DNA of 64,000 nucleotides from Filimonas lacunae (lineage in GTDB: Bacteria; Bacteroidota; Bacteroidia; Chitinophagales; Chitinophagaceae), in assembly GCF_002355595.1 (NCBI RefSeq), contig NZ_AP017422.1, positions 4,650,001 through 4,714,000 on the forward strand. Reading direction: 5' to 3'. Positions within the stretch are counted from its first letter, which is position 1, and each line of letters starts with the position of its first letter. The notes beneath the pieces were generated by a model. It saw only the letters and a list, made by a program, of their open reading frames with translations, searched no databases and was not told the origin of the DNA. The position numbers and the translations under genes are program-made. Positions 1-64,000 of this stretch are shown piece after piece.

Positions 1-672
1 CGGCACCGGTAATATCACCGTGTTGAAACGGCGCTTCAAGGCGCTGGACAAATCGTTCACTCCTTTATCGCGGTTGTTGGCAGTGGCAATGACATTAAAG
101 CCGCGCACGGCCTGCACTTCTATATTGAGTTCGGGAACCGGTAATGATTTTTCGGAGAGGATGGTAATGAGTGTATCCTGCACATCGGCACCAATACGGG
201 TGAGCTCTTCAATACGTACAATTTTCCCTTCTTTCATGGCGCGCATTACCGGTGTTTCTACCAATGCTTTTTCGCTGGGACCTTCGGCTAATAAACGGGC
301 GTAGTTCCATCCATAGCGGATAGATTCTTCGCTGGTGCCGGCGGTGCCTTGTATAATCAGGCCGCTGTTACCACTGATGGCAGCAGCCAGGTGTTCGCTT
401 ACCCAGCTTTTGGCAGTACCGGGCAAACCGTACAGCAGCAGGGCCCTGTCGGTAGTAAGCGTAGCCACGGCTATTTCCATTAAACGGCGGTTGCCGATGT
501 ATTTAGGCGTTACTTCAAAACCATTTTTAAGCTTACCGCCTACCAGGTAGGTAACCACCGATTGCGGTGATAATGTCCAGTTAGCGGGCAGTTTGCCACT
601 ATCCTGCTTTTTCAGTTCTTCCAGTTCCAATGCGTATAAGTCTTCTGCGTGACCACGTAGTACCTGTGACAT
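1..672 (-). CDS. MoxR-family AAA+ ATPase, partial (C-terminus outside window)
   Basis: The minus frame is open from an ATG at 672 to the window edge, giving the first 224 residues. A Walker A motif GLPGTAKS lies at about residues 82-89, followed by a Walker B-like IVRIEE segment near residue 150. An ATANNRD sensor-1 segment and an arginine-finger-like ALKRRF stretch come close to the cut. MoxR ATPases are chaperone-like remodelling enzymes that usually work with a von Willebrand A domain partner. The gene lies 26 bp downstream of the DUF5691 gene on the same strand and is probably cotranscribed with it and the SWIM gene. The family call is firm; the substrate is unknown. A VWA partner may lie to the left of the window. 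Confidence 0.9.
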   Translation of the reverse strand, partial: MSQVLRGHAEDLYALELEELKKQDSGKLPANWTLSPQSVVTYLVGGKLKNGFEVTPKYIGNRRLMEIAVATLTTDRALLLYGLPGTAKSWVSEHLAAAISGNSGLIIQGTAGTSEESIRYGWNYARLLAEGPSEKALVETPVMRAMKEGKIVRIEELTRIGADVQDTLITILSEKSLPVPELNIEVQAVRGFNVIATANNRDKGVNDLSSALKRRFNTVILPVP

Positions 673-698
673 ATAAGAGTTCGTTTATAGTGGATGTA

Positions 699-2180
699 TT
701 AAAATGATTGGGTAGTTTTTTGTTTGAGTTGCAGCAGGTGGCGTATATGCTCGCTGGTGTTGCCCCATACGTTGCGCTGATACACATCGGACGGCGTACA
801 GGCTTCCAGTTCGGTAGCCAGTGCCATGGGCAACAAACGGATATGCTTGCTGTAAAAGCTGCGGTTGTATTGATAGGTGTGCCTGGCCGTGTAAGCACAT
901 ATTTCTTTGGCAATGGCCACACTCCATGTTTCGTGCGCCTGCAGCAACACCTCCAGCACGGCTTCTTCATTGCCCTGGAAATGCTTGTAGCAATAGGCTT
1001 CCTGCTGCGCGGCGGGTAACAGGTGAATAAAATCTTTATAAAACTCCGGTACCTGGCGGGTAAAAGCCATAGCCCATTCCTTACTACGGAAACGGCGGGT
1101 GGCCGTGGCCAGCGCAGGAATAAAGCGGCTGGTGTTGTCGCCTTTTTGAAAATATTCCAGCACCTTATCTTCTGTTACCTGCCACCATTGCGTAAACGTA
1201 TCGGGCGGCACGGTTTCTATCAATTGATAAATAATATATTCTTCGTTGGTATACTCGGTGAAAGCGGTTTTACCGGCAATGCCCGACTCCAGCAACACAG
1301 CCGGCACGGCTACCGGTGGCTGCACCTGCAGCAGGGGTTTGGACGACAGTCCTAATAACGCCTTTCCTATGCCCAGGGTAACCGCCCGTTGCAACACCTG
1401 CTGGTATTGCTGTACAATGGGCGATTGCGGAATGCGGGTAAGCATTTTCCAGGCTTCTTCTTTTACCTTTTTGCTTTTATCGGTGATGAGGCTTTGTAAC
1501 CATTCGATATCGGCTGCACCGAGGTTGGCATATAACGCTTTGAGCAATTCGGCACGGGTGGCGGCGCTTTCCTGCGGCCAGGTTTGTTGCAGCCATTCGC
1601 GGGCCACATCGGGCTGCGTGCTACGCACCTGTTGCAAAGCCCGGAAACGTTGTTCGGGTGTGCCGGTTTGCCAGCGTTCTTCTTCCGATTCGGCAACGCT
1701 TATATGCCAGTTGGTGTTAAAGCCGCACAACCATTGACCGCGTTTGCCCATGCAGTTTTCCAGCACGCCCCGCAACGCTTTATGTTGCGTAGCCTGTTGC
1801 AGTAAGGCCGGCAATAACGAAGGCGGCACCAGCTGACCGGCCTGTACACAGCTTTGCAGCCATAGCAGCAGCAGCTCGGTATTATCTTCTTCCAGCAGCG
1901 CTTTCAACACCACCGCAGCGGCGTTGCTGCAATAGGGCTTTTCTTCTGCGGCGGCTATGGTAATAGTTGCTTCCTGTGTTTGCAGCGGCATATAACCACT
2001 CTGGCGATAGTTTAATGCCATAGCGGCCAGTTGTAAAAACTGTTCTTCTTTATCGATGGCTGTATTGGCAGTGATCACTTCCACCGGTTTAGCCAATGCA
2101 GCCGGTAACTGCGCCCCTGTAAGGGTTTGCTTACCGGTGCCCAACATAGCGGTTTGTATTACCTGGTTCCAGAATTCCAT
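699..2180 (-). CDS. DUF5691-type protein of a SWIM/MoxR module
   Basis: This 493-residue protein is rich in Ala, Leu and Gln helical repeats and has no signal peptide or membrane segment, so it is probably cytosolic. The N-terminus (WNQVIQTAMLGTGKQ) and the alpha-helical repeat character fit DUF5691 proteins, which I know as regular neighbours of SWIM zinc-finger proteins and MoxR ATPases. No catalytic motif is visible. It starts 9 bp downstream of the SWIM gene and ends 26 bp before the MoxR gene, a clear operon arrangement. A scaffold or adaptor role for the ATPase is inference from context only. Confidence 0.8.
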   Translation of the reverse strand: MEFWNQVIQTAMLGTGKQTLTGAQLPAALAKPVEVITANTAIDKEEQFLQLAAMALNYRQSGYMPLQTQEATITIAAAEEKPYCSNAAAVVLKALLEEDNTELLLLWLQSCVQAGQLVPPSLLPALLQQATQHKALRGVLENCMGKRGQWLCGFNTNWHISVAESEEERWQTGTPEQRFRALQQVRSTQPDVAREWLQQTWPQESAATRAELLKALYANLGAADIEWLQSLITDKSKKVKEEAWKMLTRIPQSPIVQQYQQVLQRAVTLGIGKALLGLSSKPLLQVQPPVAVPAVLLESGIAGKTAFTEYTNEEYIIYQLIETVPPDTFTQWWQVTEDKVLEYFQKGDNTSRFIPALATATRRFRSKEWAMAFTRQVPEFYKDFIHLLPAAQQEAYCYKHFQGNEEAVLEVLLQAHETWSVAIAKEICAYTARHTYQYNRSFYSKHIRLLPMALATELEACTPSDVYQRNVWGNTSEHIRHLLQLKQKTTQSF

Positions 2181-2189
2181 ACACTTGCT

Positions 2190-3665
2190 TTATAGTAACC
2201 AATATTGTCCCTGACTAAACACCCCTAAAGGCACATATTCATTTTCTTTGCCCAGCACGGCCATATCTAATGGCTGCCCGCCACTGACCGACAGCAGGGC
2301 ATACAACCCGGCAAAGTCTTCTTTCAACGGCACCAGGTGTTGCGTAGCATCTGCCAGCCACCAACGTCCCTGGTAAGGCACGGGAGTAAGTTGCTGTACA
2401 ATAAAAGGCCGTTCGGTAGCTAACGGCATGGCGCTATAGCCTGCGGCTGCCGCTTCGGCCACCTGTTGCCAGCCGGCTATAGGCTGCACCTTGGGGGCGC
2501 CTTTGGCAGTAGCCTGGGTTTTGATCACCGCGCGTAAGGGCCATGCAGAGGGATAATACACCAGCCCGGCCTGCAGCAGCGCACCTGGCAGCAGGTTATA
2601 GGTAAAGCCCTGCCCCATTACACTAAACTGCAACACCAGCGCATAGTGGCCAGTGGTGGTGCCGTATAGCCAGTTACGTTCTACGGTGATATTATCCTCT
2701 TCGGTGGTTTGTTTACCCAGCAGCAGCCAGGTATCGTTGATGCCGGTTTGTTGTTTGAGTTCTTCCTGGCTTTGTGTAAAGCCTATCCAGCTGCGTACAT
2801 CTTCCTGCAAGGCGGGTGACAGTTGTTGCCTGTTGGTAAAGCCGGCTATTACCAGGTACATTTGCAGCAACAGGTTCATCCACTCGTTCTGCCAGCCTTC
2901 TTTATAAAAATTGACATCGCAGGCGCTTTGAATAAGGTTGGCCAATCCCGGCGCTTTGGCATCTACCATGCGGCGCTGCATGTTGGTAAAGAAGGTAGTG
3001 TCTTTTTCGGGAATGCCAATGATACCATTGCGAATGATATCCTTGATCCACAACAACAGTTCGGCCATACCATCTTCCACACTTTGCTCACGCGCCTGCT
3101 GGCGTTTGGCCTGTGCGGCTTCATCTACCGGTTTGTCTTTTTTGTCGGCCTTTTTTTCATCGCGCTGCTGGCGTTTGTCCAGCCATTCGCTTACCCAGGT
3201 GGGCGCATCGCCTACGGTAAAGCTATCTGCGTTACGTGCATACTGCAATAACAACCCGATACCATGTTTACAAGGAAATTTGCGGCTGGGGCAACTGCAC
3301 TTAAAAGCCATGCCCGCTATATCTACCTGGGTTTGATAAGGTTTGCTGCCGCTGCCCTGGCATTCGCCCCACAGCGCCTGTTCGTTCGCGCCCCGGGTAA
3401 CCCATTTGGCGGGATTACTGAGGTCTTTACCAGCCTTGCGCGACGATTCGTCGGGTGCAAGGGCCAGCGCTTGTTCTTCGGTCAGTTGCAAGGATATTAA
3501 TTTGGGAATGAAGATAAGCGTTTCCTCCCGCAGTTGCCGGTAGAGAAAGCCAGGTATGCACAAATGTGGTAATTGGGTATGCCTGAATGACTTATTTACA
3601 GTTGCACGTGCTTTTAGTAGTGTTTTTGCCTGGAGTGAGGAGTTGGGAGCGGGAAGTAAGGGCAT
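2190..3665 (-). CDS. SWIM zinc finger family protein
   Basis: The protein carries a SWIM-type zinc-binding motif CSCPSRKFPCKH (C123, C125, C132, H134 in the longest frame), pattern CxC-x6-CxH. SWIM fingers bind DNA or proteins. A Lys/Asp/Glu-rich segment near residues 165-195 is probably a disordered linker. No membrane segment is seen. It is the first gene of the SWIM/DUF5691/MoxR set. The start is doubtful: the first 58 residues from the ATG at 3665 look unlike a protein, and the recognisable family start (QLTEEQALALAPD) follows a TTG at 3491, so the real start may be non-ATG. Confidence 0.85.
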   Translation of the reverse strand: MPLLPAPNSSLQAKTLLKARATVNKSFRHTQLPHLCIPGFLYRQLREETLIFIPKLISLQLTEEQALALAPDESSRKAGKDLSNPAKWVTRGANEQALWGECQGSGSKPYQTQVDIAGMAFKCSCPSRKFPCKHGIGLLLQYARNADSFTVGDAPTWVSEWLDKRQQRDEKKADKKDKPVDEAAQAKRQQAREQSVEDGMAELLLWIKDIIRNGIIGIPEKDTTFFTNMQRRMVDAKAPGLANLIQSACDVNFYKEGWQNEWMNLLLQMYLVIAGFTNRQQLSPALQEDVRSWIGFTQSQEELKQQTGINDTWLLLGKQTTEEDNITVERNWLYGTTTGHYALVLQFSVMGQGFTYNLLPGALLQAGLVYYPSAWPLRAVIKTQATAKGAPKVQPIAGWQQVAEAAAAGYSAMPLATERPFIVQQLTPVPYQGRWWLADATQHLVPLKEDFAGLYALLSVSGGQPLDMAVLGKENEYVPLGVFSQGQYWLL

Positions 3666-3786
3666 GAGCCGGTAAGTGAACTATGGCTTGCTGAAATAAG
3701 GGGGATGCCAGGTACAACGGGGGGATAAAATAGGGAGTTCATCGGTGTAAGTAAACGCTACAGGGGTAATTGTTGTAGTTTGCAGT

Positions 3787-4701
3787 ATGATTCATCAGAA
3801 GAAGCAACATTGGTTTGCGATGCTGTTTGTTTGGAAAGGCTCCGTACTACCACAACTGCTGCCCCGTTTGTTATTATTGCTGGTATTTTCGGTAGCAGTA
3901 GTGTATGTAAGGGGCACTTTTGGAGCATACAAAATTCCCTTAAACCCCGCCCCTTTTACCCTGTTTGGTTTGGCGCTTGCCCTGTTTTTAGGATTCCGGA
4001 ACAGCGCCAGCTACGACCGTTTCTGGGAAGGCCGTAAGTTATGGGGCGCTTTGCTGAACGATACCCGTTCGCTGGCACGGCAGGCCACTACCCTTTGCCG
4101 TTACGAAACCGGCGCTAAACAGCAGGCCCTGTTTATCCGCTACCTGGTGGCTTTTACCTATGCACTGAAGCATCAGCTGCGGCACACCGATGCCCGTGCC
4201 GACCTGGAACGTTTATTACCCGCCGATACTGCCCGCCGTATGATGGCCGCACAATACAAACCTATTATGCTGCTGAAAGAGATGGGCTTATGGATTGACC
4301 AGGCCAAAGCAGAAAGGCGCACCGACTCTATTTTACAGAGCGCCATGGAAACCAACCTCAACAAACTCAGTGATATAGTGGGCGGCTGTGAGCGGCTGGC
4401 CAACACCTTAATACCTTATACCTATAAAGTGTTATTGCATCGTACGGTATATGTATATTGTTTTTTGCTGCCCTTTGCGTTTGTAGACAGCCTGGGCTGG
4501 ATGACGCCCATAGTGGTGGTGTTTATTGCCTACACTTTTACTGCCTGGGAAGCCATTGCCGATGAAATTGAAGAACCCTTTGGCACCGAGCCGAACGACC
4601 TGGCACTGGATGGCATGTGTAAGATGATAGAGAACACACTGCTTGAATTGAATGGCGAACCTTTGGCCAATAAGCTGTCGCAGGAATATATACAGCTATA
4701 G
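3787..4701 (+). CDS. Bestrophin family ion channel
   Basis: This 304-residue membrane protein has the bestrophin hallmark NSASYDRFWEGRKLWG (about residues 72-87) after two N-terminal hydrophobic segments (about 25-42 and 56-70). A second hydrophobic pair near 222-258 follows. Bacterial bestrophins (UPF0187/YneE type) form pentameric channels in the inner membrane; ion selectivity differs between homologues and cannot be read here. The length is normal for the family. It is a single gene, divergent from the SWIM operon and followed by a terminator hairpin. I chose the ATG at 3787 because the hydrophobic core follows at the usual distance. Confidence 0.9.
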   Translation: MIHQKKQHWFAMLFVWKGSVLPQLLPRLLLLLVFSVAVVYVRGTFGAYKIPLNPAPFTLFGLALALFLGFRNSASYDRFWEGRKLWGALLNDTRSLARQATTLCRYETGAKQQALFIRYLVAFTYALKHQLRHTDARADLERLLPADTARRMMAAQYKPIMLLKEMGLWIDQAKAERRTDSILQSAMETNLNKLSDIVGGCERLANTLIPYTYKVLLHRTVYVYCFLLPFAFVDSLGWMTPIVVVFIAYTFTAWEAIADEIEEPFGTEPNDLALDGMCKMIENTLLELNGEPLANKLSQEYIQL

Positions 4702-4764
4702 ACACTTATCAGTGGCTGCCGGAATATACAAACAGCTGCTCATCTCTACAGCCTATTATAAAAG

Positions 4765-4796
4765 AAAGCCGCCTTGGAAATACCAAAGCGGCTTTT
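4765..4796 (+). terminator. Hairpin terminator between convergent genes
   Basis: The arms AAAGCCGCCTTGG and CCAAAGCGGCTTT pair with one C-A mismatch around a 5-nt AAATA loop and are followed by TTTTAG. The hairpin lies between the bestrophin gene (plus) and the phosphatase gene (minus), so it may serve both. Confidence 0.75.
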
Positions 4797-4828
4797 AGTT
4801 TCGAGCAAAGGGTCGTTTTATCACTAAA

Positions 4829-6613
4829 TTAAAAACCAAGAGACTGGAGGATTTTACGGAATACTTCCGTGTTTTCGTATACGCCGGTGAACAGTTGCGA
4901 CTGTGGACCGTAGGCGTATACCGGCACCGGGATAGCGGTGTGATCGTTGGTAGAAAAATGGCCGCTGATATAGCCTTTGCTGATATCCCCATCCAGTAGC
5001 GACAGGCCGCCGGTTTCGTGATCGGCCGTGATAATCACCAAGGTTTCTTTATCGGCATCGGCCAGTTGCAGGGCTTTGGTGATGACCTTATCCAGATCCA
5101 TCACTTCTTCCGCTATATACCCAATATGATTGGCATGGCCACCATAATCGACCTGTGCGCCTTCCAGCACCAGCAGGTAGCCATTGTTCTGTTGCTTTAA
5201 TAATGTGGTGGCTTTGTCAAAAGCATTGCTTAACCAGTTGCCCCTGCCTTTTAAGATAGACAAACCGGCTATGCTATCGGCCACGATGTAACGTTGCGAA
5301 GTTTGTGCAGGCAGGCTATCCAGTGAGCGTGTAATATGATAACCATGCTGTTGCAGGTTGGCAGCGTTAGCGGCCAGTTGCTTATTACCCGCGCCCATTA
5401 ACAACTGCACAGGAGCCGTAGCCAGATCCTGCAAAATACCGTTGGAATTTTCGCGCTCGTTGCGGTGCGCGTAAAAATCGGCCGGTGTGGCATCGGTAAT
5501 ATCACCGGAGGTAACAATGCCGGTAAGCATTTTTTTGCGGCTGATAATAGCAGGCAGCAGTGTTAAAGCCTGCCCGGTATGATCGACCCCTACAAAACGG
5601 TTATTGGTTTTTACACCGGATGCAAAGGCGGTGGAGCCGGGTGCAGAATCGGTGATATAAGAATCGTGCGAAGAAGTTTTAGACAAACCGGTGTTGCGGA
5701 TATTAAACACGCTCAGTTGTCCTTTATTGGCCGTGTAGCCGGTGTACCATTGTGCCAGGCCGGTGCCATCGCCAATGATGAGAATGATGTTCTTTGCTTT
5801 TTTATGGCTGCCATCGGTAGTGAAGGCAGGCGTATACGCTGCATGCTGTTGCGTGGCTGTGTAGCTGCTGGCAGGCAGGTGTTGCAAAAAGGAAGCAGCG
5901 CCTTCAATATTATCGGTATTGATAAAATCTACCCCCAGGTGCATGAGCTGATACCAGGCGTTTACCACATCGGGTGCAGCCCAGAAACGTACGGTTTTAT
6001 GCAGCTGGTGGCCTTTATCAATGAGTTGCTGTACTTTGTTTTTATCCATCTCTTCCAGCACACCTTTGCCATTCCATTTGGTAACCGCCTGCAAGGGGCC
6101 GCTGAGCATGGCTATTTTAGGTAATACTTCGGCCGGATACGTTTTATGCAGTTCGCCATCGAAGCTGATGAAAGACGGGTAATTGTTATAAGCGGAGACG
6201 GCCGGGCGGTTGCCGCTGATAACCCAGGTGATATCCTTGTTTTGTATCAACGAAGGATATTGCTGCAATACTTCTACCAGCTTATTGAGCGTTTGTACCG
6301 AATCGGTTTTAATATCAATCATCATCTGCACCGGATGCACTTTGCTGCCCAGGGCCTGCAAAGGTTGCAGGTATAGCTTTTCCAGCGTACGCCCGGCAGA
6401 CAACTCCTTATCGGTATGGGCTACCAGCAGCTGGCCGTTGTGCAGGAAGATGTCGGCTTCGATAGAACCAAAACCGGCATGATACGCCGCATAGAAAGGA
6501 ATGGGCTGCTCGTAATCGTTATGCGAATGGAGATTGGCAGTGGTATACGCTGCGGGTTGTGCCAAAGCACCCCATGCACGGAGTGCCAGTGATAAGAAGA
6601 GTATTTTTTTCAT
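4829..6613 (-). CDS. Secreted GDPD/PI-PLC-like phosphodiesterase fused to alkaline phosphatase
   Basis: A 594-residue two-domain enzyme with a signal peptide (residues 1-18). Residues about 25-255 resemble the GDPD/PI-PLC superfamily: HSHNDYEQ, SIEADIFL and LLVAHTD give the His, Glu and Asp typical of that barrel. Residues about 275-594 are an alkaline phosphatase: IIGDGTG metal site, nucleophile S323 in TDSAPGSTAFASG, YGGHANH, and the metal ligands of ITADHETGG. The first domain would cleave a phosphodiester and the second would release phosphate from the product, both in the periplasm or outside. It lies 86 bp downstream of SusD at the end of a sigma/FecR/SusCD operon, which suggests import of the freed organic part. 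The domain calls are strong; the substrate is unknown. Confidence 0.88.
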   Translation of the reverse strand: MKKILFLSLALRAWGALAQPAAYTTANLHSHNDYEQPIPFYAAYHAGFGSIEADIFLHNGQLLVAHTDKELSAGRTLEKLYLQPLQALGSKVHPVQMMIDIKTDSVQTLNKLVEVLQQYPSLIQNKDITWVISGNRPAVSAYNNYPSFISFDGELHKTYPAEVLPKIAMLSGPLQAVTKWNGKGVLEEMDKNKVQQLIDKGHQLHKTVRFWAAPDVVNAWYQLMHLGVDFINTDNIEGAASFLQHLPASSYTATQQHAAYTPAFTTDGSHKKAKNIILIIGDGTGLAQWYTGYTANKGQLSVFNIRNTGLSKTSSHDSYITDSAPGSTAFASGVKTNNRFVGVDHTGQALTLLPAIISRKKMLTGIVTSGDITDATPADFYAHRNERENSNGILQDLATAPVQLLMGAGNKQLAANAANLQQHGYHITRSLDSLPAQTSQRYIVADSIAGLSILKGRGNWLSNAFDKATTLLKQQNNGYLLVLEGAQVDYGGHANHIGYIAEEVMDLDKVITKALQLADADKETLVIITADHETGGLSLLDGDISKGYISGHFSTNDHTAIPVPVYAYGPQSQLFTGVYENTEVFRKILQSLGF

Positions 6614-6632
6614 GCGCCTGTAAAGTAAAACA

Positions 6633-6659
6633 CAACCGGCCGTTTTAGGCGGCCGGTTG
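6633..6659 (-). terminator. Hairpin after susD
   Basis: Perfect 9-bp arms CAACCGGCC/GGCCGGTTG with a 9-nt loop lie between susD and the phosphatase gene. In the direction of transcription the stem is followed by TGTTTTAC, a weak U-tract. It may terminate partly, lowering phosphatase expression relative to SusCD. Confidence 0.55.
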
Positions 6660-6699
6660 CTGTTAAGTAATTATTATGACTGTGTAAGGGGAAGCCAGG

Positions 6700-8247
6700 T
6701 TACCAGCCACTACGCTGCTTAATAACGCCTTCGCTATTGTCAATAGCGGTTTGTGGAATAGGCCATATGCCCTGTGTAGCCGGATCGAAACTTCTGGCCG
6801 GCCATACTTCTTTGCCACTATAGCCATGCAAAGGTTTGGCATAGGCCTCTTTGGCATCGCCCCAGCGTACCAGGTCGCGGTGACGATCGGCCCACTCTCC
6901 TGCCAGTTCCACCCTTCTTTCGTGCTTCAGGTTTACCATGGTAGCGCCGGATACTTTAGGATAACCGTTTTCATCCGCGCTTTTCCAGGCTCTTTTACGC
7001 AGCATGTTTAACTCGGCATCGGCATTTTGTCCCATCATGATCTTTGCTTCTGCTTTGATTAAAATAATCTCGGCATACCGTAACAAGGGTAAACACAAGG
7101 AAGTAGTAGGATGATCGCCGTTAGGACTTAAATACACCCCCACCGGGTTGGCATAACGGAAAGGCTCGGAATACTTGTTAAACTGGTAACCGCTTAAGCT
7201 GTTATCTGACTTATACGTAATGGTTTCGCCAAAGAATTGCAGGGTGTCGCCTGGTTTCAGGATAGTAGCTTCTCTTCTTTTGTCGCCACTTTCATATTCA
7301 TTATACAATTCCTGCGTAGGCATATAATAGCCCCAGCCATTGTATTTGCCCCAGCCTTTGTTTTCCATCATTACTCCTGGCAGAATGCTACCCCAGCCAT
7401 TTTTGCCCGAAGGCGTGCTGTAGGCGCTCCAGATATATTCTTTGCTCCAGTTGTTGGCGGTAGTGAACACCTCTTCAAAATTAGTGAGCAGCTGGTGTTT
7501 ACCGCTGAGGATCACAGAATCGCAATACATGGCCGCACTATCGTACTGCTTCATGTACAGGTAGGATTTGGCTATAAAAGCCCAGGCGGCAGTTTTGTGC
7601 GCACGGCCATACATATCGGTAGTATAGCTATCGAAGTAAGGCAATAAAGCCGCAGCTTTTTTGAGATCATTAATGAGGTAATGATAGTTTTCGTTGACAT
7701 TGGCCGCACAGGGAATCACTTCCAGATCGGACGGATTGGCACGGTTGGCGATGGGCACGCCCGATTGTGCATTGCCATAGTTGGCTGCCAGCTGAAAATA
7801 CATCAGGCCGCTTAAGAAATAAGCTTCGCCCAGCATGCGGCTTTTCTTCGCATCGCTCATAGCAATACCCGGCACATTATTAATGACCTCGTTGGCCCTT
7901 TTAATGGTTTTGTAGCGCATGCTCCACTGCGTTTCGGTATAGCCACCGCCAATGAAAGTAGCGTTGAAGTTTTTGATATTGTCCCCTTCGGCTTTTACAC
8001 GGCCGGTAACCATATCATCGCAGGCATTGATAAACCACCAGAAACCCCTGCCATAAAAATTTTCATCGTCAAAATATTCATACATGGAATTCACGCCTGC
8101 ATCGGCATCACTTTCTTTGGTCCAGAAGCCCACTGCAGAGGGTGTTCCTTCCTGGGTAATGTTCAGCTGTTTATTACAGCTTTGCAACCCTGCTACGATT
8201 GCCAGACTGCACAATGCCGTACCTATTGATTTAAAATAAATTTTCAT
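6700..8247 (-). CDS. SusD/RagB-family outer-membrane nutrient-binding lipoprotein
   Basis: This 515-residue protein has a lipoprotein signal ending in the lipobox LQSC (C24) and then the SusD-type start NITQEGTPSAVGFWTKESDA. Conserved features are the TPR-like helices (EAYFLSGLMYFQLAANYG), the YAEIILIKAEA segment, and a C-terminus ending in IWPIPQTAIDNSEGVIKQ, all typical of SusD proteins. SusD caps its SusC porin on the cell surface and binds the substrate. It starts 11 bp downstream of susC. The ligand cannot be read from the sequence; the linked phosphodiesterase/phosphatase hints at a phosphorylated compound. Confidence 0.95.
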   Translation of the reverse strand: MKIYFKSIGTALCSLAIVAGLQSCNKQLNITQEGTPSAVGFWTKESDADAGVNSMYEYFDDENFYGRGFWWFINACDDMVTGRVKAEGDNIKNFNATFIGGGYTETQWSMRYKTIKRANEVINNVPGIAMSDAKKSRMLGEAYFLSGLMYFQLAANYGNAQSGVPIANRANPSDLEVIPCAANVNENYHYLINDLKKAAALLPYFDSYTTDMYGRAHKTAAWAFIAKSYLYMKQYDSAAMYCDSVILSGKHQLLTNFEEVFTTANNWSKEYIWSAYSTPSGKNGWGSILPGVMMENKGWGKYNGWGYYMPTQELYNEYESGDKRREATILKPGDTLQFFGETITYKSDNSLSGYQFNKYSEPFRYANPVGVYLSPNGDHPTTSLCLPLLRYAEIILIKAEAKIMMGQNADAELNMLRKRAWKSADENGYPKVSGATMVNLKHERRVELAGEWADRHRDLVRWGDAKEAYAKPLHGYSGKEVWPARSFDPATQGIWPIPQTAIDNSEGVIKQRSGW

Positions 8248-8258
8248 TACTGGTTCGT

Positions 8259-11200
8259 TTAAAAGTTTACGTTAACACCTGCTATAAAACTGCGGGCCTG
8301 CGGATAACGGCCTACATCAATACCATACTGGTTCATGCCCACTTCGGGATCGAAACCTTTATAGGGAGTAATGGTGAACAGGTTATTGGCAGTAGCATAC
8401 ACGCGTAAGCCACTGATGCGCATTTTTTTGGTAACAGCCGAAGGCAAAGTATAGCCCAGGGTGATGTTTTTAATGCGCAGGTAAGAACCATTTTCCAGGT
8501 ACCAGGAAGAGGTGTTACCAAAGTTACCATTGGCGTCTTTGGCAGTAATGCGCGGGATGTTGCTGCCCCTGTTGGTTTCGCTCCACGCATTCAGCACATC
8601 GTGCAACATGTTGTAGTTTTGACCAATAGCTGCGTTTAAAGAAGTATACTTGAGGGCGTTAAATATTTTCACACCCTGTACACCCTGTGCAAATAAATTG
8701 ACATCGAATCCTTTATAAGAAGCGTTAAAGCTAAAACCGTAGGAGAAAGTAGGCATACCGCTACCCATGGTTCTTCTGTCGTCGTTGGAAATTTTTCCAT
8801 CGCCATTGGCATCGATAAACTTCAGATCGCCGGGCTTCGCATCCTTCTGAATTTTATTTCCGTCTTTATTTATATAGCTGTCAATTTCGGCCTGGGTTTG
8901 AAAAATGCCTGCTGCAGGAATAACATAGTAAGAATACAACGGACTACCCACCTGTACAATAATCGGGTTTAACGTGCTTCTTACATTCGCATCGGCAAAG
9001 GTCATTTGTACGGCATCGTTCGGTAACGATTCTACTTTGTTTTTAACGGTAGTGATGGTTGCACCTACGCCATAAGTAAAGTCTTTACCCACTTTATCGT
9101 TCCAGTTAATACCCAGTTCAATGCCTTTATCAACAGCATTACCCCCATTCACCCATTTGCTGTCAGCACCCAGGGTTACGGTAGGTGTATACTTCATCAA
9201 CATGTTAATGGTTTTTTTGATAAAGTAATCGGCCGTTAAAGAAAGCCTGCTGTTTAACACAGACACATCGATACCGAAGTCGGTTTGCCTGGAATCGGAC
9301 CAGGTAAGATTCGCCGGCAACTGCACCGCTGAATAACCGGTAGAAGGTGCTGGTTTTAAGCCCAGGTATATTTGCGTTTGCGATAAAGGTGGGTTAATGG
9401 CATCGCGGCGTATGCTGGGCAGGTTACCGATGAAACCGTAGCTACCACGCAGCTTTAACGAATTCAACCAGGTAATATTTTGCATAAAGCTTTCCCTGCT
9501 TACCATCCAGCCTGCTGATAAAGAATAATAGTTTTTAAAACGGTTGGTGCTTACCAGGGAAGTGCCATCGCGACGCACTAAACCACTGAACATATATTTA
9601 CCATTGTAATCGTAGTTGACACGACCAATATAAGAGATCAACACTTCGCGGCTATACTGGCTGGAAGGCAGGTTAGAAGGATCTACCGTACCATTTTGCA
9701 GGTAGCGATAAATAGGGTTTTCATCTGCAAAATTAATAGCCGTTGCAGCGGTTTGACGGTCTTTATCGCTTTTGTAGGTATACCCTGCCAATGCAGAAAG
9801 ACTGTGCTTACCTATGTTTTTGGTATAGCTAAGGGTTTGCTCGGCCAATATATGTGAAGCATCATCGGAGCTTTGCCTTAAAGAATTGCTGGTAGAGATG
9901 CGGCCAATTTCGGGCACACGGGTGGTGAACTCTTTTGAAAACTGTGAAACCTGTGTATAGGCAAAGTTAGAGCGGTAGGTTAAGCCCGGCAGGAAGGTTA
10001 CTTCTGCATAAGGGTTGATAACAATAGTAGTATAAGGATTTCTTACATCCAGCCTTTTCAGGTAAGCTACCGGGTTAATTACATCCCCATAAGCGCCTGC
10101 ATAATCTTTAGGCAAACCAGAGAAATTGCCATTGGCATCATATACCGGCACGTTGGTAGGGTAATAGATAGCAGATAAGATAGCACCGGTGTAACCACTG
10201 GCTGTGTTGGCTCCATTGCCATCGATAGTAGAATACGAGAAGTTTTCGCCCAGCTTTAACCAGCGTTTTACCTGGTGCTCGGAGTTAAAACGTACCGTGT
10301 AACGCTGGTTGTAGGTATTTAACAGGATGCCTTCGTTTTTACGATAACCCATGCCCAGGAAATACTTGCTTTTATCGCTGCCGCCTTCTGCGCTGAGGTT
10401 ATAATCCTGCAGGGTTCCGCTGCGGAAAATTTCGTTGAGCCAGTTGGTGCGGGTAATTTGCCCATCGGGATATTTGGTAGCGTCATACGCATCGAGCCTT
10501 TTGTTACCGGCCACATCAGCCGCCAGGTTCATCACATCGGCAAACTCTTTGGCATTGGTAGTTTGCAGTTTACGCCAGGCCGCCTGTTTGCCATACTTGG
10601 CATCCATCGTTACCGCCATCTCGCCCTTACGGCCTTTTTTAGTGGTGATTAAGATAACCCCACCAGACGCCTGTGCGCCATAGATAGCAGCAGAGGCATC
10701 TTTTAACACCGTAATAGATTCAATTTCGTTAGGGTTTAACACCGGTGCTAAACCCGGGAAAGTTTTACCATCGCCATTGGTGGGATAGATTGTACCATCA
10801 ATAACATATAAAGGCGCTGCGGTGTTGATGCCACCAAAGCCCCGGATAGTAACTGTTGCAGAAGCAGCCGGATCGCCCCCTTCGTTTTGCACCATTACGC
10901 CGGGCGCTTTACCCTGCATAGCCTCGGCAACAGAGTTGAAAGAGCGGGAAGTTAATGCGTCGGTTTTTACCTCTGCCACCGCACCGGTAACCTTACTGCG
11001 CTTTTGGGTACCATACCCCACCACTACAATGCTATCGAGGTTGTCTTTTACCCTTTCCAGTTGTATGGTGCTGAAAGCGCCTGGTTTTACCAGTATCTCT
11101 TTTCCCTGGTAGCCTACCATGGCTATTACCAGGCGTACTTCCTGGCTATCTGTTGCCAGTTCAAAATTACCATCGGCATCTGTAGTAGTGCCTATGTTGG

Positions 11201-11687
11201 TTCCTTTAATATATACGCTTGCATTTTGTAACGGGCCATTGGCATCTGTTACTTTACCCTTGATGGATTCTTTTTTAACAGGCGCTACATAGTTCACCAT
11301 CCGTACATTGCCGGCAGCGGGTGTGCCTGCTTCCTCCTTGGGATAGATGACGATGGTGTTGGCATGCAGCTCGTAGGTTAAATCGGTTTGCGCCAGCATA
11401 CGCGAGAGTATTTCTTCCAGCGTAACTTCTTTTTGCTCGCGCAGGGTGATTTGCTGACGCTTCATATCATCGGCGTTGTATGCAAACTTTACCCTGGTAT
11501 TGGCAGCCAGCTGTGTGAGCAGGGTTTCGAGTGTTTGAGTTTTTGCTTTCACATGAACAGCCGTTTTTAATACATCAGCAACAGGTTGCTGTGCATACAG
11601 CATATTACCTACGCAAAGTCCGGATAATACACCGGCCCTTAAAAGCATGCGTCGTGCTTTTAATCCCGGAAAGAGACAATAATTCAT
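8259..11687 (-). CDS. SusC/RagA-family TonB-dependent transporter with STN domain
   Basis: A 1142-residue outer-membrane receptor. In order: signal peptide; STN domain (about 50-118, the signalling domain that contacts FecR); carboxypeptidase-regulatory-like domain (about 140-215, IKGKVTDANGPLQNASVYI); plug (about 218-330, VVVGYGTQKRSKVTGAV, then YVIDGTIYP and AIYGAQASGGVILITT); then a beta-barrel ending in an aromatic residue (AGVNVNF). It imports bulky nutrients across the outer membrane using TonB energy. The STN domain together with the adjacent FecR and sigma genes indicates substrate-induced transcription. It lies 22 bp after fecR and 11 bp before susD. Confidence 0.95.
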   Translation of the reverse strand: MNYCLFPGLKARRMLLRAGVLSGLCVGNMLYAQQPVADVLKTAVHVKAKTQTLETLLTQLAANTRVKFAYNADDMKRQQITLREQKEVTLEEILSRMLAQTDLTYELHANTIVIYPKEEAGTPAAGNVRMVNYVAPVKKESIKGKVTDANGPLQNASVYIKGTNIGTTTDADGNFELATDSQEVRLVIAMVGYQGKEILVKPGAFSTIQLERVKDNLDSIVVVGYGTQKRSKVTGAVAEVKTDALTSRSFNSVAEAMQGKAPGVMVQNEGGDPAASATVTIRGFGGINTAAPLYVIDGTIYPTNGDGKTFPGLAPVLNPNEIESITVLKDASAAIYGAQASGGVILITTKKGRKGEMAVTMDAKYGKQAAWRKLQTTNAKEFADVMNLAADVAGNKRLDAYDATKYPDGQITRTNWLNEIFRSGTLQDYNLSAEGGSDKSKYFLGMGYRKNEGILLNTYNQRYTVRFNSEHQVKRWLKLGENFSYSTIDGNGANTASGYTGAILSAIYYPTNVPVYDANGNFSGLPKDYAGAYGDVINPVAYLKRLDVRNPYTTIVINPYAEVTFLPGLTYRSNFAYTQVSQFSKEFTTRVPEIGRISTSNSLRQSSDDASHILAEQTLSYTKNIGKHSLSALAGYTYKSDKDRQTAATAINFADENPIYRYLQNGTVDPSNLPSSQYSREVLISYIGRVNYDYNGKYMFSGLVRRDGTSLVSTNRFKNYYSLSAGWMVSRESFMQNITWLNSLKLRGSYGFIGNLPSIRRDAINPPLSQTQIYLGLKPAPSTGYSAVQLPANLTWSDSRQTDFGIDVSVLNSRLSLTADYFIKKTINMLMKYTPTVTLGADSKWVNGGNAVDKGIELGINWNDKVGKDFTYGVGATITTVKNKVESLPNDAVQMTFADANVRSTLNPIIVQVGSPLYSYYVIPAAGIFQTQAEIDSYINKDGNKIQKDAKPGDLKFIDANGDGKISNDDRRTMGSGMPTFSYGFSFNASYKGFDVNLFAQGVQGVKIFNALKYTSLNAAIGQNYNMLHDVLNAWSETNRGSNIPRITAKDANGNFGNTSSWYLENGSYLRIKNITLGYTLPSAVTKKMRISGLRVYATANNLFTITPYKGFDPEVGMNQYGIDVGRYPQARSFIAGVNVNF

Positions 11688-11709
11688 ATGATTGATATTG
11701 GTTGTGTGC

Positions 11710-12651
11710 TTACTTAATAACTACTTTGTTTTGTTCTACAAAAAATGTCACCTGGTGCTTAGCGCCTACCAGGTTAATGATTTTTATAGCATCCTGTAGC
11801 GTTATCCCTTTTGAAAAGGATAAATAAAAATCGATATCGTTTCCTCTGTGTAAATTTTCAACGGGTATATTGTATTGCTGGTGCAGCCAGCTGGCTACCT
11901 CCATAATACCTGCATGTTGCAAAAGCGCATCTCCCTTTACCCAGGCATTGGCTTCGGCAGGCGACGCTTCGTCTACCCCTGCTTTTTCTTTCTCTTCTAC
12001 ATAACGCAGGCGCTTGCCGGGGGTAAGCACGGCCAATGTATCGGATCCTTTGCTGATGGCTACCCTGCCGGTAACCACCGTTACTTTTACATCGTTGGTA
12101 TAGTGGTTTTTAGCCACAGAAAAGGAAGTGCCTTTTACCGTGGTATAGATATCGCCGGACTGGATAACGAAAGGATGTTGCGCATCTTTCTTTACATCAA
12201 AAAACACCTCGCCCTGTAACAACTGCACCCGCCTGTTGAGCGCAAACCCTTTATGATATGTTATAGCCGTGTTCCTGTTCAACCATACCACACTGCTATC
12301 GGGCAGCACCACCCTGGTAACTGCCAGGGCCGCATTGGAAGAGATAGTAATAAACTGCGCGCGCTGATACCACCACCCGCCTGCGGTTAACATGACCACG
12401 ACCGCTGCGGCAGCGGCTGTTTTGATGGCCCATTGCCGGATGTTTATTATCACACCAGCCCGCTTACCGGCCTGCACATTTTTAAGCATACGCCTGCGGG
12501 AAGAACGCCTTTCATCAGCCGTAAACACATACTCTTTTCCACGGGTTGCCAACCCATCTAACCACTGCTGTAATTGCAGCGACTCTTCGGGTGTGCAAGT
12601 GCCTTCTTCATACTTCTGTAAAAGTTGCTGTATATCCTTTTGTATGCTCAA
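11710..12651 (-). CDS. FecR-family anti-sigma factor
   Basis: A 313-residue single-pass protein. The cytoplasmic N-terminus contains GTCTPEESLQLQQWLD, a membrane segment lies at about 70-92, and the periplasmic part holds the FecR core (VVLPDSSVVWLNRNTAITY, GEVFFDVKKDAQHPFVI, VKGTSFSVAKN). FecR holds the ECF sigma factor until the STN domain of the partner SusC receptor reports substrate. It sits between the sigma gene (46 bp upstream) and susC. Confidence 0.95.
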   Translation of the reverse strand: MSIQKDIQQLLQKYEEGTCTPEESLQLQQWLDGLATRGKEYVFTADERRSSRRRMLKNVQAGKRAGVIINIRQWAIKTAAAAAVVVMLTAGGWWYQRAQFITISSNAALAVTRVVLPDSSVVWLNRNTAITYHKGFALNRRVQLLQGEVFFDVKKDAQHPFVIQSGDIYTTVKGTSFSVAKNHYTNDVKVTVVTGRVAISKGSDTLAVLTPGKRLRYVEEKEKAGVDEASPAEANAWVKGDALLQHAGIMEVASWLHQQYNIPVENLHRGNDIDFYLSFSKGITLQDAIKIINLVGAKHQVTFFVEQNKVVIK

Positions 12652-12697
12652 TGACTACCTTTTATAGATAAGACAGGATAGAAAGCGGAAGTAACTA

Positions 12698-13240
12698 TTA
12701 AGGAAGGATGCTTAATATTAAGTTAACAATGGCCTTTTTACGCGCCGTGTTTAACTGGTTGCGAACGGTTTGTGCGGAGTTGCCGGTAGCATGGGCTATT
12801 TCGTTCACGCTGATGCCGTGTATAAAATGCATTTCGTATACCTGCCGCATTTTATCGGGCAGGTGGTGCGCCATGGCATGCAGCTGCTGCTCGGTTTCTT
12901 TGCTATCAATAATAGCCGTAGCCGATGAGCTGGCCTGCAATTGCACAGCAGCTTCAATTTCCACCACGGTCATTTTGCGGGAAGCGAAGTAATTGAGGAT
13001 GCGGTTTTTGAGTGCGGTGAACAGGTAGGCGCGAACAGATTGCACCTCGGGTAACTGTTGTTGTTTGCTCCAGATATAGATGAAAAGATCCTGTACCAGT
13101 TCTTCGGCCGTCATGCGGCTGGCGGTGGTTTTATAAGCGTATTGAAACAACTCTTCCCACCAGGTATCAAATAGTTGCGTGAAGGCGCGTTGATCGCCCT
13201 CCCGTACTTTTAGCCATAATATCTGGTCGTTATTTTTCAA
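12698..13240 (-). CDS. ECF RNA polymerase sigma-70 factor (FecI-like)
   Basis: This 180-residue protein has sigma region 2 (about 12-80, including DQRAFTQLFDTWWEELFQYAY and AEELVQDLFIYIW) and a region 4 helix-turn-helix (about 125-172, MRQVYEMHFIHGISVNEIA, then TVRNQLNTARKK). It should direct transcription of the fecR-susC-susD-phosphatase genes downstream. It is the first gene of the locus and diverges from a sigma-like gene that starts 91 bp away. Confidence 0.95.
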   Translation of the reverse strand: MKNNDQILWLKVREGDQRAFTQLFDTWWEELFQYAYKTTASRMTAEELVQDLFIYIWSKQQQLPEVQSVRAYLFTALKNRILNYFASRKMTVVEIEAAVQLQASSSATAIIDSKETEQQLHAMAHHLPDKMRQVYEMHFIHGISVNEIAHATGNSAQTVRNQLNTARKKAIVNLILSILP

Positions 13241-13309
13241 GTGGGGGTAGGTAACTGGTTACGGTGCAATATTACCAAACAACCTGCCCGTTTGTTAAAC
13301 AATCCATAT

Positions 13310-13317
13310 TACCTTTG
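13310..13317 (+). promoter_or_regulatory. Possible Bacteroidota -7 box
   Basis: TACCTTTG matches the TAnnTTTG consensus, with a TTTG 15 nt upstream, shorter than the usual spacing. It lies only 13 bp before the ATG at 13331, so transcripts would be nearly leaderless if it is used. Weak evidence. Confidence 0.3.
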
Positions 13318-13330
13318 GGTTAAGCAATAT

Positions 13331-13900
13331 ATGTACACGCACTTGTCATATGATGAACCGGAACTACTATCCCTGTCTTCACAAGGTGAGGAACAGGCAT
13401 TTACCCGGCTGTTGCAGATGCATAAACACAAGCTATACAGTTTTGTGCGGCATATAACGGATTCTGATACCGAAGCGGAGCTGGCCATTCAACAGATAAT
13501 AGCCACCCTGTGGCACCAGCGGGAACAGCTGGCCGCCGTGGAAGAGTTTGACAATTATTTGTTTACCGTTACCGTGCAGCAATTATTGCCGGCGCACAAA
13601 AAGGCCACCCGCACCTCCACTACGGTAAGCGCCGAAAAACTATCGTGGTTAGCCAGCCAAAGTTTTGACAATACCGGCACCGCCGAAGACCGGGCTGCTT
13701 TTATAGCGCACCTGCACGATCCGGCACTTTCGCATCCACTGCCCGACTTATTACTTCCCTACTGGAACCGCCACCTGGCTACGGGTTTTATGCCCGACAC
13801 TATCTGGGACCGGTTAACGGAACAATTATTAGAAGAAGGGGACATTAAAGCACCGGAGAAGCATAAAGGCGGGTTTCTGGGCTGGTTTAGCCGCAAATAA
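13331..13900 (+). CDS. Sigma-factor-like protein with region 2 only
   Basis: From the ATG at 13331 the protein has 189 residues. Residues about 15-85 (SQGEEQAFTRLLQMHKHKLY, then LAIQQIIATLWHQREQL and FDNYLFTVTVQQLLP) follow the ECF sigma region 2 pattern closely. No region 4 helix-turn-helix follows; instead there is a 100-residue tail with LPDLLLPYW and a basic end GGFLGWFSRK. The in-frame ATG 90 bp upstream (13241) would add a segment unlike the family, so I prefer 13331. It diverges from the true sigma gene. It may be a degenerate sigma factor or a regulator that competes for RNA polymerase; both are inference. Confidence 0.6.
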   Translation: MYTHLSYDEPELLSLSSQGEEQAFTRLLQMHKHKLYSFVRHITDSDTEAELAIQQIIATLWHQREQLAAVEEFDNYLFTVTVQQLLPAHKKATRTSTTVSAEKLSWLASQSFDNTGTAEDRAAFIAHLHDPALSHPLPDLLLPYWNRHLATGFMPDTIWDRLTEQLLEEGDIKAPEKHKGGFLGWFSRK

Positions 13901-13925
13901 AAACTCCCTCCCGGGGAATTCTTAT

Positions 13926-14912
13926 TTATTGCGCAAACAGCGTACGTCCGCCACCACTTACAAAAGTGGCCAGCATTCTTGTTTTTTGTCCCGCAGTGAA
14001 CATGTACATACAGGCATCATCTGTATAATCCATATAATTCATGGTTTGCTCCACAGGTGTGCCGGAGCAGGTGCTGTAATGCGGATAAGAAGGACAGCCG
14101 TAGTTGGCTGCATTGTGAAAAGGCGTATCATCCACATAATCAGTACCACAGGTAGCATCGCCCCAGATATGACGCAGGTTTAACCAGTGACCTACTTCGT
14201 GTGTAGCGGTGCGGCCCAGGTTAAAAGGTGATGCGGCAGCACCGGTGTTACCAAAGCAGTTATAAGCGATCACTACCCCATCGGTAGCGCTGGCACCGCC
14301 GGGAAACTGGGCATAGCCAATTACCCCGCCAGACATAGCGCCTACCACCCAGATATTCAACACGGAATCGGGTGTGGTGGGATTAATGCCCCCTTGCGCG
14401 CTTTTTTTCATCGCATCGTTGGTGCTCCAGGAGGTTTTGGTGGTAGACTGGCGTACCACGCTTTTTAATACAAAATGCACTCCTACCGAAGCTTTTACCG
14501 GGGAGAACAGTGCAGGCACTGAGCTATAGTCGGAGTTTAAAGCATTGTAATCGGCATTGAGCACATCAATCTGCGATTGAATTTGCGCAGCAGACACATT
14601 CTGCGCCGTGGTGCGGTATAACACATTCACCACTACGGGGATGAGTATACTGCCATCGGCTTGCAGGCGCAGTAAAGACTTGTCTTTTTGTACGCGGGCG
14701 GTGAGGTTTTCAATAGCCGCCATACGACCGGCCAATGCCGGATCGGCCTTTAATTGTTCGTTCAATACATCCATAGCAGCACAGCGGCGGCCTTGTGGTT
14801 CGTCTTCGGTTACTTTTGGTTGAACCGCGGTAGCATCGGCTTGTTTCTCATTTCTGGTGCAGGAGGTAAGCAGTAGCGCTACCATGCATAACAGCATGCT
14901 TAGTTTCTTCAT
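13926..14912 (-). CDS. M43-type (pappalysin-like) zinc metalloprotease lipoprotein
   Basis: A 328-residue protein with a lipobox at C18 (LLLTSC). The catalytic zinc motif HEVGHWLNLRH (H238, E239, H242, H248) follows the metzincin pattern HExxHxxGxxH, with Asn in the Gly position. A Met-turn-like EQTMNYMDYTDDACMYMFTAGQ comes downstream, and paired cysteines flank the site (TCGTDYVDDTP, YGCPSYPHYSTCSG), as in cytophagalysin-type M43 enzymes. It probably degrades protein at the cell surface. It is a single gene, convergent with the sigma-like gene. Confidence 0.9.
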   Translation of the reverse strand: MKKLSMLLCMVALLLTSCTRNEKQADATAVQPKVTEDEPQGRRCAAMDVLNEQLKADPALAGRMAAIENLTARVQKDKSLLRLQADGSILIPVVVNVLYRTTAQNVSAAQIQSQIDVLNADYNALNSDYSSVPALFSPVKASVGVHFVLKSVVRQSTTKTSWSTNDAMKKSAQGGINPTTPDSVLNIWVVGAMSGGVIGYAQFPGGASATDGVVIAYNCFGNTGAAASPFNLGRTATHEVGHWLNLRHIWGDATCGTDYVDDTPFHNAANYGCPSYPHYSTCSGTPVEQTMNYMDYTDDACMYMFTAGQKTRMLATFVSGGGRTLFAQ

Positions 14913-14940
14913 AAATTATTCTTTTTGGTTTCATTCATAG

Positions 14941-14982
14941 ATCTATCCACAGGTTAACGTTCCGGGAGGGAGCCGGATAGAT
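14941..14982. other. Nested inverted repeats upstream of the M43 gene
   Basis: An outer repeat ATCTATCC (14941-14948) / GGATAGAT (14975-14982) encloses an inner TCCGG (14961-14965) / CCGGA (14973-14977). This lies 29 bp upstream of the metalloprotease start, inside the 265-bp divergent spacer before the OmpA gene. It could be a 5' UTR hairpin or an operator. The rest of the spacer is AT-rich with no gene. Confidence 0.35.
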
Positions 14983-15177
14983 GTAGTTTTCTCTCTATCA
15001 ATATAACAAATATTTTACATAATAAATGCAACGTTTTAGCCTGTAATGGAAGTCATTTCCGCCCTGCGCCAACCGCCTGCGGTGAACTTTTCCGCCTGAC
15101 AGATGTTAACCAATTATCCTTCATTTACTTATCCTCTATATACTCTTTATTATTAATACTATAAAAAATTGATTTAT

Positions 15178-16419
15178 ATGTCGTATAACTTAGTAGAAAC
15201 GGCAAAAAACTATTTTAATAACGAATTTATTCTTCAGCAGGCGGCCCAGTTGAATGAAAAAGTGAGCGGTGTGGGCATGGCCTTGAATATGGCGATACCG
15301 ATGGCATTGGTAAACCTGATTACCGGGGTGCAGGCGGGCCCGGGTAATTTTATACATATTATTAAAGAAGGGGCCGGCAATTACAACCCTCCAACTTTGC
15401 TGGGCGAGCTGTTTGGACACCGGTTATCGACCGCCAGCCAAACCCTGGCAGGCTATGCGGGCATTAGCCAACCGGCTGCTACCCAGGTGCTGACAGCCGC
15501 CTCCACCGCTGCCGTAACCGCCGCGCACGATTATGCGACAGCCCAACGTTTAGACGCTACCGGCATTACCTCGTGGCTGACCCAGGAAAAAGCGGGGGCT
15601 TTACAGGCTTTGCCCGCCGAACTACGCATAATGGCCCCGCCAGAGCCCGTGCCGTACATACCCCCTGTGAAGCCGGTAACCGTTACTGATGAAACAGGAA
15701 GCAGTACAGAAGCCATCGAAGAAACCGTTTATGAAGAAGAAGAACCTAAGAAGAAGATAGCCGTGTGGGTGCCCGTGACCCTGCTGGTGATAGTGGTGGG
15801 CCTGGCCTGGTATTTTTTAAACAGTAAGAAACCAGCGCCCCAGGTAGTAACGCCGCCGCCTGCCGACAGCACCAAAACCGTGTTACCCGCTGCGCCTGTG
15901 CTTAGCGGCGCGCTGGATTCTGCCACCGGGGAATATGTGTACAATACAGGAAAACTTATTACCATTTCACTACCCAATGATGGCGGCACTATTACCGCCG
16001 GGGAAAACAGCACCGAAGCAGCGCTGTGCCGCTTTTTGCAGGACAGTAGCCAGCCACTGGACAGCGCCCATGGCAACTGGTTTAATTTTACCGGAGTACG
16101 CTTTGCTAAAGGAGGGAAACAGATCACCGACTCTTCGCGCGTGCAACTGAACAACCTGGCTATGATTATGAAAGCCTTTTCGCACGCACGTTTTAAAATA
16201 GGCGGCTACACCGATAACACGGGCGACTCGGCCAAAAACGTGTTATTATCGCAGGACAGGGCCGAAACCGTTACCATGCAATTATTAAAGGCAGGTGTAG
16301 AGCCACCCCAGATAACCGGCGTAACCGGTTATGGTCCGTTGTATCCCGCAGGAGATAATACCACCCCTGAGGGCCGGGCCATGAACCGGCGTATTGCGGT
16401 GAATGTGAAGGCTAAATAA
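15178..16419 (+). CDS. DUF937-OmpA fusion membrane protein
   Basis: From the ATG at 15178 the protein has 413 residues. The first ~150 (NLVETAKNYFNNEFILQQAA, VSGVGMALNMAIPMALVNLI) fit a DUF937-type helical domain. A proline/acidic linker leads to one membrane segment (about 198-218, WVPVTLLVIVVGLAWYFL). The last ~110 residues are an OmpA-like peptidoglycan-binding domain (FKIGGYTDNTGDSAKNVLLS, DRAETV, GYGPLYPAGDNTTPEGRAMN, RR). This places DUF937 in the cytoplasm and OmpA in the periplasm if the segment spans the inner membrane. A TTG codon at 15169 is also open but the ATG is preferred. Its 3' end overlaps the convergent phospholipase gene by 8 bp. Confidence 0.85.
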   Translation: MSYNLVETAKNYFNNEFILQQAAQLNEKVSGVGMALNMAIPMALVNLITGVQAGPGNFIHIIKEGAGNYNPPTLLGELFGHRLSTASQTLAGYAGISQPAATQVLTAASTAAVTAAHDYATAQRLDATGITSWLTQEKAGALQALPAELRIMAPPEPVPYIPPVKPVTVTDETGSSTEAIEETVYEEEEPKKKIAVWVPVTLLVIVVGLAWYFLNSKKPAPQVVTPPPADSTKTVLPAAPVLSGALDSATGEYVYNTGKLITISLPNDGGTITAGENSTEAALCRFLQDSSQPLDSAHGNWFNFTGVRFAKGGKQITDSSRVQLNNLAMIMKAFSHARFKIGGYTDNTGDSAKNVLLSQDRAETVTMQLLKAGVEPPQITGVTGYGPLYPAGDNTTPEGRAMNRRIAVNVKAK

Positions 16420-18781
16420 CCCCTCCCATTAACGGATCGGTAAAGCTGGCAGCCCCTGTTTCTATGCGGCCGGCATACCGCTTTTCAAAAGCAGCGAAGC
16501 CATCCACATACACACTGAAATCGTACCAGCCGTGACTTTGATCGCTTTTGATGAGCAAGGTGGTATGCTCATGTGGTTGCAGGATCAACACTTTATTATT
16601 GGTTTGGTAAGCATGGTGCAGTAAGCGAAACGATTGCGCTTCTTTACCATGGTTATGTATATGCAATTCCAGCTGTGCGCCGGGAGCTTTATACCGGCAC
16701 TCCACCTGAATAGCCGGATCGGTGGCATTGCCTTTGAACTCGCGGTAAAAGCCGTTAGGGGCATATACGCGCAAATGGTATTGTTCTTTTTCAAAAGCGG
16801 ATAAAGGCCAGGTATCTTCTACTTCATCGCCCGCACCTGCTGCATACGACCATACCCTTACTTTTTCAAACACCGGCGTAACGCCGGTTTGCGCTGCAGC
16901 CAGGTAATTACCCGGTGCATATACTGTAAAGGGCGAGCCTGCTGCCTGCTTGCCAAACAACTTATCGCCTGCTGCCAAACGCAGCTTTACTTCTTTTTTA
17001 TCACCCGCTAATCCCCCATCGGCATACAATTCGTAAGGCAGTGCACAGGCGGGACGAATACCTTTTTCCTGTGGCGACACAAACGTAGCCGGATTTTTCT
17101 CAAACCCTGGCAACGGCTTGAACTGTGCCTGGTGTATAGATTCCAGGAACGCTTCTTTGGCCACCGGCTGTGGTGTGGCAATGGGTTCGCCGTTATAGGC
17201 ACGGAACACAGAGGAAAGGTTGCCACATACCGTGCGACGCCATTCGCTGATATTATTCTCCCTGATTTTTTTACCGGTTTTATGGCTCAGGAACTGTTCC
17301 AGCATTTGCAGGCTGGAGGTGTGATCGCATACCTGGCTGTTGACCCAGCCCCCACGGCTCCAGGGTGATGCTATAATTAATGGCACGCGGTAACCCAAAC
17401 CAATTGGGCTTTCGGTGCCCACACCTTCCTCTTCCTTCCGCACTTCGGCCGCCTGCTCTTTGGTAACATAATCGGCTGCCACATCTATTCCCCCGGATAC
17501 CTTACCTGTTCCTTCTTTATGCGGATGTGGCGGTACAAAGGGCGGCACATGATCGAAATAGCCATCGTTTTCATCGTAGGTGACAATAAATATGGTTTTC
17601 TTCCACACCTCGGGATTTTGCGTAAGAATATCCATTACCTCGCTTACATACCAGGCACCGTACCACGGGGCACTGGGATGATCGGAAAACTTTTGCGGCG
17701 CCACCAGCCAGGAAACCGTGGGCAGCGTGTTGCTGCCTACATCCTGCCTAAACTGGTGCAGGATATCGCCTTTAGGAATATTAAGCCCTCTTTTTTCGCC
17801 GGCATCGTCGTACGTTAATCCGGTTAACTGGCGGTAATTGGGATCAGCTGCGTTGGTGGTGAAAGCCTTGCGGTGCAGGTCTTTTGCCAGGGGCGATAAA
17901 GCTTCCCACTGGGCGCTGAGCTGGGCGCTTCTCTCTTTATGTAAAGTTTTGAGATGTGGCGGGTGCATGTGCACATGGTATTGTGCAAAAAACTCCAGCG
18001 GGTTATCGGTATAGTTGGCCAGCCAATCTTCTTCCTCTCCTTTAAAACCCGTATCAACACTTAATTCATTCTGATATACTTTCCACGACACGTCGTGCTT
18101 TTGCAGCAACTCGGGAAAGGTGTGCCATTGCAGCGTTCCAAAGTCTGCATCCTGGTTGAGCACGCAGGCTTTAGAAGATTCCTTTAGTTTTTCGCGAATG
18201 GTGCCGCTCCATAAATACAAACGGTTGGGTGTGGTGCCGGTTAAGGAAGAACAGAAATGCTGATCGCACACGGTGAAGGCATCGGCCAGTGCATAATAGA
18301 AAGGCAGATCTTCCCGGGTATGATAGCCGAGCGTGAGCGGCATCTCTTTATACTGACGGGTACCGGAACGTTTGGCTTCCAGCCAGCCATCGTATTTGCC
18401 ATTATTGCGGGCATTTACCTGGTTATCCCACGAGTGGGGCAGCGAGTGCATCCAGGTAGCTTTGGTATCATGTATGTTTAAACGGAAGGGCGCATAGGTA
18501 TCCCCTTTTTTATTCGACTGCATCCATACCGGCTGATCGTTGGGCAGCTGAATGGCCCGGGGATCGTTAAAGCCGCGCACGCCCTGTAAAGCGCCAAAAC
18601 AATGATCGAACGAGCGGTTTTCCTGCATTAGTATGACCACATGCTCTGCATCGAGCCAGGTGCTGCCCTTGTCGGGTTCAATAGCCAATGCTTTTTGAAT
18701 ACTGGCCGGCAACAAACCTGCCAGCGCGGCACTGCCCGATAATAGAGCCGCCTTTTTTAAAAACTCCCTTCTGTTATCCAT
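16412..18781 (-). CDS. Phosphocholine-type phospholipase C, Tat-exported
   Basis: This 789-residue protein starts with a twin-arginine signal (NRREFLKKAALLSGSAALAG). The phosphoesterase domain shows VVILMQENRSFDHCFGAL, LTGTTPNRLYLWSG, IFIVTYDENDGYFDHVPPF and GYRVPLIIASPWSRGG, the motif set of the non-haemolytic PLC / AcpA family. Two C-terminal beta domains (about 600-790) match the tails of phosphocholine-specific PLCs. It cleaves phospholipids such as phosphatidylcholine to diacylglycerol and the phosphorylated head group. Folded export by Tat is expected. The head-group preference is taken from the family. Confidence 0.92.
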   Translation of the reverse strand: MDNRREFLKKAALLSGSAALAGLLPASIQKALAIEPDKGSTWLDAEHVVILMQENRSFDHCFGALQGVRGFNDPRAIQLPNDQPVWMQSNKKGDTYAPFRLNIHDTKATWMHSLPHSWDNQVNARNNGKYDGWLEAKRSGTRQYKEMPLTLGYHTREDLPFYYALADAFTVCDQHFCSSLTGTTPNRLYLWSGTIREKLKESSKACVLNQDADFGTLQWHTFPELLQKHDVSWKVYQNELSVDTGFKGEEEDWLANYTDNPLEFFAQYHVHMHPPHLKTLHKERSAQLSAQWEALSPLAKDLHRKAFTTNAADPNYRQLTGLTYDDAGEKRGLNIPKGDILHQFRQDVGSNTLPTVSWLVAPQKFSDHPSAPWYGAWYVSEVMDILTQNPEVWKKTIFIVTYDENDGYFDHVPPFVPPHPHKEGTGKVSGGIDVAADYVTKEQAAEVRKEEEGVGTESPIGLGYRVPLIIASPWSRGGWVNSQVCDHTSSLQMLEQFLSHKTGKKIRENNISEWRRTVCGNLSSVFRAYNGEPIATPQPVAKEAFLESIHQAQFKPLPGFEKNPATFVSPQEKGIRPACALPYELYADGGLAGDKKEVKLRLAAGDKLFGKQAAGSPFTVYAPGNYLAAAQTGVTPVFEKVRVWSYAAGAGDEVEDTWPLSAFEKEQYHLRVYAPNGFYREFKGNATDPAIQVECRYKAPGAQLELHIHNHGKEAQSFRLLHHAYQTNNKVLILQPHEHTTLLIKSDQSHGWYDFSVYVDGFAAFEKRYAGRIETGAASFTDPLMGGVI

Positions 18782-18870
18782 ATATCATAGTATCGGTGGT
18801 GAATATAGCAGATTAACTACATGTGGCGAATGCAGTACACTATTATGATTATGTTATGACTATAGAAAAA

Positions 18871-20202
18871 TTACGCGTTGGAACCAGCTGGTAAAAACAC
18901 CCGGAAGGCGCTGCCTTCGTTCATAGCACTTTCGGCTTCAATGCGCCCGTTTTGCAACTCTACAAACTCACGGCATAACGTTAAGCCTAACCCTATCCCC
19001 TTTTCATTGCCTGTGCCACGGGTAGAGGTAAGGTTAAAAGTGAACAACTGTGCAGCCGTATCTGCCGGTATGCCCATGCCGGTATCCTGCACGGTGATAC
19101 AACAAATATCCTGCTGCATTTGAGAGCCGATGGTGATAACGCCGCCGGAGGGTGTGAACTTGATGGCGTTGTTGACCAGGTTGCGCAGTACTATTTCCAG
19201 CATATTGTAATCGGCCAGTACGGTGTGCTGTGGTGGCAGTTCTACTGCTATACGAATGTCTTTTTTCTGCGCCAGGCTTTGCTGCACGCGCAGCACCGCT
19301 TCAACCACGCTGTATACCGATACGCTTTGGATATGCAGCTGGGTGCCCTGCAGCTGGCTATAACTCCACGACAGCAGGTTGCTGAGCATTTCGGAGGTGT
19401 TGGTAGTGGCTTCTTTTAAATGCCCCATAAACAAAGCCTTATCCTGCTCGTTCAGCTGCGTGGTGGTGAGTAGTTCTACAATTTGTTTGATGCTGTTGAA
19501 AGGCGATTGCAGATCGTGTGCCAGCACCGAAAACAGCTTGTTCTTTTGCGCATTCACATATTCCAGCTGCTGGTTTTGCCTGCTGATTTTAGCGGCATGC
19601 GCTTCTACGGTTTTACGTTCGCGCGTGAAACTGTTGCGCAGGTAAATGGTGATGACGTACATACATACCAGTATAACCAGGTAACTGGAAATAATATCTA
19701 CAAAGCGATTGCGGTTGCTGGAATAAGTATAAGGAATCCAGGTGGGATGCAGTATTTCTACAATCACCAGGGTAGCGGCTATTAATAAATGACAGGCAAA
19801 CCAGATCACATGCAAGTGCCTTTTACTAAAAGCAATCAACAGCTGAAACGTAAGAAAAAACAGGAACAAGGTTGGCCCCAGTGTGCCGGAATTAAAGAAG
19901 AAGTTGAGTATAAGTGTAATATAGGATGCCGATGCATAGGCGATAATACCCAGGGTGAAACGGTGCTTAAACCGGGCCTGGTAATAAAAGAACACCAGCA
20001 ATACGATGAGAATGAACATCATCAGGCTTACATCCCACAGGCCGATAATAGCATTAAAAGGCAATAGTATGGTAAGGATAGCCAGCGACACTGCACAAAC
20101 TGCATTGAAAGATTGCTCTTCCACCGTAAACGCTGCTGGTTCGCCTGTAAGAAACGTCCAGCTTTTTAACAACCAGGGCCTGTATACCTTCCGCATACCC
20201 AT
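18871..20202 (-). CDS. Membrane sensor histidine kinase
   Basis: A 443-residue kinase with about six N-terminal membrane helices (about 30-200), a short coiled linker, a HisKA domain with phospho-acceptor H229 in SVLAHDLQSPFNSIKQ, and an HATPase domain with the N box (LRNLVNNAIKFTP), the G1 box (VQDTGMGIPAD) and the G2 box (GNEKGIGLGLTLCREFVE). There is no receiver domain and no response regulator next to it, so it is an orphan in this window. It lies 68 bp downstream of the exosortase gene on the same strand and might be cotranscribed. Confidence 0.92.
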   Translation of the reverse strand: MGMRKVYRPWLLKSWTFLTGEPAAFTVEEQSFNAVCAVSLAILTILLPFNAIIGLWDVSLMMFILIVLLVFFYYQARFKHRFTLGIIAYASASYITLILNFFFNSGTLGPTLFLFFLTFQLLIAFSKRHLHVIWFACHLLIAATLVIVEILHPTWIPYTYSSNRNRFVDIISSYLVILVCMYVITIYLRNSFTRERKTVEAHAAKISRQNQQLEYVNAQKNKLFSVLAHDLQSPFNSIKQIVELLTTTQLNEQDKALFMGHLKEATTNTSEMLSNLLSWSYSQLQGTQLHIQSVSVYSVVEAVLRVQQSLAQKKDIRIAVELPPQHTVLADYNMLEIVLRNLVNNAIKFTPSGGVITIGSQMQQDICCITVQDTGMGIPADTAAQLFTFNLTSTRGTGNEKGIGLGLTLCREFVELQNGRIEAESAMNEGSAFRVFLPAGSNA

Positions 20203-20270
20203 TCATACTGCCTTTAAAGGAGGATTAAAAACTACCGCCCTAAAAATAGGGGTTTCGTTTTTAATAATTG

Positions 20271-21593
20271 CTAAAACAAGGTAGCTAAACGTTTAATTTC
20301 TTGTTCCAGGCCTTCTTTTGTAATGGTAGTAATGTTTACCAGGGAAAAAGGCTGGCCCCCTTTGGCCATTTGCCAGCGCCAGCTCAACTGGCTGGTAGTG
20401 CTTTGGTGGCCGTTATAATACCACCAGGCAGAATATAAGTGTTCGTTGCCTTTTTCCAGCTCCCCTATATATACCTCCCGCCCTGCCAGGTGGGTCAACT
20501 GCACTTTGGTAAACTGAAAACCACTACCCTGCCAACAGATCATAGGGTGGTGTTCGGTAGCGAAAAAACTACGCAAGGCTTTTACATAAATCAGCGCCTG
20601 TGGTGCATACAGCTGCGTAACCTGGCCGGACAACTGTTTTACCTGGTAACCGGGCAAAGCGGTTACTACGGCTGTGTGACTGTGTTGCTGATTGATTTTT
20701 GGGAAAACCAGCACCGTTACCAGCATGGCCAGCCACAACAGCCCATTGCCTGCCAGCTGCCGGCGGCTCAGCAGCCTGGCCGTAGCCAGTGTAACCTGCG
20801 TAACCGCCCCCTCCGGCATGGCTTTGCCTTTGGCTTTTACCCCCCAACACACCAGGGCCACGCAGGGAAGCAATACATACACGATGATGCAAACCACGCC
20901 TGCTACGTAATGCCATACCGACTGTGGCAATAGCTGAAAATACAGGAGTATTACCATACGGAAAAGATTAGCCACTACATTTAAGCCTACCAGCACTGCC
21001 AGCAGCAGCATTACCCAGCCTGCCGGCAACCGCCGCTGCAGGTGCTTTTGATACATAGCCAGCAACATAATACCTGCCAGCAAAGAAGCCGCCAGCATAT
21101 GCAATCCCATACACGCCGGATCGACCGAAAACTCTGTTCCATTATAGATGATCACATTCCCTTCTACCGTTGCTGCTTTGCCTGCAATCATCATGATACT
21201 GCCAGCCATCTTACTTAACCACAAACGCACAGGAAAGCTGAATATATTTACTACATAATCAAACACCGGGCTTATTAAAGCCAACACCAGCAGGGTAAGC
21301 CACTGCACCCGCCCCCTGTAGCTTTCTATTGCAAACAAAGCCCCGCACACCAGTGCGGCATATAACAGCGTATAAGCAGGTTGCATATATAATAAACACA
21401 GCAGCAGGGCCGCCGCCCATGCAAAACGCCTGCTACCCTTTTTACCCGTGTTTACCCGGGCGGTAACCACCAACGCTACTATCCCTAATGGCAGGTTAAT
21501 GCTATTCCACGGCAGATAACTGCTTAGCGCCAATATGGCCAGCAATACATACGCTGCCACCCATACCCCACTGTATTTCCCGGCTGCTGTCAT
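20271..21593 (-). CDS. xrtN: Exosortase N
   Basis: This 440-residue protein has about eight membrane helices and the exosortase triad: C161 (DPACMGLHML), R212 (NLFRMVILLYF) and H228 (HYVAGVV). A soluble C-terminal domain of about 150 residues follows. Exosortases are cysteine transpeptidase-like enzymes that process PEP-CTERM proteins at the membrane. The Bacteroidota type that pairs with one VIT-domain substrate is called XrtN. Its ATG directly follows the stop codon of that substrate gene, with no spacing. The triad is intact, so it should be active. Confidence 0.9.
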   Translation of the reverse strand: MTAAGKYSGVWVAAYVLLAILALSSYLPWNSINLPLGIVALVVTARVNTGKKGSRRFAWAAALLLCLLYMQPAYTLLYAALVCGALFAIESYRGRVQWLTLLVLALISPVFDYVVNIFSFPVRLWLSKMAGSIMMIAGKAATVEGNVIIYNGTEFSVDPACMGLHMLAASLLAGIMLLAMYQKHLQRRLPAGWVMLLLAVLVGLNVVANLFRMVILLYFQLLPQSVWHYVAGVVCIIVYVLLPCVALVCWGVKAKGKAMPEGAVTQVTLATARLLSRRQLAGNGLLWLAMLVTVLVFPKINQQHSHTAVVTALPGYQVKQLSGQVTQLYAPQALIYVKALRSFFATEHHPMICWQGSGFQFTKVQLTHLAGREVYIGELEKGNEHLYSAWWYYNGHQSTTSQLSWRWQMAKGGQPFSLVNITTITKEGLEQEIKRLATLF

Positions 21594-24119
21594 TTATAGA
21601 TGTATAGCTTTTTTGTAAAAACGATATTTGGTAAAACCCAGTAACAACAGCACCACGGCTATCAACACCCACACACCTGGCTCGGGCACGGCACCTTTGC
21701 CATGAATGGCCGCGTTATCCAGGCTGTTTTTACTTTTGGCAATATCGAATTGGTCATAATCTTTTTGTGATTCCAGCACCACCAGGCTGGACGCCGGTGA
21801 TACTACATTCGCCTGTGCTGCTTCCTGTATCACAGCATTGGGTACTGCTTTGTTTTGCAGCAAGGCGCTGCCCGATTGTTGCATGATATGCTGATAGGCA
21901 TACAAACGCATCAGGTGATCGGGCGCATTGCCGGAAGCGGATGCGGCAGCACTGTCTGTTTGTGTAATAGTAATGCCGGCATTATCCATCACCACACTGC
22001 TATCCGCTACTTCATACACCGGAAACTGCCGGCTGAGCAACAGATCGCGCAAGGCCAGCACAGTACCCTGCTGGTAATGGAAAGCACCGAATTGTTTTAA
22101 TGACTGCAGGTAAGGCGATTGCTCTTCCCCGATATTATACAGTTTTATGCGTGTGCCATTGGCAAAGTATTGTTGTAACCGCTGCATAAAATCACAGGCA
22201 GCCATATCCTTTAATGTAGGAGATATATTCGTGCCTTTTGTCACTACGAGCGAGGTGGCCGCATCAGTAACCTCGTAGAAAGGAAAGCAACTGAACCGGT
22301 GCGCACTCAGCTGGCGATACCATTGTTCTTTATTATCTTCAGTCAGCTGCACTAAAGCCCCCTCCTCATCGGCCACGTACACTTTCTTAAACTTTACTGC
22401 TTCATATATTTTAGCAAACTCATCAGCCGTCCAGGCCTTGTTCACATCCAGGTATACGGTGTTCAGCGTCAGCGCTTCTGCTTTTTGTAGCGCTTCGTTC
22501 AGTACATAGCTTTTACCATCGAAAGTTAACGCCGTTTGTGCCAGGGCTGGTTGCTGAAAGCGGAAGCTCCATTCCGGGTGGTAACTACCTTTTGCCCACC
22601 AGGATGCATCCTTATGATGGGTAAACCTGCCTGGCATCTGGCACATAGCTGGCTTTTGCTCAAAATGCACCACCACTTCTTCGTCTGTTCCACTACATGG
22701 CGGCCCATCAAAAGACACAGACTGATACACCAATTCACTTCCCTTACTGCTTAAAGGTGCGGTTACCCCTATAGAAAACTCGCGGCTTTCGCCTGCAATT
22801 ACCGGAAACACACGCACCGTAACCTTATTGCCTTCGCGCCAATGCACTACCGAAGGATCGCGTTGCTCTACGCCTACAATTTGTTTATAAGCACTATCTG
22901 CTTTGGCGCGCGTGGTAAGCACTCCTTTGGACTCTTTACCTTCTATCCATAGCGACAAAGCAGTAACCACCCCGCCTTCAGGTAACTGGAAAGAATAAAT
23001 AGCTTCCTGCTGCTCTCTGCCCCAGCTATGGCTGCGGGAAGTGTTAGCCACTGTTACATGCAGGTGTGTATAAGCTATACGCTGTTGTGGCCACACCTGT
23101 ACCTGTGTTTGTACTTTAGTGGTTTGCAGATGACTGCCCGACCATAACCTTTCAATAGCCTGGTGGCGGGCCTTGTACATCACTTCCAGCACCTTAATAC
23201 GATCTTCCTGCGGCATCAATATTGTTTCGCTGAACCAGTTAGCCACTACCACCAGCGGATCGTGTATCACGGCTTCGTCAAAATTCCGGGAAGGCGTGTG
23301 CCACAAAGCCAGATTTTCGCCATCAGGCATGCGGTATACCAGGTCGGATTTCAACACTCGTTCGGTAAGCATGTTCGTAGGCAAGCTACTGGCCACCCGA
23401 ACCCAATAAGGCTTCAATTCGTTAGAGGAATGAGCCTCCCATTGGCGATACTCCTGGTTCATTTGCTTTATCTGTGATTGCCATACGATCACAAACACAA
23501 AGATGATGGTTAACGCAGCGCCAATGCCGGAGAAAAAAGGCAGCAGGTATTTGTGCGATGTTTTGGCCAGCCTGCGCAGCAGCTTAATAGTAAAAATAAC
23601 AAACAGCAAAGGCACAAAGGTGTGCAGCGAAATGCCCAGTGCAAAAGCAGCCACTGCACTAAACACATACATAGGCAGCAGGTATAACGCCAGGTATAAA
23701 AACAACACCAACGCCACGCCTAACACAAAACATTGCAGGTAACGAATCCACACCGGCCAGTTTTCGAAAAACGGGAATAGCAGGTAATTGATACTCACTA
23801 TTACCAACAACACCGATAACCAGGTGGTAGAACTATCGAACATATTGATATCCCTGTTCAACGTATAGCAACATACCAGGGCTATAACAAGATATACCAA
23901 AAACAAGTGGAGCCCTTGTTGGGTTCTTCGAAGCTCGCCAGTGATGAGCAAACAGAAAAAGTAAATGCTGGCGGCAAGCATATTGATAATAAAGAAGCCA
24001 AAGGATTCAAGGGCGTTTGTATAGGTGGGTATACTAAACATAACCAGCTCAAACAGCAACACTATTATTCCGGCTAGCCAAAAGCCATGCTTCTGTTGTT
24101 GGGGAGGTAAACTGCGCAT
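21594..24119 (-). CDS. XrtN-system VIT domain protein with PEP-CTERM tail
   Basis: An 841-residue protein with several N-terminal membrane helices (about 10-220), an extracytoplasmic region with a VIT domain (about 330-460, SRSHSWGREQQEAIYSFQLP, TTRAKADSAYKQIVG), and a C-terminal sorting signal: VPEPGVWVLIAVVLLLLGF followed by basic KYRFYKK. That VPEP, hydrophobic helix and basic tail make a textbook PEP-CTERM. The adjacent xrtN is the obvious processing enzyme. VIT domains accompany VWA domains in trypsin-inhibitor heavy chains, but no clear VWA metal site is seen here. Physiological role unknown. Confidence 0.9.
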   Translation of the reverse strand: MRSLPPQQQKHGFWLAGIIVLLFELVMFSIPTYTNALESFGFFIINMLAASIYFFCLLITGELRRTQQGLHLFLVYLVIALVCCYTLNRDINMFDSSTTWLSVLLVIVSINYLLFPFFENWPVWIRYLQCFVLGVALVLFLYLALYLLPMYVFSAVAAFALGISLHTFVPLLFVIFTIKLLRRLAKTSHKYLLPFFSGIGAALTIIFVFVIVWQSQIKQMNQEYRQWEAHSSNELKPYWVRVASSLPTNMLTERVLKSDLVYRMPDGENLALWHTPSRNFDEAVIHDPLVVVANWFSETILMPQEDRIKVLEVMYKARHQAIERLWSGSHLQTTKVQTQVQVWPQQRIAYTHLHVTVANTSRSHSWGREQQEAIYSFQLPEGGVVTALSLWIEGKESKGVLTTRAKADSAYKQIVGVEQRDPSVVHWREGNKVTVRVFPVIAGESREFSIGVTAPLSSKGSELVYQSVSFDGPPCSGTDEEVVVHFEQKPAMCQMPGRFTHHKDASWWAKGSYHPEWSFRFQQPALAQTALTFDGKSYVLNEALQKAEALTLNTVYLDVNKAWTADEFAKIYEAVKFKKVYVADEEGALVQLTEDNKEQWYRQLSAHRFSCFPFYEVTDAATSLVVTKGTNISPTLKDMAACDFMQRLQQYFANGTRIKLYNIGEEQSPYLQSLKQFGAFHYQQGTVLALRDLLLSRQFPVYEVADSSVVMDNAGITITQTDSAAASASGNAPDHLMRLYAYQHIMQQSGSALLQNKAVPNAVIQEAAQANVVSPASSLVVLESQKDYDQFDIAKSKNSLDNAAIHGKGAVPEPGVWVLIAVVLLLLGFTKYRFYKKAIHL

Positions 24120-24153
24120 TCAGGGATGATTTTAATAGATTTTATACTAAAGA

Positions 24154-24169
24154 ACTTTGAAATACAAAG
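24154..24169. promoter_or_regulatory. Operator-like dyad, copy 1
   Basis: ACTTTGAAATACAAAGT (the last T is 24170) is a perfect 6-bp dyad with a 5-nt centre. It sits 34 bp upstream of the VIT gene start. An identical 16-bp copy lies 69 bp away. Candidate regulator site; the regulator is unknown. Confidence 0.5.
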
Positions 24170-24182
24170 TTTAAATTGAAAA

Positions 24183-24209
24183 TAAAAACCAGATTATCAG
24201 GCCTGGTTT
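24183..24209 (-). terminator. Terminator of the alpha-2-macroglobulin gene
   Basis: Read on the minus strand, AAACCAG and CTGGTTT pair around a 10-nt loop and run into TTTATTTTC, a good U-tract. It lies just after the stop codon at 24271 and between the two operator-like dyads. Confidence 0.7.
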
Positions 24210-24222
24210 CTATTTTATCTTC

Positions 24223-24238
24223 ACTTTGAAATACAAAG
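24223..24238. promoter_or_regulatory. Operator-like dyad, copy 2
   Basis: This is the second exact copy of ACTTTGAAATACAAAG, in the same orientation, between the macroglobulin stop and its terminator. Two dyads flanking a terminator could allow looping or cooperative binding; this is inference. Confidence 0.45.
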
Positions 24239-24270
24239 CAAGTATTCTATTTTCAAATTTCCAAATATTT

Positions 24271-27200
24271 CTATTCCACCACTTTATACTGCAGGTTATT
24301 GCTATACGCTTTCATTTGTGGCTGATACATACACTGCAAAGTAGCAGGCGCCGTGTGAAAATTACCATCACGGTTTATCACACATTCGTAGCTGAGCGCG
24401 GACAAGCCCGCAGGTATTTTTTCTGCAAAAAACTGCATGCTGGCATCACGTACACTGAGGTAATACCCAAAACCGTTACCATATTGATAACCGCTTTCCA
24501 CTGCTGATGGCTCCATACAGGCAGCACGGTAATCTTCTACAAAAGCATATTTCAATTGCCTGCTGGTTTGAATGGTAAGCGTAACGCGTATTTTATCGGC
24601 AATGTGCAGCACCGTATCGTTGGTGATGGTTTGCCAGGTGCCGGTTGTTTTATGGAACCGTTGCAGGCTGCGTGTAATACTTAACGCCCCTTCTGCGGTG
24701 CTTACCGGCGGTTGTGCGGTAAAGTAATAATACTGCCACACGCCGGCAGCTTCGCCTGTGGTTTTGCGGATAGTAACCGTAGCCGGCAATGCCTTGCCCT
24801 GGCTGCTGTCGAAAGCATATAACTGACCGCTTACCACATTATCCGTTACCTGTAAAGCATAGCCATTGGCCGCTTGCGCCTGCAACTGCACCGGCGCTGC
24901 TACCACCCCCTGGCGTTGCTTTACTAACAGGGAAACCGCATCGCCGGTAGCTTTGGTAGTACTCCACTGATGATCGTACTTCGCCTGTAACAACCATTGT
25001 ATAATGCCATCCACCGTAGTAGCGTATTCACCGGATGCTTCAAATGCTTCGGCCAGTTTTACCATCCACTCTTCCGAGCAGTTGGTGAGATCATCTGCAT
25101 CGGCCAGTTCTTTCCAGCGTACACCATACACCGGATCGGCAATAGCACGTTCGCGTAAAGACGACAATACATCCAGTGCCTCTGCACGCAGCTTTGCATT
25201 TCCCCGGCTATAGCGTAGCATAGCTGATAATATATGTGCCTGCTCACCTGCACCATAGTGATGTGGTTCTTTTACAAATGTTGCCAGGCTGCTTTCCAGC
25301 CTGTGTTGAATAGCAGCGGGTACCGGGTATTGCTGCAACCACCAGCTACGCGCATAGAGATAAGATTGCCAGTTAAACCAATAGTCGCCGCCCTGATACA
25401 TCACTTCATCGCAATACTTTACCAGCGACGCCACTATCTGCCAGAAGCTGCCCTCTGCCACCACATCATAGGCCGGCCAAACGCCATTGGCCTTTAACTG
25501 TCCCAGACCTGCCAGTAAATAGCAGGAAATATACTCACTGCTTTCACCGCCTTTAAACCAGCTGATGCCTCCGTTGCTGCAAAGCATGCCCTGCAATACA
25601 TGGATATATTCGCTTATTTTTTCGTGTGCTTTTACCGTGTCTAACAGTTTCACCAGCTGTTGCTGGTGCAGGCGATTGGCATTGGATAAACGCAACCAGG
25701 GCATCAGCGCTTCGTCCGGCGCATCGGGCATATCCGCCAAAGCAGCTTTATCAGTACCTGCTATTACCTGTAGTGCCGTATCTTTTTGCACCAGGCGCAA
25801 AGCCACGGCATGTGCCAGCATTTTATTAAACGTTTGCTCCGCACAGCCATACGGATACTGGGCCAGGTAAGGCAGTGCATGTAGCAAAGCGGCCTGTGGT
25901 TTAGGGGTGATAGAAAGCCCTACCCCATACGGTGTTGCATCGGCCGGCAGCGCAGGCAATACAATAGTGGTATCATTCGCTTGCTTTAATACAAAAGGCA
26001 CTTGTGTGGTGGCCAGCACTTTTTTAGCCAGTATGGGTATCACATGTTCTTCCCCATCGGTGAAAGCGGGTGTTACTGCTGCAATACGCACTTTCAACGG
26101 ATGCAGCCAGCCCTCAGGCACCTGTATAGCAAAGGCACTGCTGCCATTGGATTGAGCCGCCACCTGGAATGGCTGCAAAGCCTTGCCCTGCAACACCTGT
26201 GCGGTTACTTCTTCACCGGTGACCATATCTTCAATTACACAGGTAACCTTACCCGTAGCCACCAGGGTGTCGAGGTTGGTGATCCTGCTTTTGAAAAAGG
26301 TTTTATCGCCCTGGTACAGGAAGCGTGGCATAGCAGGTTGGATCATTAATGGCAACTGGGTTACTACTTTTTTCTCTGCCATCGCTATTTTATTGCCCAG
26401 GGTGGTTACCATCATTTTCCAGTTCCATTCGGTTACACTTTCGGGCATGGTAAAGCTGATGCGGAACAAGCCATCTTTACCAGCATGTACCTGTGGGAAG
26501 AAGAAAGCGGTTTCGGAAAAATTTTTACGTATTACGGCGGGTGGAGCCTGCTCGGGAGCAGCCGGAAATTGCACTTTACCTTGTGTGCTGATGACCACTA
26601 CCCCATTGGCAGCACGACTGCCGTAGATGGCGGTGGCATCGGCACCTTTTAAAACCACTGCATCGGCAATGATGCCAGGGTCTAAACCATCTAACCCTTT
26701 TTCATAGATCAGACCGTCTACAATAATCAATGGCACATAAGCACCCGCAAATGAATTAAGGCCCCTGACCTGAACAACGCTGACACTACCCGTTAGATTG
26801 CTCTTTTTTGTTGCACCATATCCTACTGCCACTACCTCATCCAATGCCCCCTGTTCAATAGCCAGTCCTGGTATACGCCCCTGAAGGGCATTAGAGAGAT
26901 CTCCTGCTTCCATTTCGTCAGATGCAGATACAGGCTGCATCCAGCGCAAAGGCTTACCAGTGCTATCCGGCCGTACCGTTATTGCCTTATGCATAAACAG
27001 CGCGCCGTTGATAACGCGCCGTACATCATAATTCCAATCACTTCTGGCATATTGTATCCTGTCTTCGTAAGGCGATAACCAGTTGTGTTTAGCCAGCTGA
27101 TCCAAGGCCGCATCGTACATAGTAGTCAACAGCTCTGCTTGTGTGTGTAGCTGCCGCGAAACAACAGACAGGGTAAATGTTTGTTTACTGCCGGGAGCCA

Positions 27201-30200
27201 TGCGGCTGCGGTATTGTTCTACTATTATTTCAGGCGCCTCCACATCCATTGGAGTGAATACAGCAGATGACTTTTTGTGCCATCCGTTACGGGTTAAATA
27301 CAAAAGCGTTACCTGCAACCTGCCCGTACTATTTTGGGGCATGGTAAAGTTGAACACCTGTATGCCATTTCCTCCTTTACGCACATAATACGCATTCTGC
27401 TGCCTGGTGCCTTTGTTGCTTTTCTGCAACCAGGCAAGATGGTAAACAGCATGCAATACACTATCTGCATGCCCTGTAAGCAAATGCAACTGCTCGCCCG
27501 GCACAACAGCCGTTTTAGGTAAATGATAAAACAAGTCGTCATTGTTATTCACAAAAGTGCCGGCTTGCTGGTCATATACCTCCACCAGGCGGCTGGTGGT
27601 GCCGGCTGTATGACCTTTTTCTATGCAAACAGCTTCTATCCTGTATTTACCGGTTTGTAATAAATGCTGCGGTACCGCTAATGGTGTTTTGGAACCCGTT
27701 TCCCATACCGTATCCAGTAACAACTGCTCTTCCGGCTCCTTTACCGTTTTGCTGACAGCAGCAGTGCTGATTTGGGGAAACCACTGCTGCCATTGCACCT
27801 GCGGATATATCCATACATCTACAGGCACTACCCAGTCGTAAGCAGGCTCTTTTATGATCTGCTGCCGGTATATCCTTACCTGTATATTCCTTTGCAATGA
27901 ACCTGCAAAATCGGATGATGCCTTAATAGCAAGCTTTGGAAAGGCTGCCTTATTAAAAGGCCCGCTGAGGTTGGTAAACGAAAGCTTTACCGGACGGCTG
28001 GATAAAGTAACCTCACTGTTTTCTTCATGGCTTTCGCCGGTTACATCCACTGCTTCGGCCTCTATACTGTACCGGGCCGAAACTTCTTCCTTCTCTGTAA
28101 TAGTGAGTGTTTGTATAGCAGTATCGATAATTTTTATTACATACTCCCCCTTTTCATTGGTGGTAACATCGCCCGCAGCTACCTTATCATTCCTTCTCTG
28201 GTCGCCGTTCCACAGGTATCGTGTTACCTTATAATTTACAGGCACATTGGCTAACGCTGCGCCGGCAAACGACCTTACTTTCACCGTTACCGCAAAACTA
28301 TCTTTGAGTTGTAAAAACTGTTTCGGCTTTTCAATAGACAGGGTAAAATCGGGACGCTTGTATTCTTCTACTTTAAAATTTTCACCCTCTATTTCTATAC
28401 TTTCCTCCACATCAAACTGCCACTCGCCGGTAGCGGCTTTGGCAGGCAGCTGAAAGGAGCCTGCAAAAGAACCAAACTCATTCAACGAAACGTACACAGA
28501 GTCTGCCTGCTTACTGAAAGCATCATTCAGCAACAGCAACAACCGGGCGCTATCTGTTTTCTCCGAAAGCTCCCGAAAGATTTTTTTGTAAAGGCCGGCT
28601 CCGACGTTTTGCCTGCTAAAAACGATGACCTCACCAGTTTGCGGATTGCGTGTTGTTACCAGCCCTTTAAAATATACCTTTTGTCCGGGGCGATAAATAG
28701 CCCTGTCGGTATACATCATCAAATGCATCTGGTCTTTATGATAATCTACCGGGTTGTCAAACGCTTCTTTATCATATACTTTATCGGGGATCACAGGCGT
28801 GGCATATCTTATCGCTTTTACCAAGGTATCGCCCGGTATGCTGATATAGGCATCCCCTTCTTTTGCATAGGTAAGCGTAACACTGCCATCTTTGTTAACC
28901 GGGTAGGTTTTATCCTGGTAAGTGATGACTGCATTGGTTTGTGGCGCAGTGGTGGTACGGTTAAACACAAACCATCGCGGCGAATGATCCAGCAGGATAA
29001 GATTGGTGACCGTAATATAGGCAAACCCAATATAGTCGGAATCTACCTGCGATAAAAGAGAATCGGAATACATCACCGCGTAATGCCCCGCAGGCAATGC
29101 CGGAAACTTCAGTAACATATTATGCCACTGGTAATCGTTTTGGGCAGGCAATGAAAACAGTGTGTCCCATACCGGTTTTGCCTGTGCCCATTGCCGCTCT
29201 GCATCTTTATTCCCGGGATACAACGGGTAAGGATTGGCATAGATGTTCACTATTTTTACATACAAACGGGGGGCATTGCGAAAATTGCAGAAAACAGGAA
29301 TATCCTCCCCGGTTTTATACGTATCGTGCATATCCAGCGAAAATCCATTGACAGCAGCCTGTTGCTGCTGCTGCAACAGCTGCTGCCTGATATAAGGAAA
29401 ACTGTCTATTAGCAACTGGTGCTGCTGGTACAACTGCTTTGCTATTACCAGGTTCCAACGGTATGCTGTATCAAATTGTCCATAATAAGCATATCCGCCC
29501 CAGCCTACCCGGCTGCTGGCTTTGTAAAGGGGATTATACTGTGCCGCCGAGGCATACAGCATAGCAGTTTGCTGATACACGCCATGCACTTTTACAAGGG
29601 GGTTGGATGATTGCACCAGCGTTTGCAGGTATTGTTTATATTGTACCCTGGTGGCAGAATCGCTATATGCGTGCTGACTTACATATTTCCTGAGCAACGA
29701 CTCTATATAATAATACACCTCTTTATCTTCTTTATGCCATAGCATCCATTCTTTATAGGTATGCAGTATCGCTTTTGCATTGGCCTCCTGAGCCAGCTCA
29801 CTATCCGGTAAAGCCACAAAAGCATCCGGCGAAAGGGTAAGCCAGTTGGGCTGTAGCACCTGAAAATTGGGATACCCGGCCTGTTGCTGCCCTTCCAGTA
29901 CCGCCACATACATAATATCAGCCGTAGAAGGCGGAAACAATAGTATCAGCGGGGTACGTATCAACCATACCAACGACGCAGCGGTGACAGCACCAAAACG
30001 CTTACTCAGCACCAGGGCGCTATCCAGGTGCCACTGTGCAAGACTGTCTAACTGATTTTGCTCCAGCATTCCATACCGGATACCATCGCCCGAACCCCTA
30101 AACAGTATTTTATTGTGGCGGTGAAAAAACTGTTGCTTAAAAGTATAGATGCGTTGGGCCTTTAGCACGTGCATAATCATTTTAAGCATGGCCGGCGACC

Positions 30201-30498
30201 CGGCATTTTGCAGAACGCTATCAGCAAAACCCATATTCTTAAAAAACAGCGTGTCTTCGGTAGTAAGGTCTTTTACCTGCATGTGGTAATACATACACCT
30301 GCCCACCACCGCCCAGTTGCCCAGCCGGGCGGCTTGCTGCTGGTGTAATTGTAAATCACTGTCCAGCACCTGTAAATGATTTTTGTGGCGGATATCTTCC
30401 TCTGCCCGTTCCCAGGTAAAAGGCTTTTTCTCCTGTAAAAAAGCAGTGAATGGCAAGCATAAGCCAATCAGTAGTAAAAGGGTTGCCCAAACTTTCAT
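24271..30498 (-). CDS. Giant alpha-2-macroglobulin family protein with TonB-plug-like insert
   Basis: About 2075 residues from the ATG at 30498, chosen because MKVWATLLLLIGLCLPF is a signal peptide; the longer frame adds 22 unlikely residues. A helical N-terminal region (about 30-400) is followed by macroglobulin domains, with the MG2 start MYTDRAIYRPGQKVYFKG near 595. Residues about 1199-1308 resemble a TonB-receptor plug (ALQGRIPGLAIEQG, VVAVGYGATKKSNLTGSV, AIYGSRAANGVVVIST). The A2M domain resumes at FRISFTMPESVTEWNWKMMV. The thioester motif CAEQ (C1552 in PYGCAEQTF) is intact, so it can probably trap proteases covalently. No lipobox is seen. It is divergent from the polyphosphate operon and not obviously cotranscribed with the XrtN genes. 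Confidence 0.88.
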   Translation of the reverse strand: MKVWATLLLLIGLCLPFTAFLQEKKPFTWERAEEDIRHKNHLQVLDSDLQLHQQQAARLGNWAVVGRCMYYHMQVKDLTTEDTLFFKNMGFADSVLQNAGSPAMLKMIMHVLKAQRIYTFKQQFFHRHNKILFRGSGDGIRYGMLEQNQLDSLAQWHLDSALVLSKRFGAVTAASLVWLIRTPLILLFPPSTADIMYVAVLEGQQQAGYPNFQVLQPNWLTLSPDAFVALPDSELAQEANAKAILHTYKEWMLWHKEDKEVYYYIESLLRKYVSQHAYSDSATRVQYKQYLQTLVQSSNPLVKVHGVYQQTAMLYASAAQYNPLYKASSRVGWGGYAYYGQFDTAYRWNLVIAKQLYQQHQLLIDSFPYIRQQLLQQQQQAAVNGFSLDMHDTYKTGEDIPVFCNFRNAPRLYVKIVNIYANPYPLYPGNKDAERQWAQAKPVWDTLFSLPAQNDYQWHNMLLKFPALPAGHYAVMYSDSLLSQVDSDYIGFAYITVTNLILLDHSPRWFVFNRTTTAPQTNAVITYQDKTYPVNKDGSVTLTYAKEGDAYISIPGDTLVKAIRYATPVIPDKVYDKEAFDNPVDYHKDQMHLMMYTDRAIYRPGQKVYFKGLVTTRNPQTGEVIVFSRQNVGAGLYKKIFRELSEKTDSARLLLLLNDAFSKQADSVYVSLNEFGSFAGSFQLPAKAATGEWQFDVEESIEIEGENFKVEEYKRPDFTLSIEKPKQFLQLKDSFAVTVKVRSFAGAALANVPVNYKVTRYLWNGDQRRNDKVAAGDVTTNEKGEYVIKIIDTAIQTLTITEKEEVSARYSIEAEAVDVTGESHEENSEVTLSSRPVKLSFTNLSGPFNKAAFPKLAIKASSDFAGSLQRNIQVRIYRQQIIKEPAYDWVVPVDVWIYPQVQWQQWFPQISTAAVSKTVKEPEEQLLLDTVWETGSKTPLAVPQHLLQTGKYRIEAVCIEKGHTAGTTSRLVEVYDQQAGTFVNNNDDLFYHLPKTAVVPGEQLHLLTGHADSVLHAVYHLAWLQKSNKGTRQQNAYYVRKGGNGIQVFNFTMPQNSTGRLQVTLLYLTRNGWHKKSSAVFTPMDVEAPEIIVEQYRSRMAPGSKQTFTLSVVSRQLHTQAELLTTMYDAALDQLAKHNWLSPYEDRIQYARSDWNYDVRRVINGALFMHKAITVRPDSTGKPLRWMQPVSASDEMEAGDLSNALQGRIPGLAIEQGALDEVVAVGYGATKKSNLTGSVSVVQVRGLNSFAGAYVPLIIVDGLIYEKGLDGLDPGIIADAVVLKGADATAIYGSRAANGVVVISTQGKVQFPAAPEQAPPAVIRKNFSETAFFFPQVHAGKDGLFRISFTMPESVTEWNWKMMVTTLGNKIAMAEKKVVTQLPLMIQPAMPRFLYQGDKTFFKSRITNLDTLVATGKVTCVIEDMVTGEEVTAQVLQGKALQPFQVAAQSNGSSAFAIQVPEGWLHPLKVRIAAVTPAFTDGEEHVIPILAKKVLATTQVPFVLKQANDTTIVLPALPADATPYGVGLSITPKPQAALLHALPYLAQYPYGCAEQTFNKMLAHAVALRLVQKDTALQVIAGTDKAALADMPDAPDEALMPWLRLSNANRLHQQQLVKLLDTVKAHEKISEYIHVLQGMLCSNGGISWFKGGESSEYISCYLLAGLGQLKANGVWPAYDVVAEGSFWQIVASLVKYCDEVMYQGGDYWFNWQSYLYARSWWLQQYPVPAAIQHRLESSLATFVKEPHHYGAGEQAHILSAMLRYSRGNAKLRAEALDVLSSLRERAIADPVYGVRWKELADADDLTNCSEEWMVKLAEAFEASGEYATTVDGIIQWLLQAKYDHQWSTTKATGDAVSLLVKQRQGVVAAPVQLQAQAANGYALQVTDNVVSGQLYAFDSSQGKALPATVTIRKTTGEAAGVWQYYYFTAQPPVSTAEGALSITRSLQRFHKTTGTWQTITNDTVLHIADKIRVTLTIQTSRQLKYAFVEDYRAACMEPSAVESGYQYGNGFGYYLSVRDASMQFFAEKIPAGLSALSYECVINRDGNFHTAPATLQCMYQPQMKAYSNNLQYKVVE

Positions 30499-30717
30499 TG
30501 GAATGGTTTTAGAAATGATGCAAGCGAACCTGTAATTACACATATTTTCTCCTGATTTTTCCATTCGGGACTTTTATTGGTATAATTATTCCTTTTTGCA
30601 TGATAAAAATGCCCAAATTCAGCAAGGGACATCGCTGGCATCTGAAAGATAAATACCTTAGCATGACAAGGTAAAAAGGCAGTTCCGGTCTTTGTTATCA
30701 ATTAGACAAAAGAATAT

Positions 30718-31923
30718 ATGAATTATACAACGCTTCTGGAAGAAGTGAAGCAATACGCCCTTCATTTCTTTAAATCGCATGAGGAAAACCCGTTTCTCTA
30801 CCACAACCAGGACCATACCGAGCAGGTGGTGAAAGCAGCCACCCAAATGGCCAGTTATTACCAGTTGAACGATCGCGACGTTTTTATAGTGCTTACCGCA
30901 GCCTGGTTTCACGACATGGGCTATTATACCGGTCCGGCAGAAGGGCATGAAAAGAATGCCGCCGACCTGGCAGCCGTGTTTTTACGTCAGCATGGCGTAG
31001 ACGAAGCCGATATTACCGAAGTACAGCAATGTATTATGGCCACCTGTATGAACGGCCAAACACCTGCCGGCCTGAAAGCCCAGATTGTAACCGATGCCGA
31101 TTTGTTCCACTGGGGTACCGACGATTTTGCCGAGCGCAATAAACTGATGCGGAAAGAAGCGGAAGCCCGTTTAAATAAAAAGATCTCCAAAGAAGACTGG
31201 CAGCGTGGTACCATTAAACTGCTGAGCAGCCATCATTTTAAAACCACCTACGGCCAGCAGATACTGGAGCCTAAAAAGCAAAAGAACCTGGAAAAGCTGC
31301 GGATGAAGTTTGAAGAGGAGGCCACACCTATTAATATCAGCACCAAACCGGTATCGTTACCCGAAGCGGTTACCAGTAAAAAAACGAAAGACCGCCCCGA
31401 AAAAGGCGTGGAAACCATGTTTCGCATCAGCTCGGGCAACAATCAGCGTTTGAGTGATATGGCAGATAACAAAGCCCATATCATGATCTCTACCACTTCC
31501 ATTATCCTGTCGGTGATATTGAGTGTGCTGTTGCGCAAGCTGGAAGATAACCCGCACCTGATTATCCCCACCATGCTGTTGCTGGTAGTGTGCGTTACCA
31601 CCATGGTATTTGCTATACTGGCTACCCGTCCTAACTTATCGGACGGCACTTTTACCCAGCAGGACATTGATAATAAAAAAGTGAACCTGTTGTTTTTTGG
31701 CAACTTTTACCGCATGAGCTATGACGAATATGCCAACGGTATGAACGCGATGATGAACGACCGCGACTTTTTATACGGCAGCCTTACCAAAGACGTGTAT
31801 TCGCAGGGGGTGGTGTTGAGCCGTAAATACCGTTTACTGCGCAAAGCCTACGATATTTTCATGTTTGGTATTGTTTTATCGGTAGTAGCCTTTGCCTTTG
31901 CCACCATCATCTTTGGACATTAA
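30718..31923 (+). CDS. HD-domain protein fused to Pycsar-effector-like membrane domain
   Basis: A 401-residue protein in two parts. Residues about 1-165 form an HD phosphohydrolase domain: H33 (YHNQDHTEQV), the HD pair H65/D66 (AAWFHDMGYY) and a distal Asp in IVTDADLFHWG, so the metal ligands look complete. After a basic linker, residues about 245-401 carry SDMADNKAHIMISTTSIILS and three hydrophobic helices, the pattern of the DUF5706 'Pycsar system effector family'. In Pycsar defence, such membrane proteins are triggered by cyclic nucleotides. Here the domain sits with an HD hydrolase, 15 bp upstream of ppk1. A role in nucleotide signalling is likely; a defence role is only a possibility. 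Confidence 0.85.
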   Translation: MNYTTLLEEVKQYALHFFKSHEENPFLYHNQDHTEQVVKAATQMASYYQLNDRDVFIVLTAAWFHDMGYYTGPAEGHEKNAADLAAVFLRQHGVDEADITEVQQCIMATCMNGQTPAGLKAQIVTDADLFHWGTDDFAERNKLMRKEAEARLNKKISKEDWQRGTIKLLSSHHFKTTYGQQILEPKKQKNLEKLRMKFEEEATPINISTKPVSLPEAVTSKKTKDRPEKGVETMFRISSGNNQRLSDMADNKAHIMISTTSIILSVILSVLLRKLEDNPHLIIPTMLLLVVCVTTMVFAILATRPNLSDGTFTQQDIDNKKVNLLFFGNFYRMSYDEYANGMNAMMNDRDFLYGSLTKDVYSQGVVLSRKYRLLRKAYDIFMFGIVLSVVAFAFATIIFGH

Positions 31924-31938
31924 TATTGATACAACAGC

Positions 31939-33963
31939 ATGGAAGAGTATTTCTTTAACCGTGATATCAGCTGGCTATATTTTAACGAAAGGGTTTTGAA
32001 CGAAGCGGCTTCAGAAACAGTGCCCCTGCTGGAAAGGGTTAAATTCCTTTCTATCTATTCCAGCAACCTGGATGAATTTTACCGGGTGCGTATGCCTGCC
32101 TTGCGGGCATTGGAAAAAGTGACCAAAGAAAAAAACACACTGCCTTATGAAGAAGCTGCCGCCCTTATTAACCGGCAGCAACAGCAATATGGCGATATAT
32201 TGAACAATAGCATTATTCCCGCTTTACAGCAATACGGCTATACTTTTATTAATAATGACGCCCTGCCCGAAAGCGTTGCACAAAACAGTACCCAGTGGTT
32301 TTATAACCAGGTGGCCGGCTTTTTACAGCCGGTGCTGTTGCAAATGGGCAGGAACGACTTTTTTCCGGAGAACAACCAGTTATACCAGTTAGTGGTGGTG
32401 CAGTATGAAAATGCTGCTGAACAGCTATACCTGGTAAACATACCCGTGGCCAACGTAGGACGTTTTTACAAAGCTTCTAATGGCGAAGGTGTGTATATCA
32501 TTTTTGTGGAAGACATTATACGTCATCACCTGCCCCATGTGTTTCCCGGAGCTACTATACATGGCGCCTGGAACATTAAGATTACCCGTGATGCGGAGTT
32601 AGACCTGCAGGATGAGTATGGTGAAGACCTGGCAGATAAAATGGAGAAGCAACTGGTAAAACGCGACTATGGTTTTGCCACCCGCTTTTTATACCCGCCA
32701 GACATGCCCCTGCGCCATCTACAATACCTGGTGCAATTGTTTAACCTGAACAAAGCTTCTATTGTAGAAGGCGGCAGGCATCATAACCTGAGAGACCTGG
32801 ACGCCCTGCCGGTGAGCGATAAACAGCTTACCTACCCATCGTGGGCACCCGCCCCTGATGGTATGCACTTGCAGAACACTACTTTGCTGGAAGCCATTAG
32901 CGAGCGCGACCGGGTGATACATGCCCCCTATCAGAGCTACGACAGCATTCTGCGCTTTTTTAACGAGGCGGCCATGAACCCTGATGTGGAGGAAGTATAC
33001 ACTACCTTATACCGGGTGGCCAGCAACTCCCGCATAGCCCAGGCGCTGATCAGCGCTGCCCGCAACGGTAAAAAGGTATCGGTGCTGGTGGAACTGAAAG
33101 CCCGTTTTGACGAAGCCAATAACATACGCTGGGCTAAAAAGATGAAGGCGGCAGGCGTTAAAATACTCTACAGCAGCAATGCCTTAAAAGTACACGCCAA
33201 AATAGCGCTGGTAAAAAGAAAGCATGCTACCCTGCCCTACCTGGGCCTGCTGGCAACCGGCAACCTCAACGAAACAACCGCCCGTTTTTATACCGATCAT
33301 ATTTTACTCACCGCCCACCAGGCGATGCTGGCGGAGATGAAGCAGCTTTTTACCTTTTTAACCAAACGCAAAAAGCCGGAGCAGGAAGATGCGATTAACT
33401 TTACCCATTTGCTGGTTGCGCAGTTTAACCTGCAACGACAGTTTTTAGCACTGATTGACCGGGAAATAGCCAACGCGCAGCAGCAATTGCCGGCAGCTAT
33501 TACTATTAAGATGAACAACCTGGAAGAAGCCGTGCTCATTAAAAAATTATACGAGGCTTCGAACGCAGGGGTGAAAATCACTTTAATAGTACGCAGCATT
33601 TGCCGCCTGGTGCCGGGCATTCCTGGTATGAGCGAAAACATTACTATTAAAAGAATTGTAGACCGCTACCTGGAGCATGGACGCGTGTTTATTTTTCATA
33701 ACAACGGAACGCCTGAAGTGTATATGGGTTCGGCTGACTGGATGAACCGCAATATATACCGCCGCATAGAAGTATGCTTCCCGGTATATGATGCCGCCAT
33801 TCAGCAGCAGCTGCAGCAGATCATCGCCCTGCAAACTTCCGACAATGTGCAGGCCGTATGGATCAACAGTCAGTTACAGAACGTACCTGTTACCGCAGAA
33901 GAGCCGCTGATACGTTCGCAGGAAGCGATCTATCAATTATTACTTAACACTACTACCTTATGA
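31939..33963 (+). CDS. ppk1: Polyphosphate kinase 1
   Basis: A 674-residue enzyme of typical length. The N-terminus FNRDISWLYFNERVLNEA and SSNLDEFYRVRMPALRA are diagnostic. The two catalytic-domain histidines are H419 (LKVHAKIALV, the autophosphorylated residue by homology) and H580 (YLEHGRVFIFHN). It reversibly polymerises the terminal phosphate of ATP into polyphosphate. It starts 15 bp after the HD/Pycsar-like gene and overlaps the next gene by 4 bp (ATGA), so translation is probably coupled. Confidence 0.97.
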   Translation: MEEYFFNRDISWLYFNERVLNEAASETVPLLERVKFLSIYSSNLDEFYRVRMPALRALEKVTKEKNTLPYEEAAALINRQQQQYGDILNNSIIPALQQYGYTFINNDALPESVAQNSTQWFYNQVAGFLQPVLLQMGRNDFFPENNQLYQLVVVQYENAAEQLYLVNIPVANVGRFYKASNGEGVYIIFVEDIIRHHLPHVFPGATIHGAWNIKITRDAELDLQDEYGEDLADKMEKQLVKRDYGFATRFLYPPDMPLRHLQYLVQLFNLNKASIVEGGRHHNLRDLDALPVSDKQLTYPSWAPAPDGMHLQNTTLLEAISERDRVIHAPYQSYDSILRFFNEAAMNPDVEEVYTTLYRVASNSRIAQALISAARNGKKVSVLVELKARFDEANNIRWAKKMKAAGVKILYSSNALKVHAKIALVKRKHATLPYLGLLATGNLNETTARFYTDHILLTAHQAMLAEMKQLFTFLTKRKKPEQEDAINFTHLLVAQFNLQRQFLALIDREIANAQQQLPAAITIKMNNLEEAVLIKKLYEASNAGVKITLIVRSICRLVPGIPGMSENITIKRIVDRYLEHGRVFIFHNNGTPEVYMGSADWMNRNIYRRIEVCFPVYDAAIQQQLQQIIALQTSDNVQAVWINSQLQNVPVTAEEPLIRSQEAIYQLLLNTTTL

Positions 33964-34826
33964 TACGTCGTACCTTCATTACCATCGCTTTTTCCGGTAT
34001 TTGTGCCTTTCCTATACTGGCAGGCTGCAACATGACCAAAAAGCAGGATCCTACCCCCGCGGCCTATAACCTGAACAAACCGGAAAAATTCAGCATGCCT
34101 GAAAGCCTGCTGGAGATATCGGGCATTTCGTTTTACAAAGGCCGTCCCGACAGCATTTATTCTATACAGGACGAAAACGGCAAGCTGTTTCGTATGGCCT
34201 GGCAACAGGGCAAGCAAGCACATGCTCATTTTGGCAAAACCGGCGATTATGAAGATGTAAGCATTGTAAAAGACCAGGTGATTATTTTAAAAAGCAATGG
34301 CAGTTTGTTTCAGTTTCCTTTTACCAGCGCCACTTATCCCGAAATTGATCACGCCAAAGAATGGAAGCACCTGCTACCCAAAGGCGAATATGAAAGTATT
34401 TATGGCGACGACAGCACCGGGCTGGTATATGTACTGTGCAAAAACTGCGACCAGGATAATAACAAGAAAGTAGCATCCGGCTTCATCTTTCAGCTACAGG
34501 GCGACTCGCTGTTTGCCCAGGGCAACTTTAGCATAGATGTAGGCCAGATCAAGGATATAGCAGGCAAAGTGAAAAGAGGCTTTCGCCCTTCGGCACTGGC
34601 TAAAAACCCACTCACAGGAGAATGGTTTATTATTTCGGCCGTCAACAAAATGATAGTGATAGCCGATAGCCGGTTTACGGTAAAAGAAGTGTATCCTTTA
34701 AACGGCAACACGTTTAACCAGCCGGAAGGCATTGCTTTTGACAAGAATGGCGACCTGTATATTTCTAATGAAGGCTCGGACCTGAGCAGTGGCAATATTT
34801 TGAAATTTAAAAGACTAACCCGATAA
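33960..34826 (+). CDS. SdiA-regulated-domain lipoprotein, beta-propeller type
   Basis: This 288-residue lipoprotein has its lipobox at C23 (ILAGC). Repeating segments such as ISGISFYKGRPDSIYSIQDE and FNQPEGIAFDKNGDLYISNE are NHL/propeller-like and fit the SdiA-regulated family. No catalytic residues are evident. Its start overlaps the ppk1 stop, and it ends 11 bp before the phosphoesterase fusion gene, placing it inside the operon. It may bind a ligand or partner at the envelope; function unknown. Confidence 0.8.
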   Translation: MIRRTFITIAFSGICAFPILAGCNMTKKQDPTPAAYNLNKPEKFSMPESLLEISGISFYKGRPDSIYSIQDENGKLFRMAWQQGKQAHAHFGKTGDYEDVSIVKDQVIILKSNGSLFQFPFTSATYPEIDHAKEWKHLLPKGEYESIYGDDSTGLVYVLCKNCDQDNNKKVASGFIFQLQGDSLFAQGNFSIDVGQIKDIAGKVKRGFRPSALAKNPLTGEWFIISAVNKMIVIADSRFTVKEVYPLNGNTFNQPEGIAFDKNGDLYISNEGSDLSSGNILKFKRLTR

Positions 34827-34837
34827 TCAACCATCCG

Positions 34838-37800
34838 ATGAACAAACTGCTACCCCTACTACTGTTTGCCTTTTTAGGCAACCGTGTGCATGCACAGGAC
34901 AGCGTGCAATACCGCGTTATTTTTATAGGTGACGCCGGTGAAATGAATGCAGAACAGCAAAAATCGCTGCAACACGCCGCCAATCATATTATTACGGGCA
35001 AAACCACGGTATTATACCTGGGTGATAACGTTTACCCGCATGGCATGGGCCTGCCTGGCAGCAAAGAAGAAACTACCTCGCAACAAATATTACAATCGCA
35101 ATACCTGCCCATGCGCGCCAAAGGGGCGCCGGTATATTTTGTACCCGGCAACCACGACTGGGACAAGATGGGACCGAAAGGGCTGGCTAAAATAAAACGC
35201 CAGTGGCAATACCTGGATGAACGCGGCGATTCGTTGCTGCAACTGATACCTGCCAATGGTTGTCCTGATCCGGTAGAAATTCCTTTAACCGATAGCCTCA
35301 CTATTATCGCTTATGATAGTGAGTGGTGGTTGTTTCCTTTTAGTAAAAACAACCCGGATGGAGAATGCGCCTGTAAAACCAAAAAGGATGTGCTGATACG
35401 ACTGGCTGAATTGCAATATAAAAACAGGAACAAGATTGTACTGCTGGCATCGCACCACCCTTTTCAAAGCTATGGTGTGCATGGTGGTGTATTTACCTTC
35501 AAAGATCACCTGTTTCCCTTAACAGCCGTTAACCACAACCTGTATATCCCTTTACCGGTGATAGGCTCGTTATATCCTTTCCTGCGTTCTACCTTCACTA
35601 ACCCCGAAGATTTGAAGCATCCTTTGTATAAGGATATGAAAAAGCGCATAGATGCCGTGTTTGCTACCAACCCTAACATGATACATGTTGCCGGTCACGA
35701 ACATGGTTTGCAGTTTATCAAAGACAAAAAGCAGGTACAGGTAGTAAGCGGTGCAGGCGCTAAACACACCAATGCCAAAAAAGGAAAGTACTCGCAGTTT
35801 GCAGAAGCCACACAAGGCTATGTAACGGCCGATTTGTTGCTGAACGGCCACATGCGTTTTACCTATTATGTATACGAGAGCGATACCATACGCAATGCTT
35901 TTACCTACGAGCAGGCCTATACCCCTGTGATAGAAAAAAGTGATACCAGCCTGATAGCACAATATAAAGACAGTGTTACCGTAGCCGTGCACCCCTCGTA
36001 CGATAAGCCCGGTGGCTTTCACCGCTGGATATTTGGCGAGAACTACCGCAAGGAATGGGCAATGCCTGTAACGTTGCCGGTGATTCGCCTGTCGGAAATA
36101 CATGGCGGCCTGACGCCCCTGCAATTGGGTGGCGGCATGCAAAGTAAATCGCTGCGCCTGCAGGATAAAGAGGGTAAGGAATGGGTGATACGCAGTGTGG
36201 AGAAAACGCCGGACGCCCTGTTGCCTGCCGGTTTGCAGGATGCGTTTGCCCGCGACTGGCTGGATGATGTTACCAGCGCCCAGCATCCGTTTTCGGCCCT
36301 GAGTGTACCGCCTATTGCCAATGCCGTAAAGGTGCCGCATGCCCATCCTATTATAGGTGTGATGGCCCCTGATAAAAAGCTGGGACTGTATGAGAACATT
36401 TTTGCCAACATGGTAGTGTTGCTGGAAGAGCGGGAACCCGGTGGCGAATCGGACAACTCCGAGAAAATGAAAAAGGCCCTGTGGAAGGATAACGAAAACG
36501 ATATTAAAGCCAAAGAAATGCTGCGCGCGCGTATGCTGGATGCGTTTTTAGGCGACTGGGACCGTCACGAAGACCAATGGCGCTGGCGTAACGAAGGCAA
36601 AGGCAAGGACAAACTGTATGTAGCCGTGCCACGCGACCGCGACCAGGTGTTTCACGTTACCCAGGGTGTGCTGCCCTGGCTGGCTTCGCAGGATTATGTA
36701 TTGCCTACCCTGCGCAACTTCGACAACAAAATGGGGCATATTCAGTGGCTGCTGTTTAAAACCCGTTTTGTAAATGCCTATCCTTCTTTCCAGTTTACCC
36801 GCGCCCAGTGGCAGGAAGAAGCGAAGAAATTCCAGGAAAGTTTGACCGATTCGGTACTGGAAGCGGCATTGCGCCAGCTGCCCGCTCCTGCTTACCAGTT
36901 AAGACATCAGCAATTGATGAGCACGATGCAGGAACGCCGCAGCAGCCTGCCGGCCGCCATGGACAAATACTATTGCTTTACGCAGAAGATAGCGGACATA
37001 CAAACCAGTAATAAAAACGAACTGGTACAAATTACCGATGGTGCCAATGGAGGTTTACAGGTGCGTATATCCCGTTTAAATAAGAATAAAGAAGTGAAGG
37101 AAGAGCTGATGAACAAAACCTACGAAGCTGGTCTTACCAAAGAGGTTCGTTTATTCATTGGCAATGGTGAGGATAGTGTGATCATTGACAACAAAACCAC
37201 CGATATTAAACTGCGCATTATAGGCGGGCACGATGCCAAATCGTATAACGTAGTAGCTGCCAACCGTAAAGTGTTGTTGTACGACCGGGCTAATCAAAGT
37301 AGTTTTAACGGCGATTTCTCCCGTTTCAGAAAACGTATATCTGACGATAGCCTGAACACTGCTTTTACACCTGTAAACCTGTATAACAGCTGGATGCCCC
37401 TGGCACTGGTGGGTTTAAACAGGGATGATGGTTTTATACTGGGCGCTGGCTTCCGTCATATTAAGCAGGAAGGTTTTCGCCGTTACCCTTACTCGGTAAT
37501 GCAGCAGGTGCTGGCAGGCCATTCCTTTAGCACCGATGCGTTTTATGTAAAATACCGTGGCGAATGGATTGGCAGCCCCGGCAGACCAGACTTTATATTA
37601 AGCGCCACTGCCAAAGCTCCTAACAACACCATTAACTTTTATGGCCGTGGCAACGAATCGGAGTTTAATAAAACCGGCGATTTTGTTCGTTTTTACCGCA
37701 CCCGTTTCAGCATTTACGATGTAAATCCGGAACTGCGCTGGAGAAGCCAGGGCAACAAATCGAGCGTTAGCATTGGTCCTGCGCTGGAATATTACGAATT

Positions 37801-38449
37801 TGACCAGGACGATAATGCCGGCCGCTATATTACCAGTGGTGGCAAAATTGGTTCGTACGATAGTTCCTCTATTACGCAAAGCAAGTTACATGCGGGCGCA
37901 ACGGTTACCTATATATTTGACAACCGCAATAACAAAGTAATACCCCAATGGGGCAGTTATGTGAACATTAAAGTAAAAGCTTACCAGGGAGTGAGCAGCT
38001 ACGCCAAAAGTTTTGCCCAGATTATTCCGGAAGTGGCGCTGTACAAAAATTTGAACGCCAAAGCGTCTATTGTACTGGCTGAACGCCTGGGAGGTACTAT
38101 AACCGTAGGAAAATCAGCCTTTTATCAATCGGCTTTCCTGGGCGGACACGAAAACCTGCTGGGTTACCGCCAATATCGTTTTTCGGGTCAGCACAGTTTG
38201 TATAACAACCTGGAAATGCGCATTAAACTGGCCGATGTGGCCAACTATATTTTACCCGGACAATTGGGAATCACCGGGTTCTGGGATATTGGCCGCGTTT
38301 GGGAGCAGAGTGAAGATTCAGGTAAATGGCACAATGGTGTAGGCGGCGGTATTTATTTTGCCCCCGTTTCGATGGTTGCATTTAGCTTTGTGGTAGGAAA
38401 TTCATCAGAAGGATGGTATCCCTATTTTACGATGGGTTTCCGTTTCTGA
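34838..38449 (+). CDS. Metallophosphoesterase fused to kinase-like domain and outer-membrane beta-barrel
   Basis: A 1203-residue exported protein (signal peptide ending VHAQ, residue 20). Residues about 24-360 are a calcineurin-like phosphoesterase with all metal motifs: GDAGE (31), GDN (62), GNHDW (about 103), SHHP and GHEH. Residues about 380-720 form a module also present in the gene at 40886. It contains GGGMQSKSLRLQDKEGKEWV, then K456, EEREP, GDWDRHEDQW (572-581) and PRDRDQVF (about 598-605), which resembles the catalytic and metal loops of HipA/FAM20/PI4K-type kinases. The last ~360 residues are a BamA/TamA-like 16-strand barrel (HENLLGYRQYRFSG). The parts suggest a surface or periplasmic phospho-enzyme tethered to the outer membrane. 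The phosphatase and barrel calls are firm; the kinase idea is inference. Confidence 0.85.
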   Translation: MNKLLPLLLFAFLGNRVHAQDSVQYRVIFIGDAGEMNAEQQKSLQHAANHIITGKTTVLYLGDNVYPHGMGLPGSKEETTSQQILQSQYLPMRAKGAPVYFVPGNHDWDKMGPKGLAKIKRQWQYLDERGDSLLQLIPANGCPDPVEIPLTDSLTIIAYDSEWWLFPFSKNNPDGECACKTKKDVLIRLAELQYKNRNKIVLLASHHPFQSYGVHGGVFTFKDHLFPLTAVNHNLYIPLPVIGSLYPFLRSTFTNPEDLKHPLYKDMKKRIDAVFATNPNMIHVAGHEHGLQFIKDKKQVQVVSGAGAKHTNAKKGKYSQFAEATQGYVTADLLLNGHMRFTYYVYESDTIRNAFTYEQAYTPVIEKSDTSLIAQYKDSVTVAVHPSYDKPGGFHRWIFGENYRKEWAMPVTLPVIRLSEIHGGLTPLQLGGGMQSKSLRLQDKEGKEWVIRSVEKTPDALLPAGLQDAFARDWLDDVTSAQHPFSALSVPPIANAVKVPHAHPIIGVMAPDKKLGLYENIFANMVVLLEEREPGGESDNSEKMKKALWKDNENDIKAKEMLRARMLDAFLGDWDRHEDQWRWRNEGKGKDKLYVAVPRDRDQVFHVTQGVLPWLASQDYVLPTLRNFDNKMGHIQWLLFKTRFVNAYPSFQFTRAQWQEEAKKFQESLTDSVLEAALRQLPAPAYQLRHQQLMSTMQERRSSLPAAMDKYYCFTQKIADIQTSNKNELVQITDGANGGLQVRISRLNKNKEVKEELMNKTYEAGLTKEVRLFIGNGEDSVIIDNKTTDIKLRIIGGHDAKSYNVVAANRKVLLYDRANQSSFNGDFSRFRKRISDDSLNTAFTPVNLYNSWMPLALVGLNRDDGFILGAGFRHIKQEGFRRYPYSVMQQVLAGHSFSTDAFYVKYRGEWIGSPGRPDFILSATAKAPNNTINFYGRGNESEFNKTGDFVRFYRTRFSIYDVNPELRWRSQGNKSSVSIGPALEYYEFDQDDNAGRYITSGGKIGSYDSSSITQSKLHAGATVTYIFDNRNNKVIPQWGSYVNIKVKAYQGVSSYAKSFAQIIPEVALYKNLNAKASIVLAERLGGTITVGKSAFYQSAFLGGHENLLGYRQYRFSGQHSLYNNLEMRIKLADVANYILPGQLGITGFWDIGRVWEQSEDSGKWHNGVGGGIYFAPVSMVAFSFVVGNSSEGWYPYFTMGFRF

Positions 38450-38486
38450 TAAAGTTTGAAGAAAGGCAGTTAAAAGAGAGGAGAAC

Positions 38487-40865
38487 ATGAAGACAACGTT
38501 GTTAAACCTGGCAGAAGGAACCAGCAGCCCGTATAAGCTGGAAGCCGTATTGTCCTTTAAACCCTTTATCCAGTTTCTAGAAAATAAATTACAGGAAGAA
38601 CATACCGCCAAGGCCACCCATTACCGGGTGGCTCTTGACGCTTTTGCCAAATATCCCGAATTACAGGAACCTGTTGCGCCTGAAAAGGCTGCACAATATA
38701 AAGAGGTGCTGGAGCAGATTTATGCGATAGCGACTCCCCCGTTAATATCGGAACAGAACTTTTTATGGGCAGTGTGTACGCCCGTATCGCCGGTGGTGTT
38801 TTATGCCACTCATGCTTTTTACGACATGCTTACGGTAGACAGGCCGGATAATACCAATATCTGCAACCTGAAACCCAACATGATTCAACAGAGCGAGGAA
38901 GAATGGCGCGTGAATAAGCTCATGCGCATTTACGCCCTGATATTGCATAAACTCTATAATATATCGTTTGGCCATACGGACATGATTCATAAAACCATAG
39001 ATGAATGTACCGGGCTGGAACGTTATTACCGCCTTGACTTTGACGACCGCTTTTTACAGATACATACCAAAGGGCCTTTACCGGAGTTAACCATGGAATC
39101 GTTGCAGGATCAACTGCCTGCCACCAACCATCCGCTTACGGTGCTGGAAAAGAAACTGCCGCTGGATATGTTCCATTTTGAAGGGCTGTCTATCATTTCT
39201 TTAACCGATGTTACAGCCGAACACGCCATTACCACGCTGCGGGATATTGTAGTAGAGCACGCGCAAACCGCCAGCAACGAAAACTTTGCACGCATAGAGC
39301 TGGCTTTAAAAAGCATGATAGGTAGCCCCGATATAGGGTTTGGCCTGTTGCCGCTGTTAAAGATCAACAATAAATATGTGTTTAAAAACGGGGTAGGCTT
39401 GCAAAGTACCCTGATAGAACTGGCCCGCCAGCATGGCTTTGGAGAAGATATGTTCCAGGGCTTTGTGCAAAGTTATGTGGCATCGCCGCGTATTGTGTTT
39501 TTGCGTTCTATCACCCCGCTACACCAGGATTTGTCGCCGGCATTGAAAATACTGGCCGATCATAATATATTTTCTTTTGTCATTGTTCCGCTTTACTACC
39601 AGGGCAGCCTGGCAGGTGTGCTGGAAGTGTTTTCGGATAAAGAGAACATGATTAACGAGCGCATGCTGAGTCAGCTGAACGCCGCATCGTTAACGCTATC
39701 GCAGTTATTGCAACAATCGAGGGAAGATTTAAAGAACGATATTACCCGTATTATCAACGATAAGTTTACGCCCTTACAGCCCGCTGTGCAATGGAAGTTT
39801 AACGAAGCTGCCTGGAACTACCTGCAACAGGAGCAGGAAAACACCACACCGCAAATACCCCGTATTGCCTTTGAAGATGTGTACCCGCTATACGGCGCGG
39901 TAGATATACGCAACAGCACGGAAGAACGGAACCAGGCACTGAAAACCGATCTGGAAACCCACCTGCGTTTGCTGGACAGCACATTGCAGGCCATACAGCA
40001 GTGCGATACCTGCCTTATCAGCAGCGAAACGAAGAAGAAGTGTGAAGAGTGGCAGCATAAGGTGAAAGTAAGTACCAACCTTTCGCCCTACCATGCTATG
40101 AAGCTGGAAGACTACCTGCACCGCGAAATACCTGCTTTTCTGAAAAGTCTTAAAGCCAGTCATTCAGGTCCGGCTTCTGTTATTGATGCCTATATGCAGG
40201 CGATCAATCCTAAAGATGGCATTACGTTTCAGCAACGCCGCGAGCTGGAAACCTCTATGCAGCTGATTAACGCCACAGTAGGTAAAACACTGGATGTGTT
40301 TAACGAAAAACTGCAACTGAAATACCCCTGTTATTTTGAGAAGTTCAGAACAGACGGGGTGGAATATGATATTTACGCGGGCCAGAGCATTGACCCCACC
40401 CGCCATTTTGATGCGTTGAGCCTGGTAAAAATAAGGCACCGCCAACTGAAAGTGATGGCATTGCTGGCACAACAAACCAAAGCTTTGTTGCCTTTAATGC
40501 CCAAAGCACTGCAAACCACGCAGCTGATTTTTGTGCACGGTACACATATAGATATTGCTTTTCGTGCCGATGAAAAAAGGTTTGATGTAGAAGGCAGCTA
40601 TAACATACGCTACCAGGTAGTGAAGAAACGCATTGACAAAGCTTATATCAAAGACACTGCGCAAAGGCTTACACAGCCCGGCACCATTGCTATTGTATAC
40701 TCAGGCAAGAACGAAATAGCCGATTACCTGCAAAGCATTCAGATATTGCAGGAAGAAGGCACACTGGGGCCTGATATAGAATGGCTGGAGCTGGAAGAGC
40801 TGCAAGGATTAACGGGGATGAAAGCTATTCGTGTGCAGGTGATGGGTGGCGCTACATTAGCATAA
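38487..40865 (+). CDS. GAF protein with class III nucleotide-cyclase-like C-terminal half
   Basis: A 792-residue soluble protein without a signal peptide. Residues about 250-420 look like a GAF ligand-sensing domain (NIFSFVIVPLYYQGSLAGVL). The C-terminal half shows class III cyclase landmarks: D473 in YGAVDIRNST, K619 and D623 in KFRTDG (the K-x3-D spacing of adenylyl cyclases), D700 in FDVEG (compare YDVWG in known enzymes) and R715 in VKKRIDKA. Between D473 and D623 is an extra helical insert of about 100 residues, and the usual Asn four residues before the Arg is missing, so activity is uncertain. It lies 37 bp after the phosphoesterase fusion and 20 bp before its paralogue. I infer a cytosolic sensor or signal enzyme. 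Confidence 0.7.
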   Translation: MKTTLLNLAEGTSSPYKLEAVLSFKPFIQFLENKLQEEHTAKATHYRVALDAFAKYPELQEPVAPEKAAQYKEVLEQIYAIATPPLISEQNFLWAVCTPVSPVVFYATHAFYDMLTVDRPDNTNICNLKPNMIQQSEEEWRVNKLMRIYALILHKLYNISFGHTDMIHKTIDECTGLERYYRLDFDDRFLQIHTKGPLPELTMESLQDQLPATNHPLTVLEKKLPLDMFHFEGLSIISLTDVTAEHAITTLRDIVVEHAQTASNENFARIELALKSMIGSPDIGFGLLPLLKINNKYVFKNGVGLQSTLIELARQHGFGEDMFQGFVQSYVASPRIVFLRSITPLHQDLSPALKILADHNIFSFVIVPLYYQGSLAGVLEVFSDKENMINERMLSQLNAASLTLSQLLQQSREDLKNDITRIINDKFTPLQPAVQWKFNEAAWNYLQQEQENTTPQIPRIAFEDVYPLYGAVDIRNSTEERNQALKTDLETHLRLLDSTLQAIQQCDTCLISSETKKKCEEWQHKVKVSTNLSPYHAMKLEDYLHREIPAFLKSLKASHSGPASVIDAYMQAINPKDGITFQQRRELETSMQLINATVGKTLDVFNEKLQLKYPCYFEKFRTDGVEYDIYAGQSIDPTRHFDALSLVKIRHRQLKVMALLAQQTKALLPLMPKALQTTQLIFVHGTHIDIAFRADEKRFDVEGSYNIRYQVVKKRIDKAYIKDTAQRLTQPGTIAIVYSGKNEIADYLQSIQILQEEGTLGPDIEWLELEELQGLTGMKAIRVQVMGGATLA

Positions 40866-40885
40866 TTGTTGTCTGAATAAAAACC

Positions 40886-43465
40886 ATGACATTGTACCGA
40901 TCCATTCTGTGCATGGCACTGCTCCTGCTTGCAACCTGCTATGCCGGTGCCCAAAGCACTGCCCCTGTTGCAGACAGCATTACTGTAGCCATCTCTCCTG
41001 CTTACGACAGTGTTAGCGGTGTGCACCGCTTCTGGTTTGGTGAAAGCTACCGCAAGCTATGGGCTGCTCCCGTAAAGCTGAAGGTGTTTTACCTGGCTAA
41101 AGAAAAAGGCGGCCTTACCATAGAACAAAGAGGAGGAGGTTTGCAAACCCGGTCGCTACGGCTGAAAGACGCTACTGGCAAGGAATGGGTATTGCGTACC
41201 CTACAAAAATATCCCGAGCGTGGCCTGCCGCCTAACCTGCGCGCCACCATTGCCAAAGACATTTTGCAGGACCAGGTGGTGACTGCCCATCCTTTTTCTT
41301 CGTTAACCGTACCGCCTATGGCTGCAGCCCTGGGCATACCACACGCCAACCCGCAGATAGTATATGTGCCGGATGATACCGCCCTGGGCGCTTACCGGCA
41401 AGACTTTGCCAATGCCGTGTTTTTATTTGAAGAAAGAGAACCCATAGATGCAGACCGCACCGATAACACCGATAAAACACAGCGCAAGCTGGAAGAAGAC
41501 AATGACACCCGCGTAAACCAGCAGATTGTATTACGTGCCCGCCTGCTGGATATGTTGCTGGGCGATTGGGACCGCCACGAAGACCAATGGCGCTGGGAAA
41601 GGGTGAAAGAGAAAAAGAAGGTGACCTACACGCCTGTACCACGCGACCGCGACCAGGTGTATTATAACACTACCGGTGTATTTCCCTGGATACTCTCCCA
41701 CCAATGGCTGAAATCGAAATTCCAGGGCTTTCACAACAACATACGTGACATTAACGGCTTTAACTTCAACGCCCGTTATTTTGACCGCTACTTTCTCAAT
41801 GGCCTGAACGAGCAGGACTGGCAGGAACAGATCTCCTATCTGCAAACTACCCTTACGGATAGTTTGCTTCGTGCAGCGGTTCGCCTGATGCCAGATACTA
41901 TTTACGCCTTATCAGGAGAGCATATCATCAACACACTGATTGCACGCCGTAACAACCTGCGTAAAGAAGCCATGGCCTACTATGGCTTTATTACTAAAAA
42001 CGCAGATGTACCCGCTTCGGATAAGCAGGAGCTGTTTGATATTACCAAACAAGCCGGCGGACAAGTGGCGGTGAATATTTATAAAGTAAAGAAAGATGGT
42101 ACCGTAGAGGACCTTATTTACAGTAAGTACTTTCACCCGGATGTAACCCGTGAAATAAGGTTATATGGTTTGGGCGGACACGATATTTTCTCTGTGAAAG
42201 GGGATGCTACTTCCTCTATTAAAATACGTATGATAGGCGGTGACGACCGCGACAGTTTTTATATAGCACCAGAGGTACGCAACACAGGCAAGCTATTTAT
42301 TTACGATCGCTCTGATGAACCTAATGCACTGCCTTCCCGCTCGCAGGCGCGCATTCGCACTTCTACCGACAGTGCCGTGAACAGCTATAACCGCCGGAGC
42401 TTTTTATTTGACAGGTTAGGTCCTTTGTTTAGCGCTCAATATAACCCCGACCAGGGGTTGATGGCCCGCGTGAATATGATGCTGGAAAAACAAGGCTTTC
42501 GTAAAACGCCTTATGCACAGCAGCATCAACTGATAGTAAGCTATATCACCGGCCGGCAATCGTTTATATTACAATACCTGGCCGATTTTAAAAAAGCCAT
42601 TGGTAATAATGATTTACGGGTAAACATCTTTTCACGCGGCCCCAATAACCTCAGCAACTTTTTTGGATTGGGCAACGAAAGTGTGTTTGTGAATGAGGGG
42701 GATAAAACCATCAATTACTATCGCAACCGTTATGATGTGATCAATGGAGATGTTCGATTGTATCATCCTGCGGGCAGGCACCTCACTTTTAATGCAGGTG
42801 TTGCGAGTCAGTTTTACACCAGCCGTGAGCGCAATAACACCCATCGCTTTTTAAATGCTTATAATGCCGTTTATCCCGCAGAGAAAGTGTTTGACGACCG
42901 TTTGTTTGCCGGCCTGGTAGCCGGTGCCGAAGCGGACACCCGCAACAGTAATTTTATGCCGGTAAGGGGCATACACTGGAATGCAGAAATCACCGGAATG
43001 ACACAAACCAATGGCGACCATCTGAGCTATGGTAAAGTAACTACCGATTTCAGCTTTTATGTTCCGTTACTGGGCGATTCTACCCTGGTGATGGCTAACC
43101 GGGTGGCTGGCGGCACCACCTTTGGCAACCCTGCTTATTTTCAAATGATGCAACTGGGCGGCGCACAAATGCTGCGCGGCTTTCATACCAACCGCTTTAC
43201 CGGCAAAACAGCCGTATACCATAACCTGGAGCTGCGCTTAAAACTGTTCAACTTTGCTTCTTACCTGCTGCCCGGCACCGCGGGCCTGGTGGCTTTTAAC
43301 GATATAGGCCGCGTATGGTTGCCCGGCGAATCATCTCACCAATGGCATGATGGCTATGGTGGTGGATTATATATTATACCTGCCGATTTGTTTATTATCC
43401 AGGCAGCTGTGGGCTTTTCCAACGAGGGGGCATTGCCGTATATTACTGCAGGATTCAGGTTTTAA
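40886..43465 (+). CDS. Kinase-like/BamA-type outer-membrane protein, paralogue without phosphatase
   Basis: This 859-residue exported protein (signal peptide ending YAGAQ) is a shorter relative of the gene at 34838. Residues about 35-350 repeat its central module: GGGLQTRSLRLKDATGKEWV, K108, FEEREP, GDWDRHEDQW (226-235) and PRDRDQVY (252-259). The C-terminal ~350 residues are a BamA/TamA-like barrel (QLGGAQMLRGFHTNRFTGKT, ending ITAGFRF). The phosphoesterase domain is absent. It is the last gene of the operon and is followed by a strong terminator. The conserved motif set in both paralogues argues for a real active site or ligand site; what it acts on is unknown. Confidence 0.82.
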   Translation: MTLYRSILCMALLLLATCYAGAQSTAPVADSITVAISPAYDSVSGVHRFWFGESYRKLWAAPVKLKVFYLAKEKGGLTIEQRGGGLQTRSLRLKDATGKEWVLRTLQKYPERGLPPNLRATIAKDILQDQVVTAHPFSSLTVPPMAAALGIPHANPQIVYVPDDTALGAYRQDFANAVFLFEEREPIDADRTDNTDKTQRKLEEDNDTRVNQQIVLRARLLDMLLGDWDRHEDQWRWERVKEKKKVTYTPVPRDRDQVYYNTTGVFPWILSHQWLKSKFQGFHNNIRDINGFNFNARYFDRYFLNGLNEQDWQEQISYLQTTLTDSLLRAAVRLMPDTIYALSGEHIINTLIARRNNLRKEAMAYYGFITKNADVPASDKQELFDITKQAGGQVAVNIYKVKKDGTVEDLIYSKYFHPDVTREIRLYGLGGHDIFSVKGDATSSIKIRMIGGDDRDSFYIAPEVRNTGKLFIYDRSDEPNALPSRSQARIRTSTDSAVNSYNRRSFLFDRLGPLFSAQYNPDQGLMARVNMMLEKQGFRKTPYAQQHQLIVSYITGRQSFILQYLADFKKAIGNNDLRVNIFSRGPNNLSNFFGLGNESVFVNEGDKTINYYRNRYDVINGDVRLYHPAGRHLTFNAGVASQFYTSRERNNTHRFLNAYNAVYPAEKVFDDRLFAGLVAGAEADTRNSNFMPVRGIHWNAEITGMTQTNGDHLSYGKVTTDFSFYVPLLGDSTLVMANRVAGGTTFGNPAYFQMMQLGGAQMLRGFHTNRFTGKTAVYHNLELRLKLFNFASYLLPGTAGLVAFNDIGRVWLPGESSHQWHDGYGGGLYIIPADLFIIQAAVGFSNEGALPYITAGFRF

Positions 43466-43480
43466 GTGCTTGAAAACGTA

Positions 43481-43520
43481 TGTGGCATACTAAAGCCATT
43501 TGACGAATTAGTATGCCACA
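43481..43520. terminator. Strong bidirectional terminator
   Basis: Perfect 13-bp arms TGTGGCATACTAA (43481-43493) and TTAGTATGCCACA (43508-43520) enclose a 14-nt loop, followed by CTATTTTAAT. It ends the six-gene operon and faces the convergent ROK gene. Confidence 0.75.
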
Positions 43521-43634
43521 CTATTTTAATTGCCGCACAGGCCTGCCAGTTTTTAAGGCAGCTGATGCATATTAACCGGCGCTTACCTGCAGAGGAATGC
43601 GCCGGCCGGATACAACTATGGTGTAATACTTAAT

Positions 43635-44516
43635 TTATTCAAAGCAGCAGGCTCCGCCCAGTAGTGCGGCATGCTCACCTAAGGCTGCCATGGCAATTTC
43701 GGGCATGGTAGTAACTGTTGCGGCCAGCTGGCTCATTAAATCATCGGCAAACAGTTTCCAGGAGTGGGCAATGTTGCCTCCTATCACTACAATTTCCGGC
43801 TTTTGTTGCTGGATAAAATATTGCAGAAACCAGGTTAAGTCGTTGCTAAACTGCTGAAAGGCAGCAGCGGCATTGGCATCTGTGTAAAAACGTTCTGCTA
43901 TCAGTTGAGCATTGGCTAATGTTTCGCCTGTCAGTTGCTGGTAGTTTCTTACCAATCCGCGGGTAGAAACGGAATCTTCAATCCGCTCATCTTTATAAGG
44001 CGTAACACTTAACTCGGCATCTGTGGTAACGCCATTGTGACTGATAGCTGATCCCAGGCCAGTACCGAGTGTTAGGCCGATAGCATGCTTGTAACCTTTA
44101 GCAGCACCGTAGCGCACCTCTCCTTCCAGGAAAGCCACCGCATCGTTTCTAAAACGGATATCGGCACCATCTATTCCTAAACGCTGTGATAACTCTTCGC
44201 GAATATTCATGCCGTATAAAGCATCGTATTTGTCAAAGCCTTTTATAAGGCTAACGCCAGCCTGATAATCAAAAGGGCCTGGCATGGCAAAGCCCAGTTT
44301 GCCACCACTCAAATCAAACTCACCCCACAATTCCCAGATGACATCGCACCAGTTAGAGAGTATTTCTTCTGCTGATGCATGCCTGTTTACATGCTTACGA
44401 ATAATAACATGGTTAGCAATTGTTCCTGTGGATAAATGAATTAATCCTGCCGTGATATGCGATCCTCCAATATCAATGCCCATTACAACATCATCTGATG
44501 CTTTTACCTCCGTCAT
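43635..44516 (-). CDS. ROK-family sugar kinase, zinc motif absent
   Basis: A 293-residue protein with the ROK phosphate-1 motif MGIDIGGSHITAG, the catalytic RNDAVAFLEGE (Asp base) and the nucleotide loop TLGTGLGSAIS. The usual ROK zinc motif (CxCGxxGC) is missing; the segment reads AELSVTPYKDERIEDS instead. Polyphosphate/ATP glucokinases also lack that motif and have a similar LTLGTGxGSA loop, and ppk1 lies about 10 kb away, so polyphosphate could be the donor, though this is only a suggestion. It probably phosphorylates glucose or a related hexose in the cytosol. It is a single gene, convergent with the operon to its left. Confidence 0.85.
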   Translation of the reverse strand: MTEVKASDDVVMGIDIGGSHITAGLIHLSTGTIANHVIIRKHVNRHASAEEILSNWCDVIWELWGEFDLSGGKLGFAMPGPFDYQAGVSLIKGFDKYDALYGMNIREELSQRLGIDGADIRFRNDAVAFLEGEVRYGAAKGYKHAIGLTLGTGLGSAISHNGVTTDAELSVTPYKDERIEDSVSTRGLVRNYQQLTGETLANAQLIAERFYTDANAAAAFQQFSNDLTWFLQYFIQQQKPEIVVIGGNIAHSWKLFADDLMSQLAATVTTMPEIAMAALGEHAALLGGACCFE

Positions 44517-44917
44517 AAGTTTTTGTTTATTCTTCTTTGTGTACAGGAATCAATGGCAGGCAATGTATACCAGGCGCCAAGTTACCTTCGTATTTGTTTG
44601 TAAATGAAATGGCAGTTAATAAATAAATGATAAAAAGCAATCGCTACAACATCTTTCGCGCCTGGCAATAAATATAGATCTCATTCTAATATATAAAGAC
44701 ATTTTGCCATAAAAAACTCATTAAATTATCCCTTAAACACAGGCTATTGGCTATTTTTCCTCCGAATAGCCGATTTTCGCCGACGTAATGATCCGACTCC
44801 CACCCATTAACAAACGTTTGGCAGTATTTAAGTACGAATGGTACCAACCTTGCATTACTTCTATAAAAGTTCAGTATCCGTAGATACAAACATTGATTTC
44901 AACTTAAAACAGACAAT
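44517..44917. other. 401-bp AT-rich divergent intergenic region
   Basis: No gene or RNA is evident. It holds the upstream regions of the ROK gene (minus) and the DUF6600 gene (plus). Visible structures are a 7-bp hairpin GGCTATT (44749-44755) / AATAGCC (44765-44771), with a tandem GGCTATT copy just before it, and a palindrome CAAACGTTTG at 44811-44820. No confident promoter box was found. Confidence 0.5.
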
Positions 44918-46603
44918 ATGAAACCCGAGCTACACAACTTTAACATGCTTACTTCCTTTAAATACCTGGCGGTACTGACTGCTTTGGTATTTGTGGGAAC
45001 CTCGTGTTCACATACGAATTATACTACGGTTTCTTCACCTTCCCCTGCTTACGGCAACACCACTGCTGCAGTAACGGATGAAGATTATTACGCCGATCCT
45101 CAGAATAATATAGATTATAATACTTTTTACCAGGAGTTAAGTCCTTATGGCACCTGGACAACAGACCCCAGCTATGGCCAGGTATGGATATACAATCAGC
45201 CAGGGTTTACCCCCTACCAAACAGGCGGCCGTTGGGAATATACCAACTATGGCTGGACATGGGTAAGTGATTACAACTGGGGTTGGGCACCTTTTCACTA
45301 TGGCAGATGGGTAAGCTCTCCTTATGGCTGGATGTGGGTTCCTGGTTATGACTGGGCACCGGCCTGGGTTAGCTGGAGAAGCAGCAACGATTATTACGGT
45401 TGGGCTCCTTTAGGCCCTGGTATGGGATATGGTGTATCTACCGGCATCCCTGCCAATAACTGGGTATTCGTAGAAAGCAGGTATATTAATAACCCTAACG
45501 TAGGTAGCTATTGCGTAGACAGAGGACGTAACGTTACTATTATTAACAATACCACCATCATCAACAACGGCGGCAGATACCGTGATGCACGTTACGACAT
45601 GGGCCCACGCAGGGCAGATGTTGAACGCAGAACCAACAATCGCATTGTTCCTGCACAATTAGGCAATTCACGCCAGCCAGGCCGCACGGTGAACAATGGT
45701 AGCAGAATTGAGATGTATCGTCCTATAGGTCGTGGCGGTAGCGGCCGGGAACTTACTCCTGTTAATAATAATAACAATAATAACAGACCTAACAATTCAG
45801 GAAGAATAGTTACTCCTCCAGCCAATAATGGCGCGCCACAACCTTTGCAGCCTAACAATGGTGGCCGGGGTACTGTTACTCCCTCAAGACCTGTTACACA
45901 ACCTGGAAACAATAATAACGGAGGACGCGGAGGTCGTGATAATGCAGCCCCTTCTACTCAACAACCATTGAATGATAATGGCGGACGTGGTACGTTTACT
46001 CCATCACGACCAACAGAACAGCCGCAGAACAATAACAACGGAGGACGTGACAATAATAACGGACGCCCTGTAACACAACCGGTTACAGATAACAACAATA
46101 ATGGTGGACGTGGTACATTCATTCCATCACGACCAATAGAGCAGCCGCAGAACAATAACAATGGAGGACGTGATAACAATAATAACGGACGCCCTGTAAC
46201 GCAACCGGTTACGGATAATAACAATAACGGTGGACGTGGTACATTCATTCCATCAAGACCAGCAGAACAGCCGCAGAACAATAACAGCCGTCCAACGCCA
46301 GTTCAGCAGCAACCGCAGCCACAACCATCACAGCCACAACAAAACAATAGTCGTCCTGGTTACCAACCGTCTAATCCACGGCCTATTCAGCAGCAACAGC
46401 CTGTACAGTCTCCTTCACGACCTGTACAATCTGTCCCTGCACAACAGCCGCAAAGACAGGCTCCTATTCAAAGGCCCGTTACAACACCTGTACAGCGCCC
46501 TGCCCCGGCCGCACAGCCATCCAGAGCGCCTGTAAGCAGACCTTCCCCCTCACCAGCCCCTGCGCAACAACAAACGCAGCCGCAACGTAGTGGAAGAAAC
46601 TAG
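44918..46603 (+). CDS. DUF6600 lipoprotein with Asn/Gln/Pro-rich repeat tail
   Basis: A 561-residue lipoprotein with the lipobox at C30 (FVGTSC); an in-frame ATG nine codons in is an equally good start. Residues about 60-170 carry Trp/Tyr/Gly-rich repeats (SPYGTW, YGWTWVSDYNWGWAPFHYGR, SPYGWMWVPGYDWAPAWVSW) typical of DUF6600. The C-terminal ~300 residues are low complexity, with tandem repeats of GGRGTFxPSRP and GRPVTQPVTDNNNN and then a PQQ-rich tail. It is probably exposed at the envelope, with the tail extending as a disordered stalk. No enzymatic motif is seen. Confidence 0.85.
   Translation: MKPELHNFNMLTSFKYLAVLTALVFVGTSCSHTNYTTVSSPSPAYGNTTAAVTDEDYYADPQNNIDYNTFYQELSPYGTWTTDPSYGQVWIYNQPGFTPYQTGGRWEYTNYGWTWVSDYNWGWAPFHYGRWVSSPYGWMWVPGYDWAPAWVSWRSSNDYYGWAPLGPGMGYGVSTGIPANNWVFVESRYINNPNVGSYCVDRGRNVTIINNTTIINNGGRYRDARYDMGPRRADVERRTNNRIVPAQLGNSRQPGRTVNNGSRIEMYRPIGRGGSGRELTPVNNNNNNNRPNNSGRIVTPPANNGAPQPLQPNNGGRGTVTPSRPVTQPGNNNNGGRGGRDNAAPSTQQPLNDNGGRGTFTPSRPTEQPQNNNNGGRDNNNGRPVTQPVTDNNNNGGRGTFIPSRPIEQPQNNNNGGRDNNNNGRPVTQPVTDNNNNGGRGTFIPSRPAEQPQNNNSRPTPVQQQPQPQPSQPQQNNSRPGYQPSNPRPIQQQQPVQSPSRPVQSVPAQQPQRQAPIQRPVTTPVQRPAPAAQPSRAPVSRPSPSPAPAQQQTQPQRSGRN
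45980..46284 (+). repeat. In-frame tandem repeats, 123/126 bp unit
   Basis: Two full units (45980-46102, 41 codons; 46103-46228, 42 codons) and a partial third encode GGRGTFxPSRPxEQPQNNNN followed by GGRDNNNNGRPVTQPVTD and an Asn run. Units differ by one Asn codon and few substitutions, which indicates recent duplication and likely length variation among strains. Confidence 0.85.
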
Positions 46604-46644
46604 TAACATCGTTTAACACATAACAAAAGCCATTCAGGTTCGGT

Positions 46645-46693
46645 TATAAAAGCAAAAGCCTTCTCCGTTATAGAGAAGGCTTTTGCTTTTATA
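46645..46693. terminator. Perfect 21-bp stem terminator after the DUF6600 gene
   Basis: Arms 46645-46665 and 46673-46693 are perfectly complementary (core GCAAAAGCCTTCTC / GAGAAGGCTTTTGC) with a 7-nt loop. U-rich arms on both sides allow use in both directions. Confidence 0.85.
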
Positions 46694-46742
46694 GCAGTTT
46701 GTTGCGTTTGGCGTGGATAGCTACAAAGTACAACGGAAAACA

Positions 46743-46779
46743 AAAAGGGTGTCCTGTAAAATATACGGGACACCCTTTT
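46743..46779 (-). terminator. Terminator of the Fe-S carrier gene
   Basis: Arms AAAAGGGTGTCC (46743-46754) and GGACACCCTTTT (46768-46779) form a 12-bp stem. On the minus strand the stem ends in TTTTTG. It lies 32 bp after the stop codon of the gene at 46811. Confidence 0.75.
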
Positions 46780-46810
46780 AATATCTGATAACAAATGATG
46801 GATGCGTCTT

Positions 46811-47155
46811 CTATGCCGAGAAAGAAGTACCGCAACCACATGTTTTGCTGGCATTGGGATTGTTAAATACAAAACCGCGGTTATTCAGATTGTTCTGATA
46901 ATCGATTTCCATACCATACAGGTATAACTGATGGCCTGAATTTATGATACAGGGTACGCCTTCAAATTCAAAAATTTCGTCTCCATCCTGTTTATGATCA
47001 AAACCCAGCACATAGCTTAAACCGCTGCAACCACCGCCCTTAACACCCACACGCAGGTTTTGGGTGGCGTCAAAACCATCTGCCAACATTAATTTCTTTA
47101 TTTCTTCTACTGCACCGGCTGTAAATGATACAGGAGTTTGAACTATTGTTTCCAT
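46811..47155 (-). CDS. A-type iron-sulfur cluster carrier (IscA/ErpA/HesB)
   Basis: This 114-residue protein has the A-type carrier fold signature with three conserved cysteines: C43 (KGGGCSGLSY) and C106/C108 (KTCGCGTSF). It binds and passes Fe-S clusters to apoproteins in the cytosol. The length and cysteine spacing are normal. It is a single gene, divergent from the DUF7935 gene, with a likely -7 box (TATTTTTG) 19 bp upstream. I cannot tell IscA from ErpA or SufA by sequence alone. Confidence 0.95.
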   Translation of the reverse strand: METIVQTPVSFTAGAVEEIKKLMLADGFDATQNLRVGVKGGGCSGLSYVLGFDHKQDGDEIFEFEGVPCIINSGHQLYLYGMEIDYQNNLNNRGFVFNNPNASKTCGCGTSFSA

Positions 47156-47173
47156 ATAAGCCTTTTAAGAGTA

Positions 47174-47181
47174 CAAAAATA
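47174..47181 (-). promoter_or_regulatory. -7 box of the Fe-S carrier gene
   Basis: TATTTTTG on the minus strand matches the Bacteroidota TAnnTTTG consensus and ends 18 bp before the ATG. No clear -33 TTTG was found. Confidence 0.45.
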
Positions 47182-47244
47182 CGTGATATCTGCCAGTGTT
47201 ACGGCTCCCCTATTTTCGGATTACGGAAAACCTCCCTTAATCCC

Positions 47245-47252
47245 TATTTTTG
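47245..47252 (+). promoter_or_regulatory. -7 box of the DUF7935 gene
   Basis: TATTTTTG on the plus strand, identical to the divergent box 70 bp away, lies 19 bp before the ATG at 47272. The -33 element is not clear. Confidence 0.45.
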
Positions 47253-47271
47253 CTGCAAAACGGATAATTAG

Positions 47272-47772
47272 ATGGACACAACCATGGCCCTTACGGTTTT
47301 GATAGGCGTAATGATTGCAGGTTTTGCAGGATACCTTTTTTATCTGCAACGCAAAGGCGATATTCTGGAAAAACAGAAAGTGCAGGGTGGACAACACCTG
47401 CAATTACAGGCGTACGAAAGATTGACTCTACTGGTAGACAGGATTTCGCTCCCTAATTTAATTACCCGCGTTAACCAGTCGGGCATTTCGGCTAAAGAAA
47501 TGCAAATGCTGTTAACCCGGTCGCTGAAAGAGGAATACGATTATAATATCACCCAACAGATATATGTAAGCGCAGAATCCTGGAAAGCCATTAAAAACCT
47601 GAAAGAACAGAACATGCTGGTTATTAACCAGTTTGCCAATGCCCTGCCAGCCAATGCCAGTGGTTTAGACTTAAACAAGGTGTTACTGGAATACCTGATG
47701 ACTGATACCAAAGGCGCTTTACACGAAGTAGTAAGCGAAGTGCTGAGCTACGAAGCCAAGAAATTATTGTAG
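47272..47772 (+). CDS. DUF7935-like single-pass membrane protein
   Basis: A 166-residue protein with one N-terminal membrane helix (about 5-25, ALTVLIGVMIAGFAGYLFYL), a basic linker, and a soluble helical domain with conserved-looking LQAYERLTLLVDRI and SLKEEYDYNITQQIYVS. This matches the DUF7935 family of Bacteroidota in length and layout. No catalytic motif is seen. It precedes the mutase pseudogene by 84 bp. Function unknown. Confidence 0.75.
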   Translation: MDTTMALTVLIGVMIAGFAGYLFYLQRKGDILEKQKVQGGQHLQLQAYERLTLLVDRISLPNLITRVNQSGISAKEMQMLLTRSLKEEYDYNITQQIYVSAESWKAIKNLKEQNMLVINQFANALPANASGLDLNKVLLEYLMTDTKGALHEVVSEVLSYEAKKLL

Positions 47773-47856
47773 TTAGGATGAAGGGGTGAAAGCAGGAAAA
47801 CATCCTTCCTGCTTTCACCCCACTCAGCTAACAACACCCAACTTTACGCGATTGCC

Positions 47857-48227
47857 ATGCCACAACAACAAAGAATATACACCGACAGCGGAATAGAGAT
47901 TAAAGAACTATATACCGCTAATGATATTGCCAACGACAATATTTCCTCAGAGCAGCCCGGTGAATATCCATTTACCCGTGGCCTGCGTGTGGCCTTTGAC
48001 CTGCCTACCCAGATAGGCTACGACAGCATATTTGACATTCAAACTGCCCGTTTACAGCAACTGCGTCAAACCAGGGATAACACCCTGGCCAGCAACAGCC
48101 TGCAAAAAATAGCAGCCGTTGCCACTGATGGCACCAACCTGATGTCCCTGGTAGAAGCGGTAAGCAATTACTGCACCTTGGTGAAATAGCCGGTTGTTTA
48201 CGGCAACAATTTGGAGAATATAAGTAA
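47857..48227 (+). pseudogene. Methylmalonyl-CoA mutase large-subunit remnant
   Basis: The open frame stops at 48189 after 110 codons. It joins three parts of a ~500-residue acyl-CoA mutase: the N-terminus (YTDSGIEIKELYTANDI, EYPFTRG), a short core piece (LRVAFDLPTQIGYDS), and the C-terminus (ARLQQLRQTRDN, DGTNLMSLVEAV). Adding one G at about 48181 restores the normal family end TLGEI..LRQQFGEYK up to a TAA at 48225-48227. So there are internal in-frame deletions plus a 1-bp frameshift. The active-site barrel is gone and no B12 domain is present. It cannot be an active mutase; a second, intact copy elsewhere is possible. Confidence 0.78.
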
Positions 48228-48336
48228 GTTTGAACTAATCCATTCCTTTTTTGAAAACCTATGTAACTGTATTTTGCAGCCCCATTTTAACAAATGGAAG
48301 GCTGCTATCTCATCATTCAAGGAAAACAACAAATAC

Positions 48337-49383
48337 ATGAATACCATTTACAGCGGTCTTTCAAACTGGCCCTGGATAAAAAAAAGCTATCCGGCCAAAT
48401 TTATGGTCATTGCCTTCATCGGCATTCACATCCCTTTAATCATCCTTAGTATTTGCCTCATCTTTGATGCTTTTAACTTCACCAAAGGCAGTGCAGTGCT
48501 GGTGGTGCTGGGTGCTACCCTTTTAGCTACTGTTATTGCCTTATTTACTTTTTACCAGCTACTGGCGCCCCTGCATCGTTCCAAGCAGGCGTTGGAAGAT
48601 TATATAGGAAAAAGACAATTACCCACCCTGCCTGTTCATTATAACGATGAAGCCGGTATTTTAATGAAAGAGATTCAGCTTACCCTTACCACCCTCAATA
48701 CCTTAATGGAAGAAAAAAGGGATATAGCTGCCATGCTATCGCACGACTTGCGCACCCCCCTTACCCAGTTTATAGGCCTGGGGCGCCTGATTAAACGCGA
48801 GGACGCCGGTTTGCAACTGCAGGAGATTGGTGATATGATGATACAGATTGGAGAACAACAGCTTGGCTTTTTAAATGGCATATTAGAAGTGCTCAGCCAT
48901 AACGACCTGGAAAGAGGCCGCAACTTTACTCCCGGCGTATCCGTAACCAAAGTTGCTGCCGATGCCATCACCAATGTGGCGCAACAGGCAGCCGACAAAC
49001 ACATTGACATTAAACAACAATGGAATCAAAACCTTACGTTTACCGTAAACCCCGAAGCGTTTACACAGGTGTTTCAAAACCTGTTAACCAACGCTATCAA
49101 GTTTTCTAACCCCAACAGTACCATTTATCTGAACGGCATTAAGCGTAATAACCAGTTGGTGATTACCATAACAGATGAAGGTATGGGCTTTGCACCAGAA
49201 CATGCTACCATTTTATTTAACCGTTATACTGATGTCCGTAAGGAAGGAACCGCCGGAGAAGCCAGCACAGGTTTGGGCCTGTACCTGGTGCGCAAAATAG
49301 TAGAACAGCACAATGGCGTGATAACCGCACATAGCAATGGGGTTAACACAGGGGCCAGTTTTGAAATAACCATGCCCGTGTAG
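48337..49383 (+). CDS. Membrane sensor histidine kinase
   Basis: From the ATG at 48337 the protein has 348 residues. An upstream TTG (48211) would overlap the mutase remnant and add a segment unlike the family. It has two membrane helices (about 24-48 and 53-76), a HAMP-like linker, a HisKA domain with H136 (AMLSHDLRTPLTQFIG), and an HATPase domain (NLLTNAIKFSNP, ITDEGMGF, TGLGLYLVRKIVEQHNG). The periplasmic part is nearly absent, so it may sense membrane or internal signals. No response regulator is next to it. A terminator follows. Confidence 0.92.
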   Translation: MNTIYSGLSNWPWIKKSYPAKFMVIAFIGIHIPLIILSICLIFDAFNFTKGSAVLVVLGATLLATVIALFTFYQLLAPLHRSKQALEDYIGKRQLPTLPVHYNDEAGILMKEIQLTLTTLNTLMEEKRDIAAMLSHDLRTPLTQFIGLGRLIKREDAGLQLQEIGDMMIQIGEQQLGFLNGILEVLSHNDLERGRNFTPGVSVTKVAADAITNVAQQAADKHIDIKQQWNQNLTFTVNPEAFTQVFQNLLTNAIKFSNPNSTIYLNGIKRNNQLVITITDEGMGFAPEHATILFNRYTDVRKEGTAGEASTGLGLYLVRKIVEQHNGVITAHSNGVNTGASFEITMPV

Positions 49384-49399
49384 GCCATACATTACAAGC

Positions 49400-49440
49400 A
49401 AAAAGAGCAGGTAAGGCAATAACAGCCACCTGCTCTTTTT
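49400..49440. terminator. Bidirectional terminator between convergent genes
   Basis: Perfect 13-bp arms AAAAAGAGCAGGT (49400-49412) and ACCTGCTCTTTTT (49428-49440) lie between the histidine kinase (plus) and the S9 peptidase (minus). T-runs are present in both directions. Confidence 0.85.
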
Positions 49441-49460
49441 TATATACAGGTTATAGCCAG

Positions 49461-51608
49461 CTATTGAATAAACCGGTAAAAGAACTCGTAGGTACGCAGC
49501 ATCTGATCTATCCGCTGCCTGTTATCACCACTACGCACCAATTCATGATTGGCACCGGGATGACGTACATACTCCACCGGCCTTCCCAGTACTTTTAAAG
49601 TTTTATATAGCATTTCACTTTGTGTTACCCCTGTGCGCAAATCACTTTCACCATGAAATATTAAAAACGGCGTAGTGATATTGGTGGCATAATTCAAAGG
49701 CGATTGGCGCTCCAGTATAGCCCGGGTAGAATCGTTCCAGGGATAGTTGCCAAAATAGCGCGGCACCATACGCCATACATTGGCTTCGCCAAAGAAAGTA
49801 TTAAAATGATATACACCACGCTGACTGCTGGCAGCACGAAAACGATGATCGTGACTGATGATCCAGGTAGTAAGGTAGCCGGCATACGATCCCCCGCTTA
49901 TCAGCAGCTTTGATGTATCCGCCCATCCCAATGCCACCGTTTTATCCAACGCAGTAAGCACATCCGAAGCCGGTCCCTCGCCCCAGTCTTTAACATTAGC
50001 CTGCAAAAACGCGGTACCATATCCGCTGGAACCACGGGGATTGCTATATACCACTCCGATACCTTTAGCGCAGTAATATTGATACTCATGCCACATGGAT
50101 GCAACAGAAGGCCCCCACATTGAAGCAGGACCACCATGCATTTCCAGCAGCAAAGGATATTTTTTATTATTCCCGAACGAAGCTGGCTTCATTACCCAAT
50201 ACTCCACCTGCATACCCTGGCTGTTAGTGAAAGTATACAGTGTAGGATAACTGATTTCTTTATTAGCCAGCCAACCCGTGTTTAAGGAAGAAAGCAAAAC
50301 AGCATGTTGCGCTGTGGCATCTGCTACATATACTTCGGAAGGATTGTCTACACCCGATTGCGCCCACACCAGCCGTTTGCCCCATACATCAAAATCGGTA
50401 ACACCTTTATCAACAGGCGTTAACGCAACGGGCTTTATAGCGTTCAGCAGCGTAGTATACAAAACCTCGCCACCGTTGGTTTGTACGGTAAAATATACCT
50501 GCTTCTCATCTTCTGTAAACCTTACTGCACTCACGCTTCGGTCAACACCCATAGCTATGGGTTTGCTATTGGGTTGCAACAGGTTGAGCAGGTATAACGC
50601 AGGCACATGCACCGTGCCCGGCACATTGCGTTGATAAGCCAGCCATTTACCGGAAGCAGAAACAGCTTGCACCGAAAATGCCATTCCGGGCTCGCTTACT
50701 ATTTTAGTGAGACCCGTTCCATTAGTGCGAACAGTATATATCTGTTCTTCCATTACATTATCCGGGTGCTGCGTGTCATCTATCTTACCATTCAGCACCA
50801 CCAGGTCGTTGTTTACAAAACGGGCATTCCGGAAAGAATAATAGCCCGATGTAATAGCCCTGGGGGTAGCGCCTTTTGCCACCTCTATCATAAACACGTG
50901 CGAAAAATTCACTTCGCCGGAGGTAGTGCTTTCGCCCTGGAATTGTACGCGGGTAATGACTTTCGCTTTCTTGTCTTTTTCGTTTTTTAACAGATACGAC
51001 CGTATAGCAGCAATATCACCATCTGCATCGGGTGCCGCTTTGGTTACCAGCAAATCTTCGTTGTGTACAAAACCCGGCTTCTCATCATTCCATACCGGTA
51101 ATTGTTTGCCGGCATTTAACACGCTATCACTTACATAAGCTGCCAGCGAAACAGAAGCCGTAAATAATAACCGTTTGCCATCAGGGCTAAACTGCGGGTT
51201 GCCCGCACCATATACATAACTGGTAAGCTGCCAGGCAGAATCGGCCTGGAAAGCGTGAATAAATAACTGCGGTTTTCCTTTTACATTTTTTACATATACC
51301 AGCGTTTTGCCATCGGGGCTAAAAGCGGGCTGGGTGGCGTTCTCCCCTTCCTTTGTTAAAGGCTTTGCTTCTCCGCCAGACAGTTTACTTTGCCAAAGGC
51401 GGGTATTATATACATAATCGTCTTTTTTAGCGGTATCAGGTACAATACTTTTTACGGTGTATACCACTGTTTTACCATCCGGACTGATAGTGATATTGTC
51501 CGCTTCCTTTATACGCAGCAAATCAGTAACCAGTATAGGTTGCTTCTGCTGGCTATAACTGGTAAATACAACAGCTATACAACCTGCTATTAATAATACT
51601 TTTTTCAT
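49461..51608 (-). CDS. S9-family serine peptidase (prolyl oligopeptidase / DPP-like)
   Basis: A 715-residue exported peptidase: signal peptide (1-19), a beta-propeller of WD40/PD40-like blades (about 30-430, e.g. ITISPDGKTVVY, PAFSPDGKTLVYV), then an alpha/beta-hydrolase domain with nucleophile S574 (SGGSYAGYL), an Asp in HGESDLRTG and a His in HPGANHELVR. Such enzymes cut short peptides, often after proline or release dipeptides. It lies 6 bp after the thioredoxin-carboxypeptidase gene, in the second SusCD operon, which points to periplasmic peptide breakdown. The exact specificity cannot be read. Confidence 0.93.
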   Translation of the reverse strand: MKKVLLIAGCIAVVFTSYSQQKQPILVTDLLRIKEADNITISPDGKTVVYTVKSIVPDTAKKDDYVYNTRLWQSKLSGGEAKPLTKEGENATQPAFSPDGKTLVYVKNVKGKPQLFIHAFQADSAWQLTSYVYGAGNPQFSPDGKRLLFTASVSLAAYVSDSVLNAGKQLPVWNDEKPGFVHNEDLLVTKAAPDADGDIAAIRSYLLKNEKDKKAKVITRVQFQGESTTSGEVNFSHVFMIEVAKGATPRAITSGYYSFRNARFVNNDLVVLNGKIDDTQHPDNVMEEQIYTVRTNGTGLTKIVSEPGMAFSVQAVSASGKWLAYQRNVPGTVHVPALYLLNLLQPNSKPIAMGVDRSVSAVRFTEDEKQVYFTVQTNGGEVLYTTLLNAIKPVALTPVDKGVTDFDVWGKRLVWAQSGVDNPSEVYVADATAQHAVLLSSLNTGWLANKEISYPTLYTFTNSQGMQVEYWVMKPASFGNNKKYPLLLEMHGGPASMWGPSVASMWHEYQYYCAKGIGVVYSNPRGSSGYGTAFLQANVKDWGEGPASDVLTALDKTVALGWADTSKLLISGGSYAGYLTTWIISHDHRFRAASSQRGVYHFNTFFGEANVWRMVPRYFGNYPWNDSTRAILERQSPLNYATNITTPFLIFHGESDLRTGVTQSEMLYKTLKVLGRPVEYVRHPGANHELVRSGDNRQRIDQMLRTYEFFYRFIQ

Positions 51609-51614
51609 GCTGCT

Positions 51615-53807
51615 TTATTTAGCGCGGCTGCTTAACATCTCCATCAATGCCTCGGCGGCAACCTGGCCTTTATGTTTAATAAAATCACGTGGCGTTTTAT
51701 CTCCTATCTCATACACCAGAGCTTCTGTTCCGTACTGCTGAAACAAATAGCTGAAAGCAGTAGAGGTAGGTGGCGCACTGTATAAAGGCTTGACATTAGG
51801 TACATAACCGGGAATACGCTCTTTTAACTGCTGTAACCAGTCTGTTACAAAGCCCGGCATATTGCCTTTTAACTTAGGATCAACAATATAATAAATATCA
51901 TCCCAGGTAGAATGGAAGTCAATGCTGAACAACAATTTATTCTCATTATCTGCCAGTTCTTTTTTCAGGAAGTCACGTACAGCCTGCGATTCCGGCTGAT
52001 GAAAATCCTGCCAGTCCCTGTTTAAATCAATGCCACCTTCGTTATGGCGCCAGTTACCATCTGCTACACCATCGGGGTTCATAAAAGGGATCACATAAAT
52101 TAAAAACTGTTCTTTAAAGGCTTTGGCCTGCACGGTATTAGCCGCCAGCGCTTCTACAAAAGCATTTAAAGCGAATTGTCCCGTTACTTCCGGCGGATGC
52201 TGACGACCCAATATCAGGATGCGTTTTTTGCTATGGAGGTTACCCATCTTCACCAACGTTAACGGGCGGCCAGCCCTGGTTTTACCAATGGTAAGCGTGG
52301 TCAATTTTGTTTGTTTACCCAAATCGGCAATCCAGCCCAGCACCTGCTGATAGGTATACAACTCCTGCCCTGCTACCCATACCGTATCGGGACCAGCATT
52401 TACCGCAAAAGAATATTTATCCGGTAACGAATCCGGTTCTACATCTACACTGGCATCGGTGGGCAATGTCCATGTTTTACCGTCTTTGCTAAACTTGGGT
52501 GTATAACGATGCTTAGCTCCCTGCTGGTAAGTGAGGGTAATAGTAATACGCTTCGGCTTTTTGCTCCATACTTTAAAAGCATACCAGGGGCTTCCGTTGA
52601 TAGGCGTGTTTTCGGAAGTGATCAACGCCGTGTAAATGCTATCATTGGTTTTTACCAGGCCATTTAAACGGGCGCAGTCAAAATCATTCCTGAAAAACAC
52701 ATAATCTCCCGGCTCGTTGAATATACCTTTCCATTGCCTTTGCACCGGGCGGCTTTCTGTGTTCACGGCCTGTATAGGGCCTTGACCTTTAAATACTTTT
52801 TTAGTAGCAGTGCCCCCGCTTTTGCCCAGCAACTCTTCCAGCTTTTGCTGTAATTGCTCGCCACGCAGGTTTTTGCCTACAATAATGCCGTTACTGTCAA
52901 TTAAGAAATTGGCGGGTATAGCCCTTACCCCATATTGTTTGGCAATCTCGCTTTGCCAGTAGTTTAACTCTGAAACCTGTGTCCAGTCCAGATGATCATT
53001 GGCAATGGCTTTTACCCATCCCTCTTTGGCTTTATCCAGCGATACGCCGTATACCGAAAAACCTTTGTCTTTATACTTTTGAAAAGCGGCTACCACATTC
53101 GGGTTTTCTTTACGGCAGGGCGCACACCAGCTGGCCCAGAAATCGAGCAATACATAGCCCTTCCAGTGATCGGAAAATTTTACCGGTTTGCCTTCAGGGT
53201 CATTGGCAGTGAAATCAGGGGCTTTTTTGCCAATGGCCACATTGGCCATTACCCCAGTCAGCTCCTTTAAAAAAGTAACATAGGGTGTGCTGTGTAAAGA
53301 GGGATCCAGCAAAGCAATATTCTCCTGTATCTGCTCCGGCGTAAGCTTATAGCTATAATTGCGGTACAGTACATAGGCCGACACCAGCGAAGCAGGATGT
53401 GCTTTAATAAAGTCACTGATGTTTACATTCTCCTGTTTCTTAAAAGCAGCGAACAGGTCCTGCGATGCAGAACCTGTTACTACTGTATTGGCATAATAAC
53501 GCGCAGAATCTAACTGCACGGTAATGGGCCCTTTTTCGAGGAACACATACATAGGTGTTCGCGAAGTATCCAGGCTAATACCGTACAACTCCGGTAACAC
53601 CAGCGGTGTATGAAAAGCAAACTTTCCGTTTGTAATGTCTGCCACATCCACTGTTGTAAACAGCTTGTTATCAAACTTCTGCAAAAACACTTTTCCCGTT
53701 TGCATATTGGCCACCTTGCCGCTCAACTCCACCGCCTGCTTTGTTTGTGCCTGCAAAGCAGTGAAAGAAGAAAGCAGTAATGCCATTATGTTACCTCTGC
53801 GCATCAT
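51615..53807 (-). CDS. DUF4369-thioredoxin-M14 carboxypeptidase fusion
   Basis: A 730-residue exported three-part protein. Residues about 25-115 fit DUF4369 (LSGKVANMQTGKVFLQKFDN). Residues about 190-330 are a TlpA-type thioredoxin with an intact active site WCAPC (C228, C231). Residues about 480-730 are an M14 metallocarboxypeptidase: zinc ligands H537/E540 (RQHPPEVTG), NPDG, IDLNRDW, FHSTWD and a late Glu in ALVYEIGD. It may reduce disulfides in peptides and then trim their C-termini in one enzyme. It follows susD by 33 bp and precedes the S9 gene by 6 bp. Both active sites look complete. Confidence 0.9.
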   Translation of the reverse strand: MMRRGNIMALLLSSFTALQAQTKQAVELSGKVANMQTGKVFLQKFDNKLFTTVDVADITNGKFAFHTPLVLPELYGISLDTSRTPMYVFLEKGPITVQLDSARYYANTVVTGSASQDLFAAFKKQENVNISDFIKAHPASLVSAYVLYRNYSYKLTPEQIQENIALLDPSLHSTPYVTFLKELTGVMANVAIGKKAPDFTANDPEGKPVKFSDHWKGYVLLDFWASWCAPCRKENPNVVAAFQKYKDKGFSVYGVSLDKAKEGWVKAIANDHLDWTQVSELNYWQSEIAKQYGVRAIPANFLIDSNGIIVGKNLRGEQLQQKLEELLGKSGGTATKKVFKGQGPIQAVNTESRPVQRQWKGIFNEPGDYVFFRNDFDCARLNGLVKTNDSIYTALITSENTPINGSPWYAFKVWSKKPKRITITLTYQQGAKHRYTPKFSKDGKTWTLPTDASVDVEPDSLPDKYSFAVNAGPDTVWVAGQELYTYQQVLGWIADLGKQTKLTTLTIGKTRAGRPLTLVKMGNLHSKKRILILGRQHPPEVTGQFALNAFVEALAANTVQAKAFKEQFLIYVIPFMNPDGVADGNWRHNEGGIDLNRDWQDFHQPESQAVRDFLKKELADNENKLLFSIDFHSTWDDIYYIVDPKLKGNMPGFVTDWLQQLKERIPGYVPNVKPLYSAPPTSTAFSYLFQQYGTEALVYEIGDKTPRDFIKHKGQVAAEALMEMLSSRAK

Positions 53808-53840
53808 AGCTTATTATTTTACATTGAAAGAAAATACCGT

Positions 53841-55502
53841 TTAATATAAATCATTCTGCTTAATAACCCCGTTTGAATTGGTGACCTCTGTAGCAGGTAT
53901 ACCCCATACAAAACGGTAGTTGTCGTAAGGAAGTGAATCCAGCCCCTTAGCAATGCTGCTGTAAGGAGTAGAACCACTGTATAAAGTAGCAAAATTGGTG
54001 GCAGTAATAGCAGAAGCCAGCACCTTACCCGGAATACCAGAAGAGGTAGCCGTGCCATTCCATGCCAGCCTGGATGCGTTATATAAAGGGTCCAGTGCCA
54101 GACGGTGTAAATCGCCCCAACGCTTGCCTTCCCCTAAAAATTCAATACGACGTTCTGCCAGCACTGCTTTGATAAAGTCCTGGGTAGCCGCAAAGCTGCT
54201 GGTAGTGTACTGTAAACCAGCCGTGGTTACCGCACGGTTGCGTACAGCATTTAAATAACCTAAGCCGGTAGCATCTACCGTGTTGTTTTGCCTTGCATAA
54301 GCTTCTGCCATTATTAACAATACTTCGGCATAGCGTATCTGTGGCGCATCATCGCCCCAGCCGGTTTCACGATACTTATAGGTGAAATACATCGGCTTTT
54401 TACCGGAAGGTGCAGTAGATGGGTTTCCGTTAGAAAAGTTGGCCACCGTAAGGTTCCTTCTTACATCAGATGCCTGCCAGTAGCTTAAATTCCATAGAAT
54501 AGGACTGATACCAATCAAACCCCGTGCACCAATATCGGTGCTGTTGCTGCCATACATGCTTTGCAGCGCACCACTTACCGCACCATTGTCGGTGCTGGTG
54601 TTTTCGATAGAGAATATATTCTCGGCAGAAGTATTATCTGCAAACGGACCATCCGGCGCTGCTGTCAGCTTCCATCCACCAATAGGACTACTGTAGCTGC
54701 CACCGCTGCCGCTTACTATTTTAGCGCCTGCGGTTAACACATCACTCCATTTACCTTCATGTAAAAACACACGCATCTGCAAGGCAATAGCGGCCGCTTT
54801 GGTAGCGCGAAAGTTTACATAGGAAGAACGGGTATCGGGCAGGTTTTCGGCCGCAAAAGCCAGGTCTTTTTCTATAAACGTATAACAATTTACTACTGAG
54901 CTTCTGCCAATCGCTGCTGCTTTGGCAATAGAAGCATCACTGTTAATAGCAAAATCACGAATTACCACACCCAATGTAGCGCCAGATTGATCGGCATACG
55001 GGCGGGCGAATTCTATTAATAACTGGTGCATGGCCATAGCTCTTAAAAAGCGACACTCGGCCTGGTAGGCTTTTCCCGCCGCTTCCGTAATCACACCATT
55101 GGCAATGGCCGCGGCAACGCCTTCTATCACAATATTGGCTTTATTGATTAAAGCATAACAGTTGTTCCAGATATTATAACAGTTGGGCGAAGTACTTACA
55201 TACGTGCTGTTATAAGTGATCTGGTAAAACGATTCCATATTGATCATATCCTCGCCACGCAAATCGTCCTGCTGCAGGTTGGCAGCACCAAAAGGATAGC
55301 CCCTTGCAGCCAGTCCTTCCGGGTAAAAGCCCGACTGTGCCGCATCATACACCCCTACCATTGCCAGCTCCACACGGGCAGCATCGGTATACACCGTAGC
55401 ATCTGTAAAAGCCGTATAAGGCGTAACATCCAGCACCTTTTTACAGGATGCCGATGCCATCATTGTAAATAATATAAAACAGGATATATATCTTTTTTTC
55501 AT
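53841..55502 (-). CDS. SusD/RagB-family lipoprotein (second locus)
   Basis: This 553-residue protein has its lipobox at C20 (SASC), then VLDVTPYTAFTDATVYTDAA. SusD landmarks include AECRFLRAMAMHQLLIEFAR, IRYAEVLLIMAEAYARQ, ERRIEFLGEGKRWGDLHRL and the ending IPATEVTNSNGVIKQNDLY. It is the surface substrate-binding partner of the adjacent SusC (18 bp upstream). The linked peptidases suggest a peptide or protein-fragment ligand. Confidence 0.95.
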   Translation of the reverse strand: MKKRYISCFILFTMMASASCKKVLDVTPYTAFTDATVYTDAARVELAMVGVYDAAQSGFYPEGLAARGYPFGAANLQQDDLRGEDMINMESFYQITYNSTYVSTSPNCYNIWNNCYALINKANIVIEGVAAAIANGVITEAAGKAYQAECRFLRAMAMHQLLIEFARPYADQSGATLGVVIRDFAINSDASIAKAAAIGRSSVVNCYTFIEKDLAFAAENLPDTRSSYVNFRATKAAAIALQMRVFLHEGKWSDVLTAGAKIVSGSGGSYSSPIGGWKLTAAPDGPFADNTSAENIFSIENTSTDNGAVSGALQSMYGSNSTDIGARGLIGISPILWNLSYWQASDVRRNLTVANFSNGNPSTAPSGKKPMYFTYKYRETGWGDDAPQIRYAEVLLIMAEAYARQNNTVDATGLGYLNAVRNRAVTTAGLQYTTSSFAATQDFIKAVLAERRIEFLGEGKRWGDLHRLALDPLYNASRLAWNGTATSSGIPGKVLASAITATNFATLYSGSTPYSSIAKGLDSLPYDNYRFVWGIPATEVTNSNGVIKQNDLY

Positions 55503-55520
55503 GATTACGCTTTTAAGAAG

Positions 55521-58500
55521 TTAGAAACCAACATTTACACCCACAGAAAAAGAACGGATAACAGGAATGGAATTGCCCGAAGTACCGGTTTCGCTGATTA
55601 AATCAGGATCCAGGCCTTTGAAACTGGTTTTGGTAAACAAGTTCTGCCCCTGCACATATACACGCAGGCTGGAAACATAGCCACGTGCAAAACGGGTTAA
55701 TGTTTCTTTAGACAATGCATAAGCGAAAGTCACATTCTGTAACCTTACATAATCGCCCTTTTCTACCCAACGGCTGCTGGGCGAAAGGTTAATGAACGAT
55801 TCTTTACCATACCACAGCTTAGGCACATCGGTATCGGTATGTGTAGGCGTCCACCTGTCCAGAATTTCTACTCCGTTGTTTTTAAACTTCTGGTTTAACA
55901 AGGTTCTTCTCTGGCTGTTGTCAATGCTGTTACCTCCCGAAAAACGGATAAAGGTTTCCAGGCTAAAATTCTTATAAGTAAATGTGTTGTTTAAACCACC
56001 ATACCAGGTAGGTGTAGGATTGCCCAGTACCACCTTATCTGCATCTGTTAAAGTAGTTACATCGGTAAGAGTAACATCTTCTTTAGAGTTGGCGTAGTAA
56101 TACTTCTGGCTGGCAATATCGCCCTGTATCAAACGGCCATCCCCCTTATAATACAGCGGGTTACCATTCGCCTTGTTTACTCCTGCGTAGCGGTAACCAA
56201 TCATAGCATATAAAGGCAGGCCTTCTTTAATTACATAGCTGGTGCTGGTAATAGACTGACCATTATACAAGGTGTTCACCTTATTTTTCACCCGGGTAAA
56301 ATTGGCGCTGATGTTCCAGTTAAAATCCTTCTTCTTAATAGCATCAGCTGTAACGCTTACCTCAAAACCATTGTTCTGCATAGCGCCGATGTTACGGGCC
56401 ACTGTGTTATCCGGTATACCGAATGAGTTAGGATAAGTAACATTCATTACCAGGTTGTCAACATCATTTTTAAACCAGTCGAAACCTACGGTAATGCGGT
56501 TATGTAAAAAGCCTGCATCAAAACCCACGTCCAGCTTTTTACTGGTTTCCCACGATAAAGAGCTGTTACCTAAATTGGTAAGCGCCAAACCATTTTCACT
56601 GCCATAGGTAGCAGCACCGTAAGTGCTCAGATAAGGAAAGCCGGATAAGGCATTACCTACTTTACCATAGCTGGCACGTAGTTTTAAAGAAGAAGCTACA
56701 TTATCAATGTTGTTGTTTTTCCAGAAAGACTCATCCGAAATACGCCAGCCAGCCGATACGCCCGGGAACACACCAAAACGGTTGGCCTGACTTAAAGCAG
56801 AAAGGCCATCCCTTCTGATAGTGAACGCCAGCAGGTATTTGCCTGCATAGTCGTAGTTGACACGGCCAAAATAGCTAAGAAAACTTCCTTCGGCATAGGT
56901 GCCGCCTGATAATTGCGTGGTATAAGACCCAGTGATCAGGTTTTTGGTTTGAAAGAAATAGCTGGAAAAACCCTGACCGCCAGCCATGGAGCTTTTAGCT
57001 ACATTCTTTTGTATTTCGTTACCTGCCGTTACGGTAACACCATGCTTACCATAGCGCTGGTTATAGGTAAAGTAGTTTTGCAGGTTATATACCGTTCTGC
57101 TAAAGCTGGTATTTTTTACCAGGCCGTTGTAGCTATAGCCATCGCCATGCCTTGCGTCCAGTGAATAAAAATCAGCCGCCTGTTCCAGATCCACATTGCC
57201 CTGTGAACGGAATTTTAAGCCTGGCAACAAACTCAGCTCTACATAAGCATTGCTTAAAATACGGTACTTCTCAATATTGTACTGGTCGTTGTTTAAGGAG
57301 AACAATACGTTAGGATATGCATCATCAATAGTAATAAGGTTAGCGCCTGCCCCCAGCGATTTGCCATCGCCCGACACGTTGTAACCAGCTACGCCTGCCG
57401 CGTCATAAGGACTCACGTTAGGCAGCGCAATTAAAGAGTTGATAACAACAGAAGACAAACCTGAGCTGTTGTTTACCCCCACGTTTTTTAAACGGGTAAT
57501 GCTGGTATTGGTGCCTATTTTGATAAACCTGTTCACCTGGTGATCAACATTCGCCCGTACACCATAACGGGAAGTAGTGTTACGTTGAATAGCTCCCTGC
57601 TGATCGAGATAGTTGGCTGAGAAAAAGAAATTTGTTTTTTCGTTCGCACCACTAACACCTACGTTATGGCTATGCGAAAAAGCATTTTTATTGTACACCA
57701 GCGATTGCCAGTCGGTGTTGGTATTACTGGCATCCATTACCGCAGGGCTGCTTTCATTGTTGTTCGCATACTTTTCGTTGGTAATTTCCACAAACTGCGT
57801 TGCATTCAGCAGCTTATTCTTTTTAACCGGATTGGCTATACCCATGTAGGCATCGTAGTTTACTTTGGTATTTCCTCTGGCTCCATGGCGGGTGGTAATT
57901 AATATTACCCCGTTCGCTGCGCGTGAACCATAAATCGCGCTGGCTGCACCATCTTTCAGCACATCGAAAGAAACAATATCATTCGGGTTAATATCCGCCA
58001 GCGGGTTAGTGGCCGTAAAGCCGCCCAGGTCGCCGGTGTTAACAGGCACCCCATCAATCACTATCAAGGGCGAGCTACCATTATTAATAGAATTGATCCC
58101 TCTTATACGAATGCGTGGGGCATCGTTGGTGCTACCACTGTTCACCGTTACCTGCACACCTGCAGCGCGACCTGCCAATTGCTGATCTACACTGGTAGTA
58201 GATAATTTAGCAATATCGCCGGCATCTACTTTAGCTACAGAACCTGTAACAGAAGTAGAACGTTGCGAACCATACCCCACTACCACCACTTCGTTTAGTT
58301 TATTATTTTCAGGTGCCAGCTTTACCACCATATCCTGTCCACGCTCGGCCGCTACGGCTTTAGAAATAAACCCCACATAGCTAAAAGATAAGGTAGCACC
58401 GGGGGCGCTTACTTCCAGCGAAAATTTACCACCGGCATCTGTTACTGTTTTAGCGCCACCACCAGCACCGGTTTCCACTACGGTAACACCCGATAATGGC

Positions 58501-58934
58501 TGATCCTGCTCGTCTACCACCTTACCCGTTACGGTAACCTTCTGGCCCGCTTCGGGCGTAAACAGGTAATCCTGCTTTTCTACTATCACAATCATTTTTT
58601 CATCTACCATCTTATAAGTAAGCGGCAGTTTATCCAGCAGCAACTCCATTACACGGGTAATATCTGCATTGCTCACCGAAAGATTAATGATTTTGTTTAC
58701 CGGCACCACCTCATTATTGTAAACAAAACGATAACCCGTTTTTTGCTCCAACACTTTAATAGCGTTGCCCAGTGTTGTTTTTTTCAACTCCACACTCACC
58801 TTCACCTGCGAAAAAGCAGCTGCGCTAACCTGTAGATTTAATACCAACAATAAAAAAAGTAGTTTCATCTTAAGCAGAAATAAAGGGTACTTACCGGCAA
58901 TAAGCTTCCGGCTGAAGAATGTCAGTTTCTTCAT
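55521..58934 (-). CDS. SusC/RagA-family TonB-dependent transporter with STN domain (second locus)
   Basis: A 1137-residue receptor with, in order, a signal peptide (about 20-42), an STN domain (about 45-120, KTTLGNAIKVLEQKTGYRFV), a carboxypeptidase-regulatory-like domain (about 133-210, VTGKVVDEQDQPLSGVTVVE), a plug (about 215-325, VVVGYGSQRSTSVTGSVAKV, AIYGSRAANGVILITT) and a beta-barrel ending SVGVNVGF. The STN domain links it to the FecR gene 126 bp upstream. It shares the layout of the SusC at 8259 but is clearly a different receptor. Confidence 0.95.
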   Translation of the reverse strand: MKKLTFFSRKLIAGKYPLFLLKMKLLFLLLVLNLQVSAAAFSQVKVSVELKKTTLGNAIKVLEQKTGYRFVYNNEVVPVNKIINLSVSNADITRVMELLLDKLPLTYKMVDEKMIVIVEKQDYLFTPEAGQKVTVTGKVVDEQDQPLSGVTVVETGAGGGAKTVTDAGGKFSLEVSAPGATLSFSYVGFISKAVAAERGQDMVVKLAPENNKLNEVVVVGYGSQRSTSVTGSVAKVDAGDIAKLSTTSVDQQLAGRAAGVQVTVNSGSTNDAPRIRIRGINSINNGSSPLIVIDGVPVNTGDLGGFTATNPLADINPNDIVSFDVLKDGAASAIYGSRAANGVILITTRHGARGNTKVNYDAYMGIANPVKKNKLLNATQFVEITNEKYANNNESSPAVMDASNTNTDWQSLVYNKNAFSHSHNVGVSGANEKTNFFFSANYLDQQGAIQRNTTSRYGVRANVDHQVNRFIKIGTNTSITRLKNVGVNNSSGLSSVVINSLIALPNVSPYDAAGVAGYNVSGDGKSLGAGANLITIDDAYPNVLFSLNNDQYNIEKYRILSNAYVELSLLPGLKFRSQGNVDLEQAADFYSLDARHGDGYSYNGLVKNTSFSRTVYNLQNYFTYNQRYGKHGVTVTAGNEIQKNVAKSSMAGGQGFSSYFFQTKNLITGSYTTQLSGGTYAEGSFLSYFGRVNYDYAGKYLLAFTIRRDGLSALSQANRFGVFPGVSAGWRISDESFWKNNNIDNVASSLKLRASYGKVGNALSGFPYLSTYGAATYGSENGLALTNLGNSSLSWETSKKLDVGFDAGFLHNRITVGFDWFKNDVDNLVMNVTYPNSFGIPDNTVARNIGAMQNNGFEVSVTADAIKKKDFNWNISANFTRVKNKVNTLYNGQSITSTSYVIKEGLPLYAMIGYRYAGVNKANGNPLYYKGDGRLIQGDIASQKYYYANSKEDVTLTDVTTLTDADKVVLGNPTPTWYGGLNNTFTYKNFSLETFIRFSGGNSIDNSQRRTLLNQKFKNNGVEILDRWTPTHTDTDVPKLWYGKESFINLSPSSRWVEKGDYVRLQNVTFAYALSKETLTRFARGYVSSLRVYVQGQNLFTKTSFKGLDPDLISETGTSGNSIPVIRSFSVGVNVGF

Positions 58935-59009
58935 ACATTTGTTTTCAATAGTTAATGAATAGTAGAATCAGGTGTCAGAAACAGGAGGATATTAGGAGTT
59001 AATTATACT

Positions 59010-59037
59010 AACGGGGAATGCTCCAACATTTCCCGTT
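59010..59037 (-). other. Hairpin in the fecR-susC spacer
   Basis: AACGGGGAATG and CATTTCCCGTT form an 11-bp stem (one G-U type pair) with a 6-nt loop, just downstream of the fecR stop. On the coding (minus) strand it has no strong U-tract, so it may set the fecR:susC ratio rather than stop transcription. It would act as a terminator if read on the plus strand. Confidence 0.45.
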
Positions 59038-59060
59038 TTCTTTTTAACTCCCCTCCAACA

Positions 59061-60143
59061 TCAATTCGTAATAGTTACTTTTTTTCCATTGATATTATAA
59101 TTAAAGGGTTTAGACAATTTCATTACTGCCAGCACTTTTTCCAGGTCTTCTCCTTTAAAAATGCCGGTATAACGATAGTTCATTACATCCTGGTTGGTGA
59201 ATGCCACTGTTACATCAAAATGCCTTTCCAGCATAGCCCCTATTTCGGCCAGCGAAGTATTGGAAAAAGCAATTTCGTTTTGTAACCAGGCGGTTTCAGG
59301 TAGCTGACCGCCGGCGACATTGGCTGCACTCAGGGTGTTTACAGTTATTCTCGGCTCAGTGCCGGTAACTGCATGATTATTTTTGTTTAAGGATTGATCG
59401 TTGCTTACAATTAGTTTTTCATTGGGGCGAAGAATAATCTGCTCGTCAGGTCTGTCTTTAAAACTAATTTGCACTTTACCGCTGATCAGCGAAGTTTCGG
59501 TAGTGGCATCGCCGGGATAATTTTTTACATTAAACGCAGTACCCAGCACTTTAATAGTTAAATCACCGGTATGAATAATAAAAGGCTGCGCTGCCTTCTG
59601 TGTTACATCAAAAAAAGCTTCGCCCTCGAGCCACACTTCCCGATTAGCGCTGCCAAACTGTTTACCGTTGTAGGATAAACGGCTGTCGGCGTTCACCCAT
59701 ACCTGGGAACTATCAGGTAATACGACTTTTTTCCTGTCGCCCCTTTTAGCTATAATCTGATCTACGTGTATCAGTCCTGACACGTCTCTGATAGTATATA
59801 CCTTTTGATAAATAGCCACACCTGCACAAAGCACTGCCACCACACTTCCGCCTGCCAGCCATCGTTTCCATTTTTTATTATTCCTGCCAGCAACCATTTC
59901 CCGGGCAACTACAGGCGGCAAACTATCAAACTGCACCTTTACCGAATGCAGGGCATAAGCCTGCTCGGCTTTCAGCATCTCCTCTTCATTCAATGCCTTA
60001 TCCGTTTTCTGCTGCAATGCATCCATTGCCTGCAGCCATTCCGGATGCTGTTCTGTAAATTGTTTCAGTTGCTGCAACTCGCTGGCACTGGCTTCATTAG
60101 CCATTTGCCTGCTTAACAGATATATAAATTGTTGCAAAGACAT
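59061..60143 (-). CDS. FecR-family anti-sigma factor (second locus)
   Basis: A 360-residue single-pass protein: a cytoplasmic helical N-terminus (ANEASASELQQLKQFTEQHP), a membrane helix (about 95-113, WLAGGSVVAVLCAGVAIYQ), the FecR core (VVLPDSSQVWVNADSRLSYN, GEAFFDVTQKAAQPFIIHTG, VLGTAFNVKNY) and a C-terminal DUF4974-type secretin-like domain (about 290-360). It should hold the ECF sigma factor encoded 75 bp upstream and respond to the STN domain of the SusC downstream. Confidence 0.95.
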   Translation of the reverse strand: MSLQQFIYLLSRQMANEASASELQQLKQFTEQHPEWLQAMDALQQKTDKALNEEEMLKAEQAYALHSVKVQFDSLPPVVAREMVAGRNNKKWKRWLAGGSVVAVLCAGVAIYQKVYTIRDVSGLIHVDQIIAKRGDRKKVVLPDSSQVWVNADSRLSYNGKQFGSANREVWLEGEAFFDVTQKAAQPFIIHTGDLTIKVLGTAFNVKNYPGDATTETSLISGKVQISFKDRPDEQIILRPNEKLIVSNDQSLNKNNHAVTGTEPRITVNTLSAANVAGGQLPETAWLQNEIAFSNTSLAEIGAMLERHFDVTVAFTNQDVMNYRYTGIFKGEDLEKVLAVMKLSKPFNYNINGKKVTITN

Positions 60144-60218
60144 GAGCAGTTGCTTGTATACTATCAGACAACAAAAAAAACAACTACCCCCAACGGAGTG
60201 TAAAAAAAATGGAAAAAA

Positions 60219-60809
60219 TTATACGCTCAGGTAAGGCTTTAGTGCCACTACTATCTTTTTAAGCGCATTGTTCATATGCCGCTCTATGGTATTTACCGAC
60301 AAATCCATAATATCAGCGGTTTGTTTATAATTAAATCCTTCTTCTTTAATAAGACGGTATACCAGCTGACACTGCAAAGGCAGCGCCGCTATGGCTGATT
60401 TTATTTTACTGCTAAACTCGCCATTCAATAAAGTTTCTTCCGGCGAGGTAACGGGTAAATGATCCGTAGCATTTTCTTCCAGCGCTATGATCTGAAACTT
60501 TTTCTGCTTTTTCAGCTCGTTAAAAGACGCGTTGCGTAAAGCAGTGAATAAATATTGTTTATAATTACTTACCTGTTGCAGGCGGCTTTCCATTTGCCAT
60601 ATCTTCAGCAATACATCTGAATATATTTCTTCAGCCAGCTCTTCTGAATGCAGTATGTTGCTTACAAACAGCAGTGCCGGCTTATAAAAAAGCAGGAACA
60701 GCTGCCGGTAGGCATACTCATCACGGTTTACAGCTGTTGCCAGTTGTAAAACAGTAACCTTTGATTCGTCAGATGGTAATGGGTAATTCAACCTCAACAT
60801 TTTTAGCAA
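60219..60809 (-). CDS. ECF RNA polymerase sigma-70 factor (second locus)
   Basis: This 196-residue protein has sigma region 2 (about 28-100, YAYRQLFLLFYKPALLFVSN, AEEIYSDVLLKIW) and region 4 (about 138-190, LVYRLIKEEGFNYKQTADIM, TIERHMNNALKK). It should drive transcription of its fecR-susC-susD-peptidase operon. An ATG three codons in (60800) is an alternative start. A possible -7 box TATATTTG lies about 97 bp upstream. Confidence 0.95.
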   Translation of the reverse strand: MLKMLRLNYPLPSDESKVTVLQLATAVNRDEYAYRQLFLLFYKPALLFVSNILHSEELAEEIYSDVLLKIWQMESRLQQVSNYKQYLFTALRNASFNELKKQKKFQIIALEENATDHLPVTSPEETLLNGEFSSKIKSAIAALPLQCQLVYRLIKEEGFNYKQTADIMDLSVNTIERHMNNALKKIVVALKPYLSV

Positions 60810-60848
60810 CCAATGGAGCCCGGCTTGCTATTCTATGCCTGCCATGCC

Positions 60849-60866
60849 ACTTATCTTACGATAAGT
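60849..60866. promoter_or_regulatory. Perfect 7-bp dyad upstream of the sigma gene
   Basis: ACTTATCTTACGATAAGT has 7-bp arms and a 4-nt centre. It lies 40 bp upstream of the sigma factor start and downstream of the possible -7 box. It could be an operator or a 5' UTR hairpin. Confidence 0.4.
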
Positions 60867-60905
60867 AATTCCATTGGCAGTATGCAATTAGTTTTTACTT
60901 CGGGG

Positions 60906-60913
60906 CAAATATA
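60906..60913 (-). promoter_or_regulatory. Possible -7 box of the second sigma factor gene
   Basis: TATATTTG on the minus strand fits TAnnTTTG. A TTTA lies 18 nt upstream in place of the usual TTTG. The start codon is about 97 bp downstream, leaving a leader that includes the dyad. Confidence 0.4.
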
Positions 60914-61137
60914 GGGAGTAGTCCACAATAATAAAGGACTTTTATTCCTCCCCCTGATATTACTGTTACTATCCCCCTAATATTAACCGGCCAGGTAGCC
61001 TGTTTACTCTATTACTTTCGATGTGATCTTTTAATTGCCTGTAACAAAAAAACAGCTTTACCTTTAATACACTCCCTTACACCCCTGTAAGGGGAGAAAA
61101 CCTGATTTTAACCATATAAACATCGATTAGTTATCTC

Positions 61138-61929
61138 ATGTTAGTTATGAAATCAACCTATGCAGCTACTGCTGCCCTCTTACTGTTATTGTCCTGTCAA
61201 TCCACAACCACCCAACAAGCTCCCGCTAAAAAAGATAGCGTGATAGGTGTGGTAAACCCAACACCTGCCGTTTCTGAGCCTGGTACCCCACCTCTGGCAG
61301 ATAGCGTTATTAAATGTGAGTTACGCAAAGGTGCCATCTTACTCATGAATACCACTTATGTAGATACGGTATCGTATCTGGCCTTTGATGATAACGGGGA
61401 TGATTTTTCATTTGAAGTAACCCGCAACAACGACACGGCATACCTGATCTGTAATGAATGCAGAGATATAGCCCTGGAAAGAGGCGACCAGGTTCGCGTG
61501 GAATGGCAAATGAATACGTATGTACCCGCCGGCGATGACAGTTACAGCTATGCAGTACCTTTTTTAAAAAAGTATCAGTTGGTAAAAGAAGGTAAAACCT
61601 CGCAATTAAAAAAGAAAGTAAAACTACAATTGCTGGCATCTGCATCAGAAAAAAACATCACATCCTATCTCACTGATATGGTACACCACACGGTGTGGAA
61701 CTATCTGGCCAATACCAACGATGCCACTGTAAAACAGGCCTTACAAAATTCTGGTACAGAAATGGAATATACTATCACACGGGAGAATGATAAAGAAGAT
61801 TATCCTTATACTATCACTATCAGTACAGCAGGCACAGCGGCTACCGTAAAAGAATTATATTTCGATTACAACAACCATTTTATACTGTTGGAAAAAGATG
61901 ATAGCGGCGGATTTGTGCATGCACAATAG
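61138..61929 (+). CDS. Lipoprotein of unknown function
   Basis: A 263-residue lipoprotein with the lipobox at C20 (LLLSC); the ATG at 61147 (MKSTYAAT) is an equally likely start. A Pro/Thr-rich spacer (about 20-55) leads to a mature domain with acidic and aromatic residues and one cysteine pair (LICNECRD). I do not recognise the family. It lies 35 bp upstream of the acyl-CoA dehydrogenase gene on the same strand, perhaps by chance. Confidence 0.75.
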   Translation: MLVMKSTYAATAALLLLLSCQSTTTQQAPAKKDSVIGVVNPTPAVSEPGTPPLADSVIKCELRKGAILLMNTTYVDTVSYLAFDDNGDDFSFEVTRNNDTAYLICNECRDIALERGDQVRVEWQMNTYVPAGDDSYSYAVPFLKKYQLVKEGKTSQLKKKVKLQLLASASEKNITSYLTDMVHHTVWNYLANTNDATVKQALQNSGTEMEYTITRENDKEDYPYTITISTAGTAATVKELYFDYNNHFILLEKDDSGGFVHAQ

Positions 61930-61964
61930 CCTGTATTATACCACCTGTAAATAACGATTGAACC

Positions 61965-63329
61965 ATGAGTAGCCTGTACCAAAAACTAAAGCAAGCCTGG
62001 CATTTGTATAAGAACATTGACCTGGATGCTTTGAATCATTTAGCTTCCAAAGTAGACCTGGGCGCTGTTATGCAAAACGTAAGCAAGCTGGACGATGCAC
62101 AGTTACAGGGTTTGATGAAAATGCTGAGCAGTGGCGGCGGTAAAAAGAAAAAGCCTACGCCACCTGTAGATGGTGATTTTTATGATATAGCAGGCATGCT
62201 TACGCCCGAGCAAAGGGAGCTGCAACTTAAGGTGCGCAGCTTTATGGAAACAGAAGTGCAGCCTTTGGTAAATGATTATTGGCTACGCGCCGAGTTTCCT
62301 TTTGAACTGATACCCAAAATGGCGCAGCTGAATATTTGCGGTGTTACTTACCAGGGCTACGGCTGCCCCGGCCTTAGCAATCTTACCGAAGGCATACTGG
62401 CCATGGAAATGGCGCGGGTAGATGCTTCTGTTGCTACTTTCTTTGGCGTGCAAAACGGCCTGGCAATGGGCAGTATTTATAAGCTGGGGAGTGAGGCGCA
62501 AAAGCAACAATGGTTGCCCGGTATGCAGCAAATGAAGCTGATTGGCGCTTTTGGCCTTACCGAGCCCGAAGTAGGTTCCGGCGCAGCAGGTGGCTTAACC
62601 ACTACCGCCAAACGCACCGGTGATACCTGGGTGCTGAACGGACAAAAGAAATGGATAGGCAACGCCACTTTTGCCGATGTAATTGTGATATGGGCGCGGG
62701 ATGTAGATGATAATAACGTAAAAGGCTTTTTAGTAAAGAAAGATACCCCTGGCCTGCATGTGGAGAAAATGATGGATAAAATGGCGTTGCGCATAGTGCA
62801 GAACGGGCTCATCACACTTACCAACTGCACTGTACAGGAAGAAGACCGCCTGCAAAACGCCAACACCTTTAAAGATACTTCGGAAGTGCTGCGTATGACC
62901 CGTGCCGGTGTAGCCTGGGAAGCGGTGGGCTGTGCACGTGGCGCTTACGAAAACGCACTGGCCTATACTACCCAACGCAAACAGTTTGGCAAACCTATAG
63001 CCTCCTTTCAACTGATTCAAAACCACCTGGTAGAAATGCTGAGCAACCTTACCGCCATGCAAACGATGGTGTTCAGGCTGAGCGAGTTACAGGACGAAAA
63101 CCGCCTTACCGATGAGCACGCTTCCCTGGCAAAAGTGTTTTGTACCCTGCGCACCCGCGACATTGTAAGCCGCGCCCGGGAAGTGATGGGCGGCAACGGC
63201 ATACTGCTGCAATACAATGTGGCCCGTTTTGTAGCCGATTCGGAAGCCATCTACTCTTACGAAGGCACCAAAGAGATCAATTCGCTGATTGTGGGCAGGG
63301 CCATAACAGGGCATAGCGCTTTTGTTTGA
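61965..63329 (+). CDS. Acyl-CoA dehydrogenase family protein
   Basis: A 454-residue flavoenzyme. After an unusual ~70-residue basic/helical N-terminal extension (SSGGGKKKKPTPPVDG), the three acyl-CoA dehydrogenase parts follow: an N-terminal helical domain, a central beta domain (GAFGLTEPEVGSGAAG, WVLNGQKKWIGNATFADV) and a C-terminal helical domain (QRKQFGKPIASFQLIQNHLV, MGGNGILLQYNVARF). The catalytic Glu by position is E433 in YSYEGTKEIN, and the layout resembles glutaryl-CoA dehydrogenases. It oxidises acyl-CoA thioesters using FAD; the chain type is not certain. Confidence 0.93.
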   Translation: MSSLYQKLKQAWHLYKNIDLDALNHLASKVDLGAVMQNVSKLDDAQLQGLMKMLSSGGGKKKKPTPPVDGDFYDIAGMLTPEQRELQLKVRSFMETEVQPLVNDYWLRAEFPFELIPKMAQLNICGVTYQGYGCPGLSNLTEGILAMEMARVDASVATFFGVQNGLAMGSIYKLGSEAQKQQWLPGMQQMKLIGAFGLTEPEVGSGAAGGLTTTAKRTGDTWVLNGQKKWIGNATFADVIVIWARDVDDNNVKGFLVKKDTPGLHVEKMMDKMALRIVQNGLITLTNCTVQEEDRLQNANTFKDTSEVLRMTRAGVAWEAVGCARGAYENALAYTTQRKQFGKPIASFQLIQNHLVEMLSNLTAMQTMVFRLSELQDENRLTDEHASLAKVFCTLRTRDIVSRAREVMGGNGILLQYNVARFVADSEAIYSYEGTKEINSLIVGRAITGHSAFV

Positions 63330-63347
63330 TTTTCATAACTTCGGGGT

Positions 63348-64000
63348 ATGGCAGTAATAGAAACACTTGACGATTTTTATAAAAGATTAGACCTCAAACC
63401 GCCTCCTTCCACCCGGTATGGTAAGGAGGCTGGTCACTTCAATGTATACCCCCGCGCCGGTATATGTCGTAGCGCTGCACCTTTAAACCGTCGCGATTTT
63501 TATAAAATATCTTTCGTCATAGGGGAAGGACGTTTTCATTTCACCGACAGAACGGTAGAAATAGATAAACCGGTGATCATTTTATCCTCTCCTAACCTGC
63601 CCTATTCCTGGGAAAAAAGCTCAGAGATACAGGAGGGTTATTTCTGCCTGTTCAACGATGCCTTTCTCGACAACCATAACAATCATAACCGTAAAGACAT
63701 CCTGCACGAATCGCCTTTATGCTCTCCTATCCTTGATCCCTTATTCTTTGTGAATGAGCAGCAACAGGAAAGACTGCATTACCTGTTTAAACTGATGCTG
63801 AGCGAGATGGATTCGGAATACCCTTATAAATACGACCTGTTGCGTCATTATTTATATGTGATGGTACACGAAACCATGAAAATGCGCAGTGCCGAAACCT
63901 GGGTAAAACACTCCAGCGGCAACGCCCGTTTAACAGCCCTGTTTATTGAATTACTGGAACGCCAGTTTCCTATTGACTCCCCGGAACATATACTGCAACT
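63348..64000 (+). CDS. AraC-type transcriptional regulator, partial (C-terminus outside window)
   Basis: The frame is open from the ATG at 63348 (MAVIETLDDFYKRLDL) to the window edge, 217 residues. It shows a cupin-like sensor part (YKISFVIGEGRFHFTDRTVE, ILSSPNLPYSWE, GYFCLFNDAFL) and a helical linker (ARLTALFIELLERQFPIDSP) that usually precedes the two AraC helix-turn-helix motifs, which fall outside. The layout matches Bacteroidota AraC regulators. It starts 19 bp after the acyl-CoA dehydrogenase. Confidence 0.8.
   Translation, partial: MAVIETLDDFYKRLDLKPPPSTRYGKEAGHFNVYPRAGICRSAAPLNRRDFYKISFVIGEGRFHFTDRTVEIDKPVIILSSPNLPYSWEKSSEIQEGYFCLFNDAFLDNHNNHNRKDILHESPLCSPILDPLFFVNEQQQERLHYLFKLMLSEMDSEYPYKYDLLRHYLYVMVHETMKMRSAETWVKHSSGNARLTALFIELLERQFPIDSPEHILQ

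Follow-up and report, generated by a model that had tools for sequence, protein, structure and literature searches.

A predicted kinase-like module between a phosphoesterase and an Omp85-type barrel in Bacteroidota

An open reading frame at exactly 34838-38449 on the forward strand of the window, which is the whole 64,000-nucleotide stretch of Filimonas lacunae DNA analysed here, encodes an exported fusion protein of 1203 residues in which a metallophosphoesterase (residues 26-217) is followed by an unnamed middle module (about 380-735) and an Omp85 barrel (962-1166). The module is probably a new atypical kinase of the HipA/CotH/FAM20 branch, exported and held by the barrel, which would phosphorylate an envelope or secreted substrate while the fused phosphoesterase would reverse the modification. 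It belongs to a family found in 112 of 296 Bacteroidota genomes, with conserved residues, export-type N-termini and a conserved set of accompanying genes.

Layout of the fusion protein and its family

Calcineurin motifs and a barrel in one polypeptide had been claimed in the original prediction, and Pfam bears this out with matches to Metallophos (PF00149, E 4e-8; 34913-35488, all features here being on the forward strand) and to Omp85 (PF01103, E 5e-11), the barrel running from the start of the latter match through to the C-terminal Phe (37721-38446). Between the two, the Pfam search returned nothing at E <= 1, and the module (35975-37042), delimited by its family, predicted fold and profile comparisons, is matched by no model of either Pfam or NCBIfam. 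The protein begins with a hydrophobic stretch, in which an export signal (residues ~1-19, ending ...VHA/QD; 34838-34894) was assigned by hydropathy alone with the cleavage site placed by eye, and it ends in GFRF. All metal-ligand motifs of the phosphoesterase are present (GDAGE 31, GDNVY 62, GNHDW 104, SHHPF 205, and GHEHG 286, which lies beyond the Pfam match), and the best relatives of this domain in the PDB are tartrate-resistant/purple acid phosphatases (E 1e-4). The same strand encodes an 859-residue paralogue (40886-43465), identified by Pfam and the family search, with a hydrophobic N-terminus, the kinase-like module and an Omp85 barrel (E 2e-14) and without the phosphoesterase. NCBIfam model NF047779 scores 74 bits in the fusion protein and 117 bits in the paralogue, below its 200-bit cut-off, and Pfam finds no POTRA domain in either.

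The module occurs in phosphoesterase-module-barrel proteins, in module-barrel proteins and alone, and once, at locus L153, the parts are three adjacent genes, each with an export-type start. A hydrophobic N-terminal stretch is present in 70 of 72 module proteins. Sixty regions were fetched by choice, the third batch being mostly low-scoring and stand-alone members.

The claim that no such family had been described holds in part. Proteins that fuse a phosphoesterase to a barrel were described in 2014 under the name of the Omp85 ‘Metallo’ subfamily, defined by a PF00149 domain and an Omp85 barrel without POTRA domains, the PF00149 domain being labelled a metalloprotease domain; section 10 of that survey names no kinase-like module (Heinz 2014, PMC4104836). 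The 1203-residue protein falls within this definition, whereas the paralogue, which lacks PF00149, falls outside it, and other module members likewise keep the module without PF00149. The PlpD-type patatin-Omp85 proteins resemble the fusion in carrying an enzyme domain in front of an Omp85 barrel; as described in the same survey, this domain is lipolytic and comes with one POTRA domain, and no kinase-like module is mentioned (PMC4104836). A literature search judged by titles and abstract openings, with most subscription papers outside its scope, brought up no recognised description of a kinase module in Omp85 proteins.

Predicted fold and relatives of the module

As the original prediction had proposed, structure prediction and a Foldseek search led by CtkA point, at moderate confidence, to a two-lobed kinase-like fold. 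The template-free AlphaFold2 model, built from eight sequences, has a mean pLDDT of 65.9 and a pTM of 0.70; the active-site region is modelled with little confidence (pLDDT 56-57 in the catalytic loop), residues 602-647 of the protein (233-278 in the model) fall below 50, and the other four module models average 50-56. A single-sequence model of residues 355-771 was useless (pLDDT 35). The predicted elements are strands 426-432, 437-442 and 448-453, helix 464-476, strands 505-509 and 526-531, helix 554-571 and the GDWDRH loop, an order which fits a kinase. The predicted fold also presents glycine loop, basic residue, catalytic-loop Asp and metal-binding Asp in the order of the protein-kinase-like fold.

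Among solved structures, the top Foldseek matches were four chains of CtkA, a HipA-like kinase (E 3e-5 to 7e-5, probability 1.00), which are the only 4 of 569 matches with E <= 0.001; FAM20 (E 1e-3) and then PI4K-II, RIO2 and HipA (E 0.01-0.04) follow. The best 50 of the 569 are all protein-kinase-like by title or known identity, and include some, for example 1zyl, 7cz2 and 8jsu, which we take to be kinases. The model superimposes on CtkA with TM-scores of 0.51-0.54 (by target) and an rmsd of 8.3-9.4 A. In a viral fold library, the two matches with E <0.001 are not named as kinases, and 25 of the 50 matches listed are named kinase or kinase-like, the rest being unnamed or other proteins; on viral contigs, 37 pattern matches to the module gave no confirmed relative.

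Profile comparison agrees with the expected kinship. With the module as query, hhalign scored CotH at 41.8 and HipA at 36.6 over 101 columns, whereas 32 null comparisons averaged 16.6 and never exceeded 23.8. With CotH as query the module scored 59.1 against a null that was not clean (one neighbour-gene family at 177, two more at 39 and 33); these outliers all fall at CotH columns 718-835, outside the module-matching stretch 351-528, and were set aside, and the CotH likeness is judged against the first null, in which the module was the query. APH and canonical kinases were rejected as nearest kin, their scores of 15.2 and 15.5 (Pkinase) lying in the null range while APH and Pkinase score 70.7 against each other. 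The likeness to CotH and HipA lies in the C-lobe; the N-lobe alone matched neither the HipA nor the CotH profile (17.3 vs 14.3 reversed; 13.0), and a GGxxxK-like resemblance to HipA in the N-lobe, seen by eye only, failed the profile test. Sequence-only PDB searches ranked CtkA third and fourth, at E 0.08 with 35 modules and E 0.4 with 94, below matches that look like chance.

These relatives differ from the module in several respects. CtkA, the best fold match, and HipA, a C-lobe profile match, share a catalytic loop of the G-N/D-x-D-R/D-H type: hhalign places GDWDRHEDQW on N-x-D-D-H of HipA, and the CtkA counterpart is GNFDRH, although that sequence match is not significant. In contrast to them, the module is exported and fused to a barrel, its N-lobe sequence is unmatched, and Pfam HipA_C finds nothing in the 1203-residue protein at E 1, nor is it among the 25 of 29 Pfam families listed for 94 modules at E 0.1. 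CotH, the best profile match, has its catalytic loop (GNWDNY) and I-P-x-D-x-D motif in register over ~160 columns, but at E <= 0.1 the Pfam CotH model picks up no more than 2 of the 94 modules (best E 5.6e-4), the 1203-residue protein not among them, and in other modules the unrelated families Dna2 and DUF1598 score nearly as well. We know of no CotH protein with a barrel or a phosphoesterase. FAM20 appears in Foldseek (4kqa/4kqb and 5yh0), and the Pfam Fam20C model, searched at E 0.001 in 247 genomes, gave two matches, both within the module (E 5e-4; 20.4 and 20.3 bits), below its 26.8-bit cut-off, with none in the window's own genome. Unlike the module, FAM20 proteins are eukaryotic and have another domain setting; they are secretory-pathway kinases (PMC7821199).

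Conserved residues and neighbouring genes

All the motifs on which the kinase proposal was built are there: GGGMQSKSLRL (431-441; 36128-36160), a candidate glycine-rich loop between predicted strands 426-432 and 437-442; EWVIRSVEK (448-456; 36179-36205), in which R452, within predicted strand 448-453, and K456, after the strand and not inside it, are candidates for the nucleotide-binding basic residue; EEREP (530-534); GDWDRHEDQW (572-581; 36551-36580), the candidate catalytic loop with D573, D575, H577 and Q580; and PRDRDQVF (598-605; 36629-36652), a candidate metal-binding site with D600 and D602 that aligns to IPYDYDNT of CotH. Their conservation exceeds chance. In 96 non-redundant modules, 95 of which have letters at most scored columns, position 456 is K in 89/95, and E530 is kept in 92/95, D573 in 91/95, D575 in 81/95, D600 in 86/95 and D602 in 84/95. 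K456, D573, H577, D600 and D602 are invariant in all 42 phosphoesterase-module-barrel fusions, and K456, D573, D600 and D602 are all present in the 14 stand-alone modules. Of the two aspartates originally singled out for mutation, D600 holds up (42/42 fusions), but D575 is kept in only 38, with S or G in the other four, and D573 (42/42) is therefore the safer catalytic candidate.

This pattern bears on an unlikely alternative, in which the kinase-like fold would be devoid of kinase chemistry and act as a pseudokinase-type nucleotide or ligand sensor controlling the phosphoesterase or the barrel. It would agree with the lack of ATP expected in the periplasm and with the 12 of 39 module-barrel proteins (low-scoring members included on purpose) which miss at least one of K456, D573, D600 and D602 while retaining module and barrel matches. 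It would also suit the four D575-substituted fusions, each of which has a degenerate phosphoesterase (4/10 vs 0/32, p 0.002, with truncated L034 left out, kinship ignored and three of the four coming from one family). Against it stands the invariance of the four residues in fusions and stand-alone modules alike, and several invariant acidic residues are hard to reconcile with a mere scaffold.

The gene for the fusion lies in a tightly spaced six-gene run on one strand (30718-43465), which, like the paralogue, was absent from the original prediction. It starts with an HD phosphohydrolase with a PycTM membrane domain (30718-31923; Pfam, neighbourhoods and genome comparison), followed by polyphosphate kinase 1 (PPK1, 31939-33963; Pfam and NCBIfam) and, overlapping it by 4 bases, an SdiA-regulated/NHL beta-propeller-like protein (33960-34826; Pfam). 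Between fusion and paralogue lies the gene of a 792-residue GAF-like protein (38487-40865), named from a weak GAF match below the Pfam cut-off, which co-occurs with the module. Of the 112 module-bearing genomes 59 encode the GAF-like protein, as against 1 of the 184 without the module, in an unpicked comparison for which the module and GAF-like draws of 296 genomes are taken as the same (same number, same handles where printed). Full-length HD-PycTM relatives occur in 20/20 module-bearing vs 1/20 other genomes, the former hand-picked from the 112 and for the most part closely related to the window, the latter being 20 listed genomes without a match.

The PPK1 gene touches on a further, doubtful alternative: a kinase-like fold with another chemistry, substrate or donor, such as AMP transfer, glutamylation, lipid or glycan phosphorylation, or polyphosphate as donor. 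SelO and SidJ are members of the protein-kinase-like fold that perform other transfers, PPK1 lies in the window's operon and within 12 of 65 fetched loci, and at least two PPK1 copies are found in 8/20 module-bearing vs 0/20 other genomes of the hand-picked comparison. However, PPK1 is missing from 53/65 neighbourhoods and occurs as such in 39 of 40 genomes, and, because it is cytoplasmic, it could not directly feed an enzyme at the outer membrane. That the module is not kinase-like at all, the fold being an artefact of a thin alignment (eight sequences, moderate pLDDT, a poor single-sequence model, sequence-only PDB searches without significance) and the module a periplasmic barrel adaptor in place of POTRA domains, is very improbable given the separate profile matches to CotH and HipA, the two Fam20C matches, stand-alone modules without barrel and the lack of a POTRA match in either window protein.

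A possible phosphorylation switch at the outer membrane

For the preferred reading, an exported atypical kinase, the following mechanism is proposed. The Omp85-type barrel would tether the kinase-like module at the outer membrane, presumably on the periplasmic side, where we infer that it transfers phosphate to an envelope or secreted substrate with the glycine-rich loop, R452/K456, the GDWDRHxxQW loop and the PRDRDQ metal site. The purple-acid-phosphatase-like metallophosphoesterase fused ahead of it may be its own phosphatase and would take the phosphate off, resulting in a local reversible switch. A universal kinase-phosphatase cycle is ruled out because the phosphoesterase is degenerate in 10 of 42 fusions, with the GNH histidine and other ligands missing. 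More tentatively, Bacteroidota might possess a dedicated outer-membrane phosphorylation system in which the barrel-tethered kinase and its phosphatase act with HD-PycTM, the GAF-like protein (which has no export signal), the propeller and sometimes an extra PPK on envelope or secreted targets, the phosphate coming perhaps from a donor that is not ATP.

Although the module is present in more than a third of the sampled Bacteroidota genomes, neither Pfam nor NCBIfam has a model that matches the copy in the window, and in the 2014 survey the fusion with a barrel was taken for a protease (PMC4104836). If the module is a kinase, reversible phosphorylation would take place at the outer membrane. Because ATP would not be expected beyond the cytoplasm, a kinase in this place raises the testable question of its phosphate donor. 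The accompanying gene set, above all the GAF-like protein, offers immediate knock-out targets.

Fold and affinities of the middle module

The open reading frame at 34838-38449 (forward strand) encodes a protein of 1203 amino acids, p1, in which Pfam places a metallophosphoesterase at residues 26-217 and an Omp85 barrel at 962-1166. This confirms the original prediction of a phosphoesterase and a barrel in one polypeptide; the stretch between the two has no Pfam match at E 1 or better. The surrounding genome is a single contig of 7.8 Mb, and the nearest named relative found for p1 is in Filimonas zeae, with 86% identity across residues 360-740.

The claim that the middle module (about residues 380-735) has a kinase-like fold is favoured by structure prediction. 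A template-free AlphaFold2 model based on an alignment of eight sequences reached a mean pLDDT of 65.9 (the remaining four models average 50-56) and a pTM of 0.70. In a Foldseek search of solved structures, just four of 569 matches reached E 0.001 or better, all of them CtkA chains at the top of the ranking (E 3e-5 to 7e-5), with modest TM-scores of 0.51-0.54 by CtkA length. These are followed by C. elegans-type FAM20 entries (E 1e-3) and further down by PI4K-II, RIO2 and HipA, and the best 50 of the 569 are kinase-like as judged from title or recall. The module very probably has a kinase-like fold.

In hhalign comparisons the module profile scored 41.8 against CotH and 36.6 against HipA, with a null of 32 comparisons (16 neighbour-gene families, forward and reversed) averaging 16.6 and peaking at 23.8; APH and Pkinase scored 15.2 and 15.5. 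The signal is confined to the C-lobe, the N-lobe alone giving none, and the register places GDWDRH over GNWDNY of CotH and PRDRDQ over IPYDYDN. The CotH mutant D228Q (CotH numbering) is described as catalytically inactive (PMC7821199). A Pfam scan of 94 modules at E 0.1 gave scattered weak matches to 29 families, led by CotH (2 members, E 5.6e-4), and by itself proves little because Dna2 (E 1.3e-3) and DUF1598 (E 1.4e-3) are close behind. The Fam20C model, searched in 247 genomes at E 0.001, had two matches, both within the module and both under the model's cut-off.

Spread, architecture and conserved residues

Within the order, 29 of 149 genomes carry the module (E 0.001, including the window's own); within the phylum, a profile search at E 1e-6 detects it in 112 of 296, a few matches being partial. 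Removing redundancy from 133 matches in fetched loci left 96: 42 phosphoesterase-module-barrel proteins, 39 module-barrel proteins, 14 modules alone and one cut at a contig end, counts unlike natural proportions because some loci were picked for divergence. Relatives also occur on 5 of 72,556 plasmid records (Persicobacter, three Hymenobacter, Parabacteroides; 19-35% identity).

In one locus (L153, 9051-13097) module, phosphoesterase and barrel are separate neighbouring genes on one strand (proteins of 545, 403 and 395 amino acids), each product starting with a hydrophobic stretch; this arrangement is either a natural split of the fused protein or a form that predates the fusion. A crude hydropathy rule detects such a stretch in 70 of the 72 module proteins of the neighbourhood set, several of which have lipoprotein-like starts, and four stand-alone modules (L156, L158, L180, L181) appear membrane-anchored. 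Judging from the N-terminal stretches, the split genes and the stand-alone modules, the module is probably an exported domain, able to occur apart from both the barrel and the phosphoesterase.

K456, D573, H577, D600 and D602 (p1 numbering) are invariant in the 42 phosphoesterase fusions, and E530 is kept in 41. D575, originally singled out for mutation together with D600, is retained in 38 and is therefore less constant than D573. The 14 stand-alone modules all keep K456, E530, D573, D600 and D602 (D575 and H577 in 12 each), and 27 of the 39 module-barrel proteins retain K456, D573, D600 and D602 together. All four fusions without D575 also carry a degenerate phosphoesterase, as seen in L136, L137, L148 and kin; in six further fusions the phosphoesterase is degenerate and D575 intact. 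Two loci, L147 and L149, hold two and three stand-alone modules next to each other, with D575 replaced by serine in two of the five.

Neighbouring genes and co-occurrence

Six genes of the window lie close together on one strand, separated by 11-37 bases or overlapping by 4: an HD phosphohydrolase with a fused PycTM domain (30718-31923), PPK1, a propeller protein, p1, a GAF-like protein of 792 amino acids (38487-40865), and p2 (40886-43465), a paralogue of p1 with module and barrel and without phosphoesterase. The PycTM domain is otherwise named for Pycsar effectors. Outside this set, a gene on the reverse strand (24271-30564) encodes an alpha-2-macroglobulin-like protein of 2097 residues. Directly before its alpha-2-macroglobulin match, residues 1218-1321 match a TonB-receptor plug (E 2e-7); a VIT-domain gene (21594-24119) adjoins the gene.

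The neighbourhood was surveyed in 65 fetched loci of 12-20 kb each, excluding the window. HD-PycTM, propeller, GAF-like and PPK1 genes were found near phosphoesterase fusions in 18, 15, 13 and 7 of 26 loci, near module-barrel genes in 6, 9, 2 and 4 of 30, and near stand-alone modules in 0, 0, 0 and 1 of 9; all four were absent from the region in 34 of the 65.

At the level of whole genomes, the GAF-like protein occurs in 20 of 20 module-bearing genomes vs 0 of 20 others, full-length HD-PycTM (judged from aligned ranges, single-domain matches being commoner) in 20 vs 1, and the propeller protein in 13 vs 1. PPK1 is found in 20 vs 19, with at least two copies in 8 vs 0. Across the 296 genomes, the GAF-like protein accompanies the module in 59 of 112 and occurs in 1 of 184 without it, counts that ignore kinship; the sole match among the latter is a weak fragment. 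Among module-bearing genomes it is present in 45 of 47 within the class or nearer and in 14 of 65 outside the class, and the two co-occur across the phylum even where their genes are not adjacent.

Prior description and reading of p1

That no such family had been described appears to hold for the module, which lies outside CotH, HipA and FAM20 as judged by those families' Pfam models, but not for the phosphoesterase-barrel half, which appears as the 'Metallo' Omp85 subfamily in a 2014 paper (PMC4104836). Its PF00149 domain is there termed a protease; contrary to this label, Pfam defines PF00149 as a calcineurin-like phosphoesterase. The reading we favour is that p1 is an exported HipA/CotH/FAM20-like kinase with an Omp85 barrel as its anchor and a phosphatase on the same chain, and we lean towards the module being an active phosphotransferase.
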